From assembly GCA_963920765.1 (NCBI GenBank), contig OY987245.1, positions 22,460,727-22,524,726 of the forward strand: 64,000 nucleotides of DNA, given 5' to 3'. This document shows positions 1 to 64,000 of the stretch, piece by piece. A program made the translations under genes and the position numbers. Under the pieces are notes generated by a model. That model was not told the origin of the DNA. It did not search any database and saw only the letters and a program-made list of their open reading frames with translations. The stretch's first letter is position 1; every line of letters begins with the position of its first letter. Source of the stretch: Ulota crispa. Taxonomy: Eukaryota; Streptophyta; Bryopsida; Orthotrichales; Orthotrichaceae.

Positions 1-577
1 AATAGGCATTACTTTTGTACTAAATCTTTTCCATAGTTATATTTTTTAGTTAGATGATTCGTTACACTTTTAAATTATTTTGACAATTTTGACACATGGC
101 TGTTCACTCGTGTTTATCAACCGGCAGATTTGCATTAAGTTTTGAAAATTTTAATTTAAAAAATACATGTATTCTATGTCAATTTTGCTACACTTCTATA
201 ATGTTGATCAACATTATAAAAAAATACCAAATTGACCCGTATAACTTGACTATTTGTGTCCAAATTGACAAAATAATGTTCAAATTGATAGTGTTCCCTT
301 GCATAGTGATCTTTTAATGAAATTGCCACTATAAGTTATTCATATAATAAATGATAAAAGAAAAATGTTAAAACAATCATGTTTTCTTTTTTATACTCCA
401 AAAATCTTTAAGGGGACTTCATACTATAAACTAATTTTTTTGATATGAAACATGTGAGATTTGTTGTTTAAATGTCATGTTAAGCAATACCACTTTTAAT
501 ATTTAATGATTAAGATAACCAAAATCGATGATGGATGGAATATTCAAAGTTTTAAAAAAGTATTTTAATTTACTCAC

Positions 578-787
578 CCTTTTGCAAATTCCAAATAGCT
601 TGTTGGTGTAACATAGTTCTTTCGTTTGACTTCAGCATACATTCTGTTGGACATGTCAACAACTGATTTATGTATGATTACAAAAAGCTTGCAAACATTA
701 ACTCGTGTATCTCCAGTAACATTTTCTTCGTTTTCCAATAATTTCACAGACACTTCTTGTAAAGCATCTTCAGGCCAATCTAAAAAC
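578..787 (-). CDS. DNAH2: Dynein exon 37 (last in window): AAA4 end, before stalk
   Basis: The exon encodes [15 protein letters not shown], then [13 protein letters not shown] and [16 protein letters not shown]...AL, H.SV....., and Y(V)TPTSYLE mark the end of AAA4. Acceptor TGCTTTAG, donor AAAGG/GTGAGT, phase 2. The stalk coiled coil should follow beyond base 1. Confidence 0.96.
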
Positions 788-3700
788 CTAAAGCACAAAC
801 CAATGGAGTGATTTAGTAAAACCAAACAAGAATAATATATTAAATTCTATGTTCTTATAAATACATAATGCAAATTTTTAGAAATTGTTGTATAAGTATT
901 AGTAGAAAATCGCATTAGAATCTATATTTTCATGTAATATAGTTTCTCTTGAGTTCCTTGTTTCCAATGGAGAATCTGCGTTAGAAACAAGGAACTCAAT
1001 AGAAACTACATTACATGAATACGTAAATTCTAACGCGGTTTTCTACTAGTGAAATGAAGAAAATTAAGATTCCAAATTTTAAATTTAAAAGATGGTTAGA
1101 TAAATTGTAATCATTAATATGTTTTTTCCAGTAAAGATGTTTGTACCAATCAATGGTGGAGCAATTGACAAGACCAGGGAACATCATGAGGCGTCGACTG
1201 AAGAGCTCGGAGACGGGGCTAAGGCACAACACCACATGCAAGTTGTTGCGCACGCGTTCCACAAAAAATGCCCACATGGCCTCCTCTGTCTCCATGATCC
1301 CCTCGTTCTTTGCTATCGACCGAATTCCATCAAACACTTGCGACAAGTCGTCCTTGGTGAACAAATTAGGTACCTGTATTATTACGCACATATACACAAC
1401 CATACATGACTAGTTTATTGGTCACCCCTTTTAATGTGAGAAAAACAATGGAAGAAATAATATCACTTCTCTATATATTCAACTTGATTCATGCCCTTTA
1501 CAACACTTTAAAGCTTAGAAACTTTTGACCTTCATCTTCAAACCTTTATTATAATTGTTTAGCTCTTACTTACTTCTCCCGTGCTCAGAATATTGTTGAT
1601 GTCTTCCAGGAATGTTTCTTCTACCACCTGAGTATCGTCAAACAAAAACACCACTTGTCTGTTGCCGTCACCAATTCCCGCAGCTTGAAACAACAGTTTC
1701 AAATCATCATGAAATTGCTGACTTAAATAAGTCTGGGTCACTTTCACTTGAAATGGCTGTTGTGTCAATTACAACGCACCCATCATCATTAGCAATAATA
1801 AAAACTGACTGACCCCAGTTAATTAGAAGCTTGTCATCATATGTTAACCACAATACAGTGCTAGCTAAATTAAATTGAACAGATTTGTTATGACATATTT
1901 ATTTTATTGTAAAGTATGAACTCACAAAATGGAATGAACTATATTCTTTGCATTAAAAGTGGAGGGCAAATTATTACCCTTCTGTATTAAGATAATTGAG
2001 TATTGGCTTTACACAATACAAAGCATCACAAGGAGAAATTAACTAAAAAAACAGGACTCACATAAGTTTGTGTATTTTACAAGTTTTCTAAAATGATACA
2101 ATGTTGATTAGGTTGTTTGACAAGAATTGAAAACTTCATTCCAATCATCTTTTGAAGAGTTGCAAGTACAATGTATAATATGGTTTTTGTCATTTGCACT
2201 AAATAGTGCATTTAGTTTGCCCCACACAAATTTCTCAACACTTTATACTATAAATACTTGTCAATACTACAATGATCTTCATCAATAATTATTGCAATAA
2301 ATAATTTTAACAACAATAAGACTTAGCAACAACAATAACTTTGCAGAAAAACAAACTAGCCTTGTATAGGACATAAACCATGTGAAATTCTAATATCTTG
2401 AGAGTTGAATGTGCTTCCAACTGGTCAAGCAATGAGTCATGAAATATCTTTCTAGGGTAAGGCAACCTAATTATTAAGTCAACTTAAATGCATTGTTTAG
2501 TGTAGTTACAAATTGCTATTGGTACAATTTAAGTTTTATGTTAAGATAGTTTAAATGCACAATTTATTGTAGGGCTACAAATTGCCATTGGTACAGTTTA
2601 AATTTTATGGCAACCTTTGTTGGTTCAACCTTTACAATACAAAAGTTGGCTTAGATTGTTTGCAAGTACATTTTAAATAAACTTTTAATGGTCTTTGTCA
2701 TTGGAATTTTTCAATTGACTTTTAATTCATTACCAAAATAGCATGTCATACTTGAACGTTTATTTTAACATTGAAAAAAATGATTCTCCAACTACGTAAA
2801 ACGTTTATCAACAGAAAAGAATTCTACTCTAAACGAAAATTCTTGTTGCTGGTCATTTTTATGAAGGCAAACAGTAAACCAATATCCATAACACAAAAAA
2901 CCAATTGAGTTGAATTTCCTTTTGGGTTGCATATATATATATATAATATATGCGCGCTTTAAATGTGATATGATGTTTCTATAAAAAAAATTAACTGATT
3001 CCAGGAAGGAGGTTTTAAAATAAAATAACTTTGATTTTCAAAAGTGCTATGTGACAAAAACTATAGCAATTAAAATAGATGCTGAAGTAATATGAGATTT
3101 AGGCAAAGAGTTATAATGGTAAAAAAAGGTACGTTCTAGAATTAAAAAATTACAAATAATAAAAAATGACGATCACGTATAATCCTAAAATCTGGACTAA
3201 AAGGAATAAACACTGCAATTGCAACGATTTCTTATTTGATGCTAATTAACCCCTAAACGCCCAAACTCATTTTTTCTGCAAAAACACTGATATCTGTCAT
3301 TTTAGACAATTGATTCCAAGAACGTTTTTTTTTCTTTTTTTATATAGTTCCAATCATAGGATCTTACATTAGACTAATGCAAAAAGCTACAAGCTACAGT
3401 GAAATTTTCATGAGTTTGATCATATGGATTGAGTGACACAAACATTTGAAGTTGGTGTAAGAAGTTTTTTTTGACCTATGCCCAAAATTTTCAGGTCCCT
3501 TTGACTAAATATTGTTGATATTTTTTGCACTATGGATGCAAGAGAGATTTGTCCTACATGTTTTAAATTATGTGAGGAATATCTTTACAAATTTTGATGT
3601 TCAATAAAGCCTTAGAACAATCCCTTCATGGGCCTCCATTGCAAACATGTGCTTGAAATTCACACTACCGTAGTGTGACATGGGTTTTGTTTTTGCTATG

Positions 3701-4179
3701 ACAAAATAATTATTATCTTTATCTAAAGAGGTTTGTTTTTGTTTAAATGGAATAATGATTATTTTGTTTTTGTAAGTACATAATTATTAGACTTTTTGTC
3801 ATACATTCAATTTGAATGAAATATAGCATCCTTTCAATCTTAAAGAGTCAATCAAAATGTGGTTAATTTCTTGCAATGTTTACAATGAATGAAAGTGGAG
3901 TGGGTTTAATGGGATTTAATTGAATTGGTAACACTTGAAGGTGCAAGTAGCTAGGAAGAGAAAGCAATATATTTGGATTTGAAAAGATACTTGAGTATGG
4001 GAGTGAAAGAAAAGTGAATATGCAATGTACTACAATGGATTTATTAAAAATACTTTTTGTTGCCAAAGGACAATTACCAAAGTTTTTGTCATATCTCTTA
4101 CCCATTTTTCACAAATTTTGTTATTTGTTTCCTAGCAATTTCTAGAAATTTGTTTTTTACAAACCAAATTTCTAGAGGT

Positions 4180-4224
<45 letters not shown>

Positions 4225-7200
4225 CAAAAATCCCAAGGGTGGGTTTTTGGAAGGTTTTGTCTTGATTGACAACCACAAAAATTTAAAAAATCAAATCAAA
4301 TCTCTAATAGCTATTGCAATTCAAAAGTTGATGTATTTATCAAATACAAGAATACATTTATATAGTCCACTACTGTTTTAAGAATATTCCAATGAACCAT
4401 GCCTTCATTATTTACCCTAGGGAGAAGTCAACATAAATGGCATGCCCAACATGCCCCATGAACAAAAAAAAAAACACATAAACAATCACAAATTGAACAG
4501 TAAATATGATTTCAATAAAAATTATCCTCCTACATAGCCCTTGCAAAACCCTATTTTAGGAATAAAAAACAAAAAGAATCAATCAAAAATCCCAAAAGAA
4601 CAAGCCTACCCAAAATCCATTTTGTCCCCCATAAGAATAATGGGCTTTTAGGGTTTAAAATAATAATAAAAATAACAGTCAAAATCAAAGCAAGTATGTC
4701 ATAAAGAAGTATCAAACCCTTGCATCTACAAACTTTTTATTACTAAAGTAATGATACTTGATTTACTGGAGTTTCCATCGAATGGTAAACACTACTGAAA
4801 ACATAAACATTTAGATAGATATGCTTAATATTAATTACCCTCATATCAGCAATAAAAGCAGACAATTTTGTTAAACTCTTACGTCCACTCCCTCCAACTC
4901 CAACTAGCAATAAATTGCCACGCGGTTGCATGATGACTCGGTGAATTCTACAAATATGATTCATTGCGTCTTTAAACATAACCTGTTTTTGATAAAAGAA
5001 ACATCCAAACATATTGATAAAAGAAACATCCAAATATCAATCTAGAATTCAATAAATATATATCAAGAATATTACTTTATGGGAATTGATGTAGGTACAC
5101 GTAAGGTTTTTTATATGACACATAGGGGTAAATTTTAGATATATACTATCAACAAGTTGAATTTGAAAAATTTGAATTCATATTTGGATTTAGAAATTTT
5201 GATCTAGTTTGGAACTACAAAGGAAAACACAATTGAACAACGCCCAATGGAAGAGCTTAGATTTTTTTACAAACAAAGTGTAAAAGTAATAATTTACCCC
5301 CTAGTTAAGCATTTTCACTAGGCATTATTCAATTGTAACCTCCTTTGTGGGTCTAAATTAGATTAAGGTCTCTAAATCCAAATGTGAATTCAAATTTTCC
5401 ACTTCCAACTTGTTGATGATAAACATCTAAATTTTATCCACCCTTGGTATCCATATAACAAACCCTAGGTGTGCCTATATCAATTTCCTAATTTAATTGA
5501 ATATCTATTATTATTTTGTATCCATATTTATAAACATATAGAATTGTTTGAAAATAAATTTGTAATTGGATGTTTTAACATTTTTGTGATGACATAAATA
5601 TTTTTATACTTTTTATATTATAAAATCAAGCACTTTGACTATATGCCCGAAATACATTGTAAAACTTACATAAAAAGAACTTTTATATAGAGTTTAGAAT
5701 ACACTAATGGAAAATGGATCCAAATCAAGCCGTCCTAATCAACACTACCATGTTCAAAATGTCCTAACCAAACGTCCAAATCAACAAAATATTATTGATT
5801 CTAGCCTTGCTTACTAGTAGTGATATGGTTTAATGTTGTGTTTATCTTTAAATCATAATGATATTGTATTGTAATGAGTTGAATGAATTGAAAGGTTTAC
5901 CAAATTCATGCCAAATGTACCCGGTTGTGTTTGCAATTCTCTTAAGTTTTCTTCTAAAGACTCCCTCAGTTCTTTATAACTTTCAATAGGTTCATATCTT
6001 GCATCATCAATTGGTGGCATCATACAACTACTAATAAGTGGCATGGTTTTATCATGACCAAATATTGTTTTCCAATCAGTATTGAAGTAGTCTTTTAATT
6101 TTGAACTCAATAAATCCTAATTCAATATAATCTGATTTTTTAAATATATACATGGGTATTGCAGTTGCACTTTAAAATTGCAAGTGAAAAATTTGTCATG
6201 GTTAAGAAGTATATAAATTTTCGTCAAAGGTATAGACAAAGTCACATGAAGATTTGCTAATTTTAAAGCAAAATCAAAGTGACAAGGCAACAACACAAAC
6301 TTATGATTCAAATTAAGTGCGTTCAAATGTAAATTCAGTTGTTGAACTTATCTACCTTTAGCCATGTTTGATCATTAACATCCCACATGCGATCACCATA
6401 TACTCGCAAACATTCATGAATAAATAGTTTAAGTATACCTCCTTTTGTATGAAAAGTATCTTTATGTGCCAACAGCATTCCTTGAACAACCTATATATAT
6501 ACATGTGCAAAATCAAAATTAGATATATAACCTTGATTTCTATTGTTACAATTTACCAAACATCAAGGTAACACTGGAATGCATACCCTCTAAATTTTTT
6601 AGGAGAGTCCAACAAGAGTTACGCTTAGAACAGCTTGTTCAAAAACTTAAAAATGGTATATTTTTTATAGCTTATGCCCTTAGAGCATCTCCATTAGTGA
6701 CTCCAACACGCTCAAAGTGGATGAAAAGTGTTGCAAACATTCTTCAAACTCTGTCAAGACACTTGGTCCTACCATGTCTAGCAAGGGTACTTCAAACCGT
6801 TGTTCGTCATTATTGAGCCTAAGTTTAGTGGGCTTTATCCTCTACTTTCCTTGATAAGTGGTCAACTGCTTATTTATGGGGCGTGTTGGAGTGCAAGCCC
6901 ACCTTTTTGAAGAGCATGGGTGGAGATCTAGGGGCTTGAGGGTCGGGCAAAATAGATGGAAAACTTTAAAAGAGCCCGGACTGGTGGAGATGCTCTTACA
7001 GGTTAAGTTTTATATGTTTTTGAAGGTATATATATATGTATACATATACATACATATATATACATATATAGGAAATTGCTAAAGCCACACCCTTGTGAGC
7101 AAGTAAATTGAGAATTTGATGCTAATTCTTTTTATTCAAGTGATCCATCATGCATTCAATCACGTCATTTCCACATCCTTGAAAGAAAGAAGAACAACTC

Positions 7201-7833
7201 CTATTACTTTTGGAATTTTTATTGCACCTTTGTTAAAAAGGAATTGATATGTGTACCACACCCTTTCAATTACTGTACCACACCCTCAGAGTAAATTTTT
7301 GATTTCTACCATCATAAAGCTGAATTTGAGAATTTGGAATTCAAATTTGGACTTAGAGACCATGCTTTAGTCAGAACCACAAAAAAAGTTGCAATTCAAC
7401 AACATCCAATGAAAAAGCTCATCTTTTTTTTACAAACAAAAGTAAAAGTAACAATTTTCTCCCTAGCTAAACTTTTTCATTGGGTGTTGTTGAATTGCAA
7501 TTTTTTTTTATGGTTCTAGACTAAATCATGGTCTCTAAGTCCAAATTTGAATTTCAAATTCTCAAATTCAGCTTTTTGATGGTAGAAATAAAAAATTTAC
7601 TCTAAAATGTGGTACACTAATTGAAAGGGTGTGGTACACATATCAATTTCCTTGTTAAAATTTTGATGTATTTCTGCTTTAAGTAATTCAAAAATCCTAT
7701 GTTTTTAATTTCAAATTTCTACATCTCCAATTTTTTTTGAATATAGTCTTAGAATGATAAAAGTGAAAAAAATATTTCAATCCAAATTTTAAAAAATGAA
7801 CATTAAATTTTCACATTTCATGCTAAAAGCACA

Positions 7834-7899
<66 letters not shown>

Positions 7900-10800
7900 T
7901 AAAAATAAAAGTTCTAAATGTGAGGTGGGCAAGTGTGTGAAATCTTATTTTGGTGGGATTTCAACCCACATAAAAAATAATTAATGGATTTTATTAATTA
8001 ATTAAAATTTATTCTTATTATTATTTGATTTGATCATCATACATTTATTTCATAAAATAAATTAGGAAATTTAGTTGTTTTTGACAAGCCTTTTGAGTTA
8101 TTTGAAAGTTGTTTAACCCTTAAGCGCCCAGTGAGAGGATCTTGTCGTTGGGGCCCACAACTTTATCTCATTTTTTCTCCCGATTGGTACAGTAAAAACA
8201 ATCAAGGCTAGTCTCCATCAACACAAAAGGTAGTCCTTTTTCAAATCCTACGGTCACTTTTTCTGAATGTAATTTTCCAAGCTGTGGTGGCCATAAACCC
8301 CCCATTTTTTCCTAAATCTTAAAATAACTATGAGCGCTCAAGGGTTAACCCCTAAAGGACCATTGCCTCTTTGGAGGACCAATGGGATTTTGGGCATATA
8401 CCTATACTATTTTATATAGTTCTTTTTAATTTTTATTAAGGTGAGGAATTCAAAGACCTACATGGGTATCTAATTTTACTTCATTCATATATTTGATGAA
8501 GAAGTCATGCAAGAATTTATGAAAATTAGGGGTGAAGGAGCAATACAAGCATGGCCTCTCCTTTGTAAATTTGTGTTGATTCCAAAGAGGGTCAACTTTT
8601 ATGGGCACAAGGTGTAGCCACTTGGGCAAAGGAGAGAGGTCTGTCAAGGGCTGTCTTGGGGGACTCCCAACCCTCCATTCCTTCTCCCCCTTGTGAATTT
8701 TGGTAATTTAATTTTGTAAGCAATTTATGTATTTATGTATTTTTTAATTTTCCTTTTCAAATTGAAGTATGTTAAGATTCCTTGGTTTTTGTTGTTTTGA
8801 TTGATGTAATTCAGATTTTTGAAATGGACATAAAGCCTCCAATTTTTCCTAGTGTATTTACAAATTTCATAACCTTCTGACATTTAGAATTTTTTAAAGT
8901 ATGTTCTACACCTCCAATTCATTTGAAAATTCTCCATTACATACTTTCCTTAAACTTCTTAATGGAGTAATTAAACCTCAAGTTTGTATAAAGCATTTTT
9001 TTACTATAAGAGTAGTCAAAGGCTTTTAAAAAATTTGGACAAAACCAACTTCTTTTATTTATTTATTTTAGATGTCAATATCTCACTATTCTTCATCTGA
9101 AATGAGCTGATTTTCTTCCTAGAAGTACCTCTCGGACAAGATCCTATGATTGGATTTTTTTAAAATTCCTAACTTCCTACTCATTCCCCTAGCAGGGGTA
9201 GTTTTTAATGACTTTTACATAAAACTGGGCTTGATCCTGTCGGGGTTAAAACATGCTTTTTTTTGTATCAGCAGTTTTGGTCATTTCACTATTATTTGTG
9301 TCATCAAACTTATATCATATAAATCATGATCATTGATGCCTTTCAGATTAAAGTTAGATTTAATAAATTTTCAAAAATTCTATGGAACTTCAGCACAAAT
9401 TCTACAAGCAAAATCAACATATTAGAACCTTCATGATACATTAATCTAGAACACATAAGGCCAATACAAATTATGTGACTCCAGATTTGCTACATGTATG
9501 AATAACATGTACTCGATTAGGAATTACATAGGCAACAAAACAAAGACATCTCAAGACTGGTCATATGAGAAAGCCCTATTCAATGTATACTTCAAACCAA
9601 AAGTAATTCAGCATCATGTTTTATACTGTAGGCTTAAGGACACAATTTTTTTTCAAAATATTTCAAAGTTTTCTTTGGCACCTTTGCAAGATCACGCATA
9701 TTAAACACATAATGACTTTTACTTGGTGTTGGTAAAAGTTCTTTAACAATCTCTTGATAAACCCCAATGCAAACAAGCATCAAACTGTCTCCTAAAAGAC
9801 GAACTTCGTCCTCAAAATTAGCCAGCTTTGCACTCAAAATTGCTCCAAAAATACGCTTCATTTGTTTATCACTTGGAGCTGTAATATTTAACTATATTGT
9901 TCCCAATCACCCAAAACATAAGATGATTAGATATAAGTTTCCAATACTTGAATTATTCATTGTAAATAGCATGAAAGATTATCAAATTGTATATTGAAGT
10001 GTAACATGATCATGATTTATCAATACACATACTACTTTGTCCATGATTACTTTGAATTTTGAAGCAACGACTTATCAAATATCACGTTTGATCATTCATA
10101 ACTTTGGTGTGCTTTCCAAAATTATTACAAATCAAACTGTGTTTGAAAGAATCAAATTATTATTAATATACAAAAATTGGAGAGTTTTGTAGCATTGAAG
10201 AAGTATTAAAACTCCAAAAATCTCAATTTTGGCAATCAAGTGGGATTTTTTAAAAGTTGTATTCATTAACATGCATTAAAAATTTATTTTGAATTTGCTT
10301 GAAATTTTCTTGAATAATCACTTATATTTGACTTTATAGAGATTTATGAGTTCTATTTTGTTGTTCTTTTTCAAGTTGTTTATTCCCAAATTTTATAGCT
10401 GTCATACAATTTATAGAATTGTGCCTTAATAATTTGGCAAAAGAACTAGTGGTTTTAAAATAAAACGTCTCGAGGTTACAGATTTTTTTCTAAAATCAAA
10501 GGACAAAGATATGTTGAAATGTTATTTCTTCGTATGTACCGTAAAGAAACTAGAGTGACACTTAGGGCCGCTTTACACTATGAGTGGAGGCTGGTTTCCA
10601 GGCTCTGACACTCGGAATGCTAGTACCTAATTGATTTAAAATTCTGAAAACTGCCTCAACTCCTAAGTGCTCTAACCATTTTCATCAAAATCAGGGTTTT
10701 TAAAGATCTACAACTTTGATGCGGCTTATCTTAGTTAATCAAATGATTCACAAAAGTGACCATTGAAAATAGTGAAGCATTTATTTAGAAAATACCTTGC

Positions 10801-13800
10801 AAATTTTGGGAATAATTGACCATGGGAGATGGGAGATTATAACATTTGATCAAACAACATGTGATGGCAAAATCTCAATTTTTGGCAAGTAGTTGCAGTT
10901 TAATGATTTTTACAAAATTCTATAAGCCCTTGATTCATCTCAATTTTTTTGAGTAGCAAGAATAGATGTGAATGCACCCTTGCAAATTATTGAAGATTTT
11001 ACTTCTTTATATGTAAAGTTTAGGGCTTCAAACCACTCTTGCACAGAAAACAATAACCGGCACAATTGGTGAGGGTTGCCCTAACAAGGGTTTAGAACAT
11101 GCTTGTACCCTTGCTAGTGAATTTCCCATAACCACAAAGCACATGCAAGGAAGCTTGCAAGGAGTATTGACTGGTTGTAGCTTGTAAGCAGTTGCTTGCC
11201 ACCACACCCCATATGGTGTTTTATCCAATTGAGGCTCTTGAGGCACTTGTATAACATTTGACTTGCCTTGCCGTTACTCCACTTGCATGGACCACTTGAA
11301 TATTTTGATAATTGTAGTTTATAACAAGGTAAAAAATTTAGATGCAATACCTCAAATAGGCTTGTGAAATCATGTGAGGACCATTTTGGTCCTTTGGGAC
11401 GTTCAAGGGTTAAGGCCTTTACACTAAGAGTCAAGGTTATTTTTTCAAAATATGTTTTAATATTTGAGAGACAAGATTTGACACATCCCCAATCTCAAAA
11501 ACTAGGTTTTCCAAAAATATGAAGTCAATTCTTGGGCCGGATCAGTTGTCAAATTTTATTAAAATATGATTTTGTGAACTACAAACATTCTTTTAAGATA
11601 CTCAACACCATAGGATGGGGTAAAAATATCAATGACTCTCCTAAATCTCTTCTTTTTTATCTCTTTTTTCCTGAAATTTTCAAAATTTGTTCTAGTGGTC
11701 TCAACTTTTGACCACAATACCTTTACACACAAGACAATTAGCCCCATTATACTAATATTATAATAGACACTTGGGGCCGTTCCCAAGGCCATTTGGGCTT
11801 AAATTTTGGTTGAAATGGCCTCAAATCTTCATGGCAGTGACTTCTAGTGTAAAGCGACCCATATTAGTATCGTAATTTGTTTTGTTTGGTTTGTTTTGGT
11901 TTTGTTCCGTACCAATGAAAAACATGCTTGGATTCGTTGAGAAATTCTATTTCGACCTCCACCAGGAGGCGCCATGGCACACAGAAGTTGCATGTTCAGT
12001 ATTTTCTTCACTTCTTGCTTCATTCGGTCGTACCAAAATCCATTGTCCATCCACAGTTTCAGTAGCTCCAATGGTGGCATAAATCCAAACTGCGTAGCCC
12101 ATATTTATTATCATCATCATTGCTCTACTTCAAAAATCAAAACACAATAAATGTGTATAAAATGTTAAAGGAAATGACACTTTATTTGTATTCAATTTCA
12201 GGTATTATTTAACAATAAAATCTTACATACTTGGCATATTTTACATGTTACTAAAAGTATAACTATATACATACCACACTCTTCTTAGGCATGTTGACAT
12301 CATCAAGGAAACAAATGAGAAATTTTCCTCCGGGTGGAGCAAATACTCCTTTGGTCCGTTTTTCAAGGCGACCTTCAATACCTTCCTATTTATATAAGAA
12401 AATTTTCTGCTTTTAAGTATTCACAAGAAAATATAATTATCATTAAAATAAAGATAGGAATTGAGCACATTCTGTATCATTTAACTAAAGATTGCTAGCA
12501 ATTTGGTGGAAATTTTATCCTTTTCATGAAAAGATTTCATTCAGATAAAAAATTAAATCAAATTAGACACATTCAAAATATTTTGTAGTTATATATTCTT
12601 GCAAGAACTTGTGCCTAATTACTTTGGCTTTTACTTAAAAATCTTTAAGGGTTTCAGTTTGTTGAAAATGTATTTTGCCATTTTTTATTATGTGAGAAGA
12701 TGACGTAAATCTAAGCTTTGTAAGTTTACAAAAATTCATAAAAAATATTTATTGAAGGTCAAATATTATAGAATTCTTTGTGATAAGATAACAGTACCAA
12801 CAATTCCCTACAACGTATTACGAAGCCTCAATGTCATGGATGTTGCCATAAAAAAAAATCCTTATAAATCATAGCTTAAATTTTAATTTGGATCTGCCTT
12901 TTAGTTTCTAAAATCATTATTTTGGTCGAGAATACTGACTCATTGATCATCCTTTATCAGTATTTCAGTTTGTAAATATCATTACGTTAACCATTTAGAG
13001 ACTACCGAACCATAATTTTGGTTCGGGAGAGTGGTTTTTGGCTTATAGAGTAAAATTGTTCAATAATTTGGAAACCAATCTTGAAGAATGCTTGTGCTCA
13101 CAAGAATTTTGCATCCAACCAAATATAAAATAACAAAATTAGGCATGTGAGTTCATAAACAATGATGTTTATACGGCATGGCCTCAAAATATGTATCCAT
13201 ATTTGGTCAAAGATGGATCAAAGCAACAACACAATACATCAAACATCCAAGAAGAATGTCAAATTTCAGACGTGCAGTCCTAAAAAGTTTCAAATTCCTC
13301 AAGAAATACTCTTGTATTGTTTCTCTATATGGTAGTAGTATAATTGTAATATTTGAAAATATATTGAAACGGTGCTATCATTTCATACTAAAAATTTATT
13401 GTCCTACATTTAATGCCAATTCTTTATTGTTTTCACTGATTGGATTTTCCATAGCATTTATCGATTTTCTTGTAAAATTGTTTTTGGGTAGCATATAAAG
13501 TGAGATTTTTGACCCTTTTTGTTCACTTAGCTACACCTTGTGATTGCTATTTTTATCCATTTTGTGTGAAACTAGTCTCCTTGAAAAGTTGAAAAACCAT
13601 GCTTTTTAGAAGTATAAGGCTCTTCTCAAACAAAACTTGTATGAAGTAGTAAGATCCAAAACCCCACAAGCACAAAAACTAGAGATTTTTCACCTAAAAC
13701 TCACTCAATCACTATAATATTTCACCTCCAACAATAGATCTAGTTGAAATTTTGATACTTTATAGTAAACAAGGTTTATTTCCCATTTGTACGGTTGGAG

Positions 13801-16800
13801 TCTTGAAAGCAAGTCCATATTTGATTCAACTGCACGTCCAAGTTTACTACCCCAGTTTCTAATGGGTTTTGTGAAAATATGTGTGGTCTTTAAAGGGTTT
13901 AAGTATCAGATTTTGCAACTTATAGCTCGAAGAAATAGATTTGCAAATGAAGCTGTATACAAGACTACAATATTATCTTGTTGTTTCAATGGAAATGGTG
14001 ACAAAATCAACAGTTGATCATGAATTTCATCAATGGATTGTTGCAATGATTTCAAAGAACATTCACGTTTAAAATTTGGTAAAAGGAAATCTGCAACTTT
14101 GTAATATTAAATAAGTAAATCATGTGGCAAGATGGTAATGTGTTAGTGCAGAAAAAGAAAATGGAAAAAAGAAAAAGAAAAAAAACTGAAGTAATACTGC
14201 TTGTTGTTACAGGATTTCCTAATATCTCATATCATTGTCTAATTCTTGTTCTCTCTCATGCAAGATAGGCAAAATTTACTTAGGCATCTTGAATTAGCAT
14301 TGGACGTATTCTACTTGTAAATATCATGTTGACTATGAAAAATTTGTGAATGATTTTTTTTATTTTAAATTTTTAAGATGAAACATTCAGAATTCTGTTC
14401 ATTTCAAATTTAAATATCCCGTGATAAAAACATAGAGTATAATTCAACATGAGTTGGAAACACATTATGTAGTAATGTGGTAATGTATTCATATATTTTT
14501 TGAAATGAAAATATATTAATCCTTATGGCTAGGTCAACCACTATAATTGATTTATGTATGAACACACCAAGTCATATGTGGGATGCATTTTCTAGCTAAA
14601 TTGATGACTACCCCATATTCACACCCACATGTTACAAGTGTTACCAATCAATTGGATTTAACCCCATATTCACACCCACATTTTACAAGTGTTATCAATC
14701 AATTGGATTTAAAATGGAAACGCTGTGAGTTGAAAGTGTAAGGGTTTTTTTTTTATAGATTTTCCAATGTGGAAAAATGTTCGCCCATGTGCAAAAGTAA
14801 TGATCAGTTTTTGTTTTCTGATGAAACAATTTGTCACGTTTGGCCTTAAAGCGATCCTCTCACTTTTAGACGTTGATTTGTGTATTTTGAGATTAACATC
14901 CATCCCTATGAATAATAATGGGATCTTTCAACAAATTCTCAAAATCTACACTATACAAACACTTTTTCTTCCTAAATCATGGTTACTTTATGACAAGCTG
15001 ATGTGTATAATTTGGTATTTCCAACAAACTTTCAATGAACTTATAAACAACGCAAAACAAGAAAACCCCCTTAGAAAATGTCGCTCCTCCATTTGATCAA
15101 AAGCGTGAACAGCTTAATGATGCACGAGTTTAGGCACAAATTTGGATTTAAGTACAACCAAATAATATAAGGAATTTCTCCTTAAACATAAACCTCTAAA
15201 ACTTTTATTTAATAATTTCATGGGATCTAGGATATTCAAAAATTCTTGCATGAAACATGTTCTTCTAATATTTTATCAAGGAAATCATTGACTGAAAACT
15301 CCACAAGTATTAAATAAATTTTCAGTTACAGGAGCAATGAGATAATTGTCTAAAATTAAAATCACCTCATACTGCTAATTTTTCAACACAAATGTAAGAG
15401 TGAGGTAATAGTATACAAATAGTGGGAATTGTGACTTAAGATTACAACACGATAGTAGATTGCAGGCTGCTAAGAAAACTCAAAGTTTACAATTTAAATT
15501 AAAGTTATTACAAATAAGATTACAGAATGTAGAAATGTTTGCAACACAGTTTTTCAAAAATGCCACAGTCAACAAAAGATCGGTAAAACTAACAACAGGT
15601 GTCTTTGTCCTTGGTTTGGTTAGAAGCAAAACCTTGGCTTAAATCTGTAGTTTATGACAAGTTTTGAAGGCTTCTAAGTTTTCCTAGGATATGATTCGTA
15701 GAACGTTATCTAATAAAAATATCACCTTGCTCGCTATCAAGTTTGAAACTGATGGGTTTTTAGTCCTAAAAACCAATGGAAAAAAAAGTATCTTGATATA
15801 GAGATTCTCATGTTTCCAATAACATGTTTAAAATAAAAACATGAATAGGTTTTGCCTTTCGTTTTTTTGGACATCAAAGCATAGTTTTTATAGAAAATTG
15901 AATAAAATCACCAGTACGTTGAAAATTCAAACTCTGATATTGTTTGGATTTTATCTATCGATTTTTTTCCCAAATATCATCTCTGATGTTCTTGCTCTAT
16001 TCTCGTCGAATTTTCCTTTTGGACACAGTTCAATTGAAAGCAGGGCCTTTTCAGCCCCTTTTCTATATGGTAATCTTATCTGTGTAAACAATAAAATCAA
16101 ATTGGAAACCTAGAAACAATACGACTAATGAATAATTAACTCCCGGTGTTAGTACATCCATACCAGTTAAGTATTATTGAATTTTCAAATCCTCAATTTT
16201 CTGTCGTATGCAATTACAATCCTATAGCAAACCTATCTTTTGTTCCAAAATATACCTTCTATTTCTGTTCTTTAAATATCTAAGACATATATGATTTTGC
16301 TTCTATTTCATTTCTTTACAAATATGAAGTATATATAGCTCTTACTCTCTTTACTTACCCCTTTAACTTATAAGAAGAATCAGGAGTACCTGATTGGTCA
16401 TTGATTATAATACAAAACCAATGAATGCCATAGCTTTGAGCAAATACGTTTTATTCTAACCCATTTTTCAACTCATTTAAGGATGTATGTCTCTTTGACA
16501 ACTCAAAACAGCTGTTCTTTTTTTAATAAAAAGCTTCAACAACCATTAGTTATGCAGGGGTTGTAGTATTAAAAATACCACATGTACATATTCAGTGTTA
16601 AGAACATCATTCATTTATATATACAAATTGAAAATGAGTAAGGTTGGTGAAGATTATAAAAAATATCAAATGTTCAACATTTACATTTTTCAACATATCA
16701 AAATTTACCATGTAAACATCAGATTTTACATGGAAATTGTTAGCGCACGATTTCTGCGATTTGCAATATTTACAAGCTATGACAAAACAAACAAAAATCC

Positions 16801-19800
16801 GTTTCTTCTCTTTCAATTTCTTTCATTAACACAATCACTAAACACTCACAATAATTCGCATGCTGTAATTCAATGTGTGACATTCATAGATATCAAGCTA
16901 TATTTGAAGCAAAAAAAGATAGAGTATGGAGAGGAGAATCTTTTGAAACATATGGGCTTCTTCTAAAAATATTCATGTAGTAAACCAGAAATTTCAAATG
17001 AAATTGCATTAATTATTTCTCAAAAAGTTACTTGACATTTTGTCCAACATTTACTTATGTAGTTGTTTTTCCATAGCATTCAAAATTATGATTATAACAA
17101 AATATTATACATCTGCATTTTGCACTGGTGTGTCAATATACATATATACATATATACATACATATGTACATACATGTATGCCTCTCCTTTGACATACACC
17201 TATACACACATCTTAAAATATAAGCTTCATTTGATTTGGAGGTATACAAGTATAAAAAGTACCTGGCAACTATTAGACGATGTCTGTGCAGAAAAGTTCA
17301 TTGTAAATGACGCAAGACCTTCTGGAAGGGAGACAAGCACGGTTCCAATTACAAGCGTCTTGCCAACTCCCACATTTCCAACAACTAAAGTATGCCTTTT
17401 TGCTAAGATAAGGTTTTTTATGACATAATTAAATCGTACCTAAAATTAAACAATGATATTTTTTAGTAGTTTTCATTATATGAATTGTGAAACACATATG
17501 ATATGCATTAGAGGAAGTTGCATAGAAATTTATCAAATTTGTGTTAAAAACACAATAATTCCTTTTTTGTAAAGTACATCATCTTCTAAATGCTTGTCAA
17601 TGGTTTAAGAATTCAAATTCATAAGAAAACTACATTTGTTTTCCAAAAAATCTGGTGATTTCATATAAACCATATCTCACAATAATATTTTTGACTTTCA
17701 AGTTCATCATGCATAAAGAGTTGGTTGTATGACTTTTCTTTGTTTTGAACAAATGAGTGTAAAACCCTATAATCATGTTGTCATTCACTACAAATTTTAG
17801 GCACACAACTGCACATGATATTTTGAAGGGTCCTAAAATCAGAATATAACAATATTAATCTTCAATCTTTCTGGTCATTTTTTAATCAATGATCACCTTC
17901 TAAGTTTTGGTCTATCATGATTCCATCCCATAATTCTTTTAAGCGTTTCTTATGATACTACTAAGATCAATGTATGCAAACAACAATTCTATTGTGAAAA
18001 TTGGACTATGCATGCAATTTTGGATTATTTTTGCAAAACATTGGAAGATTTATTGTCATGGACTCTGAATAGTCTAAAATTAGTTAAATTCGTCATAAGA
18101 TTCAACATGGGTGTATGTAAATTTTCATGTTTTTATAGTTCTTAATGTGTAAATAGATGCGAATGCTTTGAAGGACACACAGTGTCAACAGTTGGAACTT
18201 GAATTTTGAAAAAAGGGGCTCCAGCTGGGATTTTGTAAACTCCTCCAAGCTTTTCCTCCCATGGAGTAAATGTGCGTTTTTTAACATCAACAAAGTAATC
18301 ATAGACAAGTCCAGAAGCAGGGAATCTGTCCAATTTTTCAAAAACACTACCGTAAATATTGACATTAAAGACTCAAAAAGAGAGAAAAAGAAAAAATGAA
18401 AAGCGGATGTGAAGAGAAACATATGCAAAAAAACAAGATTTGGTAATATTTTAAAATTAAGAGTCACGACGCAAAATCAAGGATGTGTACCTGAATTCTC
18501 AAAATATGCGTCCCGTATGTTACCTTTGGTTTACGTTGCAAAGCACTTCTTTTAATTTATAATAAAATGATAAACATGTATTTGTTCTATATTTATGACA
18601 ATTTATGATAATACCCTCAAACTCATACCACCTACATTGATCTCTCCAAATAATTAAAGATAAGAACATTGAATTCAGAATTAGGAAATACTGCTTGTTG
18701 CAAAACAAACAAACGAAAGTTAACTTTTTAAACAGTTTTTTTGCCTTTCCTATGAGTATTCATTTATAAAGGAAATTGTAAATGGTTGTTTAATTCGGAT
18801 ATTTTAACTGTTGTGTCGAGAAATAGTTTTTTTTTTTGTTGTTCTTGCTAAGGGCACTAAAATACTAAAAATAAAAAACCTAGATGTATGTAGACTTTTG
18901 AATCTGAAATGACAAGCTACGTTGGTTTTACAGATACTACAACGCATCCAATGGCATTATAAAACTTGCTATGATTTTGCAAATGCGAAATTTGTAAACT
19001 TTCATGTTTTAGAACCATAAAATATATCCTTTATGTGAAAAATAAATTACTACATGATTTGTATGTATTTTACATATTGAAATATAATATAAAAATAAAA
19101 ATAAATGATATTATGTTGACCAAAATTATTGAACACTAGGGTTTTTTAGATGAATATGAATATTACATTGTGTTGTTTACTTTATTTGTGTGAAATTTGT
19201 TTTGGAATTATAAAAAATCTAAGGTACCACTATTAGAAAATCAATTACGTTGCATCATAATGAAAGCTATAAGTTAGCAATCTAGCTATTTGTTTGATAA
19301 CTTGGACTAGACGATATAATTATTGCAATAAATGTATATCAATGATTTTTATACTAGTGTGTTAGGACACTTATCAATTGAGGAATTTGAGTTCGGTGGA
19401 GTTACAAGTTCATTTTTAATCTTTAAATATTTTACTTTGTACAAACAAATTTTATATGGAGCTTCATTTCTTTAACAATTTTGTTATATCCCATTCTATT
19501 TGAATGGATGAGATTTGCTACCATCAACAATTTATATTTGAAAGTATAGTGAAGGAAAAATATGAAATAAAGCCTCTACAACCTTGTCTTAAGGCGCAAG
19601 GGTGTTGATGCCCTAAATCTAATAACTTATTTAAAGAAATTTTTTCTAAGTTTGTGTTCTTTTTCATGCTAAATAGCTCTTTGTTTTTTAATATTGTAAG
19701 ATGCACACTAAAAAGCTACATAGCAATTTATTACACATCAATCAAAGGATGATTTTATTGTGGACAAGTCTTGTCAAACCTTTGATGTGTTAGTCTTTCT

Positions 19801-22800
19801 TGCACAAGATTTGAAGTTTAATAAATTTATTTCATATACTAGCAATATAGAGTTTTGGAAATTCAATCATAGTCTTTTTTTTAACCACCCTCATAGACAT
19901 TCAATTCTTCATCAAATTAAAAAGTGATTACACATTTGAGAATTCTGCTAAGGAGGACAAAATATATTAGAATTTGAAAAGTAGATTATTCCTATGTCAT
20001 GCTTTTAATCCGTGTCAAATGCAATTTTGCACAAATGAGTATGACATATTTATCATTTTTTGTTAGCATCATCCACATCTTTGTGGCTTTTAATTACCTT
20101 TTGGAATTTGAATTTGTCTCAACTCAAGCAAGCCTATTGTACATTGAGAACATATTGAGAATATATTGGTGGTAATTGTTAACAAACTTGTAGTGATTTT
20201 AAAAGCATGTAAACCATAACTGGATGTTTTTTCAAATGATTTTTTTCCTACACTTCTCCTAATTAGATTTACATCAAACTTCAATAAAATGTGCTCCTTT
20301 TCTAGATTTGGTAAAATATTGATTGAGTGAGAAAATTATAAAAAAAGGACAACAAATTTATGTCCGAAACTCTAGTTTTGTCTATTTCATGAAAGGTGAC
20401 CATTTTTCCTAAATAAAAATTATACTTTGTATAATTTAATTGTGTACAATTTGTATTGTTATCGAAACTTCGAGCATTGGTTGTATGAGCTTTTTAAACC
20501 CTTAAAAACCAATGAGGATATTTTTTTTTTCTAAAGGATGACAAAAAAAAATGTTGCATGTAAAATCCCATTTTTATCCAGTATTTTTGAAAGTAACCAT
20601 GAAGACGTGCTCCATCATGGAAAGCAAAACGTAGCCAAATTATAAGATCATAAAGACGGTGTTAAACTCCATGTTGTCCTTCTTGGAATTTTCAGGAGGA
20701 TAACATGTAATGCTCACATGTGCAAATTTTGGTAATAATATAAAATTGTGTGGGCACTTTGCCACATTGTTGTAGTTGACTCTAGGATTGCCATGGGAAC
20801 CAACCAATCCTTTAACCCTTAAAGGTCATGTTGGTCATTGTGACTACCTTTCTACAATACATATACATGGTGTGGCAAGTGTCCACTCATTATAATATTA
20901 TTTCTAAAAGTTGCAAAAGTCAACAGTGTATGGTGTCTTCATGAAAATTGCAAGGACATCATGAGACTTAACACCATGTATGTGAATCTTCTCACAATTT
21001 GGGTTATCTAAGTATATGAGTACATTTAATGATATTGCCTTCCATGATACACCATGTTTTCATGATCACTCCTAACAAAAATCAAATAAAAAATGATTTT
21101 TTTTTTCATCCTCCAAAACATTTGTTTATTATCTAGAGGACAATAAATTTCTTCTTGAATGTTTAACCCCTAAATGCCCAAGGCACCAAATTTTAGTGTT
21201 CAAAAAACTTCCAGAAACTTTAAAACCATGTTGAAGATAGAGATTTGACTATATTAAGGTTTATTTTGGAGTAGTTGTGGGTTGAAGATAGCTTTAGTGT
21301 TCAACTTTAACATCCTACATACCTTATTCCAATTTTTTTAGTGGAAGCTAAACTACAAGCATACCTTTTGTGTCATGAATAATGTCACAAAGCCTATGAC
21401 AAGCTGCCACATTGAAAAGATAGGCAACAAGTTGAGAATAAAGTCAAGATTTCCCTTAGGCACTCCCTTGGGCAATGGGGGTCCTTTTATTGAAACTTTG
21501 TTATCTAACAAAATCTAAATATGTTTTTGTGCTAATTTCACTTGGGATATTTTTGTTATACATGTTAGAATCTATTCACCATTGAATTTTCTTTCATTCA
21601 TAATAATTTATGGTCAATATTTGGAGTTAAAAAAATTCTTTGTATTAGGTGGTAGCTTTTTTATTATTGCATTGCAAGATCATTTATGAAATTGTGGTCA
21701 TGAATTTGGAAAGGGGTCACTAGTTTTGAGGTAACAACAACAAACAATAAATCACTATAAATAATTGTTTCCCATTTTTGTACACAAAAGTTATTATTTT
21801 TACATTAGAATTTTAGGACAGCTAGAAAAAGCCTAAAAAAATCATACTCAACCACATTCAATCACAAATATCTTAAAATCCGCATGGCTTTTTTGAAGGT
21901 TTTTTTGGTAGCACCATCTAAAAGCCTTTGAAGTTCAAGATCCTATCATTACAATTTTATTTTGATGTTTATTAACTCCTAAAGGTCCAAGCAAAGTTTT
22001 CACCAAAACTCTCCAAAACTGCCATTTTTAGAGCATCAACCACATTTGAAAATAAAAACATTTTTATGCACATGTGACCATAGGATCTTGTAGAAGAATA
22101 GTTTTAGGAGATGTAGAAAAAATTTCAGAGTTTTTTGTCTTGTAGATTGGAAGTTAGAATGGTATGAATATTCAAAAATGTCATGTGAAAAACCAGGCAG
22201 TTACCCTTAGGAAGGTGAAATTCCTAAGGAAAAAAGGCCATGTGGGTGGTGCTTCTCTAAATTCCTTATTCCACTTAAGTAAAGTACATGTCAAAAAAGT
22301 TTCAAATCATTTGGAGTTGAACAACATATGGACAAAAATTAGTAAGTAAAAAGAAGTAGAGAATGATTCAAAACACTAAATTGTTAAGAATTTATTTATG
22401 GAAATGAAAATTGCCAATCCCAATGGTTGGAATGTTGTAATAAACAATCTAGATCTTTTGGTTTTTTTAGTTTTCCAAAATAATGAAAATTGAGCAAAAT
22501 AAAGGACTTCAAAGTTTATTTAAGAGTAGTGAATCCATAATTGCCCGCAAACTAAAAATCCTCATAACTTTCATCTTGTTGATCAAAATGGAACGATTCA
22601 AAGCTTCCTACATTCACATAAATCTGCTAAACCAATTTTTAAAAATTTGTTCTTGAAAAAGTGATTTTTAAAAATCTACCCAAGCTGCCCGACGGATGTA
22701 AAAAACAACATACTAGGCCATAACTTTTACTCATAACTCCAAATGTCAAGGATTTTAGTGCATATGAAAGATAAATCTTGTCCCCCACATTCTAATAATA

Positions 22801-25800
22801 TTTCAACCTAAAATGTGAAAAACTCCAACCACAGGTACCTGCCCAAAATTAGCTTATGTTTCTAATAAAGAGGGTCTGGTGCTTTAGGGATTAATGATCA
22901 TACAAGGACATTTCAAAAACTTCAAAACTGCCTTCCAAAAACGAGAAAAAAACCCTTGGCATTTAGAGGTTAAGGGTTAGGAGCTAAAGAGAGAAGACAA
23001 ACAGAAAAAAAAACAAGAATTTGTGACCTGGGGTCCTGATCTCGCAACCAGAGGTCAAACATGTTTCGGCCAGGCTCATCCACACTGGCTCCAACGGACC
23101 AGATGAGACAAAACAAAAACCACGATTGGATGGCGGGGATGAAGTGGTCGCCCTCGCCCGGATGAACTCCGTTCTCTATAACTGCTAGCAGGTCAAACAT
23201 TTTGGATAACGTCATCACGCTGTTCAGCACTTCGATGGGGATGGTCTCGTAACATTTATACCGGACCGTCGTTGCTGCATCGATGTACATCAGCAGCAGC
23301 TTCCGTATCTGGTCCAGTATTGTCTGGAATAATACAAAAAAAAACTCTCCTCAATAATGTTTATATTACTTCGTCAACATTTTACTCTCATCGTATAGTG
23401 AAATATACACGTATGTACCAATACATGTATGCATACTAACAATTAGTGGAAATAGCAATGATAATTATACGGGGTGAGTTCCGTCAGCGGTTCGTCGCTC
23501 TATCCATGATTCTGCATATGGCCACCACCCCAGGTCTTCCAAGGTCAGGAAGACCATTCCAGCACGACTCACAGTAGCCGGTGAAGCTTGCGACAAATCT
23601 TCCACTTCAAACATCAATTGAATCTGTGCAGTTCGAAATCATTTACATACTCATGTGAAAATATGTTTGCATGCATGCTAAAATAGGAACCCCCTTCAAG
23701 GATGTTGCCTACCCAAAGATGTGGTTGTATTAATTCATTTGAGGACCATTTCGTACTTGAAGAAAATGACTTTGTGACAAATGTCATTATTCCCCAAAAT
23801 AAATCTAGATGATCAGTATATGTTTCTAGCTTGAGGCCTTGAAAATTTCAGCTTCGATGGGACTCATGTGCTACCCACGTGCCCCATTTGTATACAACAC
23901 TAGAGATTGTATACAAAGCACCAACATTCTTAAGGGGTTAACCTGGATTAATTAGCTTTTATAGGAGTTTTGTATCAATGTAAGTACTTAACCCTTGAAC
24001 TTAACCCTTGAACAACAATTAAGATTCCCTGGGCTCTTGGCCTGCTAGTTTAGTGCACTATATATAAGTACACAACATGAAACACTCCCAAATTCGGTTG
24101 TTGTTTAAAAGCATTGTTCAACTATATTTAATGTATTGTGTCTATTTGTAGAGTCTAATTTTGGAGTTCAAACATTGCATATTTAAAGTGTATTCCTTAA
24201 GCTACTTAGGACTTTAAGGATCCATAAGCCATCTCTAATATTTATCAAGATTCAAGATTGGAAAGATACTGTTACAATTCAAACTTAATAGTTTGGATAC
24301 TTGGGTACCTTCACTTGGTGCTCAAAGGCCACGTTCTTTTAGTAGATTTATCAATAAGTACTAGTACAAACCCGCCTTTCTAACCAACTTCCTTGACTCG
24401 AAACTTAGACTTGAAAATACAGCTTTCAAGGAAAATCCAAGAAGCAATATTTTAAATCACAACATCCAAAACAATATATATAATATTAGCTTAGCCCATT
24501 TTCAAGATCTAATTTTCATGCTATAGGTTTAGGTCTTGAACTTTTAACGGTCAGCATAAGCAGACGTGATTGTCAGCATGAAGATATAATTTCTAAAGGA
24601 AAGAACTACAATGTTAAAAGACTACAAAAATTCACGTAATATTTAAAAGATGGGAGTTTAATAATGAACAGAACTATCAATATTTTTATAACCAATTTGC
24701 GAAAGCTTGTTAGATTTGACAAGCAAAACTTTGATATGAACGTAACTTGTAAACACATGTTAAAAAGTTCAATTGTAAAGAGCACATGAACGATAAATTT
24801 TATTCACAAGTTTGGTATTATGATCAGTAGTTCATATCCGTAGGGTTTGATGCCATATAATATTGTATTCACACATATGTATTAAAAAAAAAAAATGAAC
24901 TAATAATTTCACACTTCCTATATATGGTTGTGAAATAAAAATGAGTTGTTTAAGGTTATTTTCCTTACATTTTGAAGTCAATTTGAAAGCCCATTTCTTG
25001 GTTTTAAACACGTATAGTAGAGAATGAGGTAGACGGCACTTGTTACCAATAACAAATAATAACATGAACATGCAAAATATCCTTCAAAAATTGTGTGGTA
25101 TCTGATTGAAGTAAGAAGAGGACATACTTGGGATGGCATATTGATGCGTTCACCATTGAGCAGCGTAAGAATCTTATTGTCATCCAGCAAAGTGTTCATA
25201 GATTCTATCCACAAAGTATCCACGGGCCCATCAAACATGACCCACTTCTGATCAATAGTTTCTTCGGCACAAATGTCTCGCATTATGCGAGCTAATACTC
25301 CATCAACCCATTCGTTGGTCAGCTGTTTCATTAACAAACAAACAATTCCAAATAAATGAAAATATCCTTTTTAATCAACTAATTAATAATAGAAGCTTGA
25401 ATTAGGTGATTTGGAAAGGACTATTATTAATAATAATAAGAAGGGTTAGAGCAAACAAAAAATAAAATCTCTGAAAGTGTCAATGTAAATATATATATGT
25501 ATATGTACCTTGCTCATAGCCCCATAAATCTCATCGTTGGACAAGGCTAATGAATTCATGATGTAGACCCACACTTTGACCCACCCTTCAAGCCCTTCAG
25601 CGCACAGCATACCCCAGGATGCTTGTAGAGCCCTCCATCCTACGGTCTTCCCAGACCCAGTCCGGCCCACAAGCATGTTTCCATGCCGATAGATCATGCA
25701 ATCATAAGTCTGTATCAAATTCATTTAACAAATTGTTTGGTCTCACAAGATGTATTCATTCATTTCGAGTTCACATCAAAAGTTAACTATACTTTATAAT

Positions 25801-28800
25801 AATGCAAGTGCCAAAGAAGAATTCAGCTTTTAGATGAAAAACTTGCTGATCGAGAATTTTATTAAGTAGCACGTGGAAGAACGTGCCTGGATGATTTTGA
25901 TCACAAAGGGAGAGACAGTTTGCATCCCTGCTGCTCTCAGATTAAACTCCAATGCTCGTTTCAAATCATCCGCTTCTTTGGGTGCTAATTCAACCCCAGG
26001 AAACAAATCTGAAAGTAAAGCATTGAACAATGGAAGATCTGCAAATATGAGTTTGGGTTTAATCAAGTCTCTCATGGCTCGCTGCAAAATCACATCTTCG
26101 GGTAAGTCAGGCTCCAGCCTTTTCATTCGTCCTGCTGCTCTTGCTATTGGGATGACAAATGAACGAAGACCGTAGTCATAATGATCTTGCTTCGATAGTT
26201 GCCTTTGCGAAAGCTCCATAATTGCTATGACCTTCTTCGATAGAACCTGTGTATTTTTCAAAAAGAAAAATTGGGTATAGAAAAATCCATACAACATTGC
26301 CTACAAACGAGGTAAAAATAAATAATAAATAAAATAAAATATAAATATATAAATATAAAATCATGTGATATGGCTAGATAGGCAGAAAGGAATGTAGGAT
26401 TTGTGTTGAACCTTTGCAGTTGCAAAACCTTCACTAAAGAGCATATTTTCAGCAATCATGGTAAAATCCGGAAGCATCATAGATACCGGTCGTAGCATAG
26501 CTTTGAGATTTTCTGGAAGTTCACTTCGGCCAGCATACCCAGGATTCATTGTAACAAAAATACCACATGTACGAATTAATCGCATCTCTACCCCTGTTAA
26601 TTTCATTAAAACATGTGAAATAATATTGCTTTAGCAAGACCTGAGAATCTTATTTCGATGTATCATCAAAATAACAGAAATCACTCTAAGCATTTTGTGA
26701 TTCGTTTAATGCAATATGTTTTTTTCCCTTAAAACTAATTTCTATATGCTATAGGTTTTGCATGTTTGTGTATTTGTTTGCAATGATTCAAATTTTTTAT
26801 ACCCACCACCATGCAAGAACTTTGTAATATTATGATATAGAATTAATTCCTAGAAGTTAGGAATCAACGATTGCAATACACAAAGTATTTTTAAATGTAA
26901 AATAAACGTTGAAAAGTACCAGCAAAGACAAAACGATCTAGTTCAGCTTTGATAGCTTGCATGACAGCTGAGATTTGTGAGGCCACAACGGACAGAACTT
27001 CAACTTCAATCCGATTGAATTCATCCAAACATGCCCATGCTCCAGTTTGGGCCAATCCAGAAAACATGGTGGCAGTCATTTTATAATCCACTCCATCGGA
27101 ACAATTAAACACAATCACATATCTGCATTTTTATTTTATTTTGAGGGTGTTGTTTGTCAGTAACAAAAGCATTGACTTATTTGATTAAAAGACACTACAA
27201 TAATTGAAGTAAACTCAATATGAATGCGTGAGGATGACTTATGATTTCTTTTAATATTTTAGAGGATTATCTAAAGGTTAAGAAAAATAACCAACATATA
27301 ATAATGTAAATGATTCAAGTTTTATGCTTATAGTTTTTATTGAAGTAGTTTTCAACTGACATCATCTTCTTTTGAGCAAAGAATTGTTGATGACATTAAT
27401 TGTTGTGTGATGCATTCAAGAAGCATGAGGAGCTTTTGTTGTAATATTTTGCATTTGGTATGTATGAAAATAAGAATAAACTCCGCTTTTATTTTCAAAG
27501 TGGGTTCATGACTTATGAACATCACAAAAATGCAATATAATTGACAAATGAAAGGGTTCGTGAAAAGAAAATCACTTGGAATTTCGTGGATGACGTAGAT
27601 TCTCGGCCAACTAAATGTTGATCTCGTTTGAACCAAAAAACGTCTTGAGTTTTCAAACCTTTTAAAGCACAGTTCTATGACTGATTCTTGGATAAAATTA
27701 CTTAAATTTGTAGTAGTATCTTTAGTCTAAGTTATTTAAGTTTCATCAAGAAGATTTTAGCATTTACAAACCTGGCAAGCGCTTTGCCAAAGTCCTTGAC
27801 AGTCTCGGTTTTGCCGGTTCCAGCAGGGCCAAGAGGGTTGCCCCCTCGACGAGTGAAAAGAGCAGCACCAAGGGTGATGTAGCAACGATCCGTGAGTGGA
27901 GTCACCACCAGGCGCCCATTGTTCCCTTGGTACTCATAGCCGTACACAAATATCGACAGTACCTGGACATTCAAACAGTTGATTCACATGTATGTATATT
28001 CACCCAAAAAACACCAACACCAAAGCTCACTATACAAATCATGCATATTATTTGTAAATTAACCTCCGTGGACATTTGAGAGAGAGAAGCTTATGAGCAA
28101 ACCAACCAACCAACCAACCTGTTTGATAGTACACGTGTCATCTTGCCAATAGAATCGTAGTTGAGACGACCATTCAAACTCTTCGGGAGCTGAGCACTGG
28201 ACTCTGATCAGCTTTTCCAGCACATCCCGTGCATGCACTTCAATTGTAATGAGCGATGTCTACAACAAATTCAGAACCATTGGTATCATCAATACAGACC
28301 TGATATATTATCCCGTATATTATTCAATTCAATATCCTGATATGTTAATATAACTGGGAAAACAACAAATAGGGAGACTGATTTACGTAAGCAGATGTGT
28401 TTATACTCTTCATTTTTACAGGCAATATACCAATCGAAGTGTTCATGTGTGTGTATACATGCGGGTTGAATGTATGTAATTGTATATATTTGTGCTTTTG
28501 GTACATATCTACAAACGTATAACAAAAGAAATCTGAAAGATGATTGGATTTATTTATGATATTTAATTTGTGTGATTAGATGTGCGCAATCTGTATTACT
28601 TTACAAAATTTTTGTTTCATCGAACATAATCTAGTGGAAAAGTAAGGTGTATTATTATTGAAGGAACTCGAATATTTCAATTGGTGTATTAATTAAGTAC
28701 TTTGCAAGTCAACTTATTGCAAGTTAGTTAATAAGCACGTACAAAATGAAGAAAAAAACAACACAATAATAATAATAATAATGATAATCATAATAACAAA

Positions 28801-31800
28801 AAAATACAAACAAATGGCTTTTTAAGCTAGAGAACATAAAAAATTATGATTGGATCAAATCAGAAAAACATTAATTTGTTACCTTTTAACCACGATATTC
28901 AATCCCAGAACATGACGGGTAAATCAGCAGTGCATAATTAAATGGAGTTGTGTAGTTGGGATTTACGAAATATAGAATAAGTACTTAAGAAAAAAATCGT
29001 AAAAAGTTTCACGAATTTCATTAAAAAAAAGTTTTTTGAACTCATAAAACTATTCATAATAGACCACAGTAAAATCATGCAAGAAATTAATTAGACTTTT
29101 CTCTTTATTTTCTTTCAAAACAAAAATACTCAAACTACTTTGAATTCTTTCCAAAATGGCATTGGTTTAATCGAATTAGACTACATTTTATTGTTGAAGT
29201 TATCGTCTTGCATCACTTTTATTTTTATCGTTTTAAAAATAGTGCCTGTTTTTATATGGAGTATATTTTTCTTCTTTTTTAGAATAATACATGTGTGTAA
29301 AATAGAGTTAACATTTTTTATTTTATGAGTAACAAATAACCACAATTATCATGTTAGAAAAAAGGATTAATTGGAAAAAAAAAATCGTGTGATTAAAATG
29401 GTCATCCTTGATAATGTATGATGCAAACTAATTTTGGAGGTCAAGTCATTGGAAACGTTGAAGTTTGGTGTAGAAGATTTACCACTTTGTTGCGATCAAT
29501 AACATGCAATTTTACTCTTGTCATACCCGTAAGCTTATTCAGGTAATTAATCCATTTTTTGTATAATTTCTTGGTTGCGTTTTTTGATCCAGCAGCGACT
29601 AGTTCAAGAGCTTTTTCTGAGTCGGTTGTCCATTTAATTTGCCCTGCACTGTAACATATTAAAATATGTAGTTATTAGATGTGGTCATTTAGCAACCAAT
29701 GAACATTAATGTTGGTCTTTTCAACTTTGATAATGACCACTAAGATATCTTCATTGTTGTTACAGAAGTAGGAGATAATGTTAAAAATCTTGTTATCTGA
29801 TTAGTATAACAACCGAGTGAAGTACTTTTGTAATATATATTTTATATAGTTTTAATTTCAACGTGTAATATTTGTAAAATAGCAGTTTTCTTTAGAAGAA
29901 AACACATCTTATTTTTTTTATAATTTTTTATTCTATTGTAGCAGTAGATTTTTTAGAAGCCCTCAGCATATAGCTTGTTGGAAACTATAATATATCGTAA
30001 ACATAGATTTATAATGGATACAAGCACGATTGTTTATTTGAAATAAACAGTTTTTTTCTAATTACAAATTTGTGAAGAGAGTAAATCGAACATTATGGTG
30101 AGTATGTTCTAAACTTGGACCCGTTTTCCCATGACTTGTTTTATATATTAACCCCGAAACGCTTTTGATTAAGTTTTCACCAAAACCACTCCAAAATTGC
30201 TATTTGTAGTACAAGTACCAAATTTTATATTTTTTTTAGATACATGTAATCATAAGATCTTTGAGTACACTAGTATCAAAAGATGTGAATTTTTTAAAGA
30301 ATTCCACCATAAAGATTGTTAGATATTTGAGTTTGAATTGACAAAAGCCATTTTTTATCCCTGCAAAAACCTAGGCAACTGCACTCCACAAGGTCACATT
30401 TGTATGAAAAAAATTCCAAAATGGTTATAACTCTTTGGATTAATTCTTCAAGGCAAGTTGGGTACACACTTGAAAATATTCAAATCATTTAGAATTGTAC
30501 AACACATAGAAGAAAAATAGTAAAATCATCAAGAAAATAATCGTGAAAATGAAAAAGGCCAATCCCAATGGTTGTAATGTTGTAATAAAAAATCTACGTA
30601 TTTTGGCTTTCTTTGTTTTCCAAATTATTGAAAATTGAGTAAAACAAAAGAATTAAAAGTTCATTTTAGAGTTGAGAATCCATAACTGCCTGCAAACTAA
30701 GACATCTCATAACCTTCATCTCATTGATTGAAATTGAATGATTCAAAGCTTCTCACATGTAAAAAAAATCTAAAGAACCAATTTCAGATTTTTATTTTTA
30801 AAAATTTAAATTTTAAAAAAAGTTTTTGGGCTGCCTAGATTGCCCTCCCTTCCTTGGGTTGTAGAAATTCTTGCATAACTTTTTGTCAAATGTCAAAATG
30901 AAGAAAAAATTAAAAGCCCGCGTAGATCTTGGAATTCCCCACCTTCAATAAAAGTTTCAAAAATTCACACAAAATAGTTTAGCTATAGGTACATACCCAA
31001 AATCCATTTGTCACTAGAAGATAGTTGGGCTTTTAAGGGTTAAAATACCAATTTTGAGCCACTCGTATTTTGCGTTCAAAAGAAGATTGACTTACACTAT
31101 TTATACCCTTTTCTGGCCATGCCAGCTCTTTAAAAGTTACAAACAAGGTAGGAAGAAGTTATGATAAATTTGCTTGAGAGTTCCAAATCCAATGAATTTT
31201 ACTAAGCTAGAATACAATGTGATTTGACATTTGCTTCTTGTGCAAATTTTACAAGTTATGGTTTATTTTTGTGTTACAAAGGAATAAATTATTGCTTTAA
31301 TATGTTTAGTAAGTCTACTTTGATTCAAATCTTTTTATGGAATTTTGACAATTCAATGCCACCGCAGATGAAGTTCATTTTCACGTTCAAGATTTTTGTA
31401 ATATTTACACATATTTGGTAACTCTAATTCATTTTTGTCATTGGTATTCAAGACCCCATAGAGTTTTAGACTCTCACTTATGCTTGTAATAAAAATAAAA
31501 ATAAATCATTGAAGAACCTCACTTACTGGTCCACAACCACGAACTTATTGTTTGTTGTAAAAAAGTAACTTCGTCTTTTAACAAACTAGAACAGAAGTTT
31601 TATGTTTTATAAACTTAAGCAACTGCTCAATGTTGGAAATCATTATACTATCATTTTTTAATTAAAAAAATCATAGATAAGTAACGTCATTTAAAATTTT
31701 GTTCTCAATGAAGTATCTGGATGGCGTAGATTGACTATCAAAAATAACGTTCTCCTAGTAAGATAAGGTTGTAAAAAACAAAAACAACCACCACCATTTA

Positions 31801-34800
31801 AGGTCATTTGCAATACAATATTGAATGTCAAGTAATAATTATTTTCACTGCTGTTTTTTATAATTCTGGTTTCATTTTGTAAAAATTTAAAATCCTTCAA
31901 TGATAAAAGTTAAGATACATCACTTTTTCAACAACTGATTTTACGGATCTTTGGGGAAAAATAAGTAAAAATTTGGAGGCTACAAATCTAAAACATATTT
32001 GAAAGTAGTAGTCTATATACTAGCAAATTGGTCATCAAATTGAGTAATTCACAGTACTTTTTCAACAGGATAACACTTTTACTTTTAACGATTGAAACGA
32101 AGCAGTTTACAATGTCTATCATTTTACATGTTGTGGGCTAAATCCATACATAAACAGTGTGAAGCCATATGCTTTTTTATACATATGAATTAAAGTCACT
32201 AAGGATGATAATACATTTGGATGGTAACATTCCTTGTCTAATAGGAAATTTTAAAATTCGTTAATTCAGGAAACCCTACTAATTACTTGAATATTAATTT
32301 TCAGTATGTAAAAAGAATCGATATACCTAATTCCTGCTTGTCCTGGAAAATCCTTTACCCACTTGTCCTTTTTTGGCGACTTACTCTCTACAAGACATCT
32401 GAAAACAATCACTCTAACTGCCAATTTCATTGCATCTTCAACCTGTTTATCAACATATACTTCTAAATATAAATCTTGAAAGAAAGTTAAGTAGTTAATT
32501 AAGTGATCATGTTTTTTATACTGAATTTCAGCAAGTTGACAAAAGGTTCTGTCTCAAGTAGAATTCATTTCTTCATTGGTATAAATGAAATTCAATGGAA
32601 ATTAAACAAATAAATTAGAATTTATAAACTCAAAAAAGATTAAAAAAAATTCAAACTCTAACTTTGCCTTCAAATTGTTGAAGGATTTTTCTTTACATTC
32701 TTTATGTGTATATTGAACCAATTCTAAACATCCCAACCTAGAAATAAAATCCTTGTAAGTTGAAATGAAAAGGGGAAAGTTTTGTTAGTTTTTACCCCTT
32801 TAAATTGCACAAGGGATCCCTCAATTGAGGAGTTACTTCATGTTCAAAATGTTTTGGTTTAGAAAATGTGTATGACATCACAATATGCGTATCAAGATTC
32901 GAAATGACTATATATTCTAGATTTTCCTACATAGTCCAAAATTAATTAAATACAGTATGCACTGTCATAATTTCTAGTCCACAAATCAATAACTTTGTAT
33001 GACTACTATCCAATAAAAGGACACCATACATATAATTATATTACCCAATTCAACCATTCCTCTGGCCTTCCATCTAAAACAACAGGTTTAGTGAGAGGTA
33101 AATATTCTCCGTCTGGAGAAGTAATGCCTGTTGTCTGATAGGCCTTCCGTCCTTCAACCGGGGGCTCCATGATCAACTTTTTAATTCCCTCAAAACATTT
33201 TTTCAAATGAGCCTGCCAAATGAAAATAAATCCATGTTATGGATGAAGTCTACGTACAATACCCAAGAAACTGAAATACAAAAGTCTGCACAAGTATAAC
33301 CCTTTTTCTGAAAAAATGGCAAAGATAAAAATGCCACTTGTTAATAAATAATTGCTTATTAAAATGAATCTAATAAAATTAGTACTTATAATGAGAAACA
33401 TACTTGGACATTTCGAGGGTCTTTAGCTTGTCCCAGAATATCTAAGAGATTTTCATTCGATAGAAAGTAGAAGCGAGGGAATTGTTGACGCTTGAGTTCT
33501 AAATAATCATCAAGGGATTTTTGGATTTTTTCAAGAGTTTTGTCTAGATTCATGAAGGTACTCAACAATCCGGGTCTACAAATAGCCTTGTGAGCATTGA
33601 GAATGTTCTTCACGGCGTGTCAACAAAATTCAAACGTGAGATATCATAAATTACACAAGCAGGATTTTTAATAATAATATTTCTCTATATGTTCAATAAC
33701 CAGGAATTCAGGATACTGATTATAATAATAATATACACTTGATGGTCTATTAACTCTTTCAGATACAAGAACATCTGATTCAATTATGACATTGATGATT
33801 ATAAAATACGAATGCAATTTGAACATACATGGGTTTCAAGCATTTCAGCTACAAATGAATCATTTACTCCTTCAAACATCTTTGTTTCATGCGGAAGCTG
33901 CTTTCGAATATCTTCGGATCCCACGAATATACTTTCAAGATAAGCCCATGATCGTTGCACCTACAATATTGACAAAAGATTTGCCAAAAATAGTAGAAAA
34001 TACTTTAGAAGAATTTGAATAGCAAAATTAGTGATTGATTGTATTTTTTCATAAACATGTGTTAATAAGAAAACATCAAGCATACACATTTTTAACAACA
34101 TTCAAATTAATAGCATGGAAAGTCTTTTTAAGACTTAAAAAATTAGTGAGATATAAGAGAAGTGTTCTAGAAAATAAAATAAATCACCCATAGATCATAA
34201 AAGGCACAAATAAGCATGAACATGAAATAATCCAAATGATTCCAATATGTAAATCTCAAAAAAATGAAGTTGGATTTTGTTAAGGTAATGATATATATGG
34301 GGCTCATGAAAATAATATTATACTTGTCGTTGAATCTCATACTTGGATGATCATTTCAACTGTTTCCGAAAGTAGTGCAAGATCTTTATCCCATTTGATA
34401 ATTTCAACAGCAAAAAATAAGTGATAACGATTAGATCTCATTGATGATAGCACAACTCTATGTTCTTCTAAAAGTAAGAACAATTCTTCTGTTCCCTTCA
34501 ATTTCCAAATCTAAACCAATATACAGATGTAATATTAACAACAAGTTAGTTTAATGTGATAAAAAAAAATTCATGAAGGTTCAAACTTCAGTACTGCTTT
34601 TCATATAAAACCATCTTGGATCATTGATGTTTTTATCCCAAATCAGCATCTATTGAATAAAATTATCACTAAGACCGTCTACATATCCTGGAGTTGCAAA
34701 TGTTAAAGAACTTCATATCACTTACTCCCTTTTCGGTAGCCATATCCAAATTTTGAACTTTCCATGCCTCTTTGATTTTGGTGAGGGCTTCTTCAATTGC

Positions 34801-36700
34801 CAACTCTTTTGTCGCAGCAATACTAAGATCATTTATAAATTCTGAATGAGTAGCCAATTTGAGCTCAAATACCTTTGTTCCATCAAAAAAAATTTAGTAG
34901 TTTCCAGCAAAATAAAGTGAAAAAAATGAATTTTATTTTCATTTGAGAACAACATAAGAATTAGCGTGTAATTTTCAAAAATTCAAAATTATTTAGATTT
35001 ATACTGAAACCCATCAAAAATTAATAAACGGTCATAATTTTCCTTAAAGTACGTAACAAAGAAAATTGACTAAGAATTCTTTGCAATAATGGACATGATA
35101 TTTACTTGGACTAGTAAATTAGTTCATTGCTTTTACGATTATATGAAGTTCAAGTATTAAAGAGAACAACGTTGTTTGTGCATGTACTTTTGCTAGGGTG
35201 AAGTCATTAGAACTTGGATCGAAAAACTGGCCAACATGTCCGATCAATTTCTCCCAATGGCGCTCTCGAAGTGCAGGGTTTCGTAAATCAATAGTTAATG
35301 GCAAAGTTTGTTTGAAGGAGTCTACGGTCTCTTTTAGTTTAATCCATGCGCTCCAACTACAATTTTAGAATCCAAAAAACTCTCAAATTTTGAACATATT
35401 ACTAGCTTTGAATAGTACATTGTAAATGACAACTTCCATATTAGTTGCATTAAGAGACACTAGTATGAAACATTATACATTGTATTAACTTAAACATCAT
35501 AAAAATTTCATTACAATTGATGGTGTGTATAGGATTCGACAATTAATTAATAAAAATTTGTGTAGATTCATTAGCATTCCTCTTCAACATAAACTATTGT
35601 AAATAATAAATTAAAATATGAAGCTCTAAAGAAAACAAAACACGCTAGAAAAAATTGTTGCCTTCTTGAATGTCTTTTTAAACAAACTTTGAAGTTGCAA
35701 CAAACTCAAATTAGAGATAATGAACTTGTAAGGAGGAAAAAATAGCAAGAAAAAGTATTTTGTGATTTGTATGCTTAGTTTTATATTGAGTACTTGGTTG
35801 TTCACCTATTTCATTTTCAAAACACACTTTGTTGGTGAATGTACAAGGAACAACAAATGGGTAGAAGTAGAAGATGGAAATAAGTGGATTTAGTTTACTT
35901 GTGAAATAAAAAAGCTCCAATTTTTTATGAACTACCTGTTTGATCTATTTTTATAGGTGTAAGTGGAAAGAAAAAAGGAAAATTAATTGCCAAGAGAATG
36001 TAATTAAATCAAAAGAATTGTACAAAATTGAATACTACTATCCTTTTTATAATATTATTTATTTTGGTTAATTTTTTGAAGTGCCTAGCTTTCATGTTAT
36101 CCACTTGGGATAATGGTATTTGATGAGCGTAACACTGTGAGCCGTGAGCTAAGATTCAAATGAACAAAAACTGATTTTGAGCTCAAATTTAATGTAAAAG
36201 TTAGAAAATTGGCAAGTCTTTCAAGAGATGAAAGCTTAAAATGTACAATTATACGGCGCTATGTACACAACTATTATTGGAAATTTATTATTTTGACAAA
36301 AAATCTAGGCTCACAGTTTAGTGCTCACATATCCCCGATCACTAAATAGCATTCCCAATTTACGTGTTTGTTTAACTTCAAAATTTTCCAAAGTATTTGG
36401 TTAGATTTAATGCATGATCTTTAACATCTTTGAAAGCCTATGCTCTTTGTTCTGATAGTGTGAAATGATCTATCAAAATCAAAACATTCTTTCTTGTATT
36501 AACCCCTAAATGCCCAAGCCCTTTTTTCTCTGAAAGTCATTGAAAATTGCCACTTTGGGGGCAATGAGTTGAAAAGTAGGAAATAAAGTTTTTTTTGAAA
36601 ATCTAACTACAGAATCCTATTCTAGACTAAGGGAGGTACTTGTGGAAAAAAAATCAGCTCATTCTAGATGTAGAGGAGTGAGAAATTCACATATGAAGTG

Positions 36701-36742
<42 letters not shown>

Positions 36743-39700
36743 TTGTTGGTTTGTTTTTTCCATGTAGAAGACCAAGTTAGGTATGTGTGGGAGAATTTCA
36801 AATTAATTAGAACTACACAACACATGGGAAAAAATAGTAAGTAAAAAGAAGTACAAAATGAGTCAAATCACTAAATTGTAAAGAATTTCATTATTGAAAT
36901 GAAAAGTGAGAATCCCGACGGTCACAATGTTGTAATAAACAATCTACTTTCTTAGGTTTAGTTTTTTTTCCAAAATATTGAAAATTATGGAAAATAAAGG
37001 ACTTCAAAGTTTATTTTAGAGTACAAGATCCATAACTAACCATAAACTAAATCATCTCGTAACTTTCATCTCATTGATTGAAATTGAATGATTCAAAGCT
37101 TCCCACATTAAAAAAAAAAATCTAAAGAACCAGTTTCAGATTTTTATATTAAAAAATAACAAATTTTAAAGAAGTTTTTGGGCTGCCCAAATTGCCCTCC
37201 CCCCTGTGGTTGCATAAATTCTTGCATAACTTCATCGTCAAATGTCAAAATGAAGAAAAAATTAGATGCTTGCGTAGGTCTTGGAATTCTCCACCTTCAA
37301 TAAAAGTTTCAAAAAATCACAAAAACTAGATTAGCTATAGTAAATGCCCAAAAACCATTTGTCCCCGCGGGGGACAGTTGATCCTTTAGGGGTTAAAGAT
37401 ATCTTTTAAATCTATAAGGTTTCTTAAGTCTACAAGCATTTGATTAAGAACATTACAATTACTACTTATAAAAGCCATACAACTAGTTATTGCATATTTT
37501 GCAATAAACGTTATATTATCTTCAAGCAACTCACAAGGCAACAACATATCTAAACATAAATATTTAAGCTCATCTTTAAAATGTTAGAAAAATCAGTTTT
37601 TCCATCAGATCATGATAGCATGTATTAAGTGAAAAAATGGATTGGTTTTGGTGAGTGATTGAAAATTGAGATATTATGGAAAACTTTGCAAAATCCTTGA
37701 AATTAGTAAATATTCATGTAACACGTGTATCAATAATTGGGTTACCACGATTTAAACCTTCGAGTAAAATTTTCAGAGAGCAAATTCTGTGACTTATTGC
37801 TTTTGCAAATTACGTCATCTAACTTACATATAAAGAACCTTTATGTATACGCATGTATGTATGAAAGATATTCTTACGTTTTACAATCACGGGCAATCTT
37901 AAATAATCGTTTACCAAAGAGTTGGGCAGCTGTTTCCATAGACCCAACATCTAAGTCACTAAATAATCCATCTTTCCAACTATCATAAGCATCTTCCCAT
38001 TCTTTTTTTAGACCCCACATGCCAAACAAAATATCTAATTCTTTTGAAGTTTGAATATTCTCTTTGTTAGATAATTTCTCCATTCCAAAAAGAGCCATTC
38101 CTCCCCATAATTCTACACCACGTTTTAAAAAGGAATCAACCTGTTCCAATGTAAAAAAATTGCATCAAAAGTAAATCATATAAAACTATGAAATCAATTT
38201 TGAATAGAAATCAAATTATGAAACAATTAAACACAAAATTAATCAATGGACGTGTATGTCTCAAATGAGTAATGCCCCTAGCAAGGGACCTTTTAATGAG
38301 ATTTTTTTTTTTTAAATGTCAAAATGACATGGATTTCAAATAACCTTTAAAGCTAAAATTACCTTTTGCACATTTGGAGTAAACAGTGTCAACGTATTCT
38401 AGTAATGGAGACAAATATCTTAGGCAAAAACATATATTATATACTTTTTGTGTAAAACAGACTTACAATAGTAACAGTTGTTATGCACTTACAAAAACCG
38501 TTATTGTTTTTTATAAATATTGATTAGTGCTATAATTAAAACAGTTTGATTGGAATGCTTATGTTTTACATAAATTTGACCAAGTTTGGCAACCTGATGT
38601 TTTGTATGTTCAATTGTTTATCATTGCTATCTATAGTATAATTACATTTGGTAAGACCAATTCATTTTAAGCACTTCCTTTATATCGAACAATTTTTATT
38701 CTTACAACACCACTTCAAATTTAATTCGCTATTTGAAATAAACCTTTTTGTTACCTAATAATGTCATTTTCTCAATTTCTATTAAATCTACATGACTCAA
38801 TCAAACAGAACATATCACCGCATTCAATTTGAATGAAACATAAAATCCATTCCTACATAGTAACACCGTGCAAAAGCAAAAATGAGTAAATTATAAATAA
38901 TTACCTTTGCACGCTCTTCGGCAATAAATTGTAAAGCATCAGAAGTCACTATGGTGGCATCCATAGGCATTCCCTTTACAAATGCTGTTCTTGTCTCGGT
39001 AACCTAATTATTTATATCAAATTGCAATTAATCAAACTATACTTTAATTAGCTGAGTTAACTAGTAATATTAAACATTGAAATTTTCATGCAATTAATAA
39101 TAAATAATTATGACTTAAAATATTATTTTTATCTAATATTTAATATAAAGTATTCACGTACAAGAGTAAACATACGCAGTAATGCTATGACTTAACTTTG
39201 AATTCAATATCATCTATATTAATCTTTGACACACCTCAGATACAAAGCCCCCAACCATATCTTCTAATGTATCCCGAAAGCTATTTTTCGCATTTTCCAA
39301 CTTCAATTCTATCTCAGCAAGCATTATTTTAAATTCTTCCCACGCCTTTGGTATTCTTTCTAGTAAGCGTTTTTCTTCTTCGCTTAGCAATACCTGTCAA
39401 TTTTATCACATTTAAATACATACAACTGAAACTTATATATCAACTTTTCTTGAACAAAGAATTCATCATCAAGCTACTCAAAGCTAGTTCCAAAATAGTA
39501 CAAATACTCATGATGTATCCCAAATCAATGGATTTTCATATTTCTTGGAATATTTTGTTTATACTTGCATCAACTTCTTTCATATTTCTAATGTATTTTA
39601 ATTTTAAAAACATCGATTTTTATTTGTAGGAACTTATACAAGTGCGATTTTTTCCTTCAAGTCCTTGAATACCCCTCAAACCCATTCAGTAATGATTTTA

Positions 39701-42700
39701 ATGGATTTTGTATTAAAAAACTATGATTGGAAATCGATCACTCCCTGAACCATAAAACCGTGAGCTGGCACAGGTATCAAGGCAAGGTGGTTCATGGGTT
39801 TACTCCCAAAATTGAAAGACATAAATAAAATTCAAAAGACTTATTCTAATAAAATACTTGCTTGTAAAAATTGATGAATTTAGATAATGAATTTTGTAGA
39901 AATTTTTCTTATGAAGTTTTCTTATGGGAATTGATGTTTGCACACTCCTTGGGGTTAATTTTAGATCTCTCCCATCATAAAGCTAAATTTGAGAAATTTG
40001 AATTCAGATTTGGACTTACAAACCACGATTTAGTTTAAAACCATAAAAAAGGAGTTGTAATTCAACAATATCTTCTTCTTCTTTTTTTAATTTACAATCA
40101 AAAGTAAAAGTAATACTTTTCCCCTAGCTAAACTTCTTCATTGGGTGTTGTTGAATTGAAACTTTTTTTTAATGGTTCTAGACTAAATCATGGTCTCTGA
40201 GTCCAAATCTAAATTTAAGTTTCTCAAATTCAGCTTTATGATGGTAGAAATTTAAAGTTAACTCCAAAGGAGTATACAAATATCAACCCCCTATGTGCAT
40301 ATATCAATTCCCTTTCTTATTTGAGTCTTTTGCACTATTTGCTAATTACATTAAACGCTATATTCATTACTTTGGGAAAAAACTCATTTTTGGGACTTTT
40401 GAATTTTGCTTTCTTGAAAAGTATTTAATGAATACATGAGCATGTTATAGAACTTTCTAAAAATGAATGCTCCAAGTTTTTATTTTGATAAATTATAGAA
40501 ATTCTGTTTTTCTAGTTTCGTAGATTGAGTCTAAAATTCGCCTTTACATTTCGGTTTTTTTAATCCATGACCAAATGAAACCACTAACAAATATAGTTGT
40601 TGTTTACCTATTAGTGAAACTGAAGTTAACATACGCATTTGTGTGTACGAATGTTTTTAATTTCATTAAAAATCAGTCAGTTTGATTCAGGATTTTGTTG
40701 ACAATCTGAATCGATTAACCCCTAAATCCCTGAGTGTCCCCTTGGGGGACAAATGAGATTTCGGGCAAGTATCTATGGCTAAACTACTTTCAGTGATTTT
40801 TTTTGAAATTTTTATGGAAAATGAGGAATCCAAAGATCCGTGTGCACATCTTCTTTTTTTTTGATTCTGATATTTTTGGAAGAAGTAAAAAATGAATTTC
40901 TGATTTTTTTTGGAGATGGGGCAGTCCGGGCAGCCCAAAAGCTTTTTTAAAATTTACAGTTTTTTGAAATAAAAATCTGAAATTGGTTCTTTGAGGTTAC
41001 ATATACATGGGAAGCTTTGAATCACTCAATTCCAGTAAATGAAATGAAAGTTATGAGGACTTTTAGTTACTTGGTAGATATGGCTCCATATCTACCAAGT
41101 AACTAAAAGTCCTCATAACTTTCATTTCATTTACTGGAATTGAGTGATTCAAAGCTTCCCATGTATATGTAACCTCAAAGAACCAATTTCAGATTTTTAT
41201 TTCAAAAAAATGTAAATTTTAAAAAAGCTTTTGGGCTGCCCGGACTGCCCCATCTCCAAAAAAAATCAGAAATTCATTTTTTACTTCTTCCAAAAATGTC
41301 AAAATGAAAAAAAAAAAAGATGTGCACACGGATCTTTGGATTCCTCATTTTCCATAAAAATTTCAAAAAAAATCACTGAAAGTAGTTTAGCCATAGATAC
41401 TTGCCCGAAATCTCATTTGTCCCCCAAGGGGACACTCAGGGATTTAGGGGTTAATTGAACATTGGTATATATTCTATTCTTTTACAACTGACGATGTGAA
41501 GCGTTGTTCCTTCAATGCAACTTTATAAGCAAAATATCACATGAGCTTCTAAGAAGTGAAATGCTGCTTTTTACATTAACTTTCATCATTTGTAATAAAT
41601 TTTGATTTGAAAGGAGGATCACGGGACCAATATAAAGTTAAGTGCAAGTTGCATCCAACTAAATTTATACAAATAAAGATGTCTGAACACTTTATATACA
41701 AGAAAGGTGGTTTATGACTCCAAGAATAGAATGTTTCAAGATTTGAAGTGATTGTGTTGAAGTCTCTTGTTTGAACATTAGAAGTAGATGTTTTGTGCTA
41801 TGTAAAAATCAAATTTGTTTAAAAAGTTAAAGGTCATATATTTACATGTTTTTGATATGGAATTCTAGAAATGGCCATCATTATTTGTGTCATCAAAATT
41901 ATACCCTTGGGCCTTTGGTCTTAACCCCTAAAGGACCATGGCTTTTATTTTGTCAAAAGATACTCAAAGCTGTCACTTCTATGGAAAAGAGAAAAAAAGT
42001 TTGAAAATTAATCTTTTTGCATATTTGACCATAGGATCTTGTACTAGACTATTATAGGAGTGAGTCATACAAAACTCAAGAACTTTGACCGCACATATTG
42101 CAAGATATTTGTGGTTTGAAGTGTAAAAAATAGCTTTTTTTGCACCTTGCCTAACAAGATTATTTGACTTTGAACTTTTTTAACTTAAAATTTTTGCACC
42201 ACAAAGTTTAGAATTGTATTTTTGCATGGTGAGAAGTTGAGTTGGTAATCTTGGGAAAAATCAAAAACAAAAAAAATTAATTTTCATTCTTTAAAAAATA
42301 CATTAGGTAGAAGAAGGTATGAGATTGAACAAAAACTTTAATTGCTAATAACCCTGCAATGGAATTGAAATGCAATAACCCCAATGGTGAGATTGTTCTA
42401 GAAAGCAAACTTTACACTCTCAAACAATTTTCTTTGAAAAAGTGTTATACTTGCATTCAAAAATGAAGTTTATAAGCTATTTTTTCAAGAAGATACTTGA
42501 ATTGCCCAAAAAACATAATTGTTCATAACTTTCTCATAACTAGTCCAAATGGAATGAATCAAAGCTTCAAATGTAGACAAATATATAATCTATTGAGAAA
42601 AAAGTAAAATAAAATAAAATTCAAGTTTTTATAAGATTTTTTTTTTTTGCTGCCCGAAATCCCCAAATTTGTGCTTATTTGGGCATAACTTTTGCTCCTT

Positions 42701-45700
42701 GGCATCAATTGGAATAAAAATCATATTCCCCAAAAGCTAATGTGTTTTTCTATTTTCAAAAAAAGTTTCAAAAAATCTGAACAAAATTGAGGCTCTTAGT
42801 ACTTGCCTAAAATCCCATTTGTTCATTGAACAGACAAGTGGTCCTTTAAGGGTTAATGTTTGAGATGTGCAATCTTTATATTGGATGTTGCAATTGCATA
42901 TGCTTTTGAAATTGTACTTGTTTTGAAAGCAAATTTTTGTGTGTTTATGTGATTCTTTTTATCTATACCTAAACATCTAAAATGCAATTGTTGGTTACAG
43001 ACTTGAACCAAACAGTGTGTTGGTTCTAAACACAAAGTTAGATATTAGAAATTTCAGATTTTTTTAGAATATGATTTTTCCAAATTGTTTTGTAGGAAAA
43101 CACCTTCATTTCTACTGCTTGGAATGGAATTTTTATTCTTGAATTTTATAAGAAAGTTGCAACTTTGATATGTTGAAGTGTATCAAGAGAACTTCTAACA
43201 AAACTAAGCTTTTTCGTATGTATCCAGTCAATTGTAAAAACCAAGCACCATATGGTCAACTTGATTACTAATAATCTGTACACTAACCTCCCTTTTTTTA
43301 AATCCAATTTTGATGAACTATTGAATCAAACTATTTTGTAATTTTTTTTCACATTTAGCTGATATAATTTGATAGTGCGAAAGAAATAAGTATTGGAAAA
43401 AATTTAGGCTGTAGTTGACAAAGGCAACATTGAGATTTTGTGACTGGTAACGTGGTTTTATATATTTTATGGAAATAAACTGTTCAAGCATGTAAAAATT
43501 TGTATATTATTGTTCAGAAAAGTCAACAAAAATAAAAATGTTACAAATTATATAAGAATTACGCAGTTGAGGTTTGTTGTTGTTTTTAATTATTCAAATC
43601 TCAATTAAGAATATTAAGTTAAATCGTTGAGTTTATGTTGATACCTCAAACTTATTTAAAATACGATATTTATCATACAAAGGATCAAATCGTGTTTCAG
43701 TTTGACTAGTTTCATCACAAATAAATTTCCATAGTTGAGCAGTTTGTGTTAATTCTCCTAGATTACTGGGAGGCCTGTTACACTCCTCTTCATTCCTGTA
43801 TAAGTTCAAAGAATTCAATTAAATATGTATTTTTTGATACTGTATGTGAGTTTATTAACCCCCAAAGGCTTTTGACTATGTTTTCATCAAAACTGCCCCA
43901 AAACTGCCATTTGTAGTGCAAGTATCAAATTTTAGATAAAAATTATTTTTGGACACATTTAACCATAAGATCTTGTAGTACATTAGTATCCAAAAATGTG
44001 AAAAAAAATTCAGAAATTTTTGCCATGTGGATTGTTAGGTGACTGAGTTTGAATTGATAAAAAGTCATTTTTTGTTCCTACAAAAATCCAGGCAGCTGCA
44101 CTTCACAAGGTCATATTTTTATGAAAAAAGTTTCAAAATGGTTGTAATTTTTTGTGTTCATTCTTCAAGGCAAATCAAGTACACACTTAAAATAATTCAA
44201 ATCATTTGGAAATGTATAACACATAGGAAAAAAATAGTAAGTAAAAAATAGAGAATGATACAAAACACTAAATTGTTAAGAATTTAATTATGAAAAACAA
44301 AAATTCCAATCCCAATGGTTAAAATGTTGTAATAAACAATCTACATACTTTGGCTTTATTTTTTTTCCAAAATATTAAAAATTAAGTAAAACATAAGACT
44401 TAAAAGTTTTTTTTAGAGTAGGGAATCCATAACTGCCCACAAATAGAATCTCCTCATAACTTTCATCTCATTGATGAAAATTAAATGATTCAAAACTCCC
44501 AAGGATATATATATCTAAAGAATCAATTTCAAAAATCAAAATTCAAAAATTGTAATTTTTAAAAAAGTTTTTTGAGCTGCCCGGGCTGCCCTCCAAACAA
44601 AGAAAACTACATATCATGCAATAACTTTTGAACCATGAGATCAAAAGTTATGAAATTTGTTGGGCCTTAAAGCTACTCCTCAACACATCATGTGGGAAAA
44701 TTTCAAAGAAAAAAAATGAAAAATCCATTTGCAGTGGGCTGCCTAAAATTGCTATGTTGCCAAAAAAAACACGGTTTGGGCCTTTACGGGTTAAAACACT
44801 TTTTCTTTACAAATCTTGTTTAGTAAGTATTGCCTCCCCAAAAAATAATTAATAGTCATATGAACTTACAAGTTTTTGTATGTGAAATTATATCTTAATA
44901 TATCAGTTTTTGTTTTTGATGTTCCCTATTTTTCCTAAATAAGTTATAAAATGAAGAATGGCTTATTACTGATGAATGTTTTAGTCTGATGATAATTGCA
45001 AAAGATGTGTTACTGAAAATTGCATCCATAACGTTAGCTCTTTTAGACACAATTGTGTTGATTTTTTTGGCAGGGGGTGTAGTATGATGATTGCTTACTA
45101 GGGTATAGATACTCTAACTTCAAATTTGGTAGAATAGAAGGACTCGTATACATAGTGTAAGGTGTTATTAAAAGATGGTTAAATTATGTGACAAATAAAT
45201 GTTAGGGTTTCCCAAAAATGTTTGGGTTTTCCAAAAAAATGTTTTTGAACTTGTTATTATGTAAGTTGTAAAATATCATCATTCATTTGGTCATTTTTCC
45301 AATTGTATTTTGAATTGCAACGGCATTTTGTTTCAACATGCAATGTCTTTGAAATGAGTATCAGATATTAATTTGTAGCCCAACTGTATTACATCTTTAT
45401 TCCTAAATAAGGTACAATCCTTACAATCATAACTTCAAACCCCGACAAAGAATCAGTTCCTTTTAGTGCACCTCAATTTTATTCAAAATGATATATAATC
45501 CAAGTATCCAACTAAACAAAAGTAAAGGTAAATTTGAAAAGCTTTGTCTTAAAATGCTTTGTTGCATCTTTAAAACTTGTCATTAAAAAATTGGTCTCAA
45601 AACATGGATATTTTTTGCAAATGAATTTTTTGATGCACAACATGTCCAAAAAAGTATTTTGTACTATATTATAGGAACTTTTTGAAAAAATCTTTTGCAT

Positions 45701-48700
45701 AGATACAAAAAACATCAATTGAAGGCAAATTAGTCATTTAACTATTCAAGACTTAATTGATCAATTAATGCTTGAATTTTGCACATTTTTGCACATTTCT
45801 ATTCATACTGCTTGAATTGTAAGTGGAACGCATGAAAGAGACATGTGCTTAATGATTACACTAGTCTATAGCATTTACTTTTGCATCGTTTGGATCTAGA
45901 CCAAGAAAAAAGCGATTAAAAATGCATTGAGGGAAATATTTTAGCTGCTCGAGAAGAATTGGCACTGGTATGCAAATTTAGTGACCAATTTATATTCTCT
46001 ATACAATATTTTCCAAAAATTGCTTCATAAAATCGGAAAGAAATGATATTCTCTTGAGCGCTAAATGACTTATTTAGAGATTAGCACCCATCTTGATAAA
46101 CATCCATATGATGCAGTGTTTTTTTCTTTGGCTATTTGGTGCTCCGTTGCTCCAAAAAAAAATTGGCTGAAAAATGTCAAAAATTTTGCCAAAAAACTTG
46201 GATGAAATCATCAAAAAAGCTTCAAATTAAAAAAGAAACTCTTGGATGAAATTGCCAAATTGTGGATGAAAACCAAATTATAGACATGTAATATGTGTTA
46301 ATGTGATATTTTCTATCCATTATGTGGATGAATGCTGAAATTTGGAGCACCACTATAACATTTTAAATTGCCATTTTGACACTTCTTAAAAAATGAAATA
46401 AAAACCCTGATATGATGATTCAATAAATTCTCAAAATCCAAACAATAGAAGCACTTCCTCTTTTTGCTACTTTAATAATAACCTTGTGGCACATGAAAGT
46501 ACTTTTGAGTATTTCTACCAAATCCTTTATCGAACTTATAAAAGCCTTCAAAGATTAATTGCACTATTTTTTTAATAGTTTGGGCTTTGTTGCTTTTGCA
46601 TTGTCAATGCAAAACTTTTTAATAACTCAGGTTGCCATAATCCATCCTAAACAATCAAGTTTATTCTGTAGGAATTGAAGGTGTCTATATCAATTTGTTG
46701 AAATATTAGTTGAACATTACTATTTCAATTCAAAAAACGGTTTACATGCGATGAATCTAAATTTTATTTTTTTAGTTGCAGTACTTTAAATAAGCTAACA
46801 AGATTCAATAATTTGTACTTCACTTACAATTTCAAGTTGTTTACGTCTCTTGATTAAACATCTAACAGTATGAATTCCCTTGAAAAAAAAAATCATTCTT
46901 TATTTGTTGATTAAAAAAACATAAAGAAAAACCTTTGGACAAAACCCCTCATTTACTGATTTCAGTGAGCAACAAACCACTACTTATTTTGCCAATGTTT
47001 AAAAATAAGGTTTCTTATTCAAATGTCCTTGTTAATTGTTTACACATGTTGCTTTTAATTGATTATGAAAAAAAATTGTGAACAAATATAAATCAAAAAC
47101 ATCTTTCATCATTTGGAATGGAATTTGCTTTCCTTTTCAAACCAATCAACATATAATAAAAACATATAATCCAATTCATGAACACTTGCTTTAATCCATT
47201 GTCTCTTAGTTCAACAAGATAATTGTATCAAAAGTGATTTTTTCAAAGGCCATTCAAAACAGGTTGGAAAATTTAAAACCTTAAAGTGATCACATGTTAG
47301 ATTGTCAAACATTGATGGAAGACTCATTGTTTGTTATCATACACTAAGGCTCAGTTGCTCATCAGGTAGAAGTATATAGAAAAGTATTATGGTACTTTTA
47401 TATGTTGTTTTTCATGATTTTTTTTGAATTTTTTATCTACTTGAGTATCTGATAGATATCATAATTCAGCCAGTACTAGATGCAATTTCAAGTGAAAGGT
47501 GTTTATTTTGTGCTTTCACATGCTCTTTCAAAATATTTTGGTAAATTCTTAACCCCTAAATGCCAAGCAACCAGATTTGGGTCTTTACAAAACTTTAAAG
47601 ATGAATAATACCTTATAAAATCACTTTATTATTATTATTATTTTTTCATTATAAGTTTTTTTTAAGTCTATTTTGAACACCAAAAATCTGATTTTGAAAA
47701 TGAACTTTGATGATTTTTCTACTCAAAATTTTGTACAAGTGCAATCTTGAGTTTTCTAGTGTTGGAAGATCTTGAAAATGAGCCTCAAATACACTAGAGC
47801 TTAGAGAAAAATTTGTATTAAAAATCCAGCACAAAAAAAAAAAAAAAAAAACATCTAAAAGCTGTAAATTGATTACAGTTAGACATGTAATAACCTTAAA
47901 CCTCATGTTTTTTGGTGACCAACTTTTTTGATTTGAAATGTGAAATGAGGATTGGAAGACTTCAAGTCACTTTTGCAGTTTGAACACCCTCATGTTTAAA
48001 CATTATAATCTTTCAAACTATAAGTGATATCATTGTGTTTTCTTTTTCCATGTAATCTCTAACATGTCAAGTTTAAGTTTATGAGATTTATGAAAAGGAT
48101 AGTTGATTGTTCAGTTTCATGAAAATTCCTAGAAGCTCAAAAAGGCCTTGGACATTTAGGGACTAAAATGTGTTGTAACAGAAGAGTTTTCTTATTGTTA
48201 AAAAAGGTTTCCTATACTAACAAAAGATTATAATTTAAAATCACTTGTTCCAAGCCATTTTCTATGTGCGTGTTTCTACAATCTCTTTTTGTCCTTTACT
48301 AGTATGCCCCAGTGTCCTATGGACACAATAAGATTGACTTGAGCTCTCAATTTTAACATTTAAGCTCTCAATTTCAAGACTTGAGCTCTCAATTCAAGAC
48401 TTGAGCAACTGAGCTCTCAATATTAGGTCCATTTGATTTTTTTATATAATAAACCTAGTTTGTGAGCTTGATAAGCTTGCTTGACCGACAAACAAAGCTC
48501 TTAAACTAGGTTTATTATGAAAAAGTTCAATTCTATTATATACATAGATATGTATTTTATGTTGCCTTGCATAAATAAGTCTAACACTACAAATTTTTTG
48601 ATCTCATTGCTTTATCAGAATATAATCAAGTGAAATCATAAGTTTGATTATGATTTTATGTTTATATATGCAACTTGACTTGATATCCATGAATTGTATT

Positions 48701-51700
48701 GGTAATGAAATCACGTCAGTGCTTACAAATTGAAGCATGTGTACGTGATCATGCATAAAATTCAATGATTTATACTCTATGTCTGTATATAACAAAAACT
48801 ATTAAACAACAAATATTTCAAGGTGATAATAAAGTGCTGTCTAAAAAACCATTATTAACACAAACTGTGGACATTTATATGCCCTCTTTAATTACTTTTG
48901 GACTATCCAAAATCTACAGTTATATGAATAGTATACAAGCAAATAAATACATCATGTATATAGTTTGCTGCAAATTTTACCTTGTATTTATAAGTTTAGT
49001 GACATTGTGACACCCAATCATTATGATGGTTGAATTGCAAATTGATATTATGACAATTTAGATATATATTTAAACAATGCTTTTATCTTGTTTTAATGTT
49101 ATAACACTTTTTTTAAGGGAAAATTTCATAGATACCCTTGAAGTTTGTCATACTTTCATAGATACTCTTGCTTTTTTAGAAATTTCACAAACATCCTTGG
49201 ACCAAGATTTTCAGATGTTTGTTTGGTTGTGCATGCCACTTCCTTTCTTTCTTTGTGTGCACGCATAGCAAGAAAGAAGTAGTGTGTACACAAAGGGAGA
49301 AGGAAGTGACATGCACAACAAAACAAACGCTTAAAATTTTTGGACCAAGAGTATTTGTGAAATTCCTGAAAAAGCAGGGGTATCTATGAAAATATGACAA
49401 ACTTCAGGGGTATCCATGAAATTTTCCCTTTTTTTAATGATTAATAAATTTTATGAACAAATATGAGCATGTCCTCTATTATGATTTTTTTTTTGCAAAC
49501 TTAATTATTACAAGAGATGAAAATTCCAAACATATGTATGGTAGTGTTGCTTTGATAGAAAACGCCTTTCAAAACTCAACATCTATACAGTAAAGAATTT
49601 AACAACAATGTTTTAGAAGATAAATAATAGATAGATAATTTGTATAGTTCATTACAAATGTATGTATACATACATACATACATATAAGAAATAAAAAAAG
49701 AACAAGTATAACAAGACAAAATTAGATAAAATATATTATTATTAAATACAAAGAAAAAAGTATTGAAAATATTTTTAAACTTATGTCTATTGTTTTGATG
49801 TTGTATAATGATTGTTTTGTTTCTAAAATATTTTTCCTAACAGTTCTTGCTATAAATTTGAGAATACGATTTCTTATTTTGCACCAAGAAAATGCATTTT
49901 TAGTGCCAACAACAAGCGTATGAGCCAATTGTGACCTTTCTTTCAAAATTTGAAACTTCATGATAAAACACATTATTAGAATATCTGTTGATGGTAGAAA
50001 CAAAAACCAATACTACACAAACTTATAAAAACATGTCATGAAAGATCCCCAAAAAAAAGTGAAAATCTGTGCTTCAAAATTAAACCAAAATCAAGTATAA
50101 TTTTTTTGAGATTTCAAGATTACATGTAAAATAATGGAAAACATTAATCTATATGTTTGATTTCTTACTTTTTAAAATACTGATAAATAGCATAGAGCTC
50201 CGTTTTTGCAATCTGATGTAATAACGTTCTGAACAACAACCAAATTTATTTTTTAGAATCTGTTGTTCTGATTTATCATTTTTTATGAGACAAAAATATT
50301 GCAATGCACATATTTAAATAGTGTTTTATTTACTAGTCGAACACATGTTTTTTTTAATAAACTTTGTGGGATTAGATTTTCTTTAAAAACCTTTAATATG
50401 TTATAGCTCTAATTATGTTTCATGTAACATAATTTGTTACACGTAAGAACATATAATCATAGTATCATACATCTATTTGATTCTGGCCAAAAATGTGATT
50501 TCTAAGATTGTCTTGGGTCAGTGTGAAAGTCCTGATTTCAAAAAGTACTATTCTTTTTTAGCATATTTTTTGGATAGAATCAACAAAAATTTCTATTTGT
50601 TTCATAAATATAATCAACAGAATTTCTAATTTTGAATGCAATCCTCTTGAAACATGAACGGTAAAAAGATCGGAATGAGATCTGAGCTCTAACCTCAAAG
50701 TATCAAAAAAGCCCAATTGTCATTTGATTTCAACAACATTTATTCTGAGAAGATACAACTACTAATTTTGGTAGGAACTTTCTTTAACAATATTGCCAGT
50801 TTCACATAGTCCAAGCCATCAATTTAAATTTAATTCTCCTTGTAAAAGTACGGAGTTTCAAACCTTGAGGTAAGGAAAACATTCTTGAGAGTTTTTTGAA
50901 AAAGAAATCAAGTTATTATCATGAGATCTTGTATTCTCTCACAGAAAAATCAAAATTATTTGCTCACCTAGCAAGGTACAAAAAAAATGCAAACGTAGGT
51001 TCTCTTGCATGCAAAAACAAGGTATACAATAAGAAATCAACTTTGCAACCACCATGGAAATCAAAAGTATTCTTCAACAAAAAAAAATGTAAGTAAAAAT
51101 TAGAATTACCTAAGAAACATATAGATTACTTTTGATAAAATTTGTGGAATATTGGTTGCATACCATTGATTATTTATACCTATAGTCGCCTTGTCAAAAA
51201 ATATGGTAAATTTTTATTGGTACAAATATTATATTCTTTGAAAAATATGTTTATATTGCAAAAAAAACTTCCTTATCTTTGTGTTCTTCTAAACATGATA
51301 AAATTTCTCATTTGAAAGTTGTTGTTGGGTTCACAGTGATATTTGAAATGAGTTTTTGAAAGTTTTAATGGCCTCAAATGTACAACTTGCCAAAAAAGAT
51401 GTGTTTTTATTGTCACCTTGACTAGATTAAGGAACCTTTTAACTATGCACTATGAGCTTTGGCCACTGCTACTTATTTTCACTGGGAAATTATAAATAGG
51501 GGCATGAAAATGAAAATATTATAAATAGGGGCATGAAAATGAAAATATTAGAAATAGAGGCATGGTTTCAAAGTAATTATAAATAGGGCACATTTTCAAA
51601 ATAATTTGTAATATTTTGTAGTTTTTTTTGGTTTAGACATTGGTTGATTTAGATACATCACATTGAATGTTAATCAACTTTCAAAAAACTTAAAAGTCTC

Positions 51701-54700
51701 TCCACAAATTGCCATCCCCTTCATTGAAACTTCTTAATAGGCTTGATTTCAAGAAACCTTTAAGTTTTTTGAAAGTTAACTAATGCTTCATGTGATGTGT
51801 CTAAATCAACTAACATCGAAACCCAAAAAATTACAAAAAATTAAAAACTATTTTGAAACTGTGCCCTTATCTATAATGTTTTTCATTTTCATGCCCTATT
51901 TATGATTTCCCCTGTTTTCAGATAGACATGTTTTTTTTATGCATGTAAACTTCATCACATATGTGTTACCCTCAATTTTTCTAAATGATGTACTGAAATT
52001 TTTGACTTGCTTTTAAAGGCAGCAATGCATTTTTCTTATAGATAAAATTTACTAATAAAAAGAAAACATCGATGAACAAATAATCCTAAACAAAATCAGT
52101 TTATGATTGAATTACCCATCAACATCTTATGAGATCAAAATTGCAATGTTTATTTCAAATTTTAAAATCCATCTTTGAAATTGCGATAGAGGACATTGAG
52201 TTTATTTTTACACTCCAAACCCAAATCAATGGCTATACAAAGTAATTCCATTTAGTTTTTTAAAAGAGTTTTTGATACACTATTAACTATTGGCAAAATG
52301 ATAAACTTTTTGTTTTGCCAAGGCTAACTTTACCTACAATACCATCTAGACTTTAATTGGCAAATGTTGCTCTTTTCCATATATGATTAGCACTTCAGAG
52401 TTTGATTTGGATCAATGTTCATGCTTGATAGTTTAGTAAAAGGCAAATTTGCTACACAATTATCGTACTTTTAAACCATGCTAAGATTTCATCCACAAGA
52501 AATCCAAGACTTCAATTCTTCAAATATTCTTAGTGAATATACATTTTTATTCGTGCTAGCAATAAATTAGGACTTATTTGGTGCTTAATCAAAACCGTCC
52601 AACTAATCAATAAATAGGATAATTGTTGTTTAAATCCATTTCTTTTCCAAATTCAAGTAAATTTTATGGACATGAAACCTATGGTATCAACCCAAATTTT
52701 ATTTATCACTATCAAGTTTATTGATACATAAGATAGTAGTGGCTTACTCAAATTTTAAAATCCATGCTTCACAATGTTCAACTATTGTATGTTTCAAAAT
52801 TCCATTCTCAATTTTGATGAAGCGCAAATTTGTTATGGTTTCTTCAGCCTAAACATTTAAAGATGAAGGTTGACCATGGTTATGAAAGTTAACCGCTAAA
52901 ATATATTGAATTGTACATCCTCTTTTTAAATCAAAATCAAAATGATCTGTATAGTGAAAATATATATTCTTCAAATATTTACCATTATCTTTAGGGTATT
53001 AATAGATGAAAATTTTAGTTTTCTAGTTCGTTTCGTATGACTTGTATGTAAGAAATTATTTGAAATCTCTAGGAAAAAAGTTGATCTTGGGCACAAATAA
53101 GGTCAATTATGGTATACTTGTGAAGTCAAATGGACCTTGTTTCTTTATGCTAAAAGTTATTCAGTTTAGAATCTAATTTTCTTAGAATAGAAATGGGATA
53201 CATAATAGAGTTTAGCAAAAAGGAAGATAGTACGTAGAAAGCATGTTTGGACCTGAACATCTTCAATGAAATCTTTATATTTGATAATATCTGAATCAAA
53301 TGACGACAACGGTTTTTTTGCTCGTTCATATCTGTAGGAAATTTTAATCCAAATTTCAACTGTTAAATAGTTATACATGTTCAAATATTAAATCATCAGG
53401 AACCAAGTTTCTGCTTCACAGTATGTTTTATAAGGATCCATATGTACAAAAATTGCCATTCAACATGTGTGTTTAATCTTAATATTAAAGTTTGAATCTA
53501 CACATATAAACCAAATATCAACTGATTGAATGCATGTAGTGAGAAAATGGTATCCAGCACATTTTTTAGTCTAAATTACAAGACAATTTGTAATTCAGTG
53601 ATAAGCATGAATAACAAAGTATAATATAATATAATATAATATAATATAATGTAATGTAGTAAAATGTTTGGGTATGGTAATATGATAAGACATGATAAAA
53701 TGAAATTACATACGATATGAGAAACTCAATGGAATCTAAAAAATGTGAAATATATTTTATTGTGACTAATTCAAATGAATAGCATAAAACATATTTCAAA
53801 GAGCATAAACATACAATAATCATTTAATAGGTTATATTCGTAGAGGGGAAATACACGTATGAAGTGATTCTAAGTAATTTGAGCAAACCAATTGTATAAA
53901 TGAGCATTGTAGAAAATTTTAGTCTACGTTGTTTCACATAATAAGCATATTTTTTTTTGCTAGAGTTTTTAAATGAGAGCTTAATAAAATCTGTATTTGT
54001 TGCAAGGTTGGCCTGTGCATGATACCCACTTACTTTGAAAACACAGAATAAAAGATAAATAAACTTTATTAGTCGTAAACTCTCAATTTGATTTAAGGTT
54101 TAAATAGAGAAAATTTGGACAAATTCAGGATGAAGAAGAAACTTTGGACAGTAATAAGTTTGACGGGGCTTATGCAATTTTTGCCTAATTTGTCAAAAAA
54201 TTAATATAAATGTTTTCTAAAAATGCATATTGGTTGTTGCAAGAATGATTGCCCAATACATATTTGCTAATTATGTTCAGGTCATTGTACTCATCCAAGT
54301 ATAATTGTCTAGTTTACAAACCATGCACACTACAACGTGCCACATAGTAGCTGCTAGTATACATGCACACGCTTTGCGTGAGTTGGAAATGTATGTATAA
54401 TACAATAGTTAGTTTTATAAAAATTTGATATCTCACAAATCAGTCAGTTTAGGATTTAATCTTGATACACTATTCAAAAAACCAGTATCTCACAATTAGT
54501 TTAAAATCTAGCCCTCATGCACCATCATTGTGGTCCTTTCTTGAGACCAACAATATCAATTACTTTCATCACAATGCTACTCTTTAATACTTTGGTAGGG
54601 GGTGCTTGGCATTTTATTAATTAATAGCACATGGTTGGAGGGTGTTTGGTGTTTTATATTTGGGACATCCTTTATTGTTTCAACTTTCACCAAAAAATTC

Positions 54701-57700
54701 TATAAATTTTTGGAAAAAGACATGATTGGAGGACACTTGGTGTTTTATATCTTGGGTGTTCTTTGTTACTTCAACTTCCAATAAAAAATTCTAGAAGGTT
54801 CTAAAAAAGGGCGCACTTAGGGGAATCCTCCCACTTAATAGTATAGATATGACATCTTACATTGAGGAAGGTAAGTGTAAATCAACTTATGTGAAGTCAA
54901 GATTACTTTTTATTGTAGTAGAGAAACAAAAGGATTTGCTAAACAATTTGAATATTTTATGTGACATTATACAATGCTTGTGGATATAGAGCACTTACAA
55001 AAGATGGATTCATTTAATTAGCTTTGGAGAAATTAGGAGGGACCTTTATCATAACACGGCTCTTCTACTAGAAAGAAGATTTAGCCCATGAATGATGGTA
55101 GAAATCATCTATCCTTCATCACTAAGAGATCAAAGAACAACAATCGTTGCAATTACTATTCAAAGTAATTTTGAGTCCTTATAGACTATACAAACTAAAG
55201 ATTAGTTTTCTTTCCTTGAAGAGGTTTGTAGAACAAAGGAGGTATCATGAATATAGAAAATATGCAAAGACATCATATAAAAGGAACTATTTTGAATTCA
55301 TAAAAAAATTGCTTAGAAATTAGATTAATGATAGTTGAAATTATTTTAGAATGAAGAGAACGCTTATGATGCAGGATGTTTTTGGGTTCAGCAGAAGGAG
55401 TGAAAGAATTTTCCAATAAAAAATACATTTAAGAATTTAGAGAAGCCCTATGTCTAGTCTTGACAAAGCATCCCTTGAAATTCTAGCTCAAACTGCTCAT
55501 GTGTACTTTCCTTTTCAATTCTAAATTTTAACCTGGTGTTTGTTTATTCAAGTTTTTGTTCCAACTAAGTTTTAATATATTTGTAATACATTTGCTTTAC
55601 ATAAGATATCTTTCACAGTTTGAAATACTTAGCATTGTAATTACAATGAACAAAATGCATGCAACTTGCCATCTTTCAAAGGTATGAATTTCAATAAACA
55701 AAATATTCACATTGTTTTTTTTTGGATTAGAAGTTCATATCAATTTCAATTAAAAGGTTGACGTTCAAAAGTATATTGTAGAATGTTTGAAAAAATAGTA
55801 TTTGATAGTCGATGACAAAATATTGATGTCATGTTTAAATTAGTACACTCTAAGCCATGGTTAATACCATATAAATTACATATCCACTTTTAATCCCTAA
55901 ATGCCCAAGGCACCATATTTTGGTGTTCAAAAACTTCAGAAATTTTTGAAACCCTGTGGAAGGCATAGATTTTATTGTTTTAAGGTTTTTTTTCTTGGAA
56001 AAGTTGCTCGCTAAAGATAGCTTCACAATTCAAATTTAACTTCTTCCATATCTTATACTGATTGTATTTGGTGGAAGGTTAACCGCAAGCATAAATTTTG
56101 TGTCATGAATAATGTCATGAAAGTGTCATGAATAGTGTTGTGAATAGTGTCATGAACAGTGTCACTGAGCCTATGAGAAGTTGCCACATTGAAAAGACAT
56201 GCATCAAGTTGAGCAAAAGGTGAAGATTTTCCTTGGGCACTCCCTTAACCCCTAAAGGACCAAGCCCCCTTTTGAGGGACAAATGGGATTTTGGGCATGT
56301 ACCTATGGCTAAACTACTTTGCATGATTTTTTGAAAAATTTATGGATGATGGAGAAATCAAGGATTTATATAAGCATCTAATTTTTTCTTCGTTTTGAGG
56401 TTTATTGAAGAAGTTAAAAATGAATGTATGGAAAATGGGCAAGATCAGGCAGCCCAAAAACTTCTTTAAAAATTGCATTTAAAAAAATTAAAAATATGAA
56501 AGAGGTTCTTTAGACTTATATATACATAAGGAGCTTTGAATCATTCAGTTTTCATTGATGAGATGAAAGTTATGAGAAATTTTTGTTTGCAGGTAGGTAT
56601 GGTTTTGAGAGAAACTACACCTACCCGCAAACAAAAACTTCTCATAACTTTCATCTCATCTATCAAAATTGAATGATTCAAAGCTCCTTATGTATATATA
56701 AGTCTAAAGAACCTCTTTCATATTTTTAATTTTTTTAAATGCAAACTTTAAAGACGTTTTTGGGCTGCCCAATCTTGCCTATTTTTAGAAGTTCATTTTT
56801 AACTTCTTCAATAAATGTTAGAATGAAGAAAAAATTAGATGCCCATGTAGATATTTGAATTCCACACCTTCAATAAAAGTTTCAAAAAATCACAAAAAGT
56901 AAATTAGCTGTAAGTACATGCCCAAAATCCATTTGTCCCCCAAGGGGACAATTGGTCCTTGAGGGGTTAAGCAGCAAGGCCTTTTTTATTGAAATTTTGA
57001 CATCTAACAAAATCTAAAAAAACTTTTTGACTGATTTCACTTGGAATGTCTTTGTTATAAATATTAGAATTCATTCACCATTGAAACTTCTTTCATTCAT
57101 ATTGATTTTTGGTTAATAGCTGAAGCTAAAAAATTCTTAATATTAAACAATTGCGCTTTGACAATTGCATACCAAGCTCGTTTGTGAAACTTTGGTCATG
57201 GATTTGGAAGGTAGGCCATTAGTTTTGAAGTAACAACAACAAACACTAAAGCATCTTAGGTGATGGTTTTCCAATTTTGTATCCAAAAGTTGCCAATTTG
57301 CATTAGAAGTTTTGGGCAACTCCAAAAAAGTAAAAAATTCCATACTCATCATATTTCAATCACAAGTATCTCAAAATCAGTGTGGCCATTTTGGACTTTT
57401 TTTGGGTAGCGCCATCTAGAAGCCTTGAAGTTCAAGATTTAACCCCTCACCACCCAAGGGGCCCGAATTGGACCCCTCTGAATTTTATTCAGAGATATCC
57501 GACCTTTTTTTAAGATTTTTTTGTGTGATTATTATTATTTTAAAATTCTTATTGAAGTCTAGTTTCAACATTAGGAGCTTGATTTTGAAAATGAATTAAA
57601 TTGATTTTTCTATTCAAGATTTTGTGCAAGGGTGTCTATTGCAAATCTTCACTTTCTAGTGTTGAAGGCTCTTTGAAATGAGCTTGAAGTACACTAGAAC

Positions 57701-59605
57701 TTGGAGAAAAGATCACGTTAAAAATTCAATTTAAAAAATTGTAGAATAGATTTTGAGAAGCCATAAATTGATTGGGGTTATGCATGTTATACTTTACATA
57801 CTTATATTTTTCTGGTACCCTTAATTTTAGGTTTGAGATGCAAAAAGAGGATTGAAAGACTTCAAATCACTTTTGTAATTTTAGCTCCCTCATGATTAAA
57901 CATTATAATCTTTCAATCCTTAAGTGATATAGTTATGATTTCTTTTCCTATGTGACCTATAACAAGTCTATTTTGAATTTGTACAATTGCGCTTCAGAAA
58001 AAATTAATAAGAGTGATCAAAATGCTAGCATTTTGTTCACTTTCAAGTAAATTCTAAAATACTCAAAAATACCATGGGCGGTGAAGGGTTAACAATTACA
58101 ATTTTATATGATGTTTAATAATGATCTTGTAAGGACAATTCAAAAACTTCAAAAGTGCCCTCTAAAGATGAGAAAAACACCCTTGGGCATTTTGGGGTTA
58201 AATACTCAATCATGTATCTTGCTCGGAATGAATTTTTGTGACTTCATATAATACGTTTTTAGTTGTGTATACAAATTGTAATTTATTTGCACAATTATGC
58301 TACAAACAATTATCAATGAACGAACAAGATTGTATACCTCCTAATAAACGCATCTTTGTCTTGATCCCAAATGCTTTTAAACTTCTTTTCCCAAGATGAT
58401 AAAAACATTAGAACTTTGTCGTTAATACTCATCAAACTTGATGTAATAGTGTTTGTAACATTTTCTTGTTGAGGAGCAATTATCTGCATTAAAAATTCAC
58501 AATATTTTTAATCTAAAATTTGAGTTTTATGGTTTTCTACTTGGATTCTTTAAGCGGTTTTCTAAGATTTTTTAATAATTACAGATGTATGTGTACATGT
58601 TATATGTATATATTGTATACATGAATTTCATGTACAATAGAATTGGGCTATTTATAAGATCTTAAGCTAACTTTTTGAGTTGAAAACCATTTACATCCAT
58701 TACAAGAAAATAGGATCCAATCAATAGTATTGTGTTGATTCAGATTTCTTCTTTAGGACATTTTAAACATAGTAGTGTTGATTAAGACCACTTGATTAGG
58801 ACATATATTCTCTTAGTGAGCTATGATGCTTTCCTTGATAATGTAGCAACCTAACATAAAAATAAGGGAAAATTACAAATATGGACATAAAAATATAAAA
58901 TATTCTATATAGGGGCGTAGTTTCAAAATAATTACAAATAAGAGCATGATTTTAAAAAAATTGTGATTTTTTGTAATTTTTTTTGGTTTGGACATTGATT
59001 AATTTAAATACATTACATTAAATGTTAACTAACTTCCAAAATTTTTGAAGACTTCCATAAATCGCCATCCCCTTTACTAAAATTTCTTTATTGAGACTTG
59101 ATTTAAAGAGACCTTTAAGTTTTTTAGAAATTGACTAACATTTCATGTGATGTGTCTAAACCAGCCAATGTCCAAACTGCAAAAATACTCTTATGAAGCT
59201 ACGTGATTAATGCCTTTCAGCTGTGTATGTGTAGGTGTATGTATATATGTACGCATATATTTGGTGTAGATATATGGTAAGGCAAAAGCCAACGGGTTGT
59301 CAGCGTACCTCGTAAAAGCTTGGTTGTGTTTTGACAATGGATGACGGAGTAGAGTTACTGATGAGCGTAGATTTGCTGGTGTGGGACGACGACGTGGACG
59401 AAGCGGGGGCCACGGGCTTTTTGTTGCCCAGTCCTGACGACGACGACGTGGTTTTGTCCTTGCCTGACGACGAGGACGTCGACTTGTCCTTAACTCCTTG
59501 GACGAACATCGTTAGTGCTGACGGTTGGCTTTCTCGCAACCGAGGAATGTCCATGGTCACCGTCACCAGGTCCTTCGCCACTTTATACACCATGTCCGTG
59601 AACTC
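578..59605 (-). CDS. DNAH2: Axonemal dynein heavy chain, DNAH2-like (1-beta, inner-arm I1/f dynein); gene span, partial at both ends
   Basis: The gene encodes the motor subunit of a ciliary dynein, which walks on the B-tubule of axonemal doublets using ATP hydrolysis at AAA1. The 37 exons listed separately join in phase and give, in order, the late DHC_N1 tail, the DHC_N2 linker, AAA1 ([15 protein letters not shown]), AAA2 (GRTGSGKT), AAA3 ([16 protein letters not shown]) and AAA4 ([16 protein letters not shown]). The last exon stops at the TPTSYLE motif that precedes the stalk in this family. Stretches such as [28 protein letters not shown] and [12 protein letters not shown] resemble the DNAH2 class, as recalled rather than searched. 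The start codon and tail lie upstream of 59605; stalk, AAA5, AAA6 and C-terminus lie beyond base 1. About 11 percent of the span is coding. Full-length family members have about 4,400 residues, so roughly half is present. Class assignment is about 70 percent sure; dynein heavy chain is certain. Confidence 0.93.
900..1048. mobile_element. Short inverted-repeat element (MITE-like) in intron
   Basis: Two arms match over about 65 bases each: TAGTAGAAAATCGCATTAGA at the left and its near reverse complement ending TTTCTACTA at the right. The inner part (GTTTCTnnTGAGTTCCTTG) is also inverted. It has about 150 bp and can fold into one hairpin. It fills the middle of the 359-bp intron between exons 37 and 36. 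Confidence 0.75.
1147..1373 (-). CDS. DNAH2: Dynein exon 36: AAA4
   Basis: The exon reads [14 protein letters not shown], then [20 protein letters not shown] and [12 protein letters not shown]. The VPNLF, NLH.VLC.SP, R...FP.LVNC..IDW motifs are complete. Acceptor AATACAG, donor ATTG/GTACAA, phase 2. The exon is GC-rich relative to its introns. Confidence 0.96.
1574..1756 (-). CDS. DNAH2: Dynein exon 35: AAA4 Walker B
   Basis: Sixty-one codons: [20 protein letters not shown], then [20 protein letters not shown] and NILSTGE. The Y...F.DDLK..., F.F.D.Q...E.FLEDINN.L..GE motif is intact. Acceptor ACACAACAG, donor GAA/GTAAGT, phase 0. Confidence 0.96.
2481..2610. repeat. Tandem duplication, about 65-bp unit, two copies
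   Basis: The units share TTAAATGCA at the front and a run ATTGGTACA(A/G)TTTAA near the back. The second copy begins near 2548. They differ at about one base in six. Confidence 0.7.
3246..3300. mobile_element. Solo TTAA-type MITE end
   Basis: TTAACCCCTAAACGCCCAAA is the left terminus of the TTAA element group. No matching right end was found within the next kilobase, so this is probably a truncated copy. Confidence 0.5.
4839..4982 (-). CDS. DNAH2: Dynein exon 34: AAA4 Walker A
   Basis: The exon encodes [20 protein letters not shown], then [20 protein letters not shown]. The F.DA..HI.RI.R...PRG..LL.G.GGSGR.S motif marks AAA4. The usual P-loop Lys position is Arg, as is common in axonemal AAA4. 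Acceptor AAAAACAG, donor AGG/GTAATT, phase 0. Confidence 0.96.
5081..5489. mobile_element. 0.4-kb inverted-repeat MITE, family A, copy 1
   Basis: The ends are GGGAATTGATGTAGG and its inverse ATATCAATTTCCT. Arms of over 150 bases mirror each other (for example ATCAACAAGTTGAATTTG and its partner near 5420). The centre contains the shared GCCCAATGGAAGAGC / GTTAAGCATTTTCACTAGGC pair. The flanking 8-mers agree only partly, suggesting an old insertion. Confidence 0.85.
5901..6116 (-). CDS. DNAH2: Dynein exon 33: AAA4 entry
   Basis: Seventy-two codons: [20 protein letters not shown], then [20 protein letters not shown] and a helix ending FGMNL. This is the Y..I.D...L...L block before LVLF.DA. Acceptor TTGAATTAG, donor TTG/GTAAAC, phase 0. 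Confidence 0.92.
6356..6490 (-). CDS. DNAH2: Dynein exon 32: AAA3-AAA4 link
   Basis: Forty-five codons reading [20 protein letters not shown], then [14 protein letters not shown]. This continues DL-x-KV-QG from exon 31 and contains the W.HE..RV..DR motif with Phe for Trp. Acceptor TATATATAG, donor AAG/GTAGAT, phase 0. Confidence 0.95.
6683..6995. mobile_element. PIF/Harbinger-like MITE with TTA target duplication
   Basis: The termini GAGCATCTCCATTAGT and ACTGGTGGAGATGCTC are inverted repeats. TTA lies directly outside both ends (6680-6682 and 6996-6998), the 3-bp target duplication typical of PIF/Harbinger transposons. It has 313 bp and no coding capacity. The interior has a higher GC content than the surrounding intron. 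Confidence 0.75.
7016..7075. repeat. TA/CA microsatellite
   Basis: A run of TATATATGTATACATATACATACA-type units, interrupted. No other feature. Confidence 0.8.
7239..7652. mobile_element. 0.4-kb inverted-repeat MITE, family A, copy 2
   Basis: The ends AGGAATTGATATGTGTACCA and the inverse ATATCAATTTCCT are flanked by an exact 8-bp duplication, TGTTAAAA (7231-7238 and 7653-7660). The interior matches copies 1 and 3 (CAACATCCAATGAAAAAGCTC and its mirror). An 8-bp duplication fits hAT- or Mutator-like elements. Confidence 0.9.
7837..7892. repeat. Long (TA)n microsatellite
   Basis: About 28 uninterrupted TA units in the intron between exons 32 and 31. Confidence 0.95.
8113..8348. mobile_element. 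Small TTAA-type MITE
   Basis: It begins TTAACCCTTAAGCGCCC and ends GAGCGCTCAAGGGTTAA. TTAA borders both sides. It has 236 bp. The TTAA at 8345-8348 is shared with the next element. Confidence 0.75.
8345..8650. mobile_element. One-armed TTAA-type MITE
   Basis: It starts TTAACCCCTAAAGGACCA and continues with GGGATTTTGGGCATATACCT, ATTCAAAGACCTACATGGG and a gaagaagt segment. This order matches the arm of the palindromes at 40715 and 56245. The second arm is missing and the right border is not defined. Confidence 0.6.
9682..9878 (-). CDS. DNAH2: Dynein exon 31: AAA3 end
   Basis: The exon reads [20 protein letters not shown], then [20 protein letters not shown]. The LPTP.K.HY.FN.RDL motif is diagnostic. 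Acceptor ATATTACAG, donor AAG/GTGCCA, phase 0 at its end. Confidence 0.95.
10540..10549 (-). CDS. DNAH2: Probable 10-nt dynein microexon (between exons 30 and 31)
   Basis: Exon 30 ends in phase 0 and exon 31 needs one base before its CT, so an exon of 1 modulo 3 is required. In a hand scan for exons of 10, 13 or 16 nt ending in G, TTTCTTTACG was the best fit. It has a good acceptor (CACTCTAG) and donor (GTACAT, also used by exons 10 and 23). It would read F-L-Y-A across the joint, giving [17 protein letters not shown], close to the family pattern F-x(6,7)-P-S/T at this place. Confidence 0.48.
10565..11860. mobile_element. 1.3-kb element with GGGYCGCTTTACACTA terminal repeats
   Basis: The left end GGGCCGCTTTACACTATGAG and the right end CTTCTAGTGTAAAGCGACCC are inverted repeats. 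It contains a nested TTAA-type element (10656-11413). No transposase reading frame is visible and no target duplication is obvious. The short open frames inside are within repeat sequence and are not counted as genes. Confidence 0.6.
10656..11413. mobile_element. TTAA-type MITE, copy related to 59691-60467
   Basis: The left end is TCAACTCCTAAGTGCTC (TTAA mutated to TCAA) and the right end GTTCAAGGGTTAA. The interior shares long stretches with 59691-60467, for example CACCACACCCCATATGGTGT and CTTGAGGCACTTGTATAACA. Confidence 0.75.
11913..12089 (-). CDS. DNAH2: Dynein exon 30: AAA3
   Basis: The exon encodes [20 protein letters not shown] and [11 protein letters not shown], the YG.QPPIELLR.W.D.G.WYD and AM.PPGGGRN motifs. 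It ends ACFSL in phase 0. Acceptor CTACGCAG, donor TTG/GTACGG. The next large exon starts in phase 1, so one small exon must lie between them. Confidence 0.95.
12275..12385 (-). CDS. DNAH2: Dynein exon 29: AAA3 Walker B
   Basis: Thirty-seven codons reading [20 protein letters not shown], then [11 protein letters not shown]. The LEKR.KGV..PP.GK and F.DD.NMP motifs place it directly after exon 28 despite a 4.9-kb intron. Acceptor TAAATAG, donor GTG/GTATGT, phase 0. Confidence 0.96.
12987..13902. mobile_element. 0.9-kb TTAA-type MITE, subfamily M, copy 1
   Basis: It runs from TTAACCATTTAGAGACTACC to GGTCTTTAAAGGGTTTAA. It is nearly the same length as the copy at 62957-63870 and aligns with it throughout. 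Both contain a short plus-strand frame starting [15 protein letters not shown] (13178 here), but the frames diverge and end differently, so a working protein is unlikely. Confidence 0.85.
14610..14711. repeat. 51-bp tandem duplication
   Basis: Two adjacent copies of a unit beginning ACCCCATATTCACACCCACA and ending CAATTGGATTTA. They differ at two positions, indicating a recent duplication. Confidence 0.9.
14712..17262. other. Intron remainder (2.5 kb) without recognised feature
   Basis: AT-rich intron sequence before exon 28. It holds a TATACA-type microsatellite near 17137-17180 and several chance open frames, the longest 16595-16966 on the plus strand, none recognisable. Part of 14900-15060 resembles 46430-46560 at low identity, perhaps an old dispersed repeat. 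Confidence 0.5.
17263..17439 (-). CDS. DNAH2: Dynein exon 28: AAA3 Walker A
   Basis: The exon encodes [20 protein letters not shown], then [11 protein letters not shown] and [15 protein letters not shown]. The AAA3 P-loop (G-N-V-G-V-G-K-T) keeps Lys and Thr, so nucleotide binding is likely. Acceptor TAATTTTAG, donor CAG/GTACTT, phase 0. Confidence 0.96.
17440..18180. other. Intron (741 bp) between exons 28 and 27, nothing seen
   Basis: AT-rich, with no repeat, inverted repeat or coding segment visible. Confidence 0.7.
18181..18346 (-). CDS. DNAH2: Dynein exon 27: entry to AAA3
   Basis: The exon reads [20 protein letters not shown], then PWEEKL and IQVPTVDT, the FP..G.V.DY..D.....W and VPT.DTVR pattern. 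Acceptor TTACGGTAG, donor ACT/GTGTGT. This donor is chosen because the next exon begins V-R in phase 0. Confidence 0.93.
18347..21162. other. Intron part (2.8 kb), mostly featureless
   Basis: No coding segment recognised. TTAA-type ends stand at 20494 (TTAAACCCTTAAAAACCAAT) and 20812 (TTAACCCTTAAAGGTCATG) without clear partners, so truncated MITEs are likely between 20494 and 21162. Confidence 0.55.
21163..22973. mobile_element. TTAA-type MITE (outer), carrying a nested MITE
   Basis: It begins TTAACCCCTAAATGCCCAAG and ends CTTGGCATTTAGAGGTTAA. The left 350 bases match 55890-56244 (GGCACCAAATTTTAGTGTTC and following). It is interrupted by the element at 21973-22894. Total length 1.8 kb, of which about 0.9 kb is its own. 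Confidence 0.8.
21973..22894. mobile_element. 0.9-kb TTAA-type MITE, nested in 21163-22973
   Basis: It runs from TTAACTCCTAAAGGTCCAAG to GTGCTTTAGGGATTAA. It shares the interior blocks of the 0.9-kb subfamily: a CCAATCCCAATGGTTG block, CATAACTTTCATC and GATTCAAAGCTTCC. TTAA stands at both borders. Confidence 0.8.
23028..23323 (-). CDS. DNAH2: Dynein exon 26: AAA2 to AAA3
   Basis: The 98 codons include [16 protein letters not shown] and [20 protein letters not shown], the F...W..GG..D..GR block between AAA2 and AAA3. Acceptor TATTCCAG, donor CCCAG/GTCACA, phase 2. Base use is strikingly different from its surroundings: 35 of 60 bases in 23041-23100 are G or C, with many CpG. Confidence 0.93.
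23471..23623 (-). CDS. DNAH2: Dynein exon 25: AAA2 sensor
   Basis: The exon encodes [20 protein letters not shown], then [15 protein letters not shown]. The [15 protein letters not shown] motif is present, with Ala in place of the more common Cys. Acceptor CTGCACAG, donor CCC/GTATAA, phase 0. Confidence 0.96.
23624..25127. other. Intron (1.5 kb) between exons 25 and 24
   Basis: It holds an isolated element end (CTTAAGGGGTTAA, to 23940) and a short tandem of CTTAACCCTTGAA at about 23990-24013. The rest shows nothing recognisable. Confidence 0.6.
25128..25322 (-). CDS. DNAH2: Dynein exon 24: AAA2 Walker B
   Basis: The exon reads [20 protein letters not shown], then [18 protein letters not shown] and [15 protein letters not shown]. 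The FDGPVD.LWIE.MN..LDDNK.L.L.NGERI signature is intact. Acceptor TGAAACAG, donor CAA/GTATGT, phase 0. Confidence 0.97.
25509..25709 (-). CDS. DNAH2: Dynein exon 23: AAA2 Walker A
   Basis: The exon encodes [20 protein letters not shown] followed by KT, the second P-loop, with WRALQASW behind it as in DNAH2-type chains. It ends [13 protein letters not shown]. Acceptor TTGATACAG, donor AAG/GTACAT, phase 0; 67 codons. Confidence 0.96.
25887..26246 (-). CDS. DNAH2: Dynein exon 22: AAA1 end to AAA2
   Basis: This is the largest exon (120 codons). It carries [14 protein letters not shown] (L..Q.HYD.GLR), [28 protein letters not shown] and the end FVIKIIQ. The next exon continues with the family pattern KV.Q.Y......RH, so the exon must stop at CAG. 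The intron then starts GCACGT, a GC donor. Confidence 0.96.
26412..26593 (-). CDS. DNAH2: Dynein exon 21: AAA1 sensor region
   Basis: The exon reads [20 protein letters not shown], then [16 protein letters not shown] and [10 protein letters not shown]. The sensor-[16 protein letters not shown]...RP motif and arginine are present. Acceptor GTTAACAG, donor AAG/GTTCAA, phase 0. Confidence 0.97.
26920..27122 (-). CDS. DNAH2: Dynein exon 20: AAA1 Walker B
   Basis: The exon encodes [14 protein letters not shown], then [28 protein letters not shown] and the Walker B DEFNR are complete, so AAA1 should be catalytically competent. Acceptor AATGCAG, donor GCTG/GTACTT, phase 1. Confidence 0.97.
27123..27771. 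other. Intron (649 bp) between exons 20 and 19, nothing seen
   Basis: AT-rich. The open frame at 27352-27636 on the minus strand has no motif and interrupts the dynein order, so it is taken as intron. Confidence 0.7.
27772..27962 (-). CDS. DNAH2: Dynein exon 19: AAA1 Walker A
   Basis: The exon reads [20 protein letters not shown] and [19 protein letters not shown]. It carries the Y.YEY.G...[11 protein letters not shown] entry to AAA1 and the intact main ATPase P-loop (G-P-A-G-T-G-K-T). Acceptor ATGTCCAG, donor GCCAG/GTTTGT, phase 2. Confidence 0.97.
28101..28119 (-). repeat. GTTG tandem repeat at a splice donor
   Basis: On the coding strand the intron after exon 18 starts with five GTTG-type units. 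The donor GT is the first of several equivalent ones in the repeat. Confidence 0.85.
28119..28259 (-). CDS. DNAH2: Dynein exon 18: linker to AAA1
   Basis: Forty-seven codons with [14 protein letters not shown] and [14 protein letters not shown], the L.T..VH.RDV...L, F.W..QLR.YW block just before AAA1. Acceptor GTTGTAG, donor CAG/GTTGGT. The donor lies inside a GTTG tandem repeat. Confidence 0.95.
28260..29482. other. Intron (1.2 kb) between exons 18 and 17
   Basis: It holds an AAT trinucleotide run near 28766-28798. Otherwise AT-rich without visible structure. Confidence 0.65.
29483..29648 (-). CDS. DNAH2: Dynein exon 17: linker end
   Basis: The exon encodes [15 protein letters not shown] and [10 protein letters not shown], the Q..WT...E.AL and Y...LN.L block that follows PGQ. 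The acceptor ATGTTACAG supplies the third base of a Ser codon. Donor GTG/GTAAAT, phase 0. Confidence 0.94.
30148..31043. mobile_element. 0.9-kb TTAA-type MITE
   Basis: It runs from TTAACCCCGAAACGCTTTTG to GGGCTTTTAAGGGTTAA. Interior blocks (CCAATCCCAATGGTTGTAAT, GATTCAAAGCTTC, GGGCTGCC) are shared with the copies at 36499, 41921, 43855 and 21973. Closest to 43855-44794 at the left end. Confidence 0.88.
31044..32326. other. Intron part (1.3 kb) before exon 16, nothing seen
   Basis: AT-rich with no repeat or coding segment that can be supported. Confidence 0.6.
32327..32442 (-). CDS. DNAH2: Dynein exon 16: linker
   Basis: The exon reads [20 protein letters not shown] and then [14 protein letters not shown], the VE..M...L......W....PGQ block. 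Acceptor ATAAACAG, donor ATTAG/GTATAT, phase 2. An internal GTAAG after LVE is not used, because the PGQ motif lies beyond it. Confidence 0.93.
32443..33044. other. Intron (602 bp) between exons 16 and 15, nothing seen
   Basis: AT-rich, no visible element. Confidence 0.7.
33045..33212 (-). CDS. DNAH2: Dynein exon 15: linker
   Basis: Fifty-six codons reading [18 protein letters not shown], then a loop (SPDGEYLPL) and [12 protein letters not shown]. This is the H..K.F..I..L, SP.GE, V..W...VE region. Acceptor TTTGGCAG, donor TGG/GTAATA, phase 0. Confidence 0.94.
33404..33607 (-). CDS. DNAH2: Dynein exon 14: linker
   Basis: The exon contains [20 protein letters not shown] followed by [14 protein letters not shown], the hallmark [25 protein letters not shown]. 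The acceptor GTGAAG lacks a clear pyrimidine tract, so the first residues (about NILN) are less sure. Donor CAA/GTATGT, phase 0. Confidence 0.93.
33829..33960 (-). CDS. DNAH2: Dynein exon 13: linker
   Basis: The exon encodes [20 protein letters not shown] and [13 protein letters not shown], the W.YLE.IF.SEDI..QLP.E...F classical linker signature. Acceptor AATATTGTAG, donor CAT/GTATGT, phase 0. Confidence 0.95.
34343..34510 (-). CDS. DNAH2: Dynein exon 12: linker
   Basis: The exon reads [20 protein letters not shown], then SSMRSNRY and a helix ending SETVEMIIQ. This matches the L.G.DE....L.EH......M..S.Y block. Acceptor TTGGTTTAG, donor CAA/GTATGA, phase 0; 56 codons. Confidence 0.95.
34726..34872 (-). 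CDS. DNAH2: Dynein exon 11: linker
   Basis: Forty-nine codons with [20 protein letters not shown] and IKEAWK, the I..I...A.KE..IE..L..I...W block. Acceptor GGAACAAAG, donor GGA/GTAAGT, phase 0. The exon is AT-rich (about 38 percent GC in 34741-34800 by count). Confidence 0.94.
35188..35356 (-). CDS. DNAH2: Dynein exon 10: linker (DHC_N2)
   Basis: The exon contains [20 protein letters not shown], the LP...DL..PALR.RHW..L signature of the dynein linker. Acceptor AATTGTAG, donor AAA/GTACAT, phase 0. The rare-looking W-S-A-W start completes a Thr codon split with exon 9. Confidence 0.95.
36109..36355. mobile_element. Small inverted-repeat element
   Basis: CACTGTGAGCCGTGAGCTA near the left is mirrored by CTAGGCTCACAGTTTAGTGC near the right, with weaker pairing of the outer parts. 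It has about 245 bp. The borders are approximate and no target duplication was identified. Confidence 0.5.
36499..37396. mobile_element. 0.9-kb TTAA-type MITE
   Basis: It runs from TTAACCCCTAAATGCCCAAG to GATCCTTTAGGGGTTAA, with TTAA at both sides. Its right half, from about 37020, has the same order of blocks as one arm of the palindromes at 40715 and 56245. A long AT microsatellite lies at about 36702-36741. Confidence 0.88.
37878..38140 (-). CDS. DNAH2: Dynein exon 9: tail/linker start
   Basis: The exon encodes [20 protein letters not shown], then [11 protein letters not shown] and a helical stretch ending KIARDCK. This corresponds to the L..LY..W...K.W...Y..W...F..LD block at the start of DHC_N2. 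Acceptor TGGAACAG, donor AAAC/GTAAGA, leaving in phase 2. Confidence 0.92.
38141..38904. other. Intron (764 bp) between exons 9 and 8, nothing seen
   Basis: AT-rich, no visible element. Confidence 0.7.
38905..39003 (-). CDS. DNAH2: Dynein exon 8: tail
   Basis: Thirty-three codons reading [16 protein letters not shown], then [11 protein letters not shown]. This is the segment just before the linker. Acceptor TAATTAG, donor AAG/GTAATT, phase 0 on both sides. Confidence 0.88.
39235..39393 (-). CDS. DNAH2: Dynein exon 7: tail
   Basis: The exon reads [20 protein letters not shown] and then a charged helical segment ending GGFVSE. It follows FE of exon 6 as in other dyneins (FEV...E...L..L...W..F). 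Acceptor TTGACAG, donor GAG/GTGTGT, phase 0; 53 codons. Confidence 0.92.
39926..40312. mobile_element. 0.4-kb inverted-repeat MITE, family A, copy 3
   Basis: The ends GGGAATTGATGTTTGCACAC and ATATATCAATTCCC are flanked by an exact 8-bp duplication, TTTCTTAT (39918-39925 and 40313-40320). The interior matches copy 2 closely (CTTCATTGGGTGTTGTTGAA, ATGGTTCTAGACTAAATCAT). Confidence 0.92.
40715..41454. mobile_element. 740-bp near-perfect palindromic TTAA-type element
   Basis: The left end TTAACCCCTAAATCCCTGAG is mirrored by CTCAGGGATTTAGGGGTTAA. The arms match almost base for base up to a centre at 41084/41085 (GGTAGATATGG-CT-CCATATCTACC), so no net insertion separates them. Each arm encodes the same short frame beginning [15 protein letters not shown] on opposite strands. 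The arm corresponds to the right half of the 0.9-kb elements, so this is a head-to-head half-element duplication. Confidence 0.95.
41921..42856. mobile_element. 0.9-kb TTAA-type MITE
   Basis: It runs from TTAACCCCTAAAGGACCATG to GTGGTCCTTTAAGGGTTAA, with TTAA at both borders. More diverged inside than the other copies, but it keeps a CCCCAATGG block, CATAACTTTCTC and ATGAATCAAAGCTTC. Confidence 0.87.
43645..43795 (-). CDS. DNAH2: Dynein exon 6: tail (DHC_N1)
   Basis: The exon encodes RPPSNLGEL, then [14 protein letters not shown] and NKFE, the P..L.EL...W and F.PI..KY.LL..FE block. Acceptor CTTATACAG, donor GAG/GTATCA, phase 0. The intron before it is the longest in the window (6.4 kb). Confidence 0.92.
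43855..44794. mobile_element. 0.9-kb TTAA-type MITE
   Basis: It runs from TTAACCCCCAAAGGCTTTTG to GGGCCTTTACGGGTTAA. It matches 30148-31043 closely in the left half (CATCAAAACTGCCCCAAAAC, CATAAGATCTT). Located just upstream of exon 6 in transcription order is the intron that also holds five other repeats. Confidence 0.88.
44795..47548. other. Intron part (2.75 kb) with weak repeats only
   Basis: No coding segment supported. A loose inverted pair (TTGGTGCTCC near 46137 and TTGGAGCACC near 46347) may mark an old small element. The sequence around 46430-46560 resembles 14900-15060. Confidence 0.45.
47549..48166. mobile_element. 0.6-kb TTAA-type MITE
   Basis: It begins TTAACCCCTAAATGCCAAG and ends CTTGGACATTTAGGGACTAA (one base changed in the border). 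The interior is shared with 57439-58092: GAGGATTGGAAGACTTCAAG and AACATTATAATCTTTCAA. Confidence 0.8.
48339..48424. repeat. GAGCTCTCAATT tandem repeat
   Basis: Four or five imperfect units containing GAGCTCTCAATT separated by TCAAGACTT or similar. Confidence 0.8.
48447..48520. repeat. Inverted repeat (hairpin)
   Basis: TAATAAACCTAGTTTGTGAGC on one side and its inverse AGCTCTTAAACTAGGTTTATTA on the other, about 25 bases apart. It could form a stable stem. It lies next to the GAGCTC tandem repeat, which shares the GAGCT motif. Confidence 0.75.
49115..49430. mobile_element. 0.3-kb inverted-repeat MITE, family D
   Basis: The ends AAGGGAAAATTTCATAGATA and the inverse ATCCATGAAATTTTCCCTT match. 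Arms of about 150 bases mirror each other through GCACACAAAG-type sequence near the centre. No coding capacity. Plus- and minus-strand short frames here are mirror images of the same sequence. Confidence 0.88.
49660..49690. repeat. (TACA)n microsatellite
   Basis: A run of TACATACATACA units. Confidence 0.85.
50169..50228 (-). CDS. DNAH2: Dynein exon 5: tail (DHC_N1), 60 bp
   Basis: This short exon reads [20 protein letters not shown]. It continues KF-x-LL from exon 4 and leaves with AA in phase 2. The codon becomes Lys with the G that starts the next exon. Acceptor GTTGTTCAG, donor AA/GTAAGA. Confidence 0.85.
50229..51483. other. Intron part (1.25 kb) before exon 5, nothing seen
   Basis: AT-rich, no visible element or coding segment. 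Confidence 0.55.
51484..51911. mobile_element. 0.43-kb inverted-repeat MITE, family C, copy 1
   Basis: It starts GGGAAATTATAAATAGGGGC and ends GCCCTATTTATGATTTCCC. The interior arms mirror each other (ATTGGTTGATTTAGATACAT against GTGTCTAAATCAACTAACAT). The left arm carries a tandem duplication of a 32-bp unit with ATAAATAGGGGCATGAAAAT. Confidence 0.85.
52748..52848 (-). CDS. DNAH2: Dynein exon 4: tail (DHC_N1)
   Basis: The exon encodes [20 protein letters not shown] followed by CEAWILKF, matching the L..H..EW..KF block of the dynein tail. Acceptor ATGTTTAG, donor TTTGA/GTAAGC, leaving in phase 2. Confidence 0.9.
53253..53331 (-). CDS. DNAH2: Dynein exon 3: tail (DHC_N1)
   Basis: A 79-bp exon after TTCCTACAG reads [20 protein letters not shown], the conserved A.KPL..FD.DI..Y block of dynein tails, and ends CAG/GTCCAA in phase 0. 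It is separated from exon 2 by a 5-kb intron filled with nested MITEs. Confidence 0.9.
53620..53655. repeat. (ATAAT)n microsatellite
   Basis: About six units of ATAAT, then diverged ATGTA units. Confidence 0.9.
54631..54811. repeat. 91-bp tandem duplication
   Basis: Two adjacent units beginning ATGGTTGGAGGGTGTTTGGT and ATGATTGGAGGACACTTGGT. They share a TTGGTGTTTTATAT block, TTCAACTT and AAAAAATTCTA. A partial third unit may precede it from 54600. Confidence 0.85.
56104..56167. repeat. GTCATGAATAGT minisatellite
   Basis: Four or five imperfect units of GTCATGAATAGT. The related element at 21163 has only one unit at the same place (near 21375), so the array expanded after the copies separated. 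Confidence 0.8.
56245..56970. mobile_element. 726-bp palindromic TTAA-type element, nested
   Basis: The left end TTAACCCCTAAAGGACCAAG is mirrored by TTGGTCCTTGAGGGGTTAA. The arms match with scattered differences up to a centre near 56608. The block order is the same as in 40715-41454, so it arose by the same kind of head-to-head duplication but is older or has diverged more. Confidence 0.92.
57439..58092. mobile_element. 0.65-kb TTAA-type MITE, nested
   Basis: It runs from TTAACCCCTCACCACCCAAG to GGGCGGTGAAGGGTTAA, inverted at the ends. The interior is shared with 47549-48166. Confidence 0.85.
58338..58483 (-). CDS. DNAH2: Dynein exon 2: tail (DHC_N1)
   Basis: Acceptor AATGCAG, donor AG/GTATAC. 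The exon encodes a helical tail segment ending [20 protein letters not shown], the W..K...IW..DKD.F.RRY pattern of DHC_N1. It leaves in phase 2, and the codon is completed as Arg by the next exon. Confidence 0.9.
58865..59188. mobile_element. Family C MITE, copy 2 (right end lost)
   Basis: It starts AGGGAAAATTACAAATATGG and shares with 51484-51911 the blocks TTGGTTTGGACATTGATTAA, CCATCCCCTT and TTCATGTGATGTGTCTAAAC. The right terminus is missing. Confidence 0.7.
59309..59605 (-). CDS. DNAH2: Dynein exon 1 (first found): tail with Ser-rich insert
   Basis: The exon begins after AATAG with [16 protein letters not shown] and MDIPRL, a DHC_N1-type segment, and ends TTTTACGAG before GTACGC, in phase 0. 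Between them lies a low-complexity Ser/Thr/Lys stretch containing two copies of a KDKxTSSSSG motif. Such an insert is not usual for this family and is probably a lineage-specific loop. The exon is much richer in G and C than its introns. Confidence 0.85.
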
Positions 59606-59690
59606 CTATTGTGTGTGTATGTGGTTTTTAGAGTGCCGGACAACCCAAACATATATATTATGAATTTGCCCAAAAACATTAAAATGCTTA

Positions 59691-60467
59691 TTAACCCCTA
59701 AATGCCCACAGTGTCAAATTTCAGTGTTATCAGGGTTCTGGGTTTTGGGAGACACATAAGTTTGATGCATCGTATCTCACTTACTCAATCGAATGATTCA
59801 CAAAAAGTGATCATTGCAAATAGTGGAACACTTGCTTAGAAAACAGCTTGCAAGTTTTGGGAACAATTGATAGTGGGAGATGGGAGATCATAACATTTGA
59901 TCAAACAACATGTGATGGCAAAATTTCATTTATGGCAAGTAGTTGCTATTTGATGATTTTTACAAAATTCTATAAGCCCCTCATTCATCTCAATTTCTGT
60001 GAGTGGCAAGATTAGATTTGAATGCACACACTTGCAAATTATTAAAGATTTTACTCCTTTGGAAACTAAGTTTTAGGGCTTCAATTTGCCATTGTGTGCA
60101 AAATGATAACCATCACAATTGGTGAGGGTTGCCTCAATAAGGGTTTAGAACATGGTTGAACCCTTTGCTAGTGAATTTCCAGCTACCATAAAGCACATGC
60201 AAGGAAGTTTGCAATGAGTATCAATCATTTGTAGCTTGTAAGCAATTGCTTGCCACCACACCCCATATGGTGTTTCATCTAATTGAGGCTCTTGAGGCAC
60301 TTGTATAACATTTGGCTTGCCTTGCCATTACTCCACTTGCATGGACCACTTGAATACCTTGATAATTAAAGTTTACAGCAAGGTCAAAAAATTATATCTA
60401 ATACTTCAAACAAGCATGTGAAATCATGTGAGTACCATTTTGGTTAGCCAGAGCATGTAGGGGTTAA
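59691..60467. mobile_element. 0.78-kb TTAA-type MITE
   Basis: It runs from TTAACCCCTAAATGCCCACA to GCATGTAGGGGTTAA. It is a relative of 10656-11413, sharing most of its interior in the same order. Confidence 0.85.
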
Positions 60468-60597
60468 ATAGTTCCCCAAAATTGAGGATAGTACTATTTG
60501 TTTTTCAATCATTGTCAAATCAATTGAAATGAACATGATGAATTTACAAGTTATTATTCTAGAGTAGAAAGAATACAATTAATATAAAATTCAATCA

Positions 60598-60838
60598 TTA
60601 ACCCTTGAACTTCTAAGCCGTGCCAATGTGACCAATAGGATACAAAGTTTTTTTTTGTATTTGAAATGGATTCACACCTTTATCACATATGAGATTAACA
60701 AAAAATTGGAATATATCATGTTGTCCTAAGGAGCTATAGTATTTGAGAGCCCAAATTATAATTTCTTGTTAGTAACAAATGCCAATTATACTATAGCTAA
60801 CATATATATTATGCTCTATAGAGGTTCAAGAGTTATAA
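60598..60838. mobile_element. Small degenerate TTAA-type MITE
   Basis: The left end TTAACCCTTGAACTTCTAAG is mirrored by GAGGTTCAAGAGTTATAA. The right border is mutated. Confidence 0.5.
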
Positions 60839-62325
60839 TGAACCTCCCACGTGCTCATGTATAAGAAGATCACAACAATTTAGAAATTTGAAGTTCCAAA
60901 CATTCATGAGCTTTTCATGATCCAAAAAAGGTTTAGATATTTATACTAATTCATTAATTTAGATGTCTATGTTCAAATCTTGTGTTTTGATATGGTTTAC
61001 GCATGAACATCTTCAAAAGCTACTATTGGTACAATAATCCTAACATGAAATTTGGGAGAACTAAATCTCACGTCGAACCTAATGGGTTAAAGTATAAAGA
61101 GTTCCGCTTTTTTACATGCCAAAAAATTGCAGAGTTTTGAAATTTATCATCAAGATATTGAATCTGGGAACTGATTCAAAGGCCATGCCTTATTACAAAA
61201 ATATGGGAGAGAACAAAAATGACCAACTCCAAACTAGGAGCAAGTTCTTACCTATACCCCTTGTTTGTAAAATAACTGAAAATTTTCACCCAAGATGTTA
61301 GAGTCATTATCTAGCGTTCAATTTAGTTTCTTTGAGAATTTCATTGATTGCTACTGACTGCAACATTTTCCTCTTGTTTAAATGTTAGTTGATAGTTTCT
61401 ATTTGTTGTTAATAAGGAAAAGTTCTTATTTGGTTTACTCTCATATTTTGTACTTTAAAGAAAAGTTGGTCAATAAGTTTTGATGATAATTTTAACTTGA
61501 TGCTCCTATTCAGTGCGCTGAAATTAATTGTCCGCAACAAATATCTAATACAAAAATGACAAGAGTAAGATGTAGAAAATCGATTCCATTTCTTTTTTTC
61601 AACTGTCAAAGCTGAAGAAATCTTATAAGTTGAACACAAATAGTAAGGCGAGAAATTTTCGTTTGGTGTAAGGTTTTTGAATACCACAAATCTTTAAATA
61701 AATTTGATTTATCATAAACGAAATAGAAGGTCTAGCTTGTGGCATGTCCCTAATTTTTTTGTAAGTGAGCAAACGTATGAAATTTAAAATTTTGTAATAA
61801 TGAACATCCATATTATTGCAAAACTTATAAAAACTGCTCTATATGAACATCATTGTTATTGGTTTTTGATGCTATGTTACAAGTTAGACATTACATCTGT
61901 ATCAATGTGTTTTTACTCTTTTCTTTTTGTGAAATTCATTGTTTAGTATGACAATTCTACGTATTTTATTTTTAAAAACCTGGACCTGTCTTTTTGATTA
62001 ATCTAACAAATAAGTAGAAACTAGATACTTTTATCTTGGTGACATTTAATGAACTTTTATAAAATGGAATATCTAAAACCAACAATGAGAAATGCTTCTA
62101 AGTTCCTTAAACATTTTTTAATTTTTTAATTTTCTTAACCCTTAAAATTCATTTGTGTTTACATGCTCAAATGCTTGAAACTGACCTCTTAGTATATTAA
62201 TTAGTGGATCAAATTTTTGAATATTTTTCAATAACTCAACTACAAGATCTATTTTTTTGCTTACTTATGTACACTCTCTCAAAATCTCAAACTTTGTAAG
62301 GGCGTATTTCATTAGATAACAACAC

Positions 62326-62489
62326 CCAAAGTAGGATCAAAAATTTGTTTGAAGCTTCGCTAAAATGAAAATATTGATTTTGGTCATCCAAAATGATATT
62401 GTCCACATTATGAATTTCTCGTGCAATTTGAATTTCTTGTAGAGCATGAAGTTGGCTATATGCCTCACAAATTTCCTGATCATCCAATG
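62326..62489 (-). CDS. Possible upstream exon (unassigned, perhaps dynein tail)
   Basis: An open reading segment on the minus strand reads ...LDDQEICEAYSQLHALQ... for 54 codons. It has a possible acceptor (TTTTAAG before 62489) and a weak donor (TGG, then GTGTTG, at 62326). If used, it ends in phase 0, which fits the phase-0 start of the exon at 59605. The composition looks protein-like rather than low complexity. I do not recognise a DHC motif in it, so it may belong to the tail of the dynein, to another gene or to nothing. Confidence 0.28.
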
Positions 62490-62839
62490 CTTAAAACATA
62501 GTGGAAAAAAAAATGGAAGCTAGAACTACTTTATTAAAATTGTCATTACACTAAGAAAACTTCACTAAAGAGATTCTTATAGTAGTAAATCTCAATTACA
62601 AAATCTGCAGGCAACATCCTTCCCAATCTCTTTGTTTCTGGATTTTTTTAGGGATGCCCATGTTGACACCTAAATTACATATGATACCATATCTTACTAA
62701 AAAATTATTTAACTCTAGTTTTTTTGGGGGAAAATACAAATTTTTCAATATGAGCATATACACCCTTATTTTTATAATCTTGTCTCAAGTATTTACACTG
62801 AAAATGCTTGCTCAAATATCCAAAAAGCCCAAAGTGGGC

Positions 62840-62860
62840 TCCTTAGTCCTTTAGGGGTTA
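62840..62860. mobile_element. Solo right end of a TTAA-type MITE
   Basis: AGTCCTTTAGGGGTTAA is a canonical right terminus. No convincing left partner was seen; TTAACCCTTAAAATTC at 62135 is a weak candidate. Confidence 0.45.
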
Positions 62861-62956
62861 ACCAATTTTGAAGATTTATTACATTTGAAAAAATGCTTAT
62901 ATTGTTGTAGTTCCAATGAAAAAAATATTAACATTCCTGCACTTGGGTTGAGGACT

Positions 62957-63870
62957 TTAACCCTTTAGAGACCATTGAACCATATTTTGGTTTGGGAGAG
63001 TAGTTTTGGCCTATATAGTAAAATCACTCACTAATTTGGAAAATGATCTTGAAGAACGCTTGTGATCACAAGAATTTTGCATCCAACCCAAAAAATGACA
63101 TTAGAATCGGATATGGGAGTTGATAAATAATGGTGTTTATACATCATGGCCTCAAAATACGTATCCATATTTGGTCAAAGATGGATCAAAGCAACAACAC
63201 AATACATCAAACATCCAAGAAGAATGCCACATTTCAATTGTGCAATCTTAAAAACCTTCAAATTACTCAAGAAATATGCTTGTATTGTTTCTCTATACGG
63301 TAGTTGTACAATTGTACTATTTGAAAATCCATTGAAATGATGCTATCAATTTACTATAAAAAAAGTTCATCCTACATTTAAGGCCAATTCTTGATTGCTT
63401 TCACCAATCAGATTTTTTGTAACAATTACCAAATTTCTTGTAGAACCATTTTAGGGTAGCAAAGAAAGTGGGATTTTTGACCCTATTTGTCCGCTTAGCT
63501 ACACCTTGTGATTGCTATTTTTGTCTATTTTGAGTGAAATTAATCTTGTTGGAAAGGTGGGAAACCCTGCTTTTTAGAAATGTAAGGCTTTTCTCAATCA
63601 AAACTTGCATGAAGTGCTACCATTCAAAACCACACACGCATGAAAAACTAGAGATTTCCCATATACGGCTCACTCAATCATTATAATATTTCACCTCCAA
63701 CGGTAGATCTAGCTCAAATTTTGATGCATTGCAGCAAACAAGGTGTCCTTCATATTTGTACTATTGAATTATTCAAATTGGGTCCATGTTTGTTTCAAAT
63801 GCACATCTAATCTTATTGCCCTTGTTTCCGGTGGATTTTGGGAAAATGTGTGTGGTCTTTAAAGAGTTAA
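62957..63870. mobile_element. 0.9-kb TTAA-type MITE, subfamily M, copy 2
   Basis: It runs from TTAACCCTTTAGAGACCATT to GGTCTTTAAAGAGTTAA. It matches 12987-13902 along its full length, including the short frame starting [15 protein letters not shown] at 63146, which here stops earlier. Confidence 0.88.
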
Positions 63871-64000
63871 GCAGTTATCTCATGGAAGCTATAAAATTTA
63901 AGTCATACATGTTTAACCAGTCCCATGCGCAACTATAACTCACAAAGACTTGATACAAGGCAACATTTATTTTTGGAAAATGATTTTGTCTACCGAATTT

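Follow-up and report, generated by a model that had tools for sequence, protein, structure and literature searches.

The PALTTAA elements of Repbase, from Caenorhabditis elegans, are non-autonomous, have TTAA sites and form almost perfect palindromes, and the palindromic subfamily of Ulota crispa described here as subfamily A is like them in these respects. In yeast, correction of quasipalindromes by template switching homogenises the arms together with an inversion of the spacer, as in A and its relative subfamily B, and the affected repeats have shorter spacers. The yeast arms described are short, with a search starting at 7 bp and examples of 8–16 bp, and events are counted singly (PMC8604942), whereas A has arms of 370 nt in dozens of copies that were inserted separately, and yields a distance profile. 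Stem maintenance by template switching has also been proposed for RNA genes, in which perfect stems are maintained, like the arms of A (PMC8794818). Template switching has been proposed as well for mitochondrial genes of Nematomorpha, where the arms of inverted repeats are identical while the sequence differs between species; unlike A, these repeats are mitochondrial and coding and form no mobile-element family (PMC6649704). The stretch between inverted repeats flips in chloroplast stem-loop microinversions, as the loops of B do, although in organelle DNA; the avian inversions studied in the same paper are unassociated with stem-loops (PMC3123225).

Among mobile elements, the closest cases are from Drosophila. 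The ends of GalileoN-1 and -2, which belong to the Foldback-like Galileo, are more than 99% identical within a copy and about 7% divergent between copies. Galileo is unlike A in its middle segment of about 350 bp and its place in the P superfamily, and the contrast was used to detect recombination between copies, with no distance profile in the available text (PMC2775673). The inverted-end repeats of Tetris, a foldback element of Drosophila virilis, group together in two of three complete elements, a possible homogenisation for which unequal crossing over or gene conversion was suggested; these ends, unlike the arms of A, contain tandem repeats (PMC4079207). No report of arm homogenisation in MITE families or palindromic TTAA elements was recognised in the available part of the open-licence literature, nor was a distance-resolved, copy-replicated case found there for any mobile-element family. 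The element type and the process are each known in outline; what is added here is a variant replicated over many copies and resolved by distance.

The locus lies in a stretch of 64,000 nucleotides, called the window, and comprises the following features.

40715–41454, no strand: palindromic TTAA element, subfamily A, identified by self-comparison and by 40 of 40 scored genome matches, on both strands.
40715–41084, plus strand: left arm of the palindrome, 370 nt, starting with TTAA and CCCCTAAATCCC.
41085–41454, minus strand: right arm, 370 nt, mirroring the left arm with 6 mismatching pairs.
41082–41087, no strand: fold point GGCTCC; the two arms disagree in the centre column in 43 of 44 A copies, and a 4-nt loop lies here in the predicted RNA.

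When the 740 bp are compared position by position with their reverse complement, 364 of 370 pairs are complementary. The mismatches fall at 40853, 40863, 40867, 40871 and 40959 and at the centre pair 41084/41085, and the arms do not differ in length, so that the coordinates, symmetry and centre given by the initial annotation are correct. The TTAA and group terminus which it had placed at both ends are also present (TTAA followed by CCCCTAAAT). A repeat search stretches the palindrome to 40711–41458 at 98%, and its own arms are 98.4% identical. RNA folding predicts one hairpin of -629 kcal/mol, whereas 20 shuffled sequences average -161 (sd 5.5). The palindrome is confirmed as real.

Two open reading frames flank the palindrome.

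43636–43818, minus strand: ORF with a dynein heavy chain exon, upstream of the palindrome's intron, matching residues 1111–1156 of 8glv_Co (E 3.4e-5).
39217–39396, minus strand: ORF with the next dynein exon, downstream of the intron, matching residues 1159–1211 of 8glv_Co (E 3.7e-4).

The best match of the dynein fragments is 8glv_Co, which we take to be a Chlamydomonas entry, and the ORFs at 25830–26300 and 58316–58507 match it in order. Against the Pfam family DYH2-5-8_CC, the upstream ORF scores 36.0 bits (cut-off 27) and the downstream ORF 20.5 bits, below the cut-off. Since the ORFs on both sides match neighbouring stretches of one inner-arm dynein heavy chain, the palindrome lies within an intron of that gene, which supports the intronic position proposed earlier. 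On the minus strand of the window, the exons of this gene, for an axonemal inner-arm dynein heavy chain, can be followed over approximately 25830–58507. The 25830–26300 fragment matches 8glv_Co (E 2.4e-45) much more strongly than it does entries of dynein axonemal heavy chain 2 (E 5.9e-22 and 1.7e-21).

The genome searched comprises 274.8 Mb in 157 contigs. Of 4914 first-look candidates 40 were scored; all 40 cover nearly the whole element and are symmetrical, and they lie on contigs C1–C10 and C28. With the exception of the window copy itself, they are 88–91% identical to the window palindrome. The search for other symmetrical copies proposed by the initial annotation thus succeeded, and a unique snap-back event at 40715–41454 is ruled out. 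A second genome search, with copy L044 as query, added eight more A loci. The A sample consisted of the 48 best-scoring copies (the window copy and 47 fetched elsewhere), from which 4 under 728 nt were dropped and 44 kept. For each of the families B, C, D and E introduced below, 21 copies including that of the window were read, the best-scoring among 40 scored matches each, with one incomplete match passed over for D.

The 200-nt flanks of the A copies mostly share no similarity, apart from those of one segmental duplicate, L014/L026, and occasional partial matches that resemble shared neighbouring repeats. TTAA stands at the start and end, as trimmed, in 38 of 44 copies and is a putative target site duplication. 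Termini of piggyBac type start with CCC and end with GGG; CCCC/GGGG termini are found at most ends of 40 A copies, some of them altered by point changes. The window palindrome contains no ORF as long as 110 aa. Judged by these sequence features, the palindrome belongs to the non-autonomous, piggyBac-like (TTAA) mobile elements and represents a single member of a dispersed family of many copies. The genome holds 120 matches to the piggyBac-type transposase domain PF13843 (528 first-look candidates); in most of them the matched stretch is interrupted by stops, and a few are free of these. A fuzzy search for the A termini in 20 transposase loci with 1.5-kb flanks gave loose matches on both sides of one locus (L060), single matches in five others and none in 14.

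The origin of the arms can be approached through a longer element in the same window.

36499–37396, plus strand: 0.9-kb non-palindromic element, family C, whose right half (37029–37396) is homologous to the A arm.

The A arm aligns over its whole length with 37029–37396 at 72–73%, and with the majority sequence of 21 family C copies at 80%, in agreement with the initial annotation, which had read the arm as the right half of the 0.9-kb element. No inverted symmetry was found in the C majority sequence at the BLAST threshold used. A head-to-head origin, with the A arms as two versions of this right half, would fit; the further claim that a new foldback element was created at this locus is not supported, the palindrome being a member of an established family. 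The A fold GGCTCC lines up with a 6-nt dyad, GGATCC, of the C majority sequence, intact in 10 of 21 copies, but the 939-nt sequence contains 15 six-nt dyads in total, so this alignment is suggestive only and may be a chance match. A turn-around at the GGATCC dyad as the source of the A palindrome is plausible, not proven. A short self-complementary repeat lies at 36703–36740, inside the 0.9-kb element. Stretches bounded by TTAACCC and GGGTTAA are also seen at 41921–42856, in the palindrome's intron, and at 43855–44794, the latter 78% identical to the 0.9-kb element over 273 nt.

If the A copies had come from one symmetrical source and then aged, arm identities within and between copies should be equal. 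Within copies the mean is 0.960 (0.918–0.992) and between copies 0.908 (0.864–0.954, the top pair being the segmental duplicate; n=44 for both). The closest arm to the left arm is the copy's own right arm in 38 of 44 copies, and an arm of another copy in the remaining 6. In the first 37 copies, derived bases occupy both arms at 471 copy-sites, against 101 expected when left and right arms are mispaired between copies (sd 8.5; maximum 128 in 300 shuffles). Private substitutions, meaning those found in one sampled A copy only, occur on both arms 122 times in 43 copies against a mean of 0.6 expected (maximum 2 in 40 shuffles). These patterns argue strongly that the arms of each copy have been homogenised in place. 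Two points tell against it: the 6 left arms that are closer to another copy, and a negative relation per copy between one-arm and symmetric changes (Spearman -0.55). A crude equilibrium estimate puts the mid-arm copying rate per site at about 138–287 times the mutation rate, a figure to be read as an order of magnitude only.

The initial annotation had taken the near-identity of the arms to mean that the element was young or kept uniform. That it is kept uniform is supported, more strongly than could be known from the window. Youth, as read from arm identity, is rejected: the nearest relative found of the window copy is only 91% identical to it, and the best-matched copy, with arms 99.2% identical, has its nearest relative at 92%.

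The homogenisation depends on the distance from the fold (d, in nt). It was followed as the ratio of arm mismatch to between-copy divergence, with bootstrap intervals; L026 was left out of the A profiles and private-change counts as a duplicate of L014. The A ratio is 1.02 (0.41–1.63) at d 1–5 and falls through 0.47 at d 12–19 and 0.24 at d 30–49 to a minimum of 0.14 (0.03–0.25) at d 80–109. It stays near-level at 0.27–0.34 over d 140–259, and outward it reaches 0.45 at d 260–289, 0.74 at d 320–349 and 0.86 (0.67–1.02) at the outer end. A flat profile is rejected (chi2 134, 6 df, mismatches treated as independent), and in 36 of 43 copies the inner part of the arms holds fewer mismatches than the outer part. 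Homogenisation is therefore absent at the fold, strongest about 30–140 nt out, roughly level at d 140–260 and nearly gone at the outer ends.

The density of private substitutions per arm is about even at all distances (0.0093–0.0132), while their symmetric share runs from the fold to the end as 0.30, 0.71, 0.81, 0.84, 0.73, 0.68, 0.38 and 0.41. The even density indicates that equal time has elapsed everywhere along the arm, and that changes in mid-arm have been copied across or erased.

The segmental duplicate shows such changes within a single insertion. L014 (G000:C10:2226227-2226967) and L026 (C10:278461-279197) are one A insertion that was duplicated, with flanks 96.5 and 97.0% identical. 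Between them, the sites at d 0, 7 and 10 are swapped between the arms and those at d 32 and d 320 are not, which shows that the fold region has been inverted since the duplication. At d 83 and d 339, both arms are altered in L014 only. These symmetric changes postdate the duplication, so transposition is unnecessary for them. One-arm differences number twelve in L026 (d 33–300) and one in L014 (d 153), an unevenness suggesting that homogenising activity differs between copies. The site at d 153 is swapped between the two despite the unswapped d 32, which needs another event or chance.

A second palindromic subfamily shows the same behaviour more weakly.

56245–56970, no strand: palindromic subfamily B, in the same window, with a majority sequence built from 21 copies.

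B is 80–81% identical to A and 81–84% to C. Its majority sequence is symmetric over the inner 190 nt or so of the arms, except for the loop and one adjoining site, and carries fixed left/right differences in the outer part; of the 20 differences passing a 70% threshold, one falls in the loop and 19 are found from d 193 outward. Symmetric derived changes number 40 against 6.9 expected at d 20–140, 36 against 21 at d 140–260, and 7 against 7.8 beyond. Five of 21 copies have the loop flipped and their outer markers still in phase. Four changes are needed on the tree, of which well-supported branches force only one, and two of the five flipped copies are the duplicates L086 and L088, both of which are included in the symmetric-change and loop counts. 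L088 was left out of the B ratios, which are milder than those of A, with the interval below 1 in two bins only (0.62 and 0.71). B thus shows a weaker version of the arm homogenisation of A. The two duplicates (L086, G000:C1:38017183-38017906, and L088, C5:20071153-20071877) represent one B insertion, with flanks 95.4 and 90.4% identical and both loops flipped. Among their 52 differing sites only 2 are symmetric (d 246 and d 178) and none at d<140, so the pair gives no sign of inner homogenisation since duplication.

Two further families with larger loops served for comparison.

7233–7658, no strand: family D, inverted-repeat element with an unmatched centre of about 50 nt.
49115–49430, no strand: family E, inverted-repeat element with an unmatched loop of about 18 nt and a few adjoining mismatches.

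Same-arm identity between copies is similar in the three families (D 0.925, E 0.918, A 0.908). Within-copy arm identity is barely above the between-copy cross-arm value, at 0.884 against 0.876 in D and 0.859 against 0.853 in E. Symmetric changes number 28 against 12.9 expected in D (maximum 20 of 200 shuffles), with the excess at d 120–160, away from the loop, and 17 against 8.2 in E (maximum 16 of 200 shuffles). Little homogenisation is thus seen in D and E, both larger-looped than A; they are also shorter-armed, so that an effect of loop size is confounded with arm length. The window contains another short self-complementary repeat at 7836–7907.

Taken as a whole, these data are best explained, with reasonable probability, by a piggyBac-like palindrome whose arms overwrite each other in place after insertion by template switching. 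Replication template switching as the specific cause is somewhat favoured, from the pattern alone. The growing strand would pass the fold and either anneal back on the arm just copied or cross to the other template strand. It would then use the first arm as template for the second over some hundreds of nucleotides before returning, which would restore pairing within the copied tract, and a switch beginning before the fold would flip the loop. The fold-proximal 10–20 nt would escape if a minimum stem is required, and the outer arm ends would escape if few tracts extend there. An effect that is missing at the fold and fades outward agrees with a switch dependent on some paired stem and limited in its tract length; the near-level ratios at d 140–260 are also allowed by the main rival and make the case weaker.

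The main rival would likewise equalise the arms in place, through mismatch repair of a cruciform or through gene conversion between sister chromatids or homologues aligned in inverted register, for which breaks at the fold may be the trigger. We regard it as unlikely, though a serious contender, as the same homogenisation data fit it. Recombination in inverted register would also invert the loop, near the fold it would swap sites without equalising them, and it predicts a level stretch like that of the A ratios (0.27–0.34) just mentioned. Cruciform repair, on the other hand, does not invert the loop. The ratio minimum at d 80–110 suggests a process tied to the fold, which speaks against this rival, and conversion in inverted register should tolerate a spacer of 18–50 nt, yet D and E are little affected (a comparison confounded by arm length). 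Against both forms stands the absence of GC bias: AT>GC and GC>AT changes in A occur in a ratio of 142:239 among symmetric changes and 155:283 among one-arm changes.

It is improbable that assembly or polishing placed the reads of one arm on the other and so made the arms alike except near unique flanks. The arms are known from the assembly alone, the protected outer zone is the zone that a unique flank would anchor, and D dips at 40–80 nt from the flank to a ratio of 0.70 (0.51–0.90), close to the 0.61 of A. At 80–160 nt from the flank, however, the ratios are 0.36 and 0.32 in A but 0.84–1.02 in the other families of the same assembly (B 0.97 and 0.93, D 0.84 and 1.01, E 0.95 and 1.02). The fold itself, moreover, is unhomogenised, and many copies carry one-arm differences here and there along their inner arms; at d 30–200 such differences are absent from only 10 of 43 A copies.

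Very improbable, too, is that no homogenisation followed insertion, each copy having started out perfect, made from a master palindrome of its own, and having only aged since. An element whose inverted ends are long can be born with the two nearly identical, few fixed differences are seen in the outer arms of the D and E majority sequences, and private changes are private among the sampled copies, not among all copies. But ageing from a perfect birth predicts even divergence of the arms, and the flat profile is rejected; private changes are evenly dense and yet symmetric mainly in mid-arm. The copy with the best-matched arms has no near relative, as given above, and the changes between L014 and L026 require no transposition. 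Symmetric differences between masters would themselves require homogenisation. Finally, selection for RNA pairing that holds the arms matched is scarcely credible, even with a very stable predicted RNA hairpin and an intronic window copy, against an effect that spans dispersed copies and is graded by distance from the fold, and private changes that build up at even density along the arm.

Under template switching, as under any copying of one arm from the other in place, arm identity is unusable for dating palindromic elements. Template switching has mostly been described as single events in short repeats, and the dozens of separately inserted 740-bp palindromes form a natural experiment on the reach of switching, its rate relative to mutation and its fading. 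Tentatively, and at just under an even chance, long palindromic elements may correct themselves after insertion with neither selection nor transposition, replication re-copying one arm from the other, for about 300 nt, at a per-site rate that exceeds point mutation by two orders of magnitude. Dozens, perhaps hundreds, of near-perfect hairpins would then last as long as the copies themselves, until chance mismatches end the process. Long hairpins, which are possible sources of dsRNA and small RNAs, can in this way remain near-perfect without selection.
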